Shown: piece by piece, positions 1 through 64,000 of the stretch
How the letters are laid out: each line of letters opens with the position of its first letter
Position numbering within the stretch: the stretch's first letter is position 1
From: Punctularia strigosozonata HHB-11173 SS5
Taxonomy: Eukaryota; Basidiomycota; Agaricomycetes; Corticiales; Punctulariaceae
DNA: 64,000 bases
Assembly: GCF_000264995.1 (NCBI RefSeq)
Contig: NW_006767450.1
Location: forward strand, 496,403-560,402
Direction: 5' to 3'
Notes under the pieces: generated by a model
Told to the model about the DNA's origin: nothing
Databases searched by the model: none
What the model saw: only the letters and a program-made list of their open reading frames with translations
Position numbers and translations under genes: made by a program

Positions 1-846
1 ATGTAGCCCTGCCTCTTCGCAAAGAAGGCGCTCGATTCTTATGATGATAGGCCTAGAGCTGACGATTCGTTTCTCGGACACGAACACGCACAAAGGATGT
101 CATACGCCCTTGGGGCCGTGATGTCCGTATTTGCTGCGCAAAAAAGCCATCCTCGGCCACTAGTACGGACTCCGAAGCTGTTCCGATCTGTCCTCACGCT
201 GCACGCACTGCCCCGAGCTGCGTTCGAATTTGGCCGTTGGCGTTAAGATCGCAAAGACAGGAAAACTCTGAGTGTCTCTTGACGCTCGGCACTAGCGCTG
301 GGTACATTTGAGCAGGGATGTGGCGGAGAGGTTGTCAGCTGCTTGTCTAATTAGCGTGCGCCGTTGTATTGTTGAGGACCGCCGCGGTGCGGGGTCGCAT
401 GTGGTTGTGTTGACTTGTCGATCGGACAGCACGATGGTATGTCTACAATGCCACAGTATTCTCGATATGGAGTCACTGGATATCGTACTTATGAGCATGG
501 CTGTACAGCTCATTGCGGCCAGCACTGTCGTGGCTTTGATGAAGCACGCTGCCCGCACTATGCCCGGTGACACCGATAACGGAGTCCCTCGTCCATTGGA
601 TGTCCTGAAGCTGGCGCCTACTTTGCGTTCTGATTGAGCACACGACCCCGAGGCTTGTTCGGACTGCGGCATTCGGGCAAGTCCAGATTTGGAAGGCTAT
701 GTTCAACGTCCAACTCTATATATACCTCGAAGTGGCTTCTGCTGGCAGACAGTCAACTATCCCGCCAACGAACGCAATGGGCATCCGGACTCTTTCCCAA
801 CCACACCCGCGCGATCCAGGACATAGAACGCCGACCACCTTGCGCT
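1..846. other. no recognisable gene
   Basis: Short open frames occur on both strands, but none shows a recognisable domain, a consistent exon pattern or homology to anything I know. The last part is probably the 5' flank and leader of the membrane-protein gene starting at 847. Confidence 0.5.
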
Positions 847-3402
847 ATGAATTCGTCCAGCGAAAGCTCGTCGTTCGCTTCCGAACATGAAGCTCGTGCT
901 ACGGTCAGATCGTCTGGCTATCGAGGACGAATGGCTGTGCCGTTTCCTTCTTCGAGCAGCCCCGTTGAAATGCTACTGCCCGAACTCCCGAGTGAGTTGG
1001 TGTTGATCCCTGCGTTGGAGCGTCCGGCCTAACGCGTCAGCAGGCGCTCCGAGGTTGGAAGCATCAAAGACATCATCGTCGCAGCAGACAAGCTCGGACA
1101 AACTCACGGCCCTCCCCGTCTCGCCGCCAGGATCACCTGGTATCGGTCGCGGTCGGGGTAACGCTCGAGCATCCCGCCGAATCGAAAACTCGAGCTCCAC
1201 ACAGTCTTCCTTGCACGAATACCTACACGGAGGCGTGACTCATGGCCTAGGTTTTCTATCAGCAATGTCCAACAATGAAAATCAGAGATATGCAAACACG
1301 GCGGAGAGTGACGATGAGCTTGCGTCACATCATCGGCGAGTGTCATTCGACAGCGACCATGGCTCCTTCTCGGCAACGCCACGGACTATCAAGCAATGTA
1401 AGTAACTCACGGCACAACATTTGTGACCCCGTGCTGACCTCTATGAAGCGGTTATTGCTCGACTTGCACAGGCAAGCGACTCGACGATTCGAGCGAGCAC
1501 CTCTACACCACAGCATCCCGTCAGACAATCGTCTGTTCGTGCCAGCACTTCCACTCCACTGCAGCACCACCTCAGAGATAATTCCGTCCGAGGAAGCACC
1601 TTCACTTCGCAACAGTTCCCGACCCGTGACTCCACCGCTAGACTGTCGCGGTCGACACTGCGAGTGGGCCCTCGTCTCCGAGGACAGAGCGTCGACGAGG
1701 GTACGCCGGCCACGTCCCGCGCGGCATCCCCTCTGCGTTTCTTCCAGTCTCTCACAGGTTTGCACCGCGCTCAGTCGCGAAGTGACGAGCCCTTTGTGCC
1801 GGTGGACCCCTTCCAGCTTCGCCTCAGTCTGCGCATCCGACCCTTGCGCAACCCAAGCTCTGTTATCGACGTCCAGCATCCTCCTGTCGCAGATGAAGAG
1901 GGTTACAACTTCGAGTGCAATGACACCATCGTGTGCTGTCTACCCATTCCTTGCACCAGCCGGAGAGCCTCTGTGGACGTGCCGAAATCGACCCGCACTG
2001 CACCGCTAGGCCAGGTCGCGGAGACGATCCTCCGAATCGTCTACCTCCACGTCCTGCTTCGTCTCCCAGCGCTCTACTTCACTCGCGTCGCGCGCATCTT
2101 CGAGGACGCCGAAGTGAGCAAAAAGGAGGTGCAAGGGATGATCGACGTCGCCGGGACGTCGCGGTTCGGCACCTGGGATAGGCGCGACGCTGCGGTGGTC
2201 CAGGGGGCCCTGCGCACAAACGCAGAACGGGAGGAGCGGGAGAGGCTGGATGTAGAGCGTCAACGGGAGGGCCATGGCCCACAGCCCCCGTCTAAAGGAA
2301 GACATGGTCGTCACGCGCGGGTGGAAAGCGTGCCGATTGCAACTGAGGGATCGCAGGAGAACACGATGCCGGTTTCCCCGACGTTGGCGAAGTTCAAGCA
2401 CTCCTGGGAGACGTTTGTTGACTCGCTCCAGAAAGAGTGGAAGACGCTCAACGTTGTTTCCGCATTGTTGTTGTCGTACGTGACCGCAAATCCTGTCCTG
2501 ATCGTCTGATGCTGACGAGTGCATGGGCATGTAGAGCGATCTTGACGATGTTTCAGATTGAAGATGCGGCTGAGGATCCTGTGACACGGACGGCAGCCCT
2601 CTTTTCCCTCATTTGCGCGATTATGAGCCTATCTTTTGGGTGTATCTTTACGCTCAGGTTCGGAACCATGAGGTCGATGTACAAGGCATCTCGGTGGGCT
2701 GAGGTAAGGCTTCAGCTATAAATCGATAGAATAGTATTGATAAAACCGCCGACGCAGGAGGCCCAGAAGACGAAGACTGCGATCTTTTGGAACGTGTGGG
2801 TGTTGCTGGGCATGCCTGCGATATGGCTGGCATGGTGAGTCAGCACGCCTCCAGCTCTCGTCCGTCGTTGATGCCCATCCAGGTCGGTCATCGCGTTTGT
2901 GACCTCGATTATGGCGTTCCTGTGGAGGACGGGGTCGACAAGGGACCCAGATGACCGCCCCAAGCTGTCGCCACAGCAGGTACTCGGTCCCCGGATCGCG
3001 CTTACAGTCCTTTTCGGGATAGGGATGCTGTATTTCTCGCTGTGCATCATCACCTTCCGCAGCTACGGCAGTATGGACGACATCAGGACGGCTGCGGCGA
3101 ACGCCAGGAGGGACGGTGATGATATACGACGAAGGACTGAGGACCGCCGGCAGCGCCAAGCCGGACAGGACGGACGCCCGAACGCTGGTTCACGTCCAGA
3201 CGCCCAAGAGCGCCTGGCCGACCCAGAGAAGAACAGAGACAGTCGCGCTGCGATGCATGGGAGTCGCGAGGCGGATGAGCTGGGTTTAGCGTCGATGGGA
3301 GCGCCATCGCCAGCTATCCCTGGTCGTGTGCGCGATGAGGTGGATTTGGAGAAAGGCGCTGGGCGTGCGCCACTTGTTCAGACATATGACATGGGAGCAT
3401 GA
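847..3402 (+). CDS. multi-pass membrane protein of a common agaricomycete family, function unknown
   Basis: Six-exon model: 847-991, 1041-1397, 1449-2475, 2535-2703, 2758-2834, 2883-3402. It keeps one frame and gives 764 residues. The first intron has a textbook donor (GTGAGT), a CCTAAC branch site and a CAG end. The first 250 or so residues are Ser/Thr/Arg-rich and probably disordered. A hydrophobic stretch (residues around 350) leads into LPALYFTRVARIFEDAEVS. The C-terminal half has several membrane segments: VVSALLLSAILTMFQ, ALFSLICAIMSLSFGCIF, NVWVLLGMPAIWLAW, and two more after the last intron. The tail is charged and polar. The WKTLNVVSALLLSAILTMFQ block and RFGTMRSMYKASRWAEEAQK are, from memory, strongly conserved in unnamed proteins of mushroom-forming fungi. 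No catalytic motif is seen. The start is the first ATG in frame with exon 2 and is the least certain point. Confidence 0.85.
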
Positions 3403-4811
3403 AGAGCTGCGTTAGAGAATGAGGTGATACATTACCCCCGGTCGTGATGGGGCCATTTATGGCTAATATTGAGGATGAATTGCAGTTCTCCGTGCGCTGC
3501 GGTGAGAGCTTGACTCGAATTCGGGATCAACATGACAAGTCCAAGCCATATCGTCATGCGTATACCTGAAGGTGCCATTGAGCAGGGTGCTAGTGCGCAG
3601 CATCAAGGCGTCATAGGTTGCGTGAGCACCACCTGGGAGGTCCGAGGCGCAAGACCTCTACGTCCGCAGGGTGGATACGACAGACTGGTAATCCAAACGT
3701 ATCGCGAATCCCGTTGTCTGGATTCGATTCGCCAGCTCCATGGCGGGCCTGATAAGATCGTTGTGTCCGCTGTGATGATCTTGTCGATAGTAAACAAGTA
3801 GCAGACCGATCCAGGCCGTACGACGACCACGAGGAGAACAGCATGCTGCGCTGTTATTGCGTTTCCAATCCTCTTTGCAGCCAAGGATGAGCAGTGTGAG
3901 GATGATGTTCGTCAAGGATACGTGTGTAAGCCGACTCTTAGGTCCTTCAGACCCGATTTCCCCATGGGACGTAGGCGAGGGAACAAACCTCCGATTGCAA
4001 ATGCCGCGACGCTTGGTCCTCGAAGAAGTCTATGTGATCGGGACTCTTAGGCACCTATCTTCCCATCCACCGGGAGACGTGTTAGACCGGTACGGAAAGT
4101 CGGACGCGAGCGGCGTGTAGGAGAGGCTTGATCGTGTGAGCTCCTCCCGGTGCTGCGCTTCTCACGTTGCGAGGAACTACGGGAAAGCCATCGGACTCGA
4201 CAGGTGAGTAGAACTGCTCGACAAGACTTTCGCTCAGCTGTTCGTGCATCCGGCCAGCAACGACAAGCAAGGTCCTGCGATACCCGTCGTATCCGCGCTC
4301 AGCTTCCAAGTAGTAATGTTTCTTCTGTCCGCTTGCGAGATGGCCTACATGGAGGAGTATCTCGATTGTGAAACGTGGCTTGCTATGTACGAGGCACCGT
4401 CCTCATCGCAGGCTGCGCCAAGCCGATGCATAAATATCCTCGATATAAAAATAAACCATCGAGAGACTATTCCGGTATATGCACACAGCGCCATCTCCCG
4501 CAGCAGTGAGCAGAGTACGAAGCTCGGCGCCGAGTACTGCTGACGGGAAAAGCTGAGCTTGATCGGAGGGCGAATGCTAGAACGAATGCAAGATCCTACG
4601 CCAAGCCAGACGGCGTGCTCGTGAGGCCGGTTTATTTGCGTTGAGCGCAGTCCCGATTTGCATGAATGCGCATCGACAGCACCAAGTCGCAGGTATAAGA
4701 AGGTCGGGGAGACGTTGCGAAATGGCCAGCCTGCAATCCAAGCAAGCCTCGAGAGCCAATCTCCCCACCACCTGATATCGACCACTTTACCGCAACCTTC
4801 CGCTTGCAAGC
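3403..4811. other. intergenic; possible degraded membrane-protein remnant
   Basis: No convincing gene. On the minus strand between about 3600 and 3950, hydrophobic pieces in different frames (for example NIILTLLILG and AVLLVVVV) recall the last membrane segments of fungal DUF6533-type membrane proteins, but they do not form an open reading frame. The final 150 bp before 4812 are the promoter and leader of the repeat-protein gene. Confidence 0.3.
4694..4699 (+). promoter_or_regulatory. TATA-like element upstream of the repeat precursor gene
   Basis: TATAAG lies 118 bp before the ATG at 4812 and is followed by a pyrimidine-rich leader (ACCTTCCGCTTGCAAGC). Core TATA boxes at such spacing are common in strongly expressed fungal genes for secreted proteins. 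This is seen by eye; no transcript start is known. Confidence 0.4.
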
Positions 4812-6469
4812 ATGCAGTTCAAGAAGAGCTTTGTTTGCTTCATCCTGGCCGCCGTCCTGGCCGCAACCGAGGCTCGTCCTGTGAGTATCGCTCGAAACCC
4901 AAATGTTGCAGACCAACTGACGTGCTGCGTGAAGATCATCCCGGGTGGTGATATCTCAGTTGCCGAACCTCTCCGTGGCAGGAACCTTTTGGCGTTCGAC
5001 GCCGTCAAGGCATGTTTCCTTCTCGCCTTGAGTGCGTCCAGAGTGATAACAGAGTTCTGTTACAGCGCAAGCACGGCGATTCCGGTCGTTCTCGTTCCAC
5101 TAGAGCGTTCGAGGCGCGTCGCCATGGCGATTCTGGCAATTCCCGCTCTCGAGGCCGGCGCGATGTCGAGTTTGAGGCGCGCCGCCACGGCGATTCTGGC
5201 AACTCCCGCTCCAGGGGCCGCCGCGACCTCCAGTTCGAGGCGCGTCGTCACGGGGATTCCGGTCGCTCCAGCTCCCGCGACCGGCGTGACGAGCTCGCCG
5301 CCCGCCGCCACGGCGACTCTGGCCGTTCCAGCTCTCGAGGACGGCGGGACTTGGCTGCCCGCCGCCACGGCGATTCTGGCACTTCCCGATCAAGGGGCCG
5401 CCGGGACGTCGAGTTCGAGGCGCGCAGCCACGGCGATTCCGGTCGCTCCAGCTCTCGTGGACGGCGTGAGCTCGCCGCCCGCCGCCACGGCGACTCCGGC
5501 CGCTCCAGCTCTCGAGGCCGCCGCGATTTGACAGCTCGCCGCCACGGCGATTCAGGACGTTCCAGCTCTCGTGGTCGCCGGGACGAGTTGACTGCCCGCC
5601 GCCACAGCGACTCTGGCCGTTCCAGCGCTAGGGGCCGTCGCGAGCTGGCAGCTCGCCGCCACGGCGACTCCGGCCGCTCCGGATCCCGCTCCAGTGGCCG
5701 CCGTGCTCTTGAGGCCCGCCGCCACGGCGATTCTGGTCGCTCCAGCTCTCGCGGTCGCCGGGACGAGTTGACCGCTCGCCGCCACGGCGACTCTGGTCGT
5801 TCCAGCTCTCGAGGCCGTCGCGAGTTGACCGCTCGTCGCCACGGCGATTCCGGTCGCTCCCGCTCCAACGCTCGTCGCAATCTCGAGGCCCGCCGTCACG
5901 GCGATTCTGGTCGCTCCAGCTCTCGAGGCCGCCGTGACCTCACCACCCGCCGCCACGGAGATTCTGGCCGTTCCAGTTCTCGAGGCCGCCGCGACCTTAC
6001 CGCCCGCCGCCACGGCGATTCCGGCCGCTCGCAGTCCAGAGGCCGTCGTGACCTCGCGGCCCGCCGTCATGGCGATTCCGGTCGCTCCCAATCCCGCGGC
6101 CGGCGCGAGCTCGCTGCTCGCCGCCACGGAGACTCCGGACGTTCCCAATCCCGAGGGCGTCGCGACCTCGCGGCCCGCCGCCACGGGGACTCTGGCCGTT
6201 CCAGCTCTCGAGGCCGCCGCGACCTCGCCGCCCGCCGCCACGGCGATTCCGGCCGCTCCCGCTCCCGCAGCAGCCGTACGCTGACCGCTCGCCGCCACGG
6301 CGACTCTGGTCGCTCGCAGTCCCGCGGCCGTCGTTCGGAGAAGGAGATCGAGGCTCGCCGCCACGGTGATTCTGGCAACTCTCGCTCGCGCGGTCGCCGC
6401 GCCGAGAAGGAGCTCGTCTCGAGGAAGCATGGGGACTCCGGTCGCTCTAGCTCTCGTGGCAGGGTGTAA
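4812..6469 (+). CDS. secreted tandem-repeat precursor with dibasic (Kex2-like) sites
   Basis: Exon 1 (4812-4880) encodes a signal peptide, MQFKKSFVCFILAAVLAATE plus ARP, ending at a GTGAGT donor. The main exon begins after the acceptor at 5062-5065 (TTACAG) with RKHGDSG at 5066 and runs open to 6469. Between them lies either one long intron or two introns around a tiny exon near 4960; I cannot decide. The mature part is 24 units of about 15-22 residues, core HGDSGRSxSRGRR followed by a variable linker such as DLAA, DVEFEA or ELTA, then RR. No other domain and no cysteines are seen. Regular RR pairs before HGDSG and after SRG suggest cutting by a kexin in the Golgi, releasing many near-identical HGDSG peptides. 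That is the pattern of fungal Kex2-processed repeat proteins, including RiPP precursors and hydrophobin-like repellents. The function is unknown. Confidence 0.8.
5066..6466 (+). repeat. 24-unit coding minisatellite, units about 45-66 bp
   Basis: Direct reading gives 24 successive copies. All but one keep HGDSG (the tenth has HSDSG). Position 8-10 varies (SSS, SRS, SQS), and the linker alternates among DLAA, DLTA, ELAA, DELTA, DVEFEA, EKEIEA and others. Copies differ at synonymous sites, so the array is not a very recent amplification. Because the unit is GC-rich and in phase, the other frames and the opposite strand are also open for long stretches; those are shadows. Confidence 0.95.
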
Positions 6470-6931
6470 AGGGGATCCTTCTTCAAGGAGTAGGGACGTG
6501 GGTCGCGAAGCGATCGACGCAGTGCTCAGGCCATCGTCTTCGGTGAAGTAGTTGTATATTTCAGAGCCCCGTATGCACCATCTCCCGGGTAAGCGCTATC
6601 TGTACCGTTGAGTAAAAACCAGTGTCTTCAGTACGTTGTACAAATATGAAATTGAGTCAGTATACCTCAGACTGTGAATCCATGGGCCATCTGACTTGCA
6701 TATTGTTGATATTCCATTGGTCTTAGAGTTCAATGAACGGTCTATCCTCTGAACTTGCAGTCTGATGAAAGTTGCCGTCGCGGTCCAGTGAGCGTGGTCG
6801 GTGACGGGGAGGTCCCAGAAGCAAACGTGACTGGAGATGTGACGATGTGACTCTACATAAGCTGCGACCGCTGCGAGTCAGGCTGCCTTTGCACTAGGCC
6901 AAGTAATTACTCTCGAATCTCCAACGATACC
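6470..6931. other. intergenic
   Basis: 3' flank of the repeat precursor followed by the promoter of the F-box-like gene. AT content is higher than in the coding parts. No further feature is seen. Confidence 0.5.
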
Positions 6932-7561
6932 ATGAACACTTCTCCTATAGAAGTTTTGGACGTCATATTTGCCTATGCCTGCTTGAACGATGTCACGACA
7001 GGCGCGGCGCTATCCCGCGTTTCCAAAGTCGTGCGCGCAGTGTCGGCGCGCAGCCGATTTCGATCTTTAGCGCTCAGGTTAGGCGAGAAGCAGCTCAACT
7101 TATTCTCTGAACGGGTATCGCAGCTCTCGGTGGACGACCATATCGATATCCGACACCTGCTCATCTCCATTGACGAAGTCGCGGGCAGGAGCCCTTGGGC
7201 CGACGATGGAGAGGTGGCTAGGGCTCGTGCCAACCTGTATAGGCACTCCTGGTCTCGTGCCTTGACAGGGTTTCGACCTCGCCCGGAGGAAGTGCGCCAG
7301 AATACAAGGGATAAGGAGACCGACGCGCGTTACAAACAACGGCAGCTCGTCGTTGAACAGTCCATCGCCAATATCCTCCGTGCCGCGAGCGCAACACTAC
7401 TCAGCCTTACGGTCATCGCCCACCACGTTGACCTATCCAGACTTCAGCAACCTTCTTCCCCGTTCGAACGTCTAGTCGATCTCACGTTAGACCTGGGCGC
7501 CCTGGGCGCCTTTTCAGTCCGCCACGCGCCCGCGTTCGCGACCGTGAGACGCTTGCATGTT

Positions 7562-7574
7562 ATACGGCGCATGC
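7562..7574 (+). repeat. target-site duplication, left copy (LINE)
   Basis: ATACGGCGCATGC, identical to 13916-13928. It falls in the F-box-like coding sequence at codons for IRRM. Confidence 0.92.
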
Positions 7575-7734
7575 GAGGACTTCTTCTCACGCGACCACCA
7601 CCAGCGCAATACGCGATAACGCGGATTGCACCGTCGCTAGAGAAAAGTAGTCTACTATAACCACCTATACCGCTCCGATCTGCTCTATATCTACAATACC
7701 GCCGTAGAACTAGTACTGGTAACAATCCCGGCAC

Positions 7735-9576
7735 ATGACAAGAGGAGGCACACCCGCCAGCGGGCGGGGTCGCACCTCCGCGAACTCAAACACTGCTACC
7801 CTAACAAAGGAGGAACTAATTAAGTCAGGCAACACCTCAGTAAAGTCGCTAACGGAAGCTAGGAAATACCTAGAGCAAGGAGGAAACACGGTCGAAAACG
7901 GCAAACTAGAACCGAGCGAGATCGCCAGACTGCTGTTCAGGGCAGCCCAAGACAAGCCGGAGAGACTCATGAACAACCTAGTTGCGTTCGCGTTCATATT
8001 GGAATCACTAAAGGAATTCGCAGTTATAGAGAGAGTAACAGAGGCCGTAAAACAACGCCTCACGAAAGTCCTCGACACCATCGACGAGAACCTGACGGAA
8101 CAGATAGATCGCGTCTTCGACCACTCCGAAACCCTGGACGAAATCGCCATTACACTACAAGAGAGTCACAAGCCCCCCATGGCCGAACACTCGCAGCCGA
8201 ACGGAGGATACACTCAGACAACGACACGTACATTGGAACCAGACTACGTCTCGCAACACAAACCGAACTCGTATGCTAACGCGGTACGCTCACCTCAACT
8301 CACACAGTTCACACACCAAGCTGTCCTCGACCGCAACGCACAACAAATGAAGAAGATCATCATCGACGTACAAGGCGAAAATACGAAAGCGATGGACGAA
8401 GAACAGCTCGTAGCAAAAGCAAACGTGACCCTCGAATTGATGCCGAACGATCTCACTGGACGTCCAGAACACATTTCCTTCCGCTCGGTCAGGAAGCTAC
8501 GAAACGGCGGCATCGAGTTCGAAGTCAACAGTGTGGCGTCGGCAATATGGCTACGAATCACAAAGGTGAAAGCTTCATTCGTCGAGAACTTCGGAGATAA
8601 TGCCACAATCAAAACCAGAGGATACCCTATACTCGTGGAGAGCGCCCCAGTACGATTCTGCCCCGAAGACCCAATCGAAATCACCCGAGTGGAACGCATA
8701 AACGGAATGGACGAAGGTGACATCCTCAGAGCCCGGTGGATCAAGGCCCCCGCCCGCCGATATGAAGGACAACAGTACGCGCATCTCTCCATCGTGCTCC
8801 GAACCGAGAAAACAGCAAACTACGCAATCCGATGGGGATTCGACGTGAAAGGGAAAAAGTGCGTCGCACGCCGAATGATGAAGGAGCTGATAAGGTGCCA
8901 TAAGTGCCAGCGAGTCGGGCTACACATGGGGGCGAGCTGCAGAGAGGAGAAGGAGACGTGCGGGACCTGCGGAAGCAACGAACACAAGACCACTGAATGC
9001 CCGAGCGCCGAAGATACCAACAACCATTTCTGCGCCAACTGCAAAGAGAAAGGCCACGCCGCTTGGAGTCGAGCCTGCCCCACTTTCATAAGGAAGAACC
9101 GCGAGTACCAAGAGAAGTACCCTGAGAACAACTACAAATACTTCGTTACTGACGACCCCTCCACATGGGAGACTGACAACTACAGAAACGAGGGATACCA
9201 AGGGCAGAAAACCGGCAACACGCAACACCGCTTCCAAGCACCAACCCCGGATAATGGCTGGGACCAACAATGGACGAGAAACCAGACGCAAAAACAGAAC
9301 AACCCGACCGCCCAACTCACAAGGGCAGGCCGCACAATGATGGGCTCACAAGGCGCGGAACCGGGACGATCTCAACCCCCACGCATGCAATCCAGACTCG
9401 ACGACTACGACTTTCGACCAACGCAACAAGGGAGCCAGAACCCAGCCGCGACCGCCACAGCAAGCCAACCACCCTGGGACGTTCAGCCGCTTACGGACGA
9501 AGAACACCGCCTATTCGAAGAGGCCGCAGCAAGGGAACCACGACCGGAAGACTGGGGAGCATCGACATCGACATGA
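7735..9576 (+). CDS. LINE ORF1 protein, RNA-binding, three CCHC zinc knuckles
   Basis: 613 residues, uninterrupted. The N-terminal half is helical and charged. Residues about 385-445 hold three zinc knuckles: CHKCQRVGLHMGASC, CGTCGSNEHKTTEC and CANCKEKGHAAWSRAC. The C-terminal 160 residues are Gln/Asn/Arg-rich and low in complexity. In LINEs this Gag-like protein coats the element RNA. The stop codon TGA at 9574-9576 overlaps the ATG of ORF2 at 9573-9575 as ATGA, suggesting coupled termination and reinitiation, known in several LINE families. Confidence 0.93.
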   Translation: MTRGGTPASGRGRTSANSNTATLTKEELIKSGNTSVKSLTEARKYLEQGGNTVENGKLEPSEIARLLFRAAQDKPERLMNNLVAFAFILESLKEFAVIERVTEAVKQRLTKVLDTIDENLTEQIDRVFDHSETLDEIAITLQESHKPPMAEHSQPNGGYTQTTTRTLEPDYVSQHKPNSYANAVRSPQLTQFTHQAVLDRNAQQMKKIIIDVQGENTKAMDEEQLVAKANVTLELMPNDLTGRPEHISFRSVRKLRNGGIEFEVNSVASAIWLRITKVKASFVENFGDNATIKTRGYPILVESAPVRFCPEDPIEITRVERINGMDEGDILRARWIKAPARRYEGQQYAHLSIVLRTEKTANYAIRWGFDVKGKKCVARRMMKELIRCHKCQRVGLHMGASCREEKETCGTCGSNEHKTTECPSAEDTNNHFCANCKEKGHAAWSRACPTFIRKNREYQEKYPENNYKYFVTDDPSTWETDNYRNEGYQGQKTGNTQHRFQAPTPDNGWDQQWTRNQTQKQNNPTAQLTRAGRTMMGSQGAEPGRSQPPRMQSRLDDYDFRPTQQGSQNPAATATASQPPWDVQPLTDEEHRLFEEAAAREPRPEDWGASTST

Positions 9577-12500
9577 ATCAGAACGACGAACAGCACATAA
9601 GACGGGGGATTTCATTTTGGCAACAGAACCTATGTAAATCTAACGACGCTCAACAGGACTGGCTATACACCATGGGGAAGAGAAAGATCACGATCGGCCT
9701 GGCACAAGAACCCTACGTCGACTTCCTCGGAAACTCCAGGGCGAACCATATGTGGATCCCAGTATACCCGACAACGCACAAACGGAAGCCGCGAGATACC
9801 AGAGTTTATACAGTCGTGCACAGATCCCTACCTCAGGACAAATGGGAGCAGATCGACATCGAAACGCCAGACGTAACCGCAATACGACTAACAGACGAAC
9901 GGGGAGATCTCATCGTGTTCAACGTCTACATTGATCAACAGCATTCTGACGCACTTCATCTAGTTGACAGGATCACAAGCGAGGAACGAACCCGACAAGA
10001 AACAACGAATCATGGACGCCCAATACACTTCCTCTGGGGAGGGGACTTCAACCGACATTCACCGCTGTGGGACGAAGAACGCAACGCTCACCTCTTCACA
10101 AACCGGAACAACCGCATGGCACAGACGCTGATAGACATGCTCGCCAAACATAACCTCAAGATGATCCTGCCAGCAGGGGAACCAACGCTATGTTCAACTG
10201 TCACAAAGAACTATACGCGCCCTGACAATGTCTTCGTCACAGATGAAATAGTGACAAGATGCACGCGATGCATAGTCGTAGCAGGAGACCGACCGCCGAA
10301 AACGGACCACCTCCCAATACTCACGGAGATCGACTACGACTTCGGAACCAGCGAGATTAGACCCCGCCGAAGATACCACGATACAATATGGGACGAGTTC
10401 CGCGAGACGCTCAAGACCGCACTGGACGACAAACCGTACCCAGAAGACGTGCGCTCCAAGGAGGAATTCGACGAAGTCCTCCAGACTATGGATAAGGCAA
10501 TATCAGACGCAATCGAGAAACACGTACCGATCAGCAAGCACCACAAGGTCTACTCGAAGAGATGGTGGAGCCCAACCCTCGACCGCTTGCGGAAGAACAT
10601 GCGGTGTAGTGGCCGAAAGGCGTTTCGACATCGCTCAGATACTTATCACCCTGCTCACGAGGAATACCGACTAGCGCGAAACAAGTACTCCCAGACGATC
10701 CAGAAAGCCAAACAGGAATGCTGGATGACCTTCCTTGAAGAAATCGACGAATCCAACATGTGGACAGCCGGCAATTACATCTCGACACCATCGACGGATG
10801 CCGGCAGATCAAGAGTACCAACACTACGCGACAAAGGCGAAAACGGAGACGTCATAGAGGCTAAGTCAAATAGGGATAAAACTCACATGTTTTGTAGAGA
10901 GTTCTTCCCAATACCTCCAGAGAACCTCCAAGTCGACGAGGACGACCACGAATATCCAGAACCGAAGTTCAAATTCGAGCCCATTTCGGACGAGCGGATC
11001 AAAAGCGTCATCAAACGCCTCGCGCCGTACAAAGCACCGGACTCAGACGAGTACTCCAACGCCATACTAAGACAATGCACTGACATCCTCGCCCCACGAC
11101 TAGGCGTACTATACAGGGCAGTCAACGAACTGAAGTACTGGCCGGAGAAGTGGTCCTATATATCGACTATTGTGCTACGCAAACCAGGCAAAGGCGACTA
11201 CACCAAACCCGGAAGTCATCGCCCCATCTCCCTCATCAAGAAGTTCGCCATGGTATACTCGAAATGCCTCTCCGAAGACCTCATCCATCAGGTCGAAGCC
11301 CACGCACTGCTAGCATCAACTCAATTCGGATTTCGACCGGGTAGATCCACGACCGATGCAATGCAATACGCCGTCACGCTCATCAAGAACGCCTGGCGCA
11401 AAGGAAGGTGTGCTTCCCTTCTCTTGCTCGACATCAAAGCTGCCTTCCCGCACATTATAGTATCGAAACTCGTCCACATCATGCGCTTGAAAGGAGTACC
11501 ACCTGAATACACGGAATGGATCAAGATGAGGTTCAAGGGGCGCACGACCACGCTTCAATTCGACGACTACAGCTCAGAGAAAATCCATATCGACGACGGC
11601 CTGGATCAAGGGGACCCATTTTCAACTATAGGTATGATATTCTACATCGACGACTTATTGAGACAGGGACCAGACCGCGAGGACGACGAGGACGGCATCG
11701 GCTTCGCAGACGACCTTGGCATCATAGCAACAGGGGACACCCTAGAGGAGTCCGCGGGTAAGGCAGAATCGATTATGGTACGGATTAACGGGGCCTTAGA
11801 CTGGAGCGCGGAAACAAACTGCAAGTTCGGCCTGGAGAAAACCGTATACATGGGGTTCACCAGGCGAAGAGAACCGGACCCAGAAGGTAACAAGAAGACG
11901 AGACCGATACCTAGACCCGATATCAGCATCAATGGTACAATCGTCAAGGCATGAAAGTCCGCGCGATGGCTGGGCCTCATAATCGACGACGAACTGCGCT
12001 TCCACGAGCACGCCGCCAGGGCTCTAGCAAGAGGGCAAGACTACATGCAACAATTCAACCGGATTGCACGCAATGCGAAGGGAGCGAGGTACAAATGCAT
12101 GCGATGTTTCTACCTCTCTGTCGCTGTCCCCAGGATGCTATACGCAGCGGAAGTATGGCTAACACCACCAGATAGACGGCGAAAGGGCACACAGAGATTC
12201 ATCAGCCGACTCGCCTCAATACAACGACAAGCAGCACTAGGAATTACAGGCGCCATGAGAACCACGCCCACTGATATAGTCAACGCCTTTGCAGATCTAC
12301 TTCCCTTCGATATCCTGGTCCATCAACACCTACACAGAAGCGCCATGCGACTTGCGACACTACCAACATCTCACCCACTGGCGAAGCACGTGAAACGAGC
12401 GAAAAGATACGTGAAGCGCCACCGAACGCCCATACACGAACTACTCGAAGCCTACAACATCCACCCCCAACATTATGAGAAGATCCAGGCCGTGCGACGC

Positions 12501-13568
12501 GGTATACGATACACGCCCCCCTTCGAGATCAAAATCGCGAAGAACAAGGACGAAGCGAAAGCGGCGGACACGGCGGACGATGCGGACATAATCGTATACA
12601 CGGACGGATCCGAAATCGACAACAAAGTAGGGGCGGCGGCAACGGTATACAGGCGAGGACGACCCGGTGAGACACTACAGTACCATTTAGGCAGATCTGA
12701 ACACTACGGCATCCCAGAAGCGGAACTCGTCGGAGAGCTCCTAGCGACACACCTGCTCGCCACAAAACTTTGAAGATACGACAGAGCCACCATTGCGCCT
12801 GACAACACCGGCACAATCCAAGCAACACAGAACCAGAGGCCCAGACCTGGACACTACCTCGTAGACGCTATCCTCAAACAGATGGACCAAATCGGAGCGA
12901 GGAGAGGCGGGGATACAGGCATAACGATGAGATGGACGCCAGGACACGTCGGCGTGGAGGGAAACGAATATGTAGATGGCAAGGTGAAGGAGGCAGCTCG
13001 CGGAACGTCCAGCGCGGTGAGAGACCTTCCGATACTCCTCAGAAAGACGCTACCGTACAGCAAAACAGCAGCGACGAAGACCTTCAAGAAGACGATCGCA
13101 GAGAAACTCAACACACACTACCGCAACTCGAAACACCTCACAAGACTCAAACGCACCGACCCGAAGTTCAAAGCATCGCGCTTCTACAAGCTGGCCACCA
13201 GTCTCCCGCGTCAAAACCTCTTGCTACTCGTACAACTACGAACGGGACACGTACCCTTACACAAACACCTATACCGAATACAAGTCATCGAATCCCCGAT
13301 CTGCCCAACCTGCGAACGCGAAGAGGAGTCGGTTCTACACTATCTGCTATACTGCCCAACCTACGACGAACAGCGAGGAGAACTGCAGAGAGAATTAGGG
13401 CGAAAGGCGAGAGAACCAACCTACCTCCTCACGAGCCCACACGCACTGCCGCATTTATTCAGGTACATAGCCCAGACAGGGAGATTCGCGAAATCGCATG
13501 GACAGAAGATCGAACTTGACGAAGCATGGAAGAACCCATTCGAGAAAGAGCAACACCGACAACCCTGA
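9573..13568 (+). pseudogene. LINE ORF2 polyprotein (APE endonuclease, RT, RNase H), two TGA codons
   Basis: One frame runs 1331 codons from the ATGA overlap. Endonuclease: FLWGGDFNRHSPLWDEE (around residue 157), DNVFVTDEIV and KTDHLPILTEID. Reverse transcriptase: HRPISLIKKFAMVYSKCL, FGFRPGRSTTDAM, LLLDIKAAFPHI, GLDQGDPFST and FADD as the active-site box (around residue 712). RNase H (from about residue 1008): YTDGSEID, AELVGELLA, PDNTGT and GNEYVD supply the D-E-D-D set. C-terminal knuckle CPTCEREEESVLHYLLYC. TGA codons interrupt at 11952-11954 (before KSARWLG) and 12771-12773 (inside RNase H). Both would arise from CGA by one C-to-T change. No frameshift is needed anywhere. The element should therefore make no full-length ORF2 protein. 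Confidence 0.92.
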
Positions 13569-13628
13569 AACGACGCGAAGCAGGGGCATAGAGGGAAGAG
13601 ACGGCAGACGCCAAACGGGTGTAGCTTT

Positions 13629-13676
13629 TTACCCTCCGAGATTTTGTCCCACATAGGGTTTTGCCGGAGGGGTTTT
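13629..13676 (+). other. possible hairpin in the LINE 3' UTR
   Basis: CCCTCCG at 13632-13638 pairs with CGGAGGG at 13665-13671 around a 26-nt loop, with T runs on both outer sides. LINE reverse transcriptases of several clades recognise a 3' stem-loop, so this may be the template-recognition structure. Seen by eye only. Confidence 0.4.
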
Positions 13677-13915
13677 TAATGCGCACGCCGCAGGGAGACG
13701 AAGAAGACATACGACGGAGGATACGCGAACCTACACACACCACCCCCACCGCCTACCAGAGGCGTCCAGGCCTAAGGTCGCTCCGCGACCAAGGGCTAGA
13801 AGTTTACGATCGCAAGATTGAGGAGGAGGATGAATTAGCAGTAGAAGTAGTTACAGCCCGTGTACAAGTCTACCATACGGCCCGCCGCTTCGGACTATAA
13901 ACACGGATTAACAAC

Positions 13916-13928
13916 ATACGGCGCATGC
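13916..13928 (+). repeat. target-site duplication, right copy (LINE)
   Basis: ATACGGCGCATGC, identical to the left copy. The F-box-like frame resumes directly after it with AGCACACACGCAG. Confidence 0.92.
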
Positions 13929-14440
13929 AGCACACACGCAGACGCCGCACGGGTTGCTTCGGCCTCGCACTGGAGTTCATCCGCCGCGCCTTTCCCTTCG
14001 TCGAGCACCTTCGCCTCTCCGGCATCGAGAGCTCAGACCGGCTTCCAGCCGTGCTTCGCACCTACCTCGCAATCCATGCCGATTCGGTGAACACGGACAC
14101 TACTCTCCATCCTTTTTACAAGAAGTTCTTGATAGGGCGCCCGGATGAGACGCCGACAATGTCCGTGTTGGTGGACGCGATGAGAGGCATCGCGAGCACG
14201 CTGAGGCGGCTTTACCTGCAGCCACATTGGCATGAGCAGGGGCTTCGGACTTCCTTTCATGGATTCACGGGCCGGTTCGAGGTTGCGTTGAACTGGTTGA
14301 TGAGCCACGACCAGGAGGGGATGTTGGTCGTGCTCCCCGCGCCGGATGAGGCTTCAGCCTCGGAATTGGCCGATTCGCTGTGGTTGGCGAATGCGGAGGG
14401 TTTCGAGCGATGTTGGTCGGCTGATAGGGACACTACATAA

Positions 14441-14822
14441 GGTGGAGAGTGTGGGTTTCAACTTCTCGCCGCTGTACGCTCGAGCAGGGATCGGTATCTG
14501 ACTCAGTAGCTCGACAAGCGGTTGGTTTTCACCGACGTGGCACTTTGACTCCCCATCGTGTGCACTGGGCTACTAGCCACCCGGGATGTCTGCGCGAATA
14601 CTTCTGTTGACAACTCGTCTCCGGACGAACCACGACTTTAAAGTTACAAAACAGATATATCGTAATGACCATAGGGCACAGCGGCACACACAACTAAATT
14701 CGCTCATCGAGTCCAACCTGAGGCGCCAAACTTTCCCATCCGTACGGTGGCCATGCCAGGAATGATGTTGCGCTCTTCCGTGAACAAGCTAGCACCAAGC
14801 TTCTTCCGACGACGTATCTCGT
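14441..14822. other. intergenic
   Basis: 3' flanks of two genes facing each other (the LINE-split F-box-like gene and the minus-strand F-box-like copy). Nothing else is recognised. Confidence 0.5.
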
Positions 14823-15849
14823 TCAAGATCCATATCCCTCGTCTTCCGAGTCCAACCAGTAAGCCTCTGGCGGTGGCAACCATCCCCGACTCTTCATCTG
14901 CTCTGTGAACACACGCGCACGCTCCCAAACGCTGTCCCCCCCGAACGCCTCCCTCTCCCAGTCGTCCTCCAACTCGTCCCACCTCGTTACCACGAAGACC
15001 AGCCCGTCGTTGCGCCCGTCCACCGGCACACCCAGTCCCACGTACTCGGCGAGCATGATCCAGTCCCGAAGCGAGATCTCCTCCGTGACCTCGAACACGA
15101 CCATCTCGAGGCCCGCGAGCGCGTCGCTCGCGCTGTGCTTGACGAAGAACGAACAGTCCACGAGACGGACGAAGCCGAAGGCGAGGTGCGTGAGGTTGCG
15201 GAACTGGAGCCAGCAGCCGGTACGTGCTCGCATGCCCGGTGAAGATCGTCGCCTGCTCCGTGATGCGCAGGCGGTTGACGGCGTCGACGTGGACAACCGC
15301 GTTCCTTTCCCCCGGGCCCCCGCCTTCCTCCGCGTAGATCCGAGGGATGGCGCGCAGCGCGAGGTCGACCGGCTCCTCTCGCGTGTCGCCGCCGCCGCCG
15401 CCGCTTTTTGACGGGGGCAGGGCGCAGGCCGCGCGGCGGATGCGTTCGAGGACGCGGTCGGGGCAGCGCCGTCCGGCCCAGCCGACGGACTGGAGGTTGG
15501 GAAAGATCTGACGGAGGTTGGCGAGCAGCGTCGGGTCGAGAGGGATGCCGGCGCGGACGTCGATCTGGTGGAAGGGCGGGTCGACCTCGCCGTAGCCGTC
15601 CAGCCAGAGTCGGCGGACGTGATGGGAGCGGGGGGCGGGCGCTCGGCGCTGCGTCGTCTCCGCGAGCCACCCGTCGAACAGGGCGGCGTCGCCTTTGCGG
15701 TGGGTCGCGATGGTGGCGTATAGGTGCGGCTGGGCGAGCCGCTGCGTCCATGGCGCGACGAGGCAGAGGGTGCGGGCCGTCGTTCGGTCGGCGGCGGCGG
15801 CGGCCTCGATGATACCCTCCAGAGCGTCGATGGATAGGCAGGCAGGCAT
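14823..15849 (-). pseudogene. F-box-like family protein, one frameshift (LCLVASW family copy 1)
   Basis: The start MPACLSIDALEGIIEAAAAA aligns with MPALLPTETLMDIFEWASAT of the intact neighbour at 17268, so I place the start at 15849. LCLVAPWTQRLAQPHLYATI and HHVRRLWLDG follow in one frame down to about 15230. The rest (LQFRNLTHLAFGF, DDWEREAFGGDSVWERARVF, stop near 14823) lies in another frame. The neighbour has no intron here, so this is a one-step frameshift near 15215-15235, either a real lesion or a sequencing error. The middle is much more GC-rich than its paralogues, and a GGC/GCC-rich run encodes a short Gly stretch. Members look like F-box proteins with a C-terminal leucine-rich part. 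Function unknown. Confidence 0.75.
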
Positions 15850-16227
15850 CCGGGGCGTTTTCTTTTTGCGCGAATTCGCTGGCCATGGCTCACGAACATC
15901 CCGACCTTTCATGCAAGTGGTCAGATCGATGTTTTAGGACATTGGCGTACTCGATGCATGGGGCACGAGCATATCTGGACTTTCCGTATCAGCCTCAAAC
16001 CCAGCAAAGAAGATATCAGCGTTTTCCATCGTGGCGCGAGTGGGCTCTGATGGTAGTGATTTGCAATTGGCTATATATTCGCGGAAGAGAAGCGTACAGA
16101 GACCATGTTCGTTGTCGTTTCTGGTGGTTACACTCCAAACCCTATACAAGAAGATATTGACGCAGTATGAAGCCATGCGGTATGAGCCGTTCAACGGTAT
16201 AATCTCTCGTCATCGTCCTACCAGTGG
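15850..16227. other. intergenic
   Basis: Separates two tandem minus-strand F-box-like copies. It holds the 5' flank of the first and the 3' flank of the second. No other feature is seen. Confidence 0.5.
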
Positions 16228-17268
16228 CTACCAGTGACGGAACTCTCGAGGCACTTTCCAGTTGTTATCTCTGAGTCGCTGGGTGAACGCCCGTGCGCGC
16301 TCCCAAATGCTCTCGCCTCCGAAAGCCTCGCTCTCCCATTGATCTTCGTCCAGGAGCGATGGGCAGGTAAACACCCTCTGTTCGCCGTTCTTGTGCTGCG
16401 CACGGTGGTATCTGACCAGCTCCAGGGCCCCGTCCCAATTCGAGCGATAGAAGATGTCCACCTCGATCACCACCATCTGCAGGTTTTTGAGAGGCGCAGA
16501 GTCCCGTTCGGCGAACCAGAGTTCGCCGTCGCCGTACTTTCTGTACCCGAAGCTGAGGTGCGTCAGGTTGTGGTACTGCGTGAGCATGTACCAAAAGTTG
16601 CTCTCCAAGACCTCGTCGCCTTCGAGTTGGGCTCCGGGTCGGAAACGCAAATGCGTGATCTCGTCGAAGGCGGCGTTATGTTCCTCGTCCGCGTGTTGAA
16701 GGTCCGGGACCTCGTTGACGGTGAGATGCACGTGCTTGCCACCGGGTGGCGGCAGCCCGTACGGTGCGTTACCCGGGTCCCTCTCAGTCAGAGTAGGCGT
16801 CGGGAGCGACGACAGCGCCCGGCGGATGCGATCGAAAGTGAGCCTGGGCTGGTCCCACCCGAAAAGGCTGTTTTCGCGCCGCCATTCGTCCCAGCCGAGG
16901 GACCGCAGACGAGGAAACGCGAGTCGGAGCTGAGCGAAGAGCACGGGCTCGAGCGGTAGGCCGTTTACGGCGGGTGCCTGATGCGCCCGCGATGGATCGG
17001 GCTTCGTGTAGCGAAATGCTATCCAGAGGTTCCGGACGTGTTCTGCGCCCGGCGGCGCCTTCCTGGTCTTCCTCATTTCGGCCAACCACCGTTCGAGAAG
17101 TTTGGCGTCGCCCTTGTACTCCGTCTTGATGGTCGCGTAGAGATGCCGCTCTGCCAGTGGCTTCGTCCAGGATGCTACAAGGCAGAGGTTGAATGCCGTG
17201 TGGCGATCCGTGGCGGAGGCCCATTCGAAGATGTCCATGAGGGTCTCAGTAGGCAGAAGAGCCGGCAT
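16228..17268 (-). CDS. F-box-like family protein (LCLVASW family copy 2), intact
   Basis: Single exon, 346 residues from MPALLPTETLMDIFEWASAT. An in-frame ATG 12 codons upstream (17304) exists, but paralogues begin at MPxLLP. Conserved marks: DRHTAFNLCLVASWTKPLAE and RHLYATIKTEYKGDA near the N-terminus, AEHVRNLWIAFR, FPRLRSLGWDEW, YHNLTHLSFGYRK, and the C-terminal block WESEAFGGESIWERARAFTQ. The N-terminal 40 residues fit a diverged F-box and the rest fits irregular leucine-rich repeats; a role as a ubiquitin-ligase adaptor is inferred, not shown. It lies in tandem with a frameshifted copy downstream. Three relatives stand at 34-37 kb. Confidence 0.8.
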   Translation of the reverse strand: MPALLPTETLMDIFEWASATDRHTAFNLCLVASWTKPLAERHLYATIKTEYKGDAKLLERWLAEMRKTRKAPPGAEHVRNLWIAFRYTKPDPSRAHQAPAVNGLPLEPVLFAQLRLAFPRLRSLGWDEWRRENSLFGWDQPRLTFDRIRRALSSLPTPTLTERDPGNAPYGLPPPGGKHVHLTVNEVPDLQHADEEHNAAFDEITHLRFRPGAQLEGDEVLESNFWYMLTQYHNLTHLSFGYRKYGDGELWFAERDSAPLKNLQMVVIEVDIFYRSNWDGALELVRYHRAQHKNGEQRVFTCPSLLDEDQWESEAFGGESIWERARAFTQRLRDNNWKVPREFRHW

Positions 17269-18836
17269 TGGTTGTAGTTTAGAGATGGGAGGCTCCGATT
17301 TCACAACGATGTTCGTGGGATGGGAGTGTCAGACACGCCCAGCGCCAAGGATTTCAACATCCCCAGCACAATGAACAGGGTGAACAATGAACATTTTACC
17401 ACAATGGATGGGACCTGCGATCATTCTGCACGTGAGAAAACGTTATAGATCATACAGACCGCTACTGGTGGCTTGTTTAGGAATCCCTCTGAATCCCTGC
17501 CATGAGTAGCTCTCCAGGAGCGGCGTGAAGCTCCACCAACGGTGCAGAATAGTCGACCGCTGCCTTGCGCGATGCATCACGAGTTGTTAACTATATAGCC
17601 AGGATATTTGCCGCGAGACATACCGCGATGGAGGATTGTCGAACCGTGTTCGGAAGGTAAATAGAAATGCTATAATGAAACCCCTCTCCACACGCAGTTC
17701 CGGTGCTGTGGTCAGAGGCCACAACATAAACCTGTTCGACGAGTAAGTCCGGCATACGAACATGAGCATCGGAGGAACGACTAACTTCCATTCCCGGTGG
17801 TGCGAACACCTGCAGTTCCTTCTTCATACGATTCGCCATGGCTGAGAATATGGTGAGTACCACCGGAGAGGATAATATTGCCATAAAAACACGACGGGTG
17901 CCTATGCCGCACTTCATGATACAATCCAACCTGCGAGTCCTGCAAGTCAACATGAACTTCACTGCGAGCGCTCTGACGCGCCGAAAATGGGGTCTCCCCG
18001 TTGACTCTGGAAAGCCTGAACGCGGTAAGGACGGCGAAGAGGAGTCGTGCGAAGGGAGTGACGAGGAGAGGAGACGAGAGCGGACGAGGAGAATGAGACC
18101 AATCCGTCGGTCATAACGGCAACGGAGCCGTACGTACAAACTTACGTTTTCTCTACTCAATCATCACCGTCACACTCCACTAACGGATGGGGATGTGCGT
18201 GTTATCAAGACGGCCTTAATCCACTGTTCGAGAATGGGGTTAATCTCTTCGTGTGATGCATTGTGACCGAGATCAAACAACGACCGACGCGCGCGTTATC
18301 TGCAGCGAACCTGCAAGGATATCGATGTTTGGCTTCGAGAGTCTTCAACTTTGCACTAGTTTGCAATCTCGTAAGTCGTGGAGAGTCTTGCTCGCATGGG
18401 AAGCGCCAGGCCGTTCTTCCGAAGCGATCTCTGCCGCAATCCACAATGTTCATTTTGGACGTGCGTCTTACGCTCCATATCGTAGTCGGGGAGATCCTGC
18501 CATCCTAGGTCTTGCCTGCGGCTCGCCATGTCACCAGTTAGTCACGATTCCCCACAATCGTGGCTCCGTTTCTTACATGCTACAATCTTAGCCTTCGAAC
18601 GTATGTAAGGGAAGTGAATGGCACGCGGTTCCGAGAAGATGGGGACGAGGCGCCCCTGATATCACGTGTGCCATTGAATGAAAATTCAAAATCAAAGCTC
18701 AGTGGTGGTGCCTGCCAGTGCATCGCTGTCCGGCAACGCAGGAACGATACATAATCGCGCTGCTCGTCGAACGCGCCGTAAAGCCCCCTAATATCGCGCT
18801 CGACCTCCCTCTCGACTCTCCTCGCCGCCCCCGACG
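17269..18836. other. intergenic; one doubtful minus-strand frame
   Basis: A 189-residue open frame occupies 17591-18160 on the minus strand but shows no known domain, no splice pattern and unremarkable composition, so I do not call it. The last 50 bp before 18837 (ACCTCCCTCTCGACTCTCC) are a pyrimidine-rich leader of the NEP1 gene. Confidence 0.45.
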
Positions 18837-20239
18837 ATGGCCAGCACCCTCCCCCGCCGCAGACGACACTCCGGCTCCTCGCCCAGCTCCGCCAAGCCGT
18901 TCGCGCCCACCCCGGCCTCGCGCGCCATCGACATCGCGGACCCCCTCCCGCGGCCCAAGTCGACGCCCGTCGACGAGGGCCGGCCCCAGCGCAGGCGGCG
19001 CGCCAACCCTGACACCTCCTCGTCCGACTCGGAGCTCGACGACGACGGCGACGACGACGGCGACGCGGCGCCGGAAAAAGGCATGCTGATCGATGAGGAG
19101 CTCGAAGGAGCGGGAGATTCCCGAGGAGGCGCTGCTGCCCCTGTCCCGAACCACGACCTCCACCACGCCCCTCCTTCTCCCCGCCACCCGCACCCAGAAA
19201 CCGGCAAGCCGTCGATCGCAGACCGCCCGACCCGCCCGCTGCCCAACTCGAAGGTGAAGAGGACCATGAACCCGAACCCGGGCCCCGCGAACCCGTCCAT
19301 GCTCCCCGTGCAGGCGCACGTCCCCAAGGGCGGCGTCAACTCGAGCCAGAGGAGGCTGTACGTGATCCTCGAGCAGGCGTGCCTGGAGAGCTACCGCGTC
19401 ACGAGCGGCCCGAAGGGCAAGGGCGACGGCGTCAAGTACGCGCTCCTCAACTGCGACGATCACCAGGGCATACTCGCGAAGATGAACAGGGACATCGCGG
19501 ATGCTCGGCCGGACATCACGCACCAGGTGGGTATCGTAGCCTCTTGCGCGAGAAAAAAAATGAGATCTCTGATGAGTTCTGTGCGCAGTGCCTCCTGACC
19601 CTCCTCGACTCGCCCTTGAACAAGGCTGGGAAGCTTCAGGTCTTCATTCACACCACGAAGGGCGTCCTCATCGAGATAAACCCTTCCGTGCGCATCCCTC
19701 GAACGTTCAAGCGCTTCAGCGGGCTCATGGGTGCGTCGTGCTATTGCATGGGAGAAAGATGTCGCTGAAAAATTGTCTGGTCCAGTGCAACTCCTGCACA
19801 AGCTCTCGATCCGCGGCGTCAACGGCCCAGAAAAACTTCTAAAGGTCATCAAAGTGCGTATCGACTCTTTTCTCTCCTATCGATCCGCCCACATCTGATG
19901 CCCTGTGCAGAATCCCGTCACCGACCACCTCCCCGTCAACACTATCAAACTCAGTACGTTCCCGCCCTGTGTCTCCACGCTCTCCACGCTCTCCGCTCTC
20001 TCTCTCTCTTTCATCTGACCGGCGTCTCTTTTCTCCCATTCCAGCCCTATCTGGCGACGCCAAGACGGTCCGCCTCTCCGAATACCTCCGCACCCTGCCC
20101 GAGACGCACTCGATCGCCATCTTCGTCGGCGCGATGGCGCGCGGCAAGGACGACTTTGCCGACCACGTCGCGGACCACAAGATCTCGATCAGCAACTATC
20201 CGCTGAGCGCCAGCGTCGCGTGCGGAAAGGTGCGTGTGC

Positions 20240-20278
<39 letters not shown>

Positions 20279-21001
20279 NNNNNNNNNNNNNNNNNNNNNN
20301 NNNNNNNNNNNNNNNNNNNNNNNNNNNNNNNNNNNNNNNNNNNNNNNNNNNNNNNNNNNNNNNNNNNNNNNNNNNNNNNNNNNNNNNNNNNNNNNNNNNN
20401 NNNNNNNNNNNNNNNNNNNNNNNNNNNNNNNNNNNNNNNNNNNNNNNNNNNNNNNNNNNNNNNNNNNNNNNNNNNNNNNNNNNNNNNNNNNNNNNNNNNN
20501 NNNNNNNNNNNNNNNNNNNNNNNNNNNNNNNNNNNNNNNNNNNNNNNNNNNNNNNNNNNNNNNNNNNNNNNNNNNNNNNNNNNNNNNNNNNNNNNNNNNN
20601 NNNNNNNNNNNNNNNNNNNNNNNNNNNNNNNNNNNNNNNNNNNNNNNNNNNNNNNNNNNNNNNNNNNNNNNNNNNNNNNNNNNNNNNNNNNNNNNNNNNN
20701 NNNNNNNNNNNNNNNNNNNNNNNNNNNNNNNNNNNNNNNNNNNNNNNNNNNNNNNNNNNNNNNNNNNNNNNNNNNNNNNNNNNNNNNNNNNNNNNNNNNN
20801 NNNNNNNNNNNNNNNNNNNNNNNNNNNNNNNNNNNNNNNNNNNNNNNNNNNNNNNNNNNNNNNNNNNNNNNNNNNNNNNNNNNNNNNNNNNNNNNNGCCC
20901 CCCCCCCCCCCCCCCCCCTTCCCGTATCGACAACGGCACGAGCTGACCCGCGTTATACCTAGTTCTGCTGCGCACTGGAGGACCTGTGGGACGTCTTATG
21001 A
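18837..21001 (+). CDS. EMG1: 18S rRNA pseudouridine N1-methyltransferase EMG1/NEP1
   Basis: Six exons: 18837-19526, 19589-19730, 19786-19853, 19911-19953, 20045-20229, 20963-21001; 388 residues. The SPOUT-fold enzyme methylates a hypermodified pseudouridine of 18S rRNA and is needed for small-subunit assembly in the nucleolus. The catalytic domain starts near residue 163 with [17 protein letters not shown]. Family marks: [73 protein letters not shown] and, at the end, [14 protein letters not shown] joined to [12 protein letters not shown]. Family members are usually about 250 residues. Here a 160-residue basic and acidic disordered N-terminus (with a DDDGDDDGD run) is added. The last intron contains long poly-C runs and the assembly gap. 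Confidence 0.95.
20279..20896. other. assembly gap (618 N) between poly-C runs
   Basis: The gap is flanked by 39 C at 20240-20278 and about 21 C at 20898-20918. It sits in the last intron of NEP1, so no NEP1 coding sequence is lost. The true length is unknown. Confidence 0.98.
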
Positions 21002-21800
21002 GTCCTCTTTCGTCCCGGCCGCGCCCCTGCTGCTGCTGCTGCTGTCGCTGTCGTTAGGTATATCTGAGATTTAGGTTTTCTGCTGTGACTTGTGCTCTCC
21101 CGCCCCTGGTTTCTGTTTTTCCTTTCTTTCTGCCGACTGCTGTAGTGTTATCTCTTGCCCTTGCGACTCCCTTCCCACATTCGGAACGGCATCAACTGCA
21201 CATCCTCCCTCCCCTTGTATTTTTACGTATTCCTAGCGTACCACTACCTACCACCTACCAACCCCCCTACGTACCACCACGAATCGAAAAAGCCCCCCCA
21301 CGACGCAACCGCGACTCAACTCGCGGGCATCAGGGGGTGGCATTACTCTCGTCTACACATGCGTCGTGCGATCTTCTCAAAGGGTTTTTTACGTACGAAA
21401 AACTGTATGAATCAGGGGGGGAAAGCGGAAGATCACCATGATCGTTACAGCCAGGATTGGGTGGTAGACGGACTAAAGATACGCGTGGCGCGATGACTTC
21501 AAGTGTATGCAGGCATCTCGGAGTAACAACGTGATGCGCGCCTACACAGGGCCGTCAGCGCGCCCCGCTCAGGTCCAGCGCACCCATTGATCCTCCTATC
21601 ACCTCCCTCCACGATCGCCCCTCCTTCCCTCCCCCCACTTGCATCCTCGACGACCCTCCGCTCAACGGCTGGCAATACAAAACACTAACTCGATCCTTTC
21701 CCAACTCCGCACCCGTCCTTTCACGCAGGGGCACGCTTTTTGCTCTGTAATAGATAGACACCTTCCCGCCCCCCGCGCTCGCCACGACCGATTATCGATA
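21002..21800. other. intergenic, pyrimidine-rich
   Basis: 3' flank of NEP1 and 5' flank of SEC14. C- and CT-rich tracts occur throughout (for example CCTCCTATCACCTCCCTCC). No coding signal is seen. Confidence 0.5.
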
Positions 21801-23000
21801 ATGTCCGACCCGCGCCAGCTCCCGCCCGACGTGACGGACCCGAACTACAAGCCGCTGTCCGGGCGGATAGGCAACCTGACGGAGGCGCAGTACGAGGCGC
21901 TGGTGCAGTTCAAGAAGGAGCTCCAAGATGAGGGCGTGTTCGTGCCCGAGCGGATGGACGACGCTACGCTGCTGCGGTGAGTGTAGATCGCCGTTCTAAT
22001 CGCCGTTTAATCGCGGCGTTTTTCCTTCCTTCATTCCTTTTTTTCCCTTTTTTGTTTTGTTTTTTTGGGTTACTGAAGGGGAACGGCGGGGAACCTGATC
22101 GCGTTTTTTTTTGTTCTTTGTTTTGCGTTCATCCCAGGTTTTTGAGGGCGAGGCAGTTCGACGTGCCCAATGCGAAGGCCATGCTCGTCAACGCGGAGAA
22201 GTGGAGAAGGGAGTTTGGCGTCGACGAGCTCGTCAAGTGAGTTTTTTGTTGAGAAGAGCGCCCGCTGCCGTGTGGGGGTTGGCCTCTCTCCCCCCGCCCC
22301 CTCTCCCCCCCTTGCATCGCATCCCGTGCCTGACGGACACGATCGACAGGACGTTCGACTTCAAGGAACAGGCACAGGTCGACAAGTACTACCCGCAGTA
22401 TTATCACAAGATGGACAAGGTGCGCGGATCGGTCTCTCTCTCGCCTGCGCCGATCACAAAACGGCCCGACTGATCTGCGCGCAGGACGGCCGGCCGCTCT
22501 ACGTGCAGCAGCTCGGCAAGCTCGACGTCAAGGCGCTCTACGCGATCACGACGCCGGAGCGGATGCTGCAGCGGCTCGTGTGCGAGTACGAAAAGTACCT
22601 GACCGAGCGGCTGCCCGCGTGCTCCAAGGCGGTCGGGCACCCGGTCGAGACGACGTGCACGATCATGGACCTCCAGAACGTCTCGCTCTCGTCCTTCTAC
22701 CGCGTCAAGGACTACGTGAACGCGGCGTCGACCATCGGCCAGAACTACTACCCGGAGTGCATGGGCAAGTTCTTCATCATCAACGCCCCCTGGGGGTTCA
22801 GCACCGTCTGGGGGTTCATCAAGCCCTGGCTCGACCCCGTCACGGTGTCCAAGATCGATATACTCGGGAGCGGATACAAGGACAGGCTGCTCGCGCAGGT
22901 GCCGGCGGAGAATCTGCCGAAGGAGTTTGGAGGGCGGTGCCAGTGCGCGGGCGGCTGCTCGCTGAGCGACGCCGGCCCGTGGAACCCGCAATCGCAATGA
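21801..23000 (+). CDS. SEC14: SEC14-type phosphatidylinositol/phosphatidylcholine transfer protein
   Basis: Four exons: 21801-21976, 22138-22236, 22350-22419, 22485-23000; 286 residues, close to yeast Sec14 (about 300). An N-terminal CRAL-TRIO-N helix bundle ([40 protein letters not shown]) is followed by the lipid-binding domain: [79 protein letters not shown] and [14 protein letters not shown]. It ends [14 protein letters not shown], the usual SDxGPW tail. The protein exchanges PI and PC between membranes and keeps Golgi PI4P and diacylglycerol in balance for secretion. Introns interrupt only the N-terminal third. Confidence 0.95.
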
Positions 23001-23231
23001 GAGAGAGAGAGGGCGATCGGCCTCGTTCTGTACATCGGGTTGCTCCTCTTTTTTTGTTTTTCCTTTAGTATAGTGGCACAGAAAACAGGGCGCGCGATAC
23101 CGCGTTTCGTACTTCATCCTTGCATGACGTCATAGCTTGGAGTCCCCCTACATACTCCAGAGGTTGCAGCCTGAGCGCAAAAGGGGCTCACGCGAACAAG
23201 GCCCTCAATATTTCCCATTCACCTACCTACC

Positions 23232-23705
23232 ATGAGCTCTAGCTTACCCCGTTCAGGCCCGCTGGTGTCCGAGACGCCCACATACACCGCGCGGGCGGAA
23301 GACGACCTCGAGAACCCGAACGCCAACCTCGGGTACCGCGACCCGGACCCGTCCTCGACGCTGCACCCCGCCGCGCCGCGCGTGGGCGTGAACCCGGACG
23401 GGAACGAGACGTTCGCGAGCCACGACGGCGGCGATCCGCTGGACGCCGACCTCGACGCGGACGACGTGCACCGCGCGGGCGGGGTGGACACCGATAACTT
23501 CGCCCCGGTGGGCGCGGACAGCACCGAATACGAGGAATATTCGCGGGAGACGCATCCGGAGGACGACGACGAGCGGTTCGGGGAGGAGCTGGACGACGAG
23601 CTGGGCGGGACGGGGGTAGGGCTGTCGGGCGAAGAACCGGCGGTGGTAGCGGACTACGACGAGCCCGTGGATACGACACAGACGGACGCGATACTCGAGC
23701 TATGA
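23232..23705 (+). CDS. small acidic hypothetical protein
   Basis: Single exon, 157 residues, starting MSSSLPRSGPLVSETPTYTA and ending TQTDAILEL. It is very rich in Asp and Glu (DPLDADLDADDVH, THPEDDDERFGEEL) with Gly and Pro and no hydrophobic core, so it is probably disordered. No membrane segment or known motif. Codon use matches the neighbouring genes (third positions mostly G or C), which supports real coding. It converges with RPN10 with 144 bp between the stops. I do not recognise the family. Confidence 0.65.
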   Translation: MSSSLPRSGPLVSETPTYTARAEDDLENPNANLGYRDPDPSSTLHPAAPRVGVNPDGNETFASHDGGDPLDADLDADDVHRAGGVDTDNFAPVGADSTEYEEYSRETHPEDDDERFGEELDDELGGTGVGLSGEEPAVVADYDEPVDTTQTDAILEL

Positions 23706-23849
23706 AAACCGAATGAATTCCATCCGCATGGCGGTTTCACCACAGAGTTGGTCATTCTGCGCACGCCGTGCGCCGTGTTGGGACCGTCAAACGTCCAGAG
23801 TGAGAAAGGATTAGTCGTAAGAGGATATACATGAGAGCTCGCAGAACCT

Positions 23850-25195
23850 CTACTTCTCCTCCTGCCTTTGCTGATCTTCTTGCTCCTGCTGCAAGCTCAT
23901 CTGGATCGCGCGCTCGATCTCCGCCGCCTCGTCCATGTCCTCGTCGTCGTCCTCACCCTCGCCTTCGCCCTCCATGTCGGCATCACCTTCCTGCTGTGAC
24001 ATTGCGAGAGCCTGTGCGGCGAACCTCGTCAATATAATCTGTCAGCCACGTTAAAATAAGGGTGAACACACTTTCTGCAGCATCGCCTCTTCCTCGTCGT
24101 CCGTCGGGTCTGCCGGTGCGGCGGTGGTGGCTGAAGCTGCGGCGGCAGGCGCTGGCGATGCTGCAGCGGCGGGTGCCGAAGGTGCGGATGCTTGTGCGGC
24201 AGCCTCGCGCGCTTGATGCTCTTCCATAGACATTCGTAACGCCTGAATAGCACGCGAATCATTAACGTTGCGCGTACAGAAGGGCGTCATTATGAAAGGA
24301 TCAACCCACCATGGCCAGCTCGGGATCCAAACTGGGGTCCACGCCGAACTCGAAGTTCTCGCCGCCGCCGGTCGCTCCGGATGGGCCAGCGGCACCTTCC
24401 CGGAGCTCGGGCGGGATGCCCGCGCCCGCGTCTTCCGCCAGGATGGGTGACCGGAGGACCATCTCCGACAGCAAGTTGGCGCTCGGCGGTGCCGAGACGA
24501 AGTGTCTAAAACGTCCGGATCTGGTCACCTTCTGGATGCCATCGGGATGATCCGATACGAAAGAAAAAGATGGCCCGGCCCCCACCACTCACGAGTTGTC
24601 GCCGCTGTTCGCGGCGTCCACGAACGCCTTGAGCACGCCGCCGCCTTCGCCTTCCTCGATCCCGTCCCCGAACGCGACGACGTCGACCGCGACGTTGTTC
24701 TTCTTCAGCTTCTTCGCGAGCCGGACCATCGCGCGCTCGTCCGCGCCCTGGCCGACGAGCGGCGAGCCGACGAAGACGATGATCCGCTGCCGCAGGTTCT
24801 TGTTCTGCCGGTGCTTGAGCGCGAGCTGGGCGATCGAGATCGCGGTCGGGATGTCGGCGTCGCCGTAGATCTTGGCGCCGGCGGCGTGCGTCGCCGAGAG
24901 GATCTGGCCGAGGTCTTTGGTGTGCGTGACGAGCACTTCTGGTCTGTTTACCGCCGTTGCGGTCAGCTCTGTGCGTGCCGTGCCGTACGAGGAGTATAGC
25001 GTAGGTGGGCTGGGGCGCTCACCCTTTCCCGGCCATGGTCATCACGCCGACGGTGTTCTCCGGGTTGGAGTCGATCTTGGTCTGGAAGACGGTGGTGACC
25101 GCGTCCGACTGGGCCTCGTACCGGGAAGGCTGGTAGTCGCCGTTCCGCATGTACTCCGAGTTGTCGATGATCATCATCGTCGCTTCTAACGGCAT
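23850..25195 (-). CDS. RPN10: 26S proteasome regulatory subunit RPN10 (PSMD4), ubiquitin receptor
   Basis: Five exons on the minus strand: 25195-25023, 24943-24593, 24505-24310, 24242-24072, 24011-23850; 350 residues. The VWA domain starts [20 protein letters not shown] and continues [20 protein letters not shown] and [14 protein letters not shown] to about residue 190. It is followed by two ubiquitin-interacting motifs: [16 protein letters not shown] (spanning an exon junction) and [16 protein letters not shown] near the C-terminus. An Ala/Pro/acidic linker joins them. The protein bridges the proteasome lid and base and captures ubiquitin chains. It is divergently placed to NDUFB7, with 260 bp between the start codons. 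Confidence 0.95.
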
Positions 25196-25455
25196 ATTGT
25201 CCGTCCCTCCTTCGTCCCGGTTTTATCGTCAAGTCAATAAAGATCGCCCCGAGGAATGGCAACGAAGCTCCAAGAACTGGCCGTTCAGCAGAAAGTGGCG
25301 GAGAAACGCGTACGCGTCCAAAGCAGCGAGGTAATGGTGGCTGTGCTGTTAGACGACCCCTTTCATACGGGGGGAGAGAGGACCCCCGATACATTCCGGT
25401 TGTCGCTCGTCTTCGCCGACGCTGTTCCCCGACACCCCGACTCAGGCCGCAAGTC
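25196..25455. promoter_or_regulatory. shared divergent promoter, RPN10 and NDUFB7
   Basis: Only 260 bp separate the two start codons, so both promoters must lie here. No classical TATA box is obvious. Confidence 0.6.
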
Positions 25456-25887
25456 ATGGCCGCCTCTACCACCGCCTCACAAACCGAGCTCAAAGCCGCA
25501 CGTACGCCAATTGCCTGGCGGGATCAGTGCTCCGCGTATGTTATCCAGCACCACTCTGAGCTCTGGATGGTAACAACTCACGGAACCTTTATGCGGTATA
25601 TGCAGGCTCTTGCTCCCATTGAACGTGTGCAGGAAGCAGACCAACTACATGCCGTGGCACTGTGAGGACGAGAGGCACGTATACGAGAAGTGAGTGTTCG
25701 CGGTGCTATATCGTATGCACAGAGGTTGACTTTCAATGCTATGGCGATAGATGCCAATACGACGAGTGAGCTTTCATAGCTGCTTAATCACCCGAATGCG
25801 TCGTTTGATGCTTTTCTCGTCAGCTACGTCCGACGCATGAAGGAGCTATCCAAGCGGAAACGTGCAGCGGCGCACGCAGACGAGTAG
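25456..25887 (+). CDS. NDUFB7: mitochondrial complex I subunit NDUFB7 (CHCH protein)
   Basis: Four exons: 25456-25535, 25606-25689, 25751-25765, 25824-25887; 80 residues. The twin CX9C motif is complete: C-SALLLPLNV-C and C-EDERHVYEK-C. The order IAWRDQCS, NYMPWHCEDERHVYEKCQYD, YVRRMKELSKRK is characteristic of NDUFB7 (B18). The CHCH fold is oxidised in the intermembrane space by Mia40, and the subunit sits on the membrane arm of NADH dehydrogenase. Exon 3 is only 15 nt, encoding part of KCQYDD. It is set by frame and by GT/AG signals on both sides. Confidence 0.93.
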
Positions 25888-26314
25888 ACGCTGGCTGCGG
25901 CCATTGCCGTATACGGTGTAACCAGCCTTTTGTCCTAGATGCATAAACCACTTTTTTCTGGCATTGGTCTCATATGCGATTTGCTTCTCAGTCTTCTTCA
26001 AGGACTGCCCCTACCGACCGTCCTGCCCAAGCCTCGATCACTGGGAGCTATTACGACGCGTCCTTGATGAACCTCTGAAGCATGCATCTCGCGCTACTCA
26101 CACTTCTTTTCGCCACCCAATCACTTGCTTGTGATTACGAGCGGGCTTCGCTGAACGCCTCTCCGAGCTTTTACTGCCGTAATGCTGGCATCAGCGTGTC
26201 CAGACCGACGACTCATCCGTCGTCCGCAGTATTAGACTACTGCTGAGCCGCAGCCGGTTGTGTATATACTGACGAGCCCGGAGACAACGACGACTCTGAG
26301 CTTTAGCTTCGACG
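25888..26314. other. intergenic
   Basis: 3' flank of NDUFB7 and 5' flank of the first GNAT copy. Nothing else is seen. Confidence 0.5.
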
Positions 26315-27345
26315 ATGGGCCATTCTCAACCTGGCGTCCGCCTAGCAACACTTGCAGACCTCGACGAGCTCGTCGAGTCCGCGTCCCGCGCCTTCCTCGA
26401 GAACCCGCTACACCACTACTGCGCCAACGCACGCGTTGTGAGTTCACGTCCCCTTCAATTTTTTTTGTTTTTTGGCCGATGGTGGGCTTAATACTGATGC
26501 GTCTATCTTTTAATTCAGCCCATGACCGACCCATCTTTGACAAAAGACAGGCGGAACAACACCCGCTTCCTCCGCTTCGTCATGAAGTCCACCTTCCTCT
26601 ACGAACACCGCAACACCGTCGTCGTGCTCCCGCAAGACGACCGCTCGCCAGGGAAGATCGTGGCCTGCACGCTCTGGCTCGCCCCGAACTCGCGCCTGGA
26701 CCTGTGGAAGATCGTCGTGCTTCTCCGCGCGGGCGTGCTGGGCCCGATCAAAGCCTGGGGCCGGAAAGGGTTCGTCAGGCTGACGCAGGAGTTCGAGCCC
26801 GCGCGTCGGAGCGGGCGCAGAGGGAGGCGTTCAAGAAGAGGGGGCTGGGGAAGAAGGAGCCGAGAGAGGCGTGGTTTCTGCAGTTGGCCTGGACGGCCGG
26901 CTTGCGGGTTTTCGGACCCACCGAAATACCGTGCCCCGATGCTGAAAGGAGGGAACAGGGTACTTGTCAATGCTGATCAGTGACCAGCTTCTCGCGTTCG
27001 CGCCGCGGGAAGTGCATGCGTTGGACGCGAGCGGGCGGCATTCGAGGGACCGGTACGAACACCTTGGATTCGAGGTTGGTGACTCGTCCTGTCCCCTCGT
27101 GGATGCGTACTATGGTGGGGTCAGACGATGTCGGGGAAGCTCACATGCGATTTCTTGATTGGCAGGAAAACTGCCCCATGCGATTCGGGTTTGGGAAAGT
27201 CGATGAGGACGGCGTGGTCGTCAAGGATAAAGAGAGAGCCACCGGGTTCGTGAACAACAGCACGACTAAGGTGACTGCCCTATGTTCCTGTGTGCGTTCC
27301 TTGCATAGTGCTGACTTCTACGCATTCCAGTGGGTAGACTCGTAG
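26315..27345 (+). pseudogene. GNAT acetyltransferase-like copy 1, decayed
   Basis: Exon 1 (26315-26437) encodes MGHSQPGVRLATLADLDELV and ENPLHHYCANARV; exon 2 starts at 26519 with PMTDPSLTKDRRNN. It parallels the intact copy at 28049. Near 26812 a CG doublet is extra relative to copy 2, shifting the frame; AFKKRGLGKKEPREAWFLQL reads on in the new frame. The acetyl-CoA-binding segment (DPEYQGRG in copy 2) is missing, replaced by unrelated sequence before the acceptor at about 26958. Later exons survive: YLSMLISDQLLAFAPREVHA, ENCPMRFGFGKVDEDG, and a last WVDS with TAG at 27343-27345. With a frameshift and no P-loop-like motif, it is probably inactive. Confidence 0.75.
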
Positions 27346-28048
27346 AGTCCCCGTCATGATCGAGGACAAGCTTTACGTTAGGGGAGCTTCGCTCCTCCCC
27401 GATGGTAAATTAGTTCGGGAATACAGTTCAGCCGACGAAACAGAAGGCTCAACAGAAATTGTCGCTATCAACGAGCCGTGGCTCTCCCCTTGTAAAATAT
27501 CCAGATGTTCAGGTATGAAGGAACATTCGTGGTGCCTTCAACACCGACTGTCAAGTCTCCAGTGCGTCGGCGTCGAGCCGTGAGCGTGTGATGGTATTGG
27601 CACCGGGCCGGGTCATGTCTACTATTTCTCCCTAGTTCGGTTCAATGCGACTCACCCGCAAACGACTTGCAGGGAGTTCTCCCGACGCGACGTCTATTAA
27701 TAGAGTCCACTAAGTACCCATCGCTATTCATAGATCACCGACTGATCACTCACTTCACCAATCAGCCGAATGCAAATCACCCGCGTTGCAACCAATTCAC
27801 CCACAAAACGATTGAGAAGTCGCCGTGGCAGCAGCACCTCGCATGCAAGGGACATTCATCCCAGACGTCTTATTCCCGCTGCTCACGCTGAATTCTTGCG
27901 GCATGACAGCTTTACTACACATTTTCACCGACTCACCGAGACCGAAGGTCGATGATCCGCCCGCAATCACCTGGCTGCGGACACGAAAGCAAGCAAATGG
28001 GGATAAAACGTATGCGGACCAGAGCTTCAGCCCAACCTGGATACCGCG
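27346..28048. other. intergenic between GNAT copies
   Basis: About 700 bp without a recognisable gene. It is somewhat AT-richer than the flanks and contains the promoter of the second GNAT copy. Confidence 0.5.
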
Positions 28049-29080
28049 ATGGACCAAGCCAAACCGTACATCCGCCAAGCTACCCTCGCCGAGCTCGACG
28101 AGCTCACCGAAACGGCGTCCCGCGCCTTCCTGGACGACCCGATGCTTCACTACTGCGCCGATGCGCACGTCGTACGCTGCTCCCCTGGGTTATCCCCAAC
28201 TGCCCGGGCCGTTCGCTGACCTAACACGCGCTCCCGTTACAGCCCATGAGTGATCCGGGGTCAGCGAAAGACAGGCGGGACCAAGCACGCTTCCTCCGCT
28301 TCCTCATCAAGTCTACCTTCCTCTGCAAGCACCGCAACACCGTCGTCGTTCTCCCTAGCACCACTCGAGGGGGAAAGGAGAAGATCGTCGCGGGCACGCT
28401 CTGGCTCCACCCCGGCTCGCGCCCCGACAACGCGATCGTGCTGCTGCGCGCCGGCTGCGTGGGCGCGATGAAAGCGTGGGGGAGGAAGGGTCTCGTCCGC
28501 CTCGCGCGCGAGTACGAGCCGGCGTCGGGGCGAGCGCAGGAGGAGGCGTTCAAGAAGAGGTTCAAGGGGGACGGGAAGAAGCTCCGTCCGCGAGACGCGT
28601 GGTTTTTGCAGTTGGCGTGGACGGATCCGGAGTATCAGGGGAGAGGCGAGGCTTTGCGCCTAGTACCCGATGGTTTCCGTTCGCTGACGAGAGCGTCTCC
28701 GTTGCCTGTAGGATATCTGTCGATGCTGATCCGGGACCAGTTCGCGTTTGCGCCCCGGGAGGTGCATGCGTTAGACGCCAGCGGGCCCAAATCCAGGGAT
28801 CGGTACGAACACCTCGGGTTCGAGGTCTGTATGCTTGTCCTTCGCTCCCTGCGGCGGCTCAACGATCCTCACGTTCACGACCGTTTGTACGTCGTCTGTG
28901 TAGGAAAACTGCCCGTTGCGTTTTGGGGTAGGGAAGGTCGATGCGGATGGCGTGGTCGCGAAGGATAAGGAGAAGGCTAGGGGGCTCGTTCAGTTCAGTA
29001 TGACCAAGGTAACTTGTTCGCTGCGGATCCGATCCACAGCGTATTCATATCTCTTCTAGTGGGTGGAAACTTCGCCGTAA
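28049..29080 (+). CDS. GNAT-family N-acetyltransferase, copy 2
   Basis: Five exons: 28049-28171, 28243-28645, 28712-28824, 28904-29008, 29060-29080; 254 residues. It starts MDQAKPYIRQATLAELDELT. The acetyl-CoA-binding signature Q-G-R-G-Y of motif A is formed across the exon 2/3 junction (WTDPEYQGRG then YLSML). The later APREVHALDA and SRDRYEHLGFE fit motif B and the final strands. The second intron begins AGAG|GCGAGG, a GC donor forced by the frame. The substrate is unknown; fungal members of this class acetylate small molecules or amines and are often in accessory regions. It lies in tandem with a decayed copy 700 bp upstream, so the pair arose by local duplication. Confidence 0.85.
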
Positions 29081-29423
29081 TCATACGTTGAGCGGGAAAT
29101 AGGCTTTTTTACACCTGGGGGATTCACAGACGCTTCACCAGGAATACTCATCAGCTCCTCGTTACAACATACCAATCCCAGGCAGTTCAAGCAGGAGGCG
29201 AGTCAATGATATTAAGACGCGGCTGCGGATACAATGCGGTGATAATCCAGATTGTGATGCGTGTACAGTATTAGCTGCGCCTAATGTAACACGAACCAAG
29301 TGAATTCTGAATGGAATGAAAGTTGTGATCATATCATGACGGTAGAGAAGCCGGATGGGGTGGAGTCACTGGATGGATAGATGGATAGATGGGGGGAGTC
29401 TTTGATGAAGGTAGGTATCACGC
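29081..29423. other. intergenic; short GATA-type repeat
   Basis: 3' flanks of two convergent genes. A short GATGGATAGATGGATAGATG run stands at about 29372-29391. Nothing else. Confidence 0.5.
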
Positions 29424-29885
29424 TTATCCGATGACTGAGATTATGGAGGACGATGACCAGGTGCTCCTCAGCACGCTCTCGAAGGTGATCATTTCCGCCG
29501 CCGCGGCGCGCTCCTCCTCCGCCGCGATCTCTTGCGCGACGCGGCGGACGCACTCCTGTGCAGCGGTGGACCCCTCCTCTGCGCGGGCGCAAACGAATTG
29601 CCACTCCTCGTGGTCGAGGTCGACGTAGGAACGGCCTTCGAGCCGGTCGAGCGCGCGCCGGCGGTGGAAGAGGCGTTCTTCGGTGTCGAGGATAGTGATG
29701 GAGACGGTCTGGAATGCGACGGCGAGCCGGCGGCGGATCGGGTTCATGCGCGCGAGGGTGGAGGTGAGGGAGGTGTCGAGCTCGAGAGGGGTGGGCGAGC
29801 GTGCGGTGAAGGGAGCGGAGAGACCCGGCGGGGTGAAGTGGACCGTGACGGAGGAGGTGGAGGTAGATGCGACGAAGAGAGACAT
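29424..29885 (-). CDS. small hypothetical protein
   Basis: Single exon, 153 residues from MSLFVASTSTSSVTVHFTPP to ISVIG. The middle is Arg-rich and likely helical (ARMNPIRRRLAVAFQTVSIT, RLFHRRRALDRLEGRSYV). A Glu/Ala-rich helix follows (AQEIAAEEERAAAAEM). No signal peptide, membrane segment or known domain. The frame reads open further upstream, but a TATA-like box about 155 bp before this ATG and GC-biased third positions favour this start. Family not recognised. Confidence 0.6.
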   Translation of the reverse strand: MSLFVASTSTSSVTVHFTPPGLSAPFTARSPTPLELDTSLTSTLARMNPIRRRLAVAFQTVSITILDTEERLFHRRRALDRLEGRSYVDLDHEEWQFVCARAEEGSTAAQECVRRVAQEIAAEEERAAAAEMITFESVLRSTWSSSSIISVIG

Positions 29886-30584
29886 GATGGGTGAGTGGGT
29901 GTGAGTGGATGTAAGTGGATGGGTGCGAAGTGAGGTTATGGGGTTTGCGAGGATGGCAAGGTGCGACTGAGAGGAGGTGGGCTCGATGGAAGTAGTAGAA
30001 CAAGGAAGTTCTGGTACGCTACAGTAAACGGTGCTTGGTTTTATACCCGAACGAGGTAGAATGGGGAACCCATGGCGCAGAACGCGGGACAGACGCGCGG
30101 TACAGCGGGACGGAAAAGTCAAGCGCGATCGTCGTGTCCGAGTAGTAGCAGCGGGATCATGTCGGAAAACGGGCAAGGTTCCGATTAACAGAGACGCTAT
30201 AGTTATCCGGTTGGAGGTGCGCCTTGGTCAGATGTGGCGTATCCTTCCATGTTACGATGCTGGCGGAAGGCAACGGAGACGGCGGATGCGCTAGACGATC
30301 GACGAAACGGAAGCACAAGAAGCGGGAGAGGCGATGCGGCGGTAAAAGGGCTTCTCTCCCGCGCCCCGGGATTACCGTTTCGGGCGAGTGAATAGGGGCG
30401 GAAGGTAGGTTGACCTCCGATCATCACTACCGAAGTATGAGGAACGCGTGTGGTATGAATGGTGGGTATGGATTGCTCGAAGCTGCGATACATATGCATG
30501 TCGTGCTGCATTAGACGTGGTATGTGCTATGTAATATGCGATAAACGGAATGTTGTATACTAGCATACGCTCCTCTGAGCGGCT
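29886..30584. other. intergenic
   Basis: Contains the promoter of the minus-strand gene at 29885 and the 3' flank of SCO1. No coding signal. Confidence 0.5.
30039..30045 (-). promoter_or_regulatory. TATA-like box for the gene at 29885
   Basis: TATAAAA on the minus strand, about 155 bp upstream of the ATG at 29885. Confidence 0.4.
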
Positions 30585-31766
30585 CTACGCTTGGGCGGCA
30601 CGCGCCTTATTCCATGCATCAAACTCCTTCTCGAACTTCTTTACGATATCATCGACGGTCGTAGACTGACCAAAAGCTTCAACGAACTGGCCATCGGGAT
30701 CCATGAGATAAATGAAAATCGAGTGATCGACGAGGTAATCGTCCGTGGGCTATATGCGTTGTCAACACATTCATTAGCTCCAGGACAGTTTGATGAAAAC
30801 AATGAAAACATGCCTTGGCATCTTTCGGGGTGGAGAAGTACACACGATAGGATTTGCACGTCGCTTTGGTCGCGGCGTAGTCGCCCGAGAGGCCAGTGAA
30901 GCGCGGATGAAAGTCGGCGAGGTAACGCGCGATCTGTCCCGACGTATCGCGCGCGGGATCAACGGAGATGAAAACAGGGTGGAGGAGCGGTTCTCCGCCA
31001 TGCTGTTTGTCTAGTGTCGTTTCGTAAGCGACGATTCGGGAAATAGGGAAAGTTGGGACGTACCAATCCGCTCTACGACATCGCCCATCTTGTCCATCTC
31101 AGCAGGGCAGATGTCTGGGCAGTTGGTGAAGCCAAAGTAGAGCAGCGTCCACTTCCCGAGCAAGTCTTTCTCGGTGAACGGCTGGCCGGTATGCGTGGTG
31201 AGCGAGAAGGGGCCGCCAACTTTCGCGCGGCCGTAGGACCTCTGTTCTAATTCTTCCTCTACATATACATTGTGTTAGTGATCCATTTATCGAAGATATA
31301 ACGAATCGTTCAATGTACGCACGTTTCTTCTTTTGTAACTTTTCCTTCTCGGATTTGAAGTACCAAAAGAGTCCGATGCCTGTCGCGACGAAAATGGCGG
31401 CCGCTGTTGGCGTGAAAACCTAACGAAAGGCGCCCCATGTTAGCAATTCAAAGCTCTTGAGGCCATCACAAAGCTATCACGAACCCCAACGGCAGCCCTG
31501 TCCCGAGCTCCGGACGCGCTTTGCTGAACAGCGTCGATGTACTCAACCTCCGGCTCCGGCTCCCTCACCGGTTCTTTGGCCTTTTCTTTCTCCTCGGAGT
31601 ACCACCTCCGCCCAAATTCCGCTCTCCTGCATGTTAAAGGTCCGCGAGGGCGTACTTTCGTCGTTGTGCTCGGCCCCGCCGAGTATTTGCGGGACGCGGC
31701 GGCGGCGACGCGACGGAGAGCAGAGGAGGGAAGCATCTTCGGCACCGCCACGCGCCGCTTGCTCAT
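30585..31766 (-). CDS. SCO1: SCO1 copper chaperone for cytochrome c oxidase
   Basis: Five exons on the minus strand: 31766-31485, 31419-31323, 31258-31064, 31010-30814, 30749-30585; 311 residues. The N-terminus is a mitochondrial presequence rich in Arg and Ser ([20 protein letters not shown]). A single membrane helix follows ([19 protein letters not shown]). The thioredoxin-like domain carries the copper-binding CPDICP and the matching histidine in [20 protein letters not shown]. It faces the intermembrane space and delivers copper to the Cu-A site of Cox2. The fourth intron begins AAG|GCATGT; the only frame-consistent donor is this GC. It is head to head with a PDI-like gene, with 119 bp between the start codons. 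Confidence 0.94.
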
Positions 31767-31885
31767 CCTTTCGCTTGCCCATCATCCCCAGTGCTCCTCC
31801 GCCTTATAGCCTCGGGCCGCATTACATTCTTTAGCCTGTGTTCTACGCGCTGGTCGACGAGCTTCAGAATATATACCCCTTCGCC
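31767..31885. promoter_or_regulatory. very short divergent promoter, SCO1 and PDI-like gene
   Basis: 119 bp between two start codons. It includes an AATATATACC stretch near 31868-31877, close to the PDI start. The two genes probably share control elements or overlap at their 5' leaders. Confidence 0.55.
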
Positions 31886-34039
31886 ATGAAGCTCCCCGTC
31901 AGCCTTATGAGGCTACCGCATACCCTGCTGGCCGCATCACTCGCGCTGGCCGTGGTCTCCTTGCCTGTCGAGTCGCAGGAGGTCCAGCTACAGGTGCTGA
32001 CTCCGGATGACTTCAAAGATACTATAGCCAACGGCGTGTGGTACGGTTTTCTACGACCATCGAATGGGGGGTACGAGGCTGACTTCATGACAGGTTCATC
32101 GAGCACTTCTCGCCGTATTGCGGGCACTGCAGGCAGTTCGCGCCCACATGGTAGATTTGCCATCGTCAATTCCGGCCAGTCATGTGTGGACTGATGAAAT
32201 CCTACAGGAAACAACTCGTGGACGAGATCGAGAAGACGCCTGACCCGGGCATCCACTTGGCTCAGGTCAACTGCGCGGTCAACGGAGGTCAGTCCCTCCT
32301 TCGGCTTACCGAGCACACCTCTTTTCTGCGCGCTCATGCTGAAACCATACACTCTGTCACAGACTTGTGCACCGCTAACGGAGTCAAGGGGTACCCCCAA
32401 ATGAACCTCTATAAGAACGGCGAATTCATCGAGACATGGCACAAAGCGCGCAACTACGACGACCTCCTCGCCTACCTCCGCCAGCACGCCGAACCCTCGC
32501 ACCCTCACACCCTGCCGCCCTACGACGCCGCCTCCGACGCCGACCTTGACGCCGACCTTCCCCCCGCCGGCGTCGACCCCAACCCTCACGGAGAAGTGCT
32601 CTCCCTCAACTCCAAGAACTTCTACGGGTACCTCAGCGAAGGCCCGCTCTTCGTCAAGTTCTTCGCCCCCTGGTGCGGCCACTGCAAGAAGCTCGCGCCG
32701 CACTGGACGAAGCTCGCCGAGGCCATGAAGCACCGCATGGCGATCGCCGAGGTCGACTGCGAGGCGGAGCCCAAGCTCTGCAAGCAGCAGGGCGTGACCG
32801 GATACCCGATGTTGTACTATTACGAGGGCGGAGAGAAGACGGAGTACGTCGGCGGAAGGAAGATCGGCCCGCTGCAGAGCTGGGCGGAGAAGGCCGCGGC
32901 CCCCAGCGTGCTGGAGATCACAACGACTGACGAGCTGGACACACGACTGAACGAGGACCCGGTGGTGTTCCTCGCCCTTCACTCAGGATCGGATAAGGCC
33001 TTGGTGGTATGTGTCTATTCTCTAGACTCTCAACAGCCATTCTCAAGTCAGCCTTCGCAGACCTCGTTGCAGCAAGCCGCCTCTTCGCTCCTCGGTAGCG
33101 CTCAGCTCCTCCTATCCTCTTCCCCAGATATATACACCCAGCTCTCCCTCCCCGCCTCCTCCCCCGTTCTCCTCGTGCTCAAAGACGGCGCCCTCGCGCC
33201 CACCGCCTCCCTCCCGCTCATCGCGCACCCTCCCCCGGCCGCGATCAAAGACTTCCTCACCAAGCACAAGCTCCCGACCGCGCTCGAGCTCACGCAAGAA
33301 ACGTTCCAGAGCGTGATGAGCGCGCCGCACCGCCCGCTGGTCGTCCTCGCTGCCGTTGGCAAGGACGACGCGAACAAGGATGCATACACGAAGAGTATCA
33401 AAGAGCTCGCCCGGGCGTGGCTGGCGAAAGAGCAGGCTGAGCCCGGGAAGCGCGCGGTGGTGTTCACATGGATGGACGCGGATCGGTGGGCGAGCTGGTT
33501 GAAGAGCATGTATGGTATCCAGGTCGTACCGGGTGCGGAACCGCCGGTCGTCATCACTGACCATGCCGTACGTTGATCCGTCCGTGCCCTACGTTTACGC
33601 GACACGACTGACGACGGACTGCGATGCCTTGCAGGAATTGGTGTACTGGGACACCGACGCGCGCGGTGCCAAGATTGCGCTGTCGGAAGTTAGCCTCTTC
33701 TCCGCCATCGAGGGCGCGTTATCGGGAACGATCGCGTACAACTACTCGGAGAACATCATCGAGCGCTTTGCAAGGGTACGCTACATTTCCTTCCATCTTC
33801 ACCTCCTGAGATGCTCAAATCTTGACCTCTATCAGCGGATGAACAAGTATCTCACGGCGCTCGAGAGCAACATCTTCGCACACCCCCTACGCACACTCAC
33901 GATCTTTGTATTGTTCATGGGCGCCTTGTTCTACGCGCTAAAACGCTGGGTGTTCGACGACATCAGCGATCTGGACGCGGGCAGGTACAACCCCGAGCGC
34001 GAGAAGCAGGTCAAAAAGGCGGCGAATCGTCTAGACTGA
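31886..34039 (+). CDS. membrane-anchored protein disulfide isomerase-like protein, two thioredoxin domains
   Basis: Seven exons: 31886-32040, 32094-32150, 32208-32287, 32363-33006, 33061-33567, 33635-33775, 33836-34039; 595 residues. A signal peptide (MKLPVSLMRLPHTLLAASLA) precedes thioredoxin domain 1 with active site CGHC at residues 61-64 (HFSPYCGHCRQFAPTW, split over exons). Domain 2 has CGHC at 202-205 (FFAPWCGHCKKLAPHW) and GVTGYPMLYYYEGG. Two further thioredoxin-like modules lack CxxC. One membrane helix near the C-terminus (TLTIFVLFMGALFYALKRWV) is followed by a basic cytosolic tail ending KKAANRLD. It should catalyse disulfide formation or exchange in the ER and resembles Eps1/TMX3-type PDIs. 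No KDEL-like signal; retention may use the membrane anchor or basic tail. Confidence 0.9.
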
Positions 34040-35073
34040 TCGCGTGGTTTTTCCTATCGACTTCTGCGGACATTCAGGAGAGAGGAGGGATGGCATTATT
34101 ATTCTTGGTTCAAGGATAGCGTTTATTTGGGATTACTGATTGAACATGTATCGTGGTGCGCTCGACCATTACTATCACTATCTCCGGAACGACACCAGGT
34201 TTCGTGAAAACCGCGAACCGGGATATCTAGTGCGTCGACATCATATACCGAACACTGCCATGTGACGGCACTGCTTGCGTATCCATGTTGATGAGGTCGC
34301 CTGGAGCGCACTCGTGAAAGCCCTCGCCCGCACCCAAACGCTGATAGCACCGGGGTTGCCATTCATCGCCCGGTGGGGCTATTCGCGGTATCGCAAACAT
34401 CGGGTACCCGCTCGCACGTCATATCCTTATCGCATCCAGCATGCCCTTCGAAAAATCCAATCGCCTGCATCTCCAAACTGGCAAACGTCGGGATCAGAGC
34501 CAAGGCGGCCTCCGTCGGAAAGACCCCATGGAAAGGTCTTGGCCTTGGTATGAGTCCAGCATGAAACCTTGACCCGGGTGATTATGAAGACGCAAGTGAG
34601 TGACAGCGTCGATATGATTGGTATCGAGCGAGCGGCCAGGGAGATTCAGCCTGAACTTTAATGTGAGGTGAAGCTTTTCCTATTTTGTTTAATTTTCTCC
34701 GTAATGAATGTTCGACACGCTCCTTGGATGTTTCGGCGGAGCATGCAGAGGAGCTGACTCTCGTTCTGCAGTCCTTCGCACGTCTCCTAAGGGAGCCTAC
34801 TATCTTGCATGGCCCAGGCCTACAGTGGAGACGCCGGTGATATTCTGGTGAAAATCCTCCATTTGGGAGACAACATAACATACAAAGGAATGGATCGATC
34901 TGTAACTCTGCAAAATACAAATGATGATGGGATCCGCCCTAGATTCGCCGTCACGTCAAGACAACCCGTTTTGAATATAGGAATCCGTCGTGCCACTTGA
35001 TTACGAGTTGGATATTTGCGGATGGAGACATCGTCATACCTTGTTTCGGATGGGGCTCCTGCACCGAATTTCT
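34040..35073. other. intergenic with an F-box-family remnant
   Basis: About 1 kb without an intact gene. It contains a minus-strand fragment of the F-box-like family (separate entry). Confidence 0.5.
34270..34560 (-). pseudogene. fragment of an F-box-like family gene
   Basis: On the minus strand near 34350-34270 the reading GAISVWVRARAFTSALQATS matches the family C-terminal block GGESIWERARAFT. The sequence just upstream has no continuous frame. It is 0.5 kb beyond the 3' end of the intact copy at 35074-36057, so it is probably an old tandem copy. Confidence 0.45.
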
Positions 35074-36057
35074 TCAGCAATCGAAGACTCGGGGAACGGC
35101 CCAGTCCTGGAGTTCCAGCTCGCGCGTGAAAGCGCGGGCGCGATCCCAGATGCTCTCGCCTCCGAACACTTCTCGTTCCCAATCGTCACGGAGCGATGCC
35201 GTCCGCATCACCGCAAACGTCGGGTACCCACGGGCACGTTGCTTCCCCACTCCCCCAAGACACATTTCTCCATAGACGCGCAAGAATTCGTGGTTCAGCT
35301 CGATCACGAACATCTTCAAGTGCTTGAACTCGCGCTGCGTGTCGCTCAGCAGTACGCAGACCACCACGTTCGGGTGATCGGTGCCGATGGATAGATGTGT
35401 AAGGTTTCGGTACTGGAGGAACTCCTCGCCGGGCTTGATGCCGGTGTAGCTATGAATCCGCAAGTGCGTGACGGTGTCGGTGGTCGTGCCATCGGACTCG
35501 TAGAAGTTGAGGTTCAGAGGAACGTTCACCGTGAGCCCAAGTGCTTTGATTGAAGAGGGTCCTGAGCGGCCGGAGTCGGTTTGCGCAGATGCATCGGGGA
35601 AGCGCGATGACAGGATCGCGAGCGCCTTGCGGATGTGAACCTCTTTAAGACGCCAAGTGCGATCGCGCGAGACGCGCGTCCAGCAGAGTGACTCCAAGTT
35701 GGGAAAGAGAAGGAGGAGTTTCGCGAGGAAATCCTGGTTCAGCTTGAGGTCGCGCAGGTGATACACCTCGCGAGACTCGCTCGGTGAACTCGCCTCGATC
35801 CATAGTTGACGGACGTGGCTAGCTCGCGATCTGGCGATGGCGGATCCCTGTCCGTCCTGCACAATCTCTTGGATCCAGCGTCTGATCATGTCGGCGCCTG
35901 CCTTGGAGTCTGTCGCCACGACAGCGTACAGGTGGCGTTGTGCGATCTGGGCCGTCCAGGATGCCACCAAGCAGAGGTTATAGGCCGTTCGGCGATCTAT
36001 CGCGGAAGCGCGCTCGACGATATTGATTAACAGTTCAGTTGGTAGTAAGACTGGCAT
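35074..36057 (-). CDS. F-box-like family protein (LCLVASW family copy 3), intact
   Basis: Single exon, 327 residues from MPVLLPTELLINIVERASAI. Upstream in-frame ATGs (up to 36207) are less likely because relatives begin at this point. Shared blocks: DRRTAYNLCLVASWTAQIAQ, RHLYAVVATDSKAG, ASHVRQLWIEAS, FPNLESLCWTRV, YRNLTHLSIGTD and DWEREVFGGESIWDRARAF. Same proposed F-box plus leucine-rich layout as the copy at 16228. A fragment lies 3' and a broken copy lies 5', all on the minus strand, so this is a tandem cluster. Confidence 0.8.
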   Translation of the reverse strand: MPVLLPTELLINIVERASAIDRRTAYNLCLVASWTAQIAQRHLYAVVATDSKAGADMIRRWIQEIVQDGQGSAIARSRASHVRQLWIEASSPSESREVYHLRDLKLNQDFLAKLLLLFPNLESLCWTRVSRDRTWRLKEVHIRKALAILSSRFPDASAQTDSGRSGPSSIKALGLTVNVPLNLNFYESDGTTTDTVTHLRIHSYTGIKPGEEFLQYRNLTHLSIGTDHPNVVVCVLLSDTQREFKHLKMFVIELNHEFLRVYGEMCLGGVGKQRARGYPTFAVMRTASLRDDWEREVFGGESIWDRARAFTRELELQDWAVPRVFDC

Positions 36058-36500
36058 CTTCTTGTGTGTAGTCAGGTGCTGATATGAAGAACTTGTCGTT
36101 TCGTCGTTGTCGAGTGGCTCGAGTCTAAGACAAAGGAAGGATGGTTGTCTGAAAGTTCGCACGGACCTTGCACTGAGTCGAACTCTCCCACGATAGTGGG
36201 TGCACAACGGGCTTTCCTGTTTCTGGCACTGAGCAACCGACGATTGCTGGGAAGGACCCTCGCAATAGACGGCGGAAGGAGTAAAAGACGAAACATATCT
36301 GAAGATTAACCGAAGATGAGGCTACAAATCATCCTGTTTTGTCCTACGTGTAGAGCACATCTGGCCATGCAAGCCTCGCCAGTCGATATTATTCTTTCGC
36401 CGCTTCGGACGCCATCCCGGTCTCCACTGCGTTCGCCTGTCCTTCCACCGATGGCATTTCAAACCGCTTTTGGCCTTACATGCTGCCCCAGAACATATTT
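36058..36500. other. intergenic in the F-box-like cluster
   Basis: Promoter side of the intact copy and 3' flank of the broken one. Nothing else is seen. Confidence 0.5.
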
Positions 36501-37474
36501 TCAGTTCCCGAGTGGTAGAGTCCATCCTCTCCATTCCAGCTGTTCCGTGTACACGCTGGCTCGCTCCCAGATGCTCTCGCCTCCATGAGCCTCGTTCTCC
36601 CAATCGATCTCTTGTATGCCTCTCCCTCGTATCACTATGAACAGCCTCTTGTCCTCTTGCCGCTCCTTGCGGACCAATTCGTGAAGAGTGATCCAATCAT
36701 GGTTCCGTGCCTCTCCTGCCTCCAAGACAATCATCCGCAAACTCGCGTTCGCAGGTCCAGGTCTCGCTCTGTGCGGATACCATTTCAGCATGGCAGGACC
36801 GTCCTTCATGCTTTCGTGGGTGAACGATATGTGGGTCAGGTTGCGACACCGGTCCAGGACGCGGACAGTGCACATATATAAACGTGTACGGTGCCTCTCC
36901 CTTGCAGACGCGCAGGCAAGTGATCGCATCTAATGTTTTGCGTACGGTCCACCCTCTCGAAATCTTCATGCTGCCAAAAGTAGGCCGTTGCAAGATGAAG
37001 GTCTCCGGGCGCACGCGGTGGCGTCGGTTCGGGCAGAGATAGGAGCGACTGGCGCACGCTCCCCAAGTTCAGCTGGGTGCGGCGTCCCTCCACGTTGGTG
37101 GAGGCATCGTCTACTGGCCGCTGCCCGGTCCAGCCGATCGACTGCAGGTTGGGGAACAGTCGAAGCAATCTGTCGAGTATGGCGAGATCTAGATCGCTGG
37201 ATACACCATCACCGCGCTCCGGGTGATCGCAGTGACCGTGTGCCCATAGTCGTCGGACATGATGAGCCCGCGCCATCGGCTTGTCATCCCGTGCCATCTC
37301 AGCGATCCATCCTTCGAAAAGTTCCGCGTCTCCCTTGCGGGTAGTCGAGAGCGCCGCGTAAAGGTGCTTCTCCGCGATTTGCTGCACCCAGGATGCGACG
37401 GGGCAAAGACTGCGGGATAAAGGAACTGCGATCCTTGTTTGCGGCGAATTCGTAGATGGGGATTCAGAGTTCAT
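36501..37474 (-). pseudogene. F-box-like family copy 4, at least two frameshifts
   Basis: The N-terminal region recovers only SLCPVASWVQQIAEKHLYAA in frame; the preceding F-box part (ANKDRSSF, compare DRRTAYNL) is in another frame. HHVRRLWAHGHC and FPNLQSIGWTGQ follow. A second shift near 36870 separates the C-terminal part: CRNLTHISFTHE, IDWENEAHGGESIWERASVY, ending at 36501. Sequence blocks are still clear, so decay is recent relative to the fragment at 34.3 kb. Confidence 0.7.
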
Positions 37475-38144
37475 ATGGAAGGCAGCTGGGCATTGCTAGA
37501 ACGCGATGGGAAGTAGTGGCGAACGTGAGGAATGACCGCGTCAGTTTTATGTATACAGGTACCCCAAGAATTCGTACGGAAGACGAGGACTTATGCTATT
37601 ATCCTGTTGCACCGCGTTGTTGATGTGGAAGATGAAGTGAAGCAAGGGGGGGTATTGTGCGCTATTGCGCGTGTAAGATCTAAGGCGTCAGACAACCGGC
37701 ACGTTTTTCTCAAGCAGCTGCACTACATACGACGTCGACCATGGCAGAGACTCGAGCCCATGCGCTTTCGCCTGCACTTTATTTCAACCTATCAACTCGG
37801 ATGGGAACTCGCGCACATGCAACGTGACAGTCGAGAAACGGGGAATGGGCAGAGCACTCGACGTGAAAATCGATGCTCGCTCGACGTTGCCGTCCTGACC
37901 CCTGGCAGAGCACATACTGTCAGGAATACCGCAGTCTCCGCCTGGAACTTCTTGCAGTCCAAGATACCGACAACAGGACATCAGAGGCCGTACGCAGGCC
38001 CTCTCGAGCATATGTCCTGGCTCCAGCGCCCTATGCCCACGCTCGAGAGAGCTGCGGACATCAACCCTATACCCAACCTCGCTCACGGGCCTGCAAACAT
38101 AAAGCCGCGATCGGGACCGGCGGGGACCTGTACGAATCTGAAGC
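37475..38144. other. intergenic
   Basis: Open frames here (one long frame runs from 37532 on the plus strand) show no domain and overlap the PP2C start in another frame, so none is called. Divergent promoters of the broken F-box-like copy and the phosphatase. Confidence 0.45.
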
Positions 38145-39535
38145 ATGGCTACGAAGGCCGAGACGAACCTTGGGTGGACCGGACACGGACCTTGGCAGTA
38201 CACCGTGCTGTCGGGCACGGCGCTTACAGACGAACTTCAGCGGCTCTCTGCGCCGACCTCAGTCGGCACGGCGGACGCAGTGACGTTCCAGCCCTCTCCG
38301 AAGTCGCACAGTCAAGATCGTTACGTGGTTCACGAGTGGGAGATTGGTGCGACGGGGCAACATTGGAAGTTTGCCGGGGTGTTCGACGGTGAGCTCTTCA
38401 CCCTTGAATTCTCGCATCACGTCGTTACTCACGAGGCTCACTTCCTCTAGGCCACGGTGGCGAGGCAACTTCCGAGCATATCGTCGATGTCTTCCCGGAT
38501 CTCGTCCGTCAGTCACTCGAGCAGCTGCTTTCCAACTCCCCCGAAGATGTCGTCCCAGCCGTCTCGGATTTGTTGGTGAAATCCATCCGTGACTTCGACG
38601 AGGGGCTCGCTCTGGACCTGTTCGGCATCTTTCCCGGTGGTTTGGAAGAAGCCACCGGGCTATCGGACGACGAGCTCAAGGCCCGCATGAGCGAAGGCGA
38701 CAACCAGATCAAGTTCGAGAGGTGCATGTCCGGTACGACCGCGCTGATATCTTTGTTGGACCCCGCTGGGGCCAACCTTTGGGTGGCGAGCCTCGGAGAC
38801 TGCAACGCCGGTACGTATAATCATTCTTCTGCGAGCGTGCACTTCCCTTACACGTAAACGCCCAGTCGTGGGCACCCAAACCGGTCCCGAGCAGTGGCAG
38901 CTGGACGTTACCGACGGCAACCACAACGGCAACAACTCCGAAGAGGCCGCTCGTGTCCGCCAGGAACATCCTGGAGAGGACGAGTGCGTGATGGAGACGC
39001 CGTGGGGTACCCGAGTCCTGGGTGCCATCGCCATCACCCGAGGTACGGGATGTTCCATTAGCCAATTACGAAGGTGGGACTGACCTCTCGAACAGCGGCG
39101 GGCGACTATCATTTCAAGTTGCCCTTACCATGGATTGAAGTATCGCTCCGTGTCAAGGAGATCAAGTTCAGCTACACGAGTTTAGATGCTTGGAAGGCGC
39201 GCATCCGGACTCCGCCGTACCTGTCGAACGTTGCGGGCATCCGTCACATCAAGCTCGACCCGCTGCAGGACGGTCACAAGCGGTTCCTGATCATGAGCTC
39301 GGACGGGCTATACGATTTACGACCGGAGGAGGACATGGAGTCGCCAGTGACAAAATATGCGCTGGGATGGCTCAAGGCCGCCGCGAAAGCGCAGGACGCG
39401 GGAGGGAACCTTGCGATGGAGGTGTTACGTCAGGGCCTCGGCGGCGAGGACGAGGCGAAGGTGTCCGCAATGCTGACGCTCGAAAGTGAGGGCCGGTGGA
39501 CGGACGATATCACGGTCATCGTCAAGCCCCTATAG
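38145..39535 (+). CDS. PP2C-family protein serine/threonine phosphatase
   Basis: Four exons: 38145-38388, 38451-38810, 38866-39042, 39096-39535; 406 residues. PPM/PP2C motifs in order: SQDRYVV (metal site 1 region), FAGVFDGHGGE (metal-binding D and G), MSGTTALISLLD, WVASLGDCNA, FLIMSSDGLYDL and TDDITVIVKPL with the final metal-binding Asp pair. The layout, with a long insert between the GDC and SSDGLYD motifs and no membrane or targeting segment that I can see, resembles pyruvate dehydrogenase phosphatase-like fungal PP2Cs. The substrate is not known. The usual R-x-x-GD box reads AITRAAGDYHFKLP, formed across the exon 3/4 junction. Confidence 0.9.
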
Positions 39536-39742
39536 GCAAGCGCGTTTATCTGTATATAAGATATGTATCTAGGCTACGTGTCTAGCAAATATTTATTTGC
39601 GCGCTTTGAATCCAATGCAGGGTGATTCCCCTCTTCACACTACACAGGCTGTACAGTCCGAGCCATCGAAAGCGAGTACTCGTACGCCATCAGAAGAAGT
39701 CAAATTCAAACTGTGGCAACAACTATTCTCAATACCTGATTC

Positions 39743-41858
39743 TCAAGTATCATCAAAGTTTTGGACACTCACGCACGGGTTGGGATCGTCTGGCATTTTG
39801 CCTCCCATCAAGAAGCCGATGATTTGCGCCTTTTTCACGCCCCTGCCCTCCGCCCCTCTAGTACCATCACCCCAGCAAGAAATGGGTTCGATTGTCTCCC
39901 TCCCTTCGCAGGGTCGTTTCCGGACTTGCGCAGGCAGTATTCCTCGTATGTCCAACCCAGCATGTCGCGCATCGTCCCGTTGAAGAAAGGACCCATCTTC
40001 TCGATCTCCTTGGCTTCCGCGCGCATGCACATCTCCGACACAGTAGCTGGTGGAAGTTTCGGTCCGAACGGGTTAGGGATGTGATCGTGACTCGATTCCA
40101 CCATGCGCTGCAATCGCGGATATTCAATCGGGTCGTTCCACCAGCCGTCGAGGCGGAGGTACTCTTCCTCGTGCGAGTAGGGGCAGAAGTCGTCCGGGCG
40201 GTGGCATTTGTCGAGGAGGTAGGCGAGACAGATGTTGCGGCCACTATAAGACGTAGAAAGGGCGCACGTCAGCTGAAAATATCCAGAGAGACAGGACTTC
40301 AATATATCCACTGCAGTATTGGCCCAACTCAACGTATCCTTTCTATCAGATTTTGAGGTTTGTCTAAGGCAGGATTCCATGTGTACGGAAGCCCGTCGAG
40401 AGCTCGCGGTAGTCCGTGACATGCTCGACAGCGGCGACTATGATGACGAGGACGAGGAAGATATCGTCTCTGAAGACGAAAAACCCTTCTGGTTCCGTGA
40501 CATTGGATGCCCGTCCGACTCCGAAGATTTCAAGCGCGAAGGAAATGGGCTGCAGTGCCACGACTACAACCGCGATGGCTGTAAGAGAGGACCGCGAAGT
40601 TGTCCGTACAAGCATGGGCCGGATCATCGGAGTATCCGCGACGATCTGTACGCTTCTTTCCGTCCACCACGACAAAGCGTACGAACCATGCATGGCGGCC
40701 CTGATAAGTCCTATACCCTTTCGAGCGAGACCTCGGCGGTACCGGGATTTCAAAAGTCTTTTGTCATACTCCAACGCCCGGCCGGCGCATTGCGCTGCTG
40801 CATGATAGCTGCGGGTCACGAAAGCGTCGAATGAGCTGACACAAAATCAACATCATGATAGCAAACTCTCGTCACGTAATCATTTCTTTTGAGAAAGGCT
40901 GCCGCCAGATTACTCAAGTACCGAGGGCGTGGTCCATCCACCTGCGCTGCGTGGAAGTACGCCTCTATTGCTTTGTGCCATTCCCCCTTTCTGAAGAACG
41001 CGTTACCCTACAGGAGCCAATCTTGGATGTGAGTTCACCCGACCCCCGTATGTTCTGAAGGGTCTGTCATGTTACTCGCCTTATCCTTGAAATTCTCGCC
41101 TTCTGTATTCTGTTCTTTCTGCATCGCACGCCGCTTTTCTGCACGCGCCGCGACTTCCGCCTCTCTGGAACGCTTCCACCTCGGATCGTCCACTGCGTTT
41201 GGAAATTCCGGTTCTCGAAGGCTGCAGAGAGCAAGGATGACTGGCGTTGTCTGGGGTGTGCCGTGCAGGCTGCCTACGTAGCCAACGTGTCCCTTTCCAG
41301 AAGCGGAGAATGCGACCGACGCGTGGTAGTTGAGTACAGATGAGTCCTCTTCGTTCCTGTATCCGTAAACAACGTGCCAGGGGGGGCGAGGCCTGGGCCA
41401 GAGATCTGCAATGCATGCACGTCGTACTCGATTGCGAGCTCCTGCTTCGACACGTTCAGTACTTCCAGGCGCGTTAGCCTGTGCTTGGCCTTGCGGTAAG
41501 CGTCCGCCCTCCAGTTGAGTCCCCACACTTGGAGGAAAAGAGTGTTCATGTCCTTGGCATGTATTTCGGCCGCGAAGTCGCAGGCGTAGACGACGGTGCC
41601 GCCGCCGTCTTTCACGTAGCGCTTGAGCGCTGCCGGCGTCTTGGAGTGCGACAGCTCCGCCATGGCGCCGTCGGCTACGACCACCGCGGCAATTGCTTGC
41701 GGATTGCTGAGGCGCGTGATCGCCTCGGCGTCGGTGCGGACTTCGACGAGTGAGCACCGCTCGTCTAGCGCAGACAGCAGGTGGGCATATTGTTCGTAAA
41801 AGCCTGGCCGACTTGCGAGGCGAATGAGGAGAACGGTCGGTTTTGAGCGAGTCGTCAT
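39743..41858 (-). pseudogene. GATase-like/TPR/CCCH zinc-finger gene with an inverted internal exon
   Basis: Exon 1 from 41858 encodes MTTRSKPTVLLIRLASRPGF and a DJ-1/ThuA-like alpha-beta domain of about 200 residues. A G7 run at 41380-41386 marks a frame change before WHVVYGYRNEEDSS. After an intron, GNAFFRKGEWHKAIEAYFHA and ALEYDKRLLKSRYRRGLARK are TPR helices; this exon ends at 40687 with a GT donor. The final exon (from 40243) has a CCCH finger (CLAYLLDKCHRPDDFCPYSH) and GWTYEEYCLRKSGNDP. The exon that belongs between them, carrying another CCCH finger, lies at 40350-40647 on the opposite strand (separate entry). As sequenced the gene cannot give the full protein. The C-terminus is uncertain (stop at 39835 or, with another junction, 39743). 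It may be a true rearrangement or an assembly error. Confidence 0.75.
40350..40647 (+). other. inverted exon of the TPR-CCCH gene
   Basis: 298 bp on the plus strand read DFEVCLRQDSMCTEARRELA, an acidic linker, and the CCCH finger CHDYNRDGCKRGPRSCPYKH followed by GPDHRSIRDDL. An acceptor (CTCAAC branch site, CTATCAG) precedes it and a GTACGC donor follows it, both in plus orientation. Flanking exons on the minus strand end G|GT at 40687 and begin TATAG|T at 40243. The phases match exactly: G|AT gives Asp at one side, CT|T gives Leu at the other, yielding the family sequence RDDLGRNIC. The 39 bp and 106 bp between exons add to 145 bp, right for two normal introns cut once each. Confidence 0.85.
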
Positions 41859-42370
41859 GTCGTACGTATCTCATATTCTCGTACTGTCTGTCAGGCTTCG
41901 AAGGCGTCTGTTCTTCGCAATTAACGTCGTATTTGGCCTATCCAACGACTCAAGGTCCTAGAGATATCTCTTAATTCTTGAATATAAGTATGAATGAGAG
42001 TGCAAAAACGTACGGAACATCGCATGGTGCAGTCTCTCCAACGCCTGTTTGCCCCTATCCATCCTGGTCATGAATAAGTTTGGCTCGTGACGCGTTCCAA
42101 GCGCGGCGACATCGTCATCGGCTAAACTGAAACGCTTGTTTGGGCGCTAAAATCGGTATCCTACGGACGTACGCAAATATGTGTTGTGAGGAAACATGAC
42201 AAAACACGTTTTGCGGCGCTCAAGCCTCCCTCTGAGCTTACAGTGTCTCACTAAAGTTACTCCTCACAATGCGTAGCCGAAGGCAAACCCGCTTCGCTTC
42301 GCAAACCACATCGAACGAACAAGGAATGTAGGCGAACATTGCCGACAAAAACCTCGCAGAGCGTCTAGCA
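41859..42370. other. intergenic, AT-richer
   Basis: 5' flank of the TPR-CCCH gene and 3' flank of the next minus-strand gene. No feature is recognised. Confidence 0.5.
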
Positions 42371-44278
42371 TCAGAAGTCCCATCGGCTGACCCGCCAGTC
42401 TTCGGCCTCCTGGGCCAGCTCCTCGATGATCTCCAGGATGATCGACGGGTATGCTGTCATACCCTTCTCCTGTCCGCCTTCCCTCTCCTCCACTGTACCT
42501 GGTGCTTCTTCAAGATCTTCGGCCGGGGAACTAGGGCGCGAACCGTGCACTGCCAACGCTGGCAGGCTGTCCTGCGTCTGCGTACCCTCCGCCGCCGCAG
42601 CCACAGCCTGACACCGGAGGTGGCCACGCGAGTCAAACGGCGGCGGGTCGTCGTCGAGCATGAGCTGGCCAATGAGCACCCCAACGCTCTCGCGCTTCCG
42701 GACCGACCCCGCCCGTCGACGACGCGCGGCGCCTTCGTCGTCTTCTTCTTGCTCTTCAGGTACGGGATCCAGCGTCGCGCGGCGCGGGGTCGCCGGCGGC
42801 GAGCCATACATGACCGTGCTCGAGAGCCCCGGGGCGGAGAAGTGCTTCGCGCGCCTCGCTGCTGTCGCCCGCACCGCGCCCTCCGCATCTGCACGGTCAT
42901 GGCCACGGTCCGGCTCGACCGCATCCGGGCCGCCGCGGCTCCCGGCACTGCGCCGCATGGCGACCAGCGTCCTGGTCCGGCGCGGCGTCTGCCCCTGCCC
43001 CTGCCCCTGCTCCTTCTCGTCCTCCGCCGGCGTTTCCGCACCGTCGCTCCCAGCCACCTCCGCCTCTCCCTCGCCGTCCACTTCGGCGACGGGGGGAAGC
43101 CGGACCGAGAACGTGAGTGGCGACGAGGCGGAGATCGAGTCCGAGCTGCCGCAGACGCTGAGCGCGGACAAGGTGTAGCTGCTGTCGAACGCGTCCCACG
43201 GGCGCGCAAAGCAGGCTCGGGAGTCGGTCTGCCCGGCCAAGCCTGTATCGAACCGCGCAGATTCCTCCTCGTCCTCCTCCTCCTCCTTGGGTGGTATCAG
43301 AGCAGCGGCGCAACGCGGAGGTTCAGAGACAGGATCAGACGGTTCGATCGAGGCTTCCAGGTTAGGTTGACGAGCGTCGGTTTCCGGTAGCCGTACATCA
43401 ACAGGGTCGGTCTCGAGGCCAACGTGAGTCCGGATCGCCGGTGCGAGGTCATCCAGGAGCAGCCAGAGGTCCAGAGGTAGATCATCCGTCCGAGGGGCCA
43501 TATTACCACCCGGCGCAGCGAAGTTGGACTTGTTGGGCAAGAGCAGCCCGCGGGCATTGTTCGACGGCAGAGGACCGCAGCCGGGCTTGACTTTGGCCGT
43601 GGCGGGAGAAGGCAGAGATAGGGCGCACGAGTTCTCTTGCTGATCACCTCCGCGAGTGTTACTGTTAGTAGTAGTACGAAGAGGAGAAGCAGTGGCCGTG
43701 GACTGAGATATGCGAAACAGGTACGCGCGTCCTGGGGCTGGAGATACCGAGTGTATTTCTTCTTCGTCGTCAGCGTGGTCGTCATCGCGAGACAGAGAAA
43801 GAGCGCCCAGAATCGGCCCGAGATCGTCTAGATCCGCGTCCACTTCCACGCTCAGAGCATCCGAGAAACGTCGACCGAGAACCGGGCGGGGCGCGGGTGA
43901 TCCTGGTCCTCTACTGAAGCGCAGATTCCGTTTCAGAGGCGACGGCGACTTGCGCACCAACGGTGATGCTGCGGAAGAGGTGGAGGAACCAGATTGAGTT
44001 CGGGAGAAGAGGGCGCTTGGGAGAGAGGAAGGAGATTGAGTTCGCTCTGCGATGTGAGGTAGGGGGCCTGAGTTGCCGACTGAAGAAACGGGGATATCGT
44101 CGTCTATGCCGCTGCCGTCGTTGCGAGCCCGATTGCCTGATGTCAAGGGTCCACGCGTGTGGGTCTTTTTGGGCGTCAGCAGTCGTCCTTGGACGAGGTC
44201 CATATAAAGAGGGTTTGAGTCGCGAGTCCAGCGTGCGGATTCTGACGCCGTTGTGGGCTGACGTTGCAGAAGAGCCAT
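42371..44278 (-). CDS. large Ser/Pro/acidic-rich hypothetical protein
   Basis: Single exon of 635 residues starting MALLQRQPTTASESARWTRD. Mostly low-complexity and probably disordered: Ser-rich (SSLPSALFSRTQSGSSTSSA), acidic (EEEEDEEESARFD) and Arg/Glu stretches. Short conserved-looking islands are GPILGALSLSRDD, DDLPLDLWLLLDDLAPAIRT, SVGVLIGQLMLDDDPPPFDS and, at the C-terminus, YPSIILEIIEELAQEAEDW. The last is an amphipathic helix. The layout suggests a cytoskeletal or signalling scaffold with small binding motifs, but this is a guess. Divergent to MED10, with 335 bp between starts. Confidence 0.7.
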   Translation of the reverse strand: MALLQRQPTTASESARWTRDSNPLYMDLVQGRLLTPKKTHTRGPLTSGNRARNDGSGIDDDIPVSSVGNSGPLPHIAERTQSPSSLPSALFSRTQSGSSTSSAASPLVRKSPSPLKRNLRFSRGPGSPAPRPVLGRRFSDALSVEVDADLDDLGPILGALSLSRDDDHADDEEEIHSVSPAPGRAYLFRISQSTATASPLRTTTNSNTRGGDQQENSCALSLPSPATAKVKPGCGPLPSNNARGLLLPNKSNFAAPGGNMAPRTDDLPLDLWLLLDDLAPAIRTHVGLETDPVDVRLPETDARQPNLEASIEPSDPVSEPPRCAAALIPPKEEEEDEEESARFDTGLAGQTDSRACFARPWDAFDSSYTLSALSVCGSSDSISASSPLTFSVRLPPVAEVDGEGEAEVAGSDGAETPAEDEKEQGQGQGQTPRRTRTLVAMRRSAGSRGGPDAVEPDRGHDRADAEGAVRATAARRAKHFSAPGLSSTVMYGSPPATPRRATLDPVPEEQEEDDEGAARRRRAGSVRKRESVGVLIGQLMLDDDPPPFDSRGHLRCQAVAAAAEGTQTQDSLPALAVHGSRPSSPAEDLEEAPGTVEEREGGQEKGMTAYPSIILEIIEELAQEAEDWRVSRWDF

Positions 44279-44613
44279 GGTTCGGTTGCAAAAACGTTGC
44301 GTGAGAGCTCCCCCGGGTAACAGGTCCGATAGAGAGTATATTTAGACAAAAAACGCGTTGAGTAGAATGGTATCTCTCGGTGAAAGATCAACGCAAGAAA
44401 GGAGGCGATAGGCTGAGATGTGAGACGAGCGGAACGCGAGGACACGATGGAGGTCAAGGGCAAAGACGGGTGCGCCGCGGTCCCAAACCGAGCGGGCACA
44501 TACCACTGGACATTCACGTGCTCCTCAAGGGCTTTTCACTGACAGCGGCATTGCTCGCCGCCTTTCTGAGACCGACGGCGACACCGTCGTCAACGTCCAC
44601 CGCCCACCAGACG
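44279..44613. promoter_or_regulatory. divergent promoter region, 42371-44278 gene and MED10
   Basis: 335 bp between start codons. The MED10 side is open in frame with an upstream ATG (44380), which would add a basic 78-residue N-terminus that MED10 proteins do not have, so it is taken as leader. Confidence 0.5.
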
Positions 44614-45364
44614 ATGGGCCCGCCGAGCACACCCGCAGCGGCACCGGACTCGCCGCGCGCGTCCGAGTCGCCGCCGCCCTCGGGGCTGCAGGGCGACCTC
44701 GAGCTCGAGCTGCTCGGGCTCGCGAACGCGCTCTACAACCTCGGCACGACGGTCATCAATGACCTCACGAAGGAGAAGGATAAACCCGGCGGGGGAAAGC
44801 AGGTCGGGCTTCGGGTGTACGCTTTCGTTTTCTCTTACTTTTGTTTTCTTCTCCCCTTCTCCCCGCCCCCACGGCTTTTGCTGAACGATTTTCGGTGCAG
44901 GAACGAGACGATCCAGCACCTGGCGACGCTGGACGACATGTCGCAGCACGTCCGGACGATGGTCCCCATGCAGGTGCTGGCCGACATCGACGCCTCGCGC
45001 AACCCGATGCACCTCACCCGCGAGCGGCTCGAGCGCGCCGCGACCGAGAACCAGTTCATGAACGGCAAGATCCAGGCGCTCGAGGTATGCGTGTGTTGGG
45101 CTGGGTTTCGCTCTCTCTGATCCCCATTGTCCCTCCCAATACGTATACCTTGGACTGACCCCATCATCTTCTTTCTCGGACAAGTCGTACCGGAGGACCC
45201 TGGACGAAGCCATCGCCCAAAGTTTTCCCGATCTGGCACCGTACCTCCAGCCCCCGTCAGATGGCTCTGCTCAGCACCCAAACTCTGAAGAACAGGGCAC
45301 GGTGGCGCCGAACGGACTGGCGCTCACCAACCACACCGACGCGCAGCAGTCGGGCCCGATCTAG
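44614..45364 (+). CDS. MED10: Mediator complex subunit MED10 (NUT2)
   Basis: Three exons: 44614-44816, 44901-45084, 45185-45364; 188 residues. The core is LELELLGLANALYNLGTTVI, VNETIQHLATLDDMSQHVRT, VPMQVLADIDASRNPMHLTR and, after the last intron, SYRRTLDEAIAQSFPDLAPY; this is the MED10 pattern of the Mediator middle module, which links activators to RNA polymerase II. The first donor was chosen as GT at 44817, because only that joins as V-N-E-T-I in frame. The N-terminal 30 residues and C-terminal 35 are Pro/Ser/Gln-rich. Confidence 0.92.
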
Positions 45365-46460
45365 AACAATGGACGTATATACCATCGTGGCACCTCACCC
45401 GACGCCAACGCCAAGCTCAGTACCGTAAGTCGTACGGGAACAATATCATTCCCTGTGACTCAGCATCGAACGCAAACTTAGACCTTATTAGCTCCGTGGA
45501 AGCGTTTCGGAAACACGCGTTCTTGCCACTTCTTCTGTGCCTCTACCATCGCTCATCATGGCCCTCACGTCTGGGTCTCCCGCGCCATAGCGGGATAAAT
45601 TCCGACCGGCCGCGATTCCCCAACTCAACATAAACGCGACCCCTCCCCACGGAGCCTATTGCAGAGCCTACGCTCCCAATCAGCGGCGATCAGCAGCCGT
45701 CGGCCGAGGCTATCTATGCTACCATATCGCATCTATACTTACATGAAGGATCAGAAGGGTGGAGGGGGGTTGTCGTAAGGGGTCATGGATGTCCCTGGGA
45801 GCATGCATGGCAATCATCGGATGGGTAACTGCCGCAGGGAGTGTCCAGCTCGCAGGGATAGGCGTAGAAGCCATTCGATGTTGGTCGGTCGTCATGCCAA
45901 CCAGGCGTATTACTGTGCATTGCATCCAGGCGGAGAGAAGAAGATGATACAGTAATCGGGCGTGCGTCTCGCGTTAATTGATAGTAGTAGTATGTGTTCT
46001 CTTTGCCATTGTCAAAACGGTTCGATCCCATATGTTCGCGGAGAGTTGCGAGTGGCCTGCCATCAAGCGCGCGGCTGAAATCCATCCGGAGCTATTTACC
46101 ATCGCGTCTCATATAGCTTTTTACCTTGATCCTCCTCCTTGCTCTTCTACCTGGCTCACCGTTTCGAGGTCGCTCGGGCAAACTTGGTCCCTCACTTGAA
46201 CTCGTGATTTGTCCCTGTCTCATTACGACTCTGGAGTAAGACTCCCAGCGGCGAACGTAACTGCGCCATCTGTCGTAGCTGGGATCAATAACAAGAGCCA
46301 GCACCAACTCCGGATCAGCGCCGAAGCACCGGTCGTTTGCGCAGCCCCCATAACATCCGCACTTCCGGCCGACATCACCCCCGCGTTGCCTTCCTCCTAC
46401 CCTTGCTTTTTTTGTTTTTTGTTTTCTGCGGCCACCACCACCTCAGTGGGGTAGAAGAAG
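45365..46460. other. intergenic, 1.1 kb
   Basis: 3' flank of MED10 and promoter of RIC8. A T-rich tract (CCTTGCTTTTTTTGTTTTTT) lies shortly before the RIC8 start. No gene is seen on either strand. Confidence 0.5.
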
Positions 46461-49422
46461 ATGTCGTACTTTCTCTACGGCTACAGCCAGCACAAGCCGG
46501 CGCGAGAGGGGAACGAGGTCGCGCGGACGCTGAAGACGATCGTAGATGGTGAGTGCCTCTGCCGATTGTATTGATTTGTTATTTCCGACGTTGAAGAAAC
46601 CGATTGCGTGTTATCGATATACGACAGAACCGGCGTACGCGTTCGACGTCCAGACGCGCAAGGATCTCGTCGCCGTGATCTTGGAAGATGTCCGGTTGTG
46701 CGCACAAAACGATCCCCAAACGCGGCTGCTGCGAACCGGTACGTCTCTGTAGTTTCTCTCTGCTCCCCCGTGCACTGAACCTCTTACCCTTTCCCCTACC
46801 TTCTTCTATCGCGTCTGTCCTCTCTCCTGTCCGTTCACGATTGAATATGGATATATCACAAAACATCGGTTGGCACACCCAGACGCCGCGCTCGCCCTGC
46901 TCGCGATCAAGAACCTCGCCAAGATCCCCATCGGCGCAGGCGTGCTCATCACGGAGCCCAACCTGAAGACGCTCCTCGAAGCCTCGACCGCCTTCCCGGA
47001 CGAGCCCGCGGCGCAAAACGAGGCGCTCCGGTGCATCGCCAACTCGCTCCTGCTGCACGAGTCTGCGCGGACGACGTTCGTCACCGACAATGTCCGCGGC
47101 GACGAACGCTGCGTCGAACTACTTGACGTACGCAACAATTCCCCCCCATCGCGTTCCCGCCTTTGTTTTCTTCAGCTGAATATATGCGGGATATATGCAG
47201 AAATCAGACGACCCGGAGCAGATCTTCCTCGCGAGCCGGATCCTCTTCCTCTGCACCGTCTCCTCCCTCGCCGCGGGCGACTTCATCAAGTCCCTCGTCG
47301 AGCAAGCGCGTGTCGTCGATGTCGTCGGTCCCAAGATCGACCTTCTCACCGCGGCCGTCGCCGCCGGAACCAAGATGGCCCGCGAGGCGCTCACCGATCT
47401 CATGAAGTTCGTCTTCAACCTGCTCGTGCACTACCCCAAGGCAAATATTACCTACCCTCTCTCTCTCTCTACACTACTCATTCACGTCGTACAGCTGACT
47501 GACGCGCCATGGGCGCCGATCAACCAGAACGCGCCAAAGCCGGACGACCACGCGAAGGTCATGGGCGAGTACTGGAGCGACCGCTTGGACGGGTACGTTT
47601 GCCAATCGCTTCAGTGATTGCAGCACCACCAGCTGAATCTCCGCCTAACAGCATCCTCGCCCCCCTCCTCCGCGCCTTCCACACGCTCCCCCCTCCGCCC
47701 GCCTCGCCCACGCCGCTCGCCGCCCCACTCACGCACATCATCCACGCCCTCATCTCCGTCCCCTTCACCCCCTCCCTCCTCCCAACATGGCACGCCCCCG
47801 CCCCCACCTCTCCCTCACCGCTCACCACCACCAAACTCGCCTCCGCCGCCGAGTCCTCCTCCTCCCGCTCCGGCTCGCCCACGAGCACCTCCAAACCTCC
47901 CGGCGCCTTCGACCGCGCCATGTCCGTCCTCTCCTCCGCCTCCCGCCGCTCCTTCTCCGGCATCCGCGGCTCCTCCCCCTCCCCCTCCTCCCCCTCCCCC
48001 TCTCCTCCCACCTCCTCGATCGACGTCCTCAAACGCGCCCAAGACCTCCTCGACGCCTCTTTCGCCCACTTCCTCCAAGGCACCTGCGACCCCGACGACG
48101 CCGCCGTGCGCGAGCGCGCCTCCGCCGCGGGCGACACGACGCTCGACGAGCTGCACGGCCCGCTCGTCGTGCTCCTCACCCGGCTCGCGCTCGCCGACGC
48201 CGCCTGGCGCAAACGCACGCTCGACTGGCTCGTCCCCGCAGACCTCGACCGCACCGGCCCACCGCTCGAGGCGCGCCCGACACTCCTCGGCCGTTGCCTG
48301 CGCCTGCTCGGATCCGTGCACCATCCCCGGCTAAAAGACGCCGTGGGCGAGCTCTTGTTCGCCGCCTGCGATGAAGACGGTGAGCCCTGTTCTTTCCTTC
48401 TTCCCTCCCNNNNNNNNNNNNNNNNNNNNNNNNNNNNNNNNNNNNNNNNNNNNNNNNNNNNNNNNNNNNNNNNNNNNNNNNNNNNNNNNNNNNNNNNNNN
48501 NNNNNNNNNNNNNNNNNNNNNNNNNNNNNNNNNNNNNNNNNNNNNNNNNNNNNNNNNNNNNNNNNNNNNNNNNNNNNNNNNNNNNNNNNNNNNNNNNNNN
48601 NNNNNNNNNNNNNNNNNNNNNNNNNNNNNNNNNNNNNNNNNNNNNNNNNNNNNNNNNNNNNNNNNNNNNNNNNNNNNNNNNNNNNNNNNNNNNNNNNNNN
48701 NNNNNNNNNNNNNNNNNNNNNNNNNNNNNNNNNNNNNNNNNNNNNNNNNNNNNNNNNNNNNNNNNNNNNNNNNNNNNNNNNNNNNNNNNNNNNNNNNNNN
48801 NNNNNNNNNNNNNNNNNNNNNNNNNNNNNNNNNNNNNNNNNNNNNNNNNNNNNNNNNNNNNNNNNNNNNNNNNNNNNNNNNNNNNNNNNNNNNNNNNNNN
48901 NNNNNNNNNNNNNNNNNNNNNNNNNNNNNNNNNNNNNNNNNNTTTTTTTTTCCCTCTCATTTTCGATTTTCCTGCCCCTCTCTCCGATATCTGGTCATGC
49001 CACCCCTCCCTCCTCCCCCCCACCCCCTTTCTTTTCTCTCCCTCCTCACAATCTGTCGAACGTCCATCTGATAAATACCCTTTCTTGGATCCCCAGCCGG
49101 CGCGCTCGCGTCCCAAGTCGGCTACGGCAACGTCGCCGGTTTCCTCTACAACCGCGGTATCATGGCCAACCCCTCCCCGTCCGCCTCCTCCTCCGCCAGC
49201 GCCGCGGGCCCGCAGACGACGCCGGACGGCCGGCCGATCAACGCCATCACCGGCGTCGTGCAGCCGGCGCAGGAGCACAGCGCGCTGGACGAGATGACGG
49301 AGGAGGAGAAGGAGCGCGAGGCGGAGAAGCTGATGGTGCTCTTCGACCGGCTCGAGCGCAACGGGGCGATCGCGCCCGAGCAGAACCCGGTCAGGCAGGC
49401 GATACGGAAGGCGAACAGTTGA
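46461..49422 (+). CDS. RIC8: RIC8/synembryn, chaperone and exchange factor for G-alpha
   Basis: Seven exons: 46461-46548, 46628-46738, 46883-47127, 47201-47440, 47495-47592, 47652-48379, 49097-49422; 611 residues. The armadillo-like core shows ALLAIKNLAKIPIGAGVLIT, EALRCIANSLLLHESARTTF, DDPEQIFLASRILFLCTVSS and LTDLMKFVFNLLVHYPK. It ends QVGYGNVAGFLYNRGIMA, the C-terminal signature of Ric8 proteins, then an acidic tail (DEMTEEEKEREAEKLMVLFD). It folds and activates G-alpha subunits in the cytosol. Intron 4 begins AAG|GCAAAT (a GC donor) and has a CT-rich tract before its acceptor. The Ser/Pro-rich insert of about 110 residues in exon 6 is longer than I expect for the family. The second assembly gap lies in the last intron. 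Confidence 0.92.
48410..48942. other. assembly gap (533 N) in the last RIC8 intron
   Basis: Flanked by CTTCCCTCCC on the left and TTTTTTTTTCCC on the right. Exons on both sides join in frame (DED then AGALASQVGYGN), so coding sequence appears complete. Confidence 0.97.
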
Positions 49423-49991
49423 GCGAGGACGAGAGCGATTATTACAACGAACGGACGAGAGAACGAAGGAATTGAAGGACGATGATACCCCGCCCCCCCC
49501 TCCCACACACACAACAACACACACACACATAGTGCTCCCGAAGATTCCGTTATTTGTTTATCGACCATGCTCCGACCGCTAATTATATGCGAATGGTCCG
49601 AAGTTAGGGCACGATGCCTCGATATCTACTGTAGCCCCAATAATACCCCCATGATATGATCTGTTTAACGATTCGATCGCCACGATACACTGATATATTA
49701 TGCTTGCTTGAGATGCCAATCGATCCCGCATGAACACCTCGAGAGCCGCCGCCGGCAGGGTGGGTGAACGACATGCGCATGCTACTATACAGGAAGGCAT
49801 TTTGGTCCCCGGTGCTTTTCGTACCTTCCCCAAGCGGTGCAACGTGTGCAGACAGAGCACCGTGCGGACGATCGACAGGGCATCGACAGTGGGTGCGGTC
49901 ACTCATTCGTGAATCGTAGCTCATGGCGACTCGACGATCGCAGACGATCGAGGGGGTCTCGAGCCATGCGATGCTGGTGTCGGTGGGATGC
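49423..49991. other. intergenic between convergent RIC8 and CGI121
   Basis: 3' UTR regions. It contains the short CA microsatellite at 49504-49530. No gene is recognised. Confidence 0.5.
49504..49530 (+). repeat. CA microsatellite
   Basis: Imperfect (CA)n with two CAA interruptions, preceded by a C-rich tract, in the 3' flank of RIC8. Confidence 0.9.
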
Positions 49992-50871
49992 CTACGTCGC
50001 CACGCTTTTCATCGCTACCGACGTCGTCGCGATGTTGTCCACGACGGCGCGCTCGGCCGCAGAGTCAGCCGCCTTCTTGACCGCCGGGTCCGCGCCCATC
50101 TTATGGTACTGCGATCCTCCAAGAGTCAGCGTACGATCCCCATCTCCCTCTCCCCACAAACAAGTACAAAATGAACGATCAAAAGGAGGTGGGGGGGGGG
50201 CGCGGGTAAGAGGAGAGGAGCTGGATATATGCGTTACCTTCTTCACCGCGGCCCAGTCTGTGATCTCTTGCAGCCTATCCAGGGACACGAGATCGCCCTG
50301 GACGACGGCTCGCATCTTCGCCTCCACGTCCGGCGCACTGAGCTCCGCCGCCGCCACCCGCACGACCAGGAGCGCGCGGCTGTCGTCTCCAACGCCGTAC
50401 CGGCGGATCGCCTCCGTAATCTAAACGCGTCCCAACCGTCTGAGCACGAACACTCGCAATGAAAACGATCGATAATAAGGGAAGACGCGGCCCACGTTGT
50501 TGCTCGGGTTCAGTATCCACAGGATCTCCGAATGCACCGTCTTCGTTCGCAGCGCGCCCTGCAGTTCGGCGAGGACGGCTTGGTAGATCGCCGTTCGGAG
50601 GTGAAGCACGCTGGTGATCTAGGCATATATACACCGGCGTCCGTGAGCGCGATCATCCTGCCGACCTTTGGATCAGGCGAGCCCGCACCAGCCGCGCGTC
50701 GACGAACGCAAAGTTGACCGCCTCCCGCTCCTCGTCGCCCTCCGCACCGACCATGCCCGCCGCCTTCACGATCCGCGCGCGCACCTCCGCCGCGTTGCGC
50801 ACGTCCACAAACAGCGCGACGTGCACGGTCGAACGCCGCGCAGGGAATTGGGGATACATGACGCTCTGCAT
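49992..50871 (-). CDS. CGI121: KEOPS/EKC complex subunit CGI121 (TPRKB)
   Basis: Four exons on the minus strand: 50871-50689, 50618-50496, 50420-50238, 50108-49992; 201 residues. It starts MQSVMYPQFPARRSTVHVAL and continues VNFAFVDARLITSVLHLRTA, IYQAVLAELQGALRTKTVHS, EILWILNPSNN, then ITEAIRRYGVGDDSRALLVV. These match Cgi121: the LHLRTAIYQA helix, the K-T-x-H-S-E-I-L strand, and LNPSNNI followed by the GDDS loop. KEOPS makes t6A37 on ANN-decoding tRNAs; Cgi121 binds Bud32 and the tRNA 3' end. An upstream in-frame ATG (50901) would add ten residues. Confidence 0.92.
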
Positions 50872-51131
50872 CTTGAGTCCTCGTTCTTTGTATATGCGCA
50901 AGATGTAGATCGCACACAGAGCGGAAGGGCCGGACCAGAGATAACGAGATTACCGCAGAAGAGGCGAAAAGAGCATCAGAGGGACGACGGTCATGTGATC
51001 ATAGGAGACGACAACATATTATATGCGTGCATGGATGGGGCGGAGACGGACGGAGACCATGATATATCTGCAATATAGGGCACCATGAACAAAGCTAGCA
51101 TGAACATCCTCTCGGCAATGAATCAGATCGA

Positions 51132-53145
51132 TTAGTCGAAAGTGGTCTTCTTGCCCTCGAATGAGGTAACAGCGCCGTTCCGCGCACCACCACGTCCGCG
51201 AGGAGCACCACGACCCTGCAGACGTTCGTCAGCTTAATGTTATCCAGCAACAGACGGAAGAAAAGGCTCACCCTGCCGCCGCGACCACGGTCTCCACCGC
51301 CGCGACCGCGTCCACCGAAGCCGCCACGGTCTCCGCCGCCGAACCCACCACGTCCCCTACCGCGATCGCCAAATCCGCCACGTCCTCCACCGCGCCCGCC
51401 AAATCCACCACCGCGTCCACCGCCGAACCCACCGCCACCACCACCGCTGTTATCTCTCGGCTGGCTGTAATCGAGCCTGATCGAGCGCCCGCCGATCTCG
51501 GTGCCCGAAAGCGCCTCGAACGCGGCTTTGGCGGCGTCGACGTCCACAAACTCGACGTATCCGAATCCCTTCGGCCGTCCACTTTCGCGGTCGGTCGGGA
51601 GCCTGACGGACTTGACCTCGCCGTGCTCCCCGAACGCCTCCCACACGGCGTCCTCCGTCGCATCCCAACTGAGGTTGCCGACGAACAGGACCGACGACGG
51701 AGCGGAGGTGCTGTCCCCGAACGCCTTCGCCCGATTCTCGCGCTGCTGATTCTTGTTCAGACCGGGGGCCCGGTCGACGTTGACCGGCCGGCCGTCGATC
51801 TCCTTCCCGTTCATCGTGTCGATCGCCTTCTGCACCGACGACGCGTCCGCGAACTCGACGTGGCCAAAGCCGCGCGACTTGCCCGTGTTGCGGTCGATGT
51901 TGACCCGGGCGGAGACGACCTCGCCGCATTCGGCGAACTCGGACGCGAGCTGGTCGTCGTCCACGTTCCACGAAAGCCGGCCGACGAAGATCGTCTTCGA
52001 CTCTTCCTCCTGCTCCGCCGGCGCGGCGCTGCCGTCGGCGAGTTTGGTCTTTTTGCTTGCGCTCGGGGCATCGTCCTCTGCCTTGCGCTTGCCTCCCTTG
52101 GCGGGGGGAGCGCTGGGCTCGGCCATCTCCACATCCTCGTCGCTGTCGCTGTCCTCGTCGCTGCTCTCGGCAGAGGCGGTGGCGGGCGGCCCAGCGGCAG
52201 CCTTTTTGGCAGTGGTCGTGTCGTCGGACGAATCCGAGTCGCTGTCGTCCGAGTCGTCGCTCGACGCGGCCTTGGCCTTCGCGCCAGCAGCCTTGCCATT
52301 GGCAGCGGGCTTCTTCTCATCCTCGGACTCCGAGTCCGACGACTCTTCCGAAGACGACGACTCGGCCTTCTTAGCGGGGGCAGCCTTCGCAGGGGCGGCC
52401 TTGGCGGGAGTTGCCTTGGCGGGAGCAGCCTTGGCCGCCTTCGCTGGAGCGGCCTTCGCAGCCGGCTTCTCGTCCTCAGACGAGGAATCCTCGCTCGAAT
52501 CGCTGCTGCTGCTCGACTCCTTCTTCGCCGGCGCCGCCTTCTTCGCCGGGGAGGCCTTGGCCGATGCAGCCATCGCGGGGGCGGCTTTTGTGGGTGCGGC
52601 GGCCTTGGCCTTCGGCGCCGGCTTCTCGTCCTCAGAGTCCGAGTCGGAGTCAGAGTCGGACGAGGACTCGTCCTTTTTAGCGGCGGGTGCAGCCTTCACC
52701 TGCGCGGCTTTGGGCTTCTCGTCCTCAGACGAGGAAGAGTCGCTCGAGTCGTCGCTGGACGCGGCGGGCGCAGCAGCCTGACAACAAATTGAGAGTCTAA
52801 TGATAGAACGTGGGGTGCTGAGATTGAGACGCACCTTGGCCTTGCCATTTGCCTGCGCCTTGGGCGCGGGCTTTTCGTCCTCAGATTCGCTCTCGGAGGA
52901 CTCCTCGCTCGACGAGCTCGGGGTCGGCTCCTTCGGCGGGGGCGGGGGCGCAGCCTTCGCCTTCTTGCTCTCCTTCTTTTTCTGTTGTTGTCCCTTCATG
53001 TTTAGCAAATAATGAAAGCGATATTGAGACATTAAAAAAAACGCACAGGGGCAAGCGCAGCTGCCGTCTTCGCGGGCTTGGCCTCCGCGGCGGGCTTAGC
53101 CACCTTTTTGTCCGCCTTGGGTGCCTTCTTGTCCGACTTGGCCAT
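51132..53145 (-). CDS. NSR1: nucleolin/Nsr1/Gar2-like nucleolar protein, two RRMs and an RGG tail
   Basis: Four exons on the minus strand: 53145-53047, 52993-52835, 52777-51272, 51215-51132; 615 residues. It starts MAKSDKKAPKADKKVAKPAA. Residues up to about 350 alternate Lys/Ala/Pro-rich and Ser/Asp/Glu-rich blocks (for example SSDSDSDSDSEDEKPAPKAK), the acidic phosphorylatable region of nucleolins. RRM1 has KTIFVGRLSW and SRGFGHVEFA. RRM2 has SVLFVGNLSW and PKGFGYVEFV. The tail is rich in RGG/GRGG and continues into the last exon (GRGAPRGRGGARNG), ending KKTTFD. It should act in pre-rRNA processing and 40S assembly. The acidic repeats read as long open frames on the opposite strand; those are shadows. 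Confidence 0.94.
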
Positions 53146-53395
53146 TGTGTAAAAGAACGACTGACAAGTGGGCGGAGGGGAGGTAAAGGAGGAGGGGAGG
53201 AGAGGGTATGAAGTGAGGGGGTGAAGCTGAGAGAGTTTGCCGGATCCAAAATTTAGACAGGGTCGGGGGTCCCCATAGTCAGCGCCCCGTCGGGACCCCC
53301 GAGCATCGCGCCGCTACTCGACGCCAGGGGCGGCGGGCGTCGGGCCGCTTTACCTTGCCCCTCACTCATTCACTGTCCACGATCACTGGCGCGCA
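53146..53395. promoter_or_regulatory. divergent promoter, nucleolin-like gene and MRS6
   Basis: 250 bp between start codons, with several direct copies of GTCGG/CCGAC-type words (for example CGTCGGGACC and GGCGTCGGGCC). No TATA box is seen. Confidence 0.5.
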
Positions 53396-55451
53396 ATGAA
53401 CGCGGACCCAAACGACACCTACTTCGACGTCGTCGTTATTGGTACCGGGCTCACCGAGTCCATCGTCGCTGCGTACGTCGACCACCTCGACGTAAACGCC
53501 GACAAGTGACTAAGCGAGGACAGCGCAGCGCGCTCTCCAAGGCCGCCTACCGCGTCGCTCACATCGACGACAATCCTTACTACGGCGCCGACGAGGCGAC
53601 GCTTACGCCTGAAGAGCTGCTCGAGTGGGCGAAGCAGCGCTCTGCCCCATCATCGGACGATGAACAGACGACCGCGTACGCGACCGCGCAGCGCGCGCGC
53701 TTCTCGTCCGTCAGCTGGGCCGGTGCGCCCCCTCCCTTCGCGCGCCAATACGCACTCTCGCTCGCGCCCTCGGTGCTGCCCTCCACCGGGCCGCTCATCT
53801 CTTCCCTGATCGCGTCAGGCGTCGCACGCTACGGCGGCTACCGCCTCGTCGAGCGCGTCGGGATCTACTCTCCATCATCACCGTCAACCTCATCGACCTC
53901 ATCAACTATGACAACCGGAGGGAGCGTGCGCCTGGTACCGAACGGCAAGGAGGACGTCTTCAAGAGCCGCGACCTCTCGCTGCTCGACAAACGCCGGCTG
54001 ATGCGCTTCCTCCTCTTCGCCGCATCCGACTTTGAGGGAAAACCCGAGCTGGCGGGCAAAGAGTCCGAGCCGCTCTTGCAGTATCTCCAGCGGAAGGACG
54101 GATTCGGGCTCCGGGAGGAGCTCGCGCAAGCCGTCACCTACGCGCTCGCATATTGCACCAGCGCCGATGGTGAGTACACGCAACGTTCGTCCTTTCCACG
54201 CGATCGAATCTCTTACGCATATGCTGTCAAGACACGACTCTCCCCGCCCTACGCCGGATTCGCCAGGTGCTCCGCTCTGCGGGACGCTACGGCCCCTCGC
54301 CCTTCCTCCTGCCGCACTACGGCGGCGCCGGTGAGCTCGCGCAAGGGTTCTGTCGCACGGCCGCGGTGGGTGGCGCCGCGTACATCCTCGGGCGCGCCGT
54401 CACCCGCGTGGAGCCCACCACCACACCGACCCCTCCTGGGTCTACCCCCCAGGGTCAGGATGCGGAGGCAGGAAAGGAGACCATAACGAAGCAGGGCCGC
54501 TACACCGTCAGGCTGGCTGGATTCGAAGAGACGATCACTTGTGATCTCGTCATATCCGCTCCGGACTACCTCCTACCGGAGCTGAAAGCAGGCGCGAAAC
54601 ACGTCCCCGTACCGCCGCTCGAAGCCGGCGAGAGCGAAGACGGGGATGATCTCGTATCTTCCTCCAAGCACAATATCCTCGCGAGATGCATCGCCATCAT
54701 CGACCAGCCTGTATCTTTACAGCCCACACCCGCACCGTCATCCGTACTACCAGCCTCCAGCAGTCCGAACTCCTCGCATACAGAGAACAACGCAGAGCAA
54801 GCTCCTCCTGGCTCCACCGAAGCTGAATCACAGCCGAGCGACCCGCCCATCGACACTTCCCTCCTCGTCTTCCCTCCCTCCTCCCTCCAAGACAGCCACG
54901 GCTCGTCCACCAGCGCCGCACACGTACTCGTCACCGGCGAAGGCAGCCTATCCGCGCCGAAGGGCAAATGTACGCCTCTCCCCCCTTTCCCCTCTCTCAC
55001 ATACACTACGTACATTCACTCACAAACGATCTTTCCCACAGGGATCGTCTACATCGCCCTCCCGCTTCACGCCCCGCCCCCGCCCTCCACCTCCGCCGAA
55101 TCCGCCCTCCGGCCCTACCTCGACGCCGTCCTCTCCCTCTGCCCTTCCTCGTCTCCCCCCGATCCGCTCTTCTCCGTGTTCTACTACCAACACCAGCACC
55201 CCGTCCCTCCGCCTTCTCCCCACCTCGCCCAAGAGAGTCCAAGCTCGCTCGTCACGCCCCCTCTCCCGCCCGACCTCGTCCACCTGGCGGACGCGGCGGC
55301 CACGAACGCCGAGGCGGTGTTCTGGGAGGCGGTGAAGAGCCGTACGCCGCGTGCCGCGCGCGAGAGGGGGGAGGACGCGGAGGCGTGGAGCGTGCCCGAG
55401 AGCTTGTGGCCGGCGATCGAAGCGCAGGACGACGACGACGACGAGTGGTAA
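53396..55451 (+). CDS. MRS6: Rab escort protein (MRS6/CHM), GDI superfamily
   Basis: Four exons: 53396-53472, 53529-54169, 54232-54969, 55042-55451; 621 residues, as usual for Rab escort proteins (GDIs are about 450). The dinucleotide-fold start is FDVVVIGTGLTESIVAAALS and VAHIDDNPYYGADEATLT. GDI-type blocks follow: SLAPSVLPSTGPLISSLIAS, KEDVFKSRDLSLLDKRRLMR, AGRYGPSPFLLPHYGGAGEL and AQGFCRTAAVGGAAYILGRA. An insert (PSSVLPASSSPNSSHTEN and on) of low complexity separates two halves. The tail is acidic (AIEAQDDDDDEW). It presents newly made Rab GTPases to geranylgeranyl transferase II and delivers them to membranes. Confidence 0.92.
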
Positions 55452-56196
55452 CGCGATGGAGAGCCGCTGGGTCACGCAACTCGGGGAGAGCGGGGACGGC
55501 GATGAAAGGGATGGTAAGCTACATACACAGCCTGAGGAAAATGGAAATGTGCATTGCGGAAATATGGACGTTTCTGTCCGAGGTGCTTACGCTGAGGATC
55601 GTATCTACGTATACGTACTCCGTGCATAACGGATCGTCAGGGTCACACACACGAGGCTTGCAAGTTACAGTATGACCGTTAACGCGCTGGGCAGGGACGG
55701 AAGACGCGTTTCTTTTGGAAAGCTCGCGGGTGCATCCGTTGGCCTCCGCCGATCGGAACTGGTTCTCTTCCCCGAACTTGCTTCTCCACATTGGTTCCTT
55801 CGTACCTTTTTCATGTTTCAGTAACTTTCGTCATGGACCCTCGCTAGTTGTTGTACCCATTGTTCTGAACTTGCCGTCACTGGTCCGTCGTAAGTGATAC
55901 CGGACGGCGAACGCATCAAAAGAGTAGTGATCGTGATCATCTGGCCAATCGTCATCTCACGCGCATATCCCGACCCGTCAGCGATATGTCGACTAGTCGG
56001 TGATTCATGCGGGCTTCTTATGTACGCATCAAAGCGCACATAGCCGCCAAATCTAGGTAACCGAACCTTCCGCCGCGCCTCGCGGTTCATTCAAATCACC
56101 CGCCTCCTTCAGCCCTACTTAAGCGAACATGCCAGCGGGGCCCCATCTCACCCTATCCTTGCCGTGGAACTCAGTCTACTCGGAGAGACCAGTCCC
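55452..56196. other. intergenic
   Basis: 3' flank of MRS6 and promoter of the CHAT-TPR gene. No coding signal is seen. Confidence 0.5.
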
Positions 56197-59100
56197 ATGA
56201 GCGCCCCGCCGATCCTGGACAACCTCGCAGAGCACCCGGGCCAGACTGTATCAGGCCATTGCGACGTCCACGAATCTGAAGACCATCATTCCGCACTCTC
56301 CACACCCGGTCCCTCTCGTATTGTCCAGCCACGCGTTTGTCATTGCGCACTCCGTACGTCTATCATGTTCAAAGATGCTATTCGAACGCGCGTTCAATGA
56401 GGGCTGACGTGTTTTCCGCCAGTGGAACCGCTCCTCGGAGAAGACGGATCGTGGCGGACAGCAATCGGTCTCCACGACGTCCATGAGAAGGAAGGGGATG
56501 CGGACGCGTTGGAGGACTGTATCAAGATCTATCGCAGGCTCCTTGACGACGGTGGCGCCGTTCAACTCCATGTCAGCGAACAACGGGCCGTAACCCGGAG
56601 GACTCTGGCTTTCAAGTTGTTACAGGACCGTAATGGACTCGCCCACGCCAGCGGGCGCCACTGTGTTCTGTCCCGGCTCAGTCGAGCGCTCAGACAGCGC
56701 TTCCTGTTTCACGGAGTACAGCAGGATCTCCAGGACGCGGTCGCGCACGGGCGCAGCGCGGTCGAGGCATGTGATTCCGAAGGCGTTTCTTGCCCCGCCA
56801 CGACGACGACGCTCGCCGACGCGCTGCGCGAGCGATTCGGCAGGCTGTCGAGCGCGGAAGACTTGGACGAAGCGTCTCAGCTCTGCCAGAGCGCGCTGGA
56901 CGGTTCACCGCCCGGGTGCAAACTGCGGCCCGGGTGCCTGAACGCCATGGGAAGGCTCGCCTGCTACCGGTTTCGATTGCAGGGCATGGCCGGCGGCGCG
57001 GCGCAGGCGATCGTGCTTCACAGGGAGGCGTTGCACACGCCTGGCCTGGCGTATCCGGAGGATTTCAAGGCCCGCTTCCTGCTTGCGTTGGCCCTCTTCA
57101 CCGAATACGAGGTGGACGGTCAGATGGACAAACTCGAGGAGGCGATCAAGCTCTATCGCACCGCGCTGGAGTTGTGTCCTCCAAAACACGTCGATCGGCC
57201 GATCGTGCTTCTGAACGTCGGGATCGCGCTCACCATCCAAGGAGAAGACAAGAGCGTCGTGAGCGACGTACAAGAGGCGATCACGCACCTCCGCAACTCC
57301 CTGTCCCTACGCCCTCCGGGCGACCCCTACCGGATCAACTCGATGTCCACTCTCGGGAACGCCGTGCGGTCCCGGTTCATCCTCGAGGGCAGGCCGGAGG
57401 ACCTCCAGGAGGCGACGCAGATCCGGCGGGACGTGATCGCATGCTGCCCGCCCGAGAACCCACACATGTGGATATTCGTCGGCAACCTCGCCAACGTGCT
57501 TGGAAGCCAGTACGAGCACTTCGGGAGCCTGGGCGACCTCGACGAGTGCATCCAGCTACAGCGGGAGGCGATGAGGCGCATACCATCGGGTCATCCCAGG
57601 ATCGCCATCGTTCTCTGCAATCTCGCCGAGTGCTTGATCATGCGTTTCGACGACACCGGTCGCGGCGCCGACCTCGAGGAAGCAATTCAGAGTTTCCGGG
57701 AAGCGAGCGACATCACGAGGCCAGGGCACCCTCACTACTCCAATACGGTGGAGTACCTGGCCACCTGTCTCCGCCGACGTTTCCGCATCTCCGGCGCGTA
57801 CAATGACCTCGAAGATTCGATCGCCCTCTCAAGGCGCGCCATCGGAATGGTGTCCAAGAGCTATTCAGGTTATCCACCTATGATCATCCATCTCGCCGAA
57901 GGACTGTGGCTCCGAGGCGAGCACAGGAGGGACCTTGACGACATCATACATGCCATCAAAGCGCTGGAGGATTTGGACCCCGACTTGACGCCCGAAGTAG
58001 AGCGGCAACGTTGGTTCGAGATCCTCGGCAAAGCGTACTTCGCCAAGTTCAAACACACGCGCTCTGCGTCGGACTTTGAGAAGGCGCGTGAACTCGTGGA
58101 GAAACAACTGGAGCTGCTCACCACTGGCCATCGCGAGCGCTCCAGGCGGCTGATCGACCTCGCCGAGCTTCACCTCGAGCACGGACCTGGTCGCGACATC
58201 GCGCAGGCACTGCAGTTCCTCTCAGAAGGCCTCACGGACGACCACCTGGACGTTCGCGCCCGGCTGCGAGAAGGCGTCCGCTTGCTCTCGGCCATCGAAT
58301 GCGACCACGGGGACATCACGGACGACGTCGCGACCTACTCCCGCCTGCTGGACGTCTACCGCACAATCGTCCACTTGCTCCCGCGCCTGGCCTTCTTCGA
58401 AGTCGACCTCCCCTCCCGCCTCAAGACGCTCGCGGTCGGCCAGAGCGTAGCCGTCACCGCCGCAAGCCATGCGCTCGAGCTGTCCAGGCCGCAAGACGCG
58501 CTCGAGATACTCGAGCAGTCCCGCGCCATCTTCTGGACGCATTCGCTCCGGCTGCGCTCGCAGTTCGACCTCGTCCCGGACGAGTATCGACGGCGCCTGC
58601 TGGAGCTGTCGCGCCAGCTCGACCGGCACGACGAGGGTACCGGGCTCGCGATCGAGAAGCAGCAGCTGGAGCTCGCGCGAGCAAGGAGGTGGAAGCAGAC
58701 GGACGAGTTCCATAATCTGGTGGGCCAAGTCCGGTCCCTGCCCGGCCTCGAGCGGTTCATGCTCCCGGATGACCTGACGGCTCTATCCGGAATCGCGCGA
58801 CACGGGCCCGTCGTGGTCCTCATCGCGTCTAAGGTTACGCGCCGCGCGGTCGTGCTTAGGCGTCCAGGGGATATAGTCAATGTTCCTCTTCCCCTGGTGT
58901 CTGTCGAAGGGCTTGTGCAGTCCAGCAAGGGCTGGAAGTCGGTCCTCATCAGCGAGAAGCGATCCGTCACGCGCGACAGTCGACTGAAATTGCACAAAAC
59001 GAGGATCACGGGCCAAGAACGGAGTGCGACGCACGTCATTCTGGAGCAGCTTTGGGTGGGCGTTGTGAAGCCGGTACTCGACTCACTGGGACTCAAGGTG

Positions 59101-60103
59101 AGCAGAAAGATGTCTGGGAATCGCCTATACGTAGTCCCGACCGGAGCTCATCCAATGCCCGACAGCCCTCGCAAGGTCGAGATCGCCCTCGCCTATGGTG
59201 GTGTCCGACCGGAGAGTTCGCTCGTCTGCCGATCCACGCTGCGAGCGGCGGGGACGAAACGTGTTCGGATTACGTCGTTTCTTCCTATATCCCGACCCTA
59301 GGCGCCCTCGCGACCGCAAGAGCGTCGTATACGCCCCTCACCAAACGACAATGCAAGGTCCTCCTTGCGGCCGTGCCGCGGTCACACGTCCCTATGTGGG
59401 CCGACCTACCGTCGATCGTGGACGAAATCCAGAACGTGGCAGAGATATTACCCGCCGATTCGCTGATGCCGATACCGGATACGGAGGACGCCCGGGTGGG
59501 GGACGGACGTGGTGTGCACGCGCAGACGCTGCTCGACCGGTTACCGGAGGCCAACATTTTGCACCTAGCGTGTCATGGCATGCAAGACCCAGAGAATCCG
59601 CTCGAGAGCGGCTTCGTCATGCGCGACGGCATCCTCAATATCGCCAGATTGATGGGTACGCCGTCTCCGAACGCGCTCATGGCCTTTCTCAGTGCATGCG
59701 AGACGGCTAAGGGCGACAAAGTCAGTCATCGAAACTGGTGACCACCACGTCCAAACAGATGCTGACCATGCCGTGCGCGAATATTGTAGAATCAGCCAGA
59801 CCAGACCATCCACCTGGCAGCAACGATGCTGTTCGCTGGCTTCAAGAGCATCATTGCGACGCTGTGGTACGTGCCGCAGCCCGTTCTTGATACAGGAAGC
59901 TCACGACGCCGATCTTCAGGTCCATGGAAGATGTCGACGGACCGATGATAGCAAGCCACATCTACAAGGAACTATTCCACGGAGGGTCCGAGCACCTGGA
60001 CCCTGACATCATACCATACGCGCTCGACTCTGCAGTACGAAAACTCCGGGAGGTGGAAACCTCCCCGAGCAGATGGGCACCGTACATACATCTCGGGATG
60101 TGA
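56197..60103 (+). CDS. TPR-CHAT protein (caspase-like protease domain)
   Basis: Five exons: 56197-56353, 56423-59097, 59166-59720, 59796-59866, 59920-60103; 1213 residues. From about residue 70 to 720 the protein is built of degenerate TPR units of about 45 residues (for example DLEEAIQSFREASDITRPGH and DLDECIQLQREAMRRIPSGH), each with an L-R-x-R-F-like helix end. The C-terminal CHAT domain has LWWCPTGEFARLPIHAASGG, catalytic His in ILHLACHG (about residue 1081), catalytic Cys in AFLSACETAKGD (about 1122), and the terminal LAATMLFAGFKSIIATLWSM. Both catalytic residues are present, so it may be an active clan CD protease. Such genes are numerous in agaricomycetes; roles in cell death or self/non-self recognition are suspected, not shown here. 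Confidence 0.93.
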
Positions 60104-60425
60104 TGGAACCCTGAGTTCACGATCCCTCTGTACTTGCACGGTCATCTTACACCTCTTCACATAGACTCATTGTCTCAGCAGCTCGTACCCACTTACTAAT
60201 CCATTAATGTTGACGTAGCATATTTTCTGTATATTTGGACGCTGTGCTCATAGCATGACACAGACTCCCGGTTAAAGATTGCAGTGTTGGCTCAGATAGG
60301 GTCGGCGAACGAGAAAGCGGGAAGCAGGCAGAGAGACGATGAGCACAGCCACGCCGTAATCTCGCCAAATTTGGGCGCCGACGTCGGTTCCGGGTTGTCC
60401 TCGAGCACGATAATCTTGGACGAGC
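60104..60425. other. intergenic
   Basis: Short spacer between the CHAT-TPR gene and FUR1. It holds the FUR1 promoter. Confidence 0.5.
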
Positions 60426-61433
<1,008 letters not shown>

Positions 61434-61766
61434 AAATCCATCGACCTGTTGAAAATGATATCTCCTGAATATACTCTGCGCAGATATTGTGTCTAAAGGG
61501 TTTTAGGGCGTAGCAAATCTTCACGGCATGCTCACGAGCGATGGAGCATCAAACGGACTTTCACGGGCTAATTGAAGAGCAGTGATCATAAAGCTTATTG
61601 GCATCTTCAATGCAACAACATCTTTCTTCAAGATCGGTCAGCAGGGTAACAGAAATGAGCCAAGGGTGTCGAGGATCCGGCAGAGAAACAATGCATTGCG
61701 TGCTGTACATATGAACATGTGTAGGCGATGTGGTGGAACAACGAAAGCAAGAATACAACAAAGCCG
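61434..61766. other. 3' flanks of convergent FUR1 and eIF5B
   Basis: 333 bp between the FUR1 stop and the eIF5B stop. AT-rich; no other feature. Confidence 0.6.
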
Positions 61767-64000
61767 TTACTGGATGCCAAGACGCGGCTTGAGCGCTTTG
61801 ATGAGCAGCCACTCTTCGGTCGTAACGTCCGCCTTGAACGTTGCCTGCATGCGGGTCATCATCAATAACCCGACGCAATGCAATCAACGTGTGCCCGTAC
61901 CTTGAGTACATCTATGCTGGCACGCGTGATGTGGCTAACGATCTCGTCCTTCTCGTCGAAATGCCGCCCGAACATCTTCGCCGACTGGTAGACGGCGTGC
62001 TCGATCTTGACGGCTACACCACCGCCGGCTTGAGACTTCTTCACCATCTGCGAAACGGATGTGAGCTCGCGTTCTCCCAGGTTGGCCGACCCCTCCGCGA
62101 CTTACATCGTGAGCTTTGTGATTGATCTCGAGCGACGTGCTTGTTTACGTAGTTCGATCAATTGAGAGATTAGGGGAAAGGGGGGTGGATATTGAACTCA
62201 CATCTTGCCCAGGTCGATGATCTCTCGCTTCTGCGTGGTCGGATCCACCTTGACGACGCACAGTGGCGTGCCAACGCGCAGAGTGCCGTCGAGGATGTCG
62301 ACACCGAGAATGATAGGGTCCCGCTTACAGAACGCCGCGATCGTCTTCAGTCGGCACGGCCAGATCGCCTGCGGTGCAGCGTCCCTCCGCTTCGCTTCCA
62401 TGATCTCGGCATTATACGCCGTGAACGCATCGAACAGATGGTAGATGATGTCAGCTATGAACAGGAGTCACGCCATCAATGTCTGCCTTGCAGTCTGTAT
62501 TAGCGATGACACGCACCTTTGAAGATCTTGATGCCCAACTCCTCGGCAAGCCTCTCCGCGTCCCTGTCCACAGGAACGTCGAAGCAAAGCATACATGCGA
62601 GTTCCTTCGCCTTCTCCAACATCGTCGCCGCTCGCATCACGTCCTTCTTGTGGACGGGACCGATGTTGATGCCCGACACCGGGATCTTGCTGACCTTCAG
62701 GAAGTCGAGCAGCGCCTCGAGTGAGCCGAGTGTGCTGGCCTGGACGCACACGCCACGGCCGGACTTGTCGATGGAGCTCAGTAGGTTGGTGAGGTCGCCC
62801 ATGACCTCGTCCTTGAGGTCATCCTCGTCGTCGTCCGGTCCGCAGACGAGGAGACGCGAGCCGGCGATGGCCTTTTCGAGGTCGGGCGCCGATATCTTGA
62901 CACCAAGCGCCGCCTTGACCTCCTTGTGGTGCACGTACGCCGACTACGAACGCGATATCAGACACCAGCCCGATGCACTTGGGGGAAAGATCAAATGCTG
63001 ACTTGCCTTGATACGAAGTTCCCGCAGGGGCTGTGGGGTGAGCAGAGCACGGATTTGCGTAACAATAGGCCCATTGAGACCGCAAACCACAATCTTGTCG
63101 CCTTCTCGCAAGTACCCGTTCACGAGCACCACATCGATGGTCGTACCAAGACCCTCAATGACCTTCACCTCCAACACTGTGCACTCCAGCGAGGAGATGT
63201 ACATCAGCCGCTCGCTCATGCGCTGCTGCGTCAGGTTGACGAGCAACATGATCATGTCGGGCACACCCTCTCCCGTGATGGCAGACGTCGGGACGAGAGA
63301 GACGTTGCGACCGAAGTTCTTGTTGTCGTAATAGAGCACGGCGTTGAGTCCCTGCTCTGCGAAGGCGGTGATTGTCTTGGCGACGCGGTCCTCGAACTCG
63401 CGTTGCACCGATTTCTTCTGCTTGGCGAGCGAGTCCTGGAACGCGTTGTTCGGGATCGCCTCCCAGCCGTACATACGATCAATCTGCACAACCGTAAGCT
63501 TATGCTCTTTACCTCATTTGTAATTCCGTACCTTGTTAAGGGCGACAATGAAGGGCGTTTTGCGATCCCTCAGGAGTCTCAGCGACTCCAGCGTTTGTGG
63601 TTCGAGACCATGCTGAGTCACCTCGTAAGAACAGCCAAAGAATCAGAGGATGGCTACTAGCGCACCATAATATCAACAACGAGAATGGCGATGTTACACA
63701 AAGAGCTACCACGGCTCCGCAAGTTCGTGAACGACTCGTGGCCGGGTGTGTCGATGACGAGCAAACCGGGAATCTTGTAGTCAAAGCTGCCGTCTTTGTT
63801 CAGCACCGTCGTCTTCTGCTTGATCGCGTCCACGGGGAAGTACGTGGCGCCAATCTGCTGCGTGATACCGCCAGCTTCACCTTCCTGTACATTCGTTTGC
63901 CGAATCTATCACAACCTGCATCAGCCATGCCACTCTTATGATTCTTGCCTCTGAGGATGCGTCAACGCACCTTATCCAGCAGCTTAGTCTTTCCGGTATC
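61767..64000 (-). CDS. FUN12: translation initiation factor eIF5B, C-terminal part (runs off the window)
   Basis: Partial: the gene enters from beyond 64000. Exons read on the minus strand: 64000-63971, 63905-63666, 63612-63532, 63483-63007, 62943-62517, 62454-62202, one ending at 61901, and 61844-61767. GTPase motifs: [10 protein letters not shown] at the edge (G1), [13 protein letters not shown] (G2), DTPGHESF (G3), NKIDR (G4). Domain II ([20 protein letters not shown]), domain III ([20 protein letters not shown]) and domain IV ([20 protein letters not shown]) follow, ending [12 protein letters not shown]. It promotes 60S joining and met-tRNA positioning. The intron after LRELRIK begins AAG|GCAAGT, a perfect GC-AG donor. 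I could not find a phase-consistent junction between the exon ending at 62202 and VTSVSQ-like sequence near 62070, so that splice is open. Confidence 0.93.

Follow-up and report, generated by a model that had tools for sequence, protein, structure and literature searches.

A candidate single-exon microinversion in a TPR and CCCH zinc-finger gene of the fungus Punctularia strigosozonata

We analyzed a stretch of 64,000 nucleotides from the genome of Punctularia strigosozonata HHB-11173 SS5 (contig NW_006767450.1, positions 496,403 to 560,402; the whole stretch is called the window below, and all coordinates refer to it). A gene with tetratricopeptide repeat (TPR) and CCCH zinc-finger exons occupies its minus strand from the ATG at 41858 to the stop codon at 39837-39835. 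Its short introns and the genes present in the window point to a fungal, probably basidiomycete, origin, and proteins of similar kind, combining TPR with tandem CCCH fingers, probably occur in mushroom-forming fungi. The N-terminal coding region (41428..41858, minus strand) contains no Pfam family at the cut-off; a weak ThuA score (E 0.077) stays below it. It is followed by a possible 71-nt intron (41357..41427, minus strand, GTACGA...TACAG), which would account for a frame change near a C7 run. A frameshift at this run, near 41380, was considered as a lesion and dropped, as the intron has the right phase and explains the change equally well; the intron itself is unproven, being one of 30 stop-free options. 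The next intron (41008..41079, minus strand, 72 nt, AAG/GCGAGT...TGTAG) starts with GC. This start was likewise rejected as a lesion: the intron is needed for the TPR start GNAFFRKGEW and is taken to be an ordinary GC-AG one. Downstream of it are a TPR exon (GNAFFRKGEWHKA...FLKRND; 40880..41007, minus strand) and an intron required by the TPR register (40809..40879, minus strand, 71 nt) that starts with TT, not GT or GC. The remaining exons, termed E1, E2 and E3, are the subject of this analysis.

The window also contains a number of other features. Two runs of N are found at 20279-20896 (618 bases) and 48410-48942 (533 bases), and the window thus represents a scaffolded draft; the first run has simple repeats on both sides, polyproline when read on the plus strand. 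A degenerate retroelement of the non-LTR type spans 7726-13568 (plus strand). Its ORF at 9258-11951 encodes an endonuclease/reverse transcriptase (RVT_1, E 7.3e-17; Exo_endo_phos_2, E 1.3e-9), the frame of the reverse transcriptase is interrupted by stop codons in frame, the last bases of which are 11954 and 12773, and an upstream 617-codon ORF (7723-9576) shows by eye a CX2CX4HX4C motif similar to a zinc knuckle and has no Pfam match at E up to 0.01. A 505-codon open frame at 4952-6469 (plus strand) is a long coding tandem repeat, made up mostly of near-identical ARRHGDSGRSSSRGRR-type units. The ORFs 16228-17328 and 35074-36321 (minus strand) have a similar LLPTE.L..I-type start, which by eye we take to be F-box-like; the ORF at 35077-36321 (minus strand) has no Pfam match at E up to 0.01, and a further ORF, 14704-15933 (minus strand), looks related to these two. 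Finally, a TPR-rich ORF at 56404-59741 (plus strand; TPR_12, E 4.8e-20) runs into an apparent intron at about 59098-59164, after which the reading is presumably CHAT-like. The frame break in this ORF (56401-59301) was rejected as a lesion, because a GTGAGC...CGACAG intron at this position fits.

On the minus strand, the TPR exon E1 (40808-40687) ends in phase 1 at the donor GTTCGT (40686). The last exon, E3 (40243-39835), which carries the second CCCH finger, begins after the acceptor TTATAG/40243 and is preceded by a CTGAC branch motif with its A 26 nt upstream of the acceptor. The exon between them, E2 (40350..40647, 298 nt, phases 1 and 2), lies on the plus strand. It encodes the end of a TPR helix, an acidic stretch and the first CCCH finger, is open in the relevant frame, and occurs only once in the window. 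A first-pass annotation of this DNA had ended the TPR exon at the donor 40687/40686 and started E3 after TATAG at 40243, and both sites were found at these coordinates and on these strands. It had also described the plus-strand exon as complete with acceptor, branch site and donor; the acceptor (TATCAG/40350) and the donor (GTACGC at 40648) are indeed present, whereas a scan with three branch patterns found no branch motif before the acceptor.

When E2 is turned round, both splice phases fit (G/AT and CT/T), which reproduces the phases originally noted, and the joined protein reads ...RAAMH/DFEVCL... at the first junction and ...RSIRDDL/GRNICLAYLL... at the second. One exon read from the strand opposite to that of its neighbours, with phases that fit once it is turned, is the layout of a single-exon intragenic microinversion, and it is seen here. 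Codon usage over E2 (3.4 bits and no stops in the best plus frame; 0.5 bits and one stop in the best minus frame) hardly separates the strands and was rejected as proof of strand, being too weak.

Each of the two exons E2 and E3 contains a CX7CX6CX3H motif, at 40556..40615 on the plus strand and at 40171..40230 on the minus strand, respectively, with a distance of 325 bases between them. These are the only two such motifs in the six frames of the 64-kb window, one per exon on opposite strands. Sixty shuffles yielded 0.07 motifs on average and never more than 1, so that the pair exceeds chance. A looser version of the pattern adds one site in the window (1893-1955). In a comparison with solved structures, joined E2+E3 matched the tandem zinc fingers of muscleblind-like protein 1 (5u6l, E 7.4e-5, 25.4 bits), and the alignment follows one tandem-finger domain, spanning the join. 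Six distinct sequences were matched at E up to 1, five of them named muscleblind and one bearing a database label only. Taken separately, E2 reached a best muscleblind match of E 0.036, and E3 matched muscleblind at E 3.9, ranked under two unrelated chains. The antisense reading of E2, as it stands on the minus strand, had no match to solved structures at E up to 10. The two motifs form a tandem pair with a short linker only when E2 is turned, and the Pfam CCCH models stayed under the cut-off in all versions tried, joined protein included.

At the other junction, the 34-residue TPR register runs on across the join of E1 with turned E2. At E up to 0.001, the joined TPR queries, which presuppose the join over the TT intron, matched 35 distinct solved sequences, and in 33 of these 35 the best stretch passes join residue 55 and reaches residues 61-80. 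When E1 was followed by the actual minus-strand sequence, 11 distinct solved sequences were matched, none of them aligned past residue 55. The same difference is seen in the PP5 match (34.7 bits for E1+E2 vs 26.1 bits for E1 with the actual minus-strand sequence) and in Pfam TPR_1 (38.6 vs 33.2 bits). With E2 turned, domains are thus continuous at both joins, and two different domains, TPR and CCCH, point to the turned arrangement. E2 lies inside a 185-codon plus-strand open frame (40277-40834), and might for this reason be taken for a separate overlapping gene that was never part of the minus-strand gene. However, both its phases and both half-domains match the minus-strand neighbours, and the window has no further CX7CX6CX3H motif that could serve as a partner, so that we assign this explanation a very small probability.

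The non-coding sequence left between the exons is consistent with two cut introns. The leftover of 39 nt (40648..40686) holds one breakpoint and two donors facing each other, and the leftover of 106 nt (40244..40349) holds the other breakpoint and two acceptors back to back. Together they amount to 145 nt, i.e. two introns of ~72 nt each, and the candidate introns elsewhere in the gene are 71 and 72 nt long; the first-pass proposal that the leftovers equal two ordinary introns is thus borne out. For comparison, the three introns of the adjoining gene measure 44-86, 55 and 44-53 nt over the eight splice choices that leave that gene open. The ends of the inversion are confined to 40244-40349 and 40648-40686, which gives a size of about 300-440 bp. 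An inversion of this size with a breakpoint in each flanking intron, as had been put forward from the letters, explains the exon order, the phases, the leftover lengths and the protein continuity at both joins.

We also searched for inverted repeats that might have mediated the flip. Between the two breakpoint zones, inverted matches reach no more than 5 nt, nothing beyond chance (of 1000 shuffles, 496 gave 5 nt and 412 gave 6 or more). Inverted matches of 6-7 nt were seen only with one arm outside a breakpoint zone. Four inverted pairs (12-23 nt, 74-92% complementary) are present in 39000-42000, of which only a 12-nt pair (40114-40125 / 40630-40641, 92% complementary) encloses part of the inverted stretch, and its two arms are both exonic. 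An 8-nt inverted repeat made up by the opposed donors (40648-40655 / 40675-40682) was rejected as the cause of the flip and is read as two similar donors put face to face by that flip. Inverted repeats in general were rejected as the cause, as those between the zones are no better than chance and the others miss the zones.

That inverted matches between the zones end at 5 nt speaks against a switch by recombinase or homology, and equally against a flip driven by repeats during assembly. A reversible or polymorphic exon serving as a switch should be spliceable in its turned state, as the GT and AG ends and the open frame are kept. Yet the inverted repeats at both ends that characterize a recombinase-type invertible segment are not found, matches between the zones being at chance level, and the gene has a probable further lesion; a switch is therefore extremely improbable.

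The possibility that a contig piece or a chimeric read put a few hundred bases backwards, making the arrangement an assembly or library artefact, deserves more weight, because the assembly is a scaffolded draft with two N runs in the window and the TT at the start of one of the gene's introns might likewise be an error. On the other hand, there is no N within 7 kb of the segment, and an overlap assembler would have little reason to flip it when the inverted match between the zones is at most 5 nt, as in the shuffles. The adjoining gene (38145-39535, plus strand) reads through without a break in eight splice choices, and the one choice that was tested encodes a PP2C-type phosphatase (PF00481, E 3.1e-17), so the region is not simply error-ridden. 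We consider an artefact, the main rival reading, unlikely, and the missing inverted repeat between the zones makes the balance lean towards a real allele.

The intron with the TT start (40879-40809), which the first-pass annotation missed, is probably a second lesion, and might alternatively reflect a base error. All 17 stop-free GT/GC-AG alternatives score lower in Pfam TPR_1 than the TT join (21.6-29.5 vs 38.6 bits), in a comparison that presupposes the TT join itself. Several of these canonical alternatives keep the frame and damage the TPR repeat; the one at 40840-40809 keeps both flanks, with 12 residues inserted and an implausible intron length of 32 nt. As this intron has no GT/GC-AG choice that preserves the TPR, the gene copy is more likely to be in decay than to be a new allele of a functional gene. 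At the same time, the frames and finger residues in E2 and E3 are intact, which suggests that the decay, if real, is young.

As the locus stands, E2 has no place in sense in a minus-strand transcript, and part of the TPR repeat and the first finger are lost with it. Skipping from the old E1 donor to E3 throws the reading out of frame and into a long aberrant tail, and read-through from E1 on the minus strand meets a stop at 40366. There is, in addition, a cryptic donor GTACGC (40681..40682, minus strand, phase 2), 4 nt beyond the E1 donor and previously unnoticed, from which splicing to 40243 would skip E2 in frame through a 439-nt intron. If it were used, the inversion could be real and the gene still working, its product being a TPR protein that retains one CCCH finger. 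This donor has the phase required for the skip, its sequence is similar to that of the GTACG- donors at 38811 and 39043, and the skip product retains 17.9 bits for TPR_1 and 13.2 bits for zf-CCCH_12, both under the cut-off. But a matching phase is expected by chance in about one case in three, the intron, at 439 nt, would be much longer than the gene's other candidate introns (71-72 nt), and the upstream TPR intron has no canonical choice that spares the repeat. A still-working gene is accordingly quite improbable, and we find it decidedly improbable that the flipped allele is expressed from the 40682 donor as a single-finger TPR protein, with the exon dropped in frame, while both orientations segregate in the species. 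Loss of function would be the likeliest outcome of the inversion.

The best reading of the locus, and in our judgement a probable one, is that a real microinversion lies in a copy of the gene that no longer works. Given the inversion and the TT intron start, this copy is most likely a pseudogene of recent origin or a null allele. The ancestral gene would have encoded tetratricopeptide repeats followed by a tandem CCCH zinc-finger pair. A simple inversion of about 300-440 bp would then have hit it, with one break in the intron before the 298-nt exon and one in the intron after it, so that the exon, still accompanied by its own splice sites, came to lie on the opposite strand. Such an event could have occurred through two-ended break repair by end joining, or through a replication template switch with little homology. 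The geometry, the phases, the motif pair and the domain continuity are seen in the sequence itself; that the flipped state is derived, that it exists in the real DNA and did not arise in assembly, and that the gene is dead, we infer. One scan each of viral contigs (79 pattern matches) and prokaryote genome contigs (163 pattern matches) gave no relative, as expected for collections of viruses and prokaryotes.

A single exon turned cleanly round, with the DNA cut only inside short introns, provides a snapshot of how a gene can be disabled by a small inversion. Gene callers that treat one strand at a time may be expected to lose such an exon silently. If real, the arrangement is a structural mutation with breakpoints in compact introns that could be placed to the base with a single ortholog; if an artefact, it warns of exon-sized errors of orientation that leave no sequence gap.

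To our knowledge, muscleblind proteins are without TPR, unlike the gene described here. The similarity to muscleblind (PDB 5u6l, 3d2q), with two CCCH fingers and a similar linker length, is one at the domain level only. A limited literature search found no paper on an exon inversion in fungi, though such papers may exist. Among small inversions described in animals, the 59 human-chimpanzee microinversions reported in PMC8755829 are of 17-33 nt and are all described as flanked by inverted repeats of 3-75 nt. The inversion proposed here is similarly small and precise, but is about ten times longer, and the zones share no flanking repeats of more than 5 nt, whereas repeats of 3-5 nt are possible, as each end may lie anywhere within its zone. 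The Drosophila microinversions, according to the account in PMC1779558, are also small and intragenic, and mostly lie within introns: none of 143 overlaps an exon of its host gene and 7 reach into an exon of another gene, nested or overlapping, in contrast to the whole exon contained in the inversion here. The absence of host exons from that set would fit selection against exon flips. A parallel in type is a de novo, PCR-proven inversion of 4,260 bp in the human DMD gene of a Duchenne patient, with breakpoints in introns, a 2-bp microhomology and flanking deletions of 618 and 12,344 bp (12.2 kb in the legend), as given in PMC4303224, where the inverted exon is number 50 in the body and legend and number 44 in the abstract. 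As in that case, a single exon is inverted here and both breakpoints are intronic, whereas the intron lengths at our locus are explained without a flanking deletion. Going by that case description, single-exon inversion with intronic breakpoints is already known from human disease.
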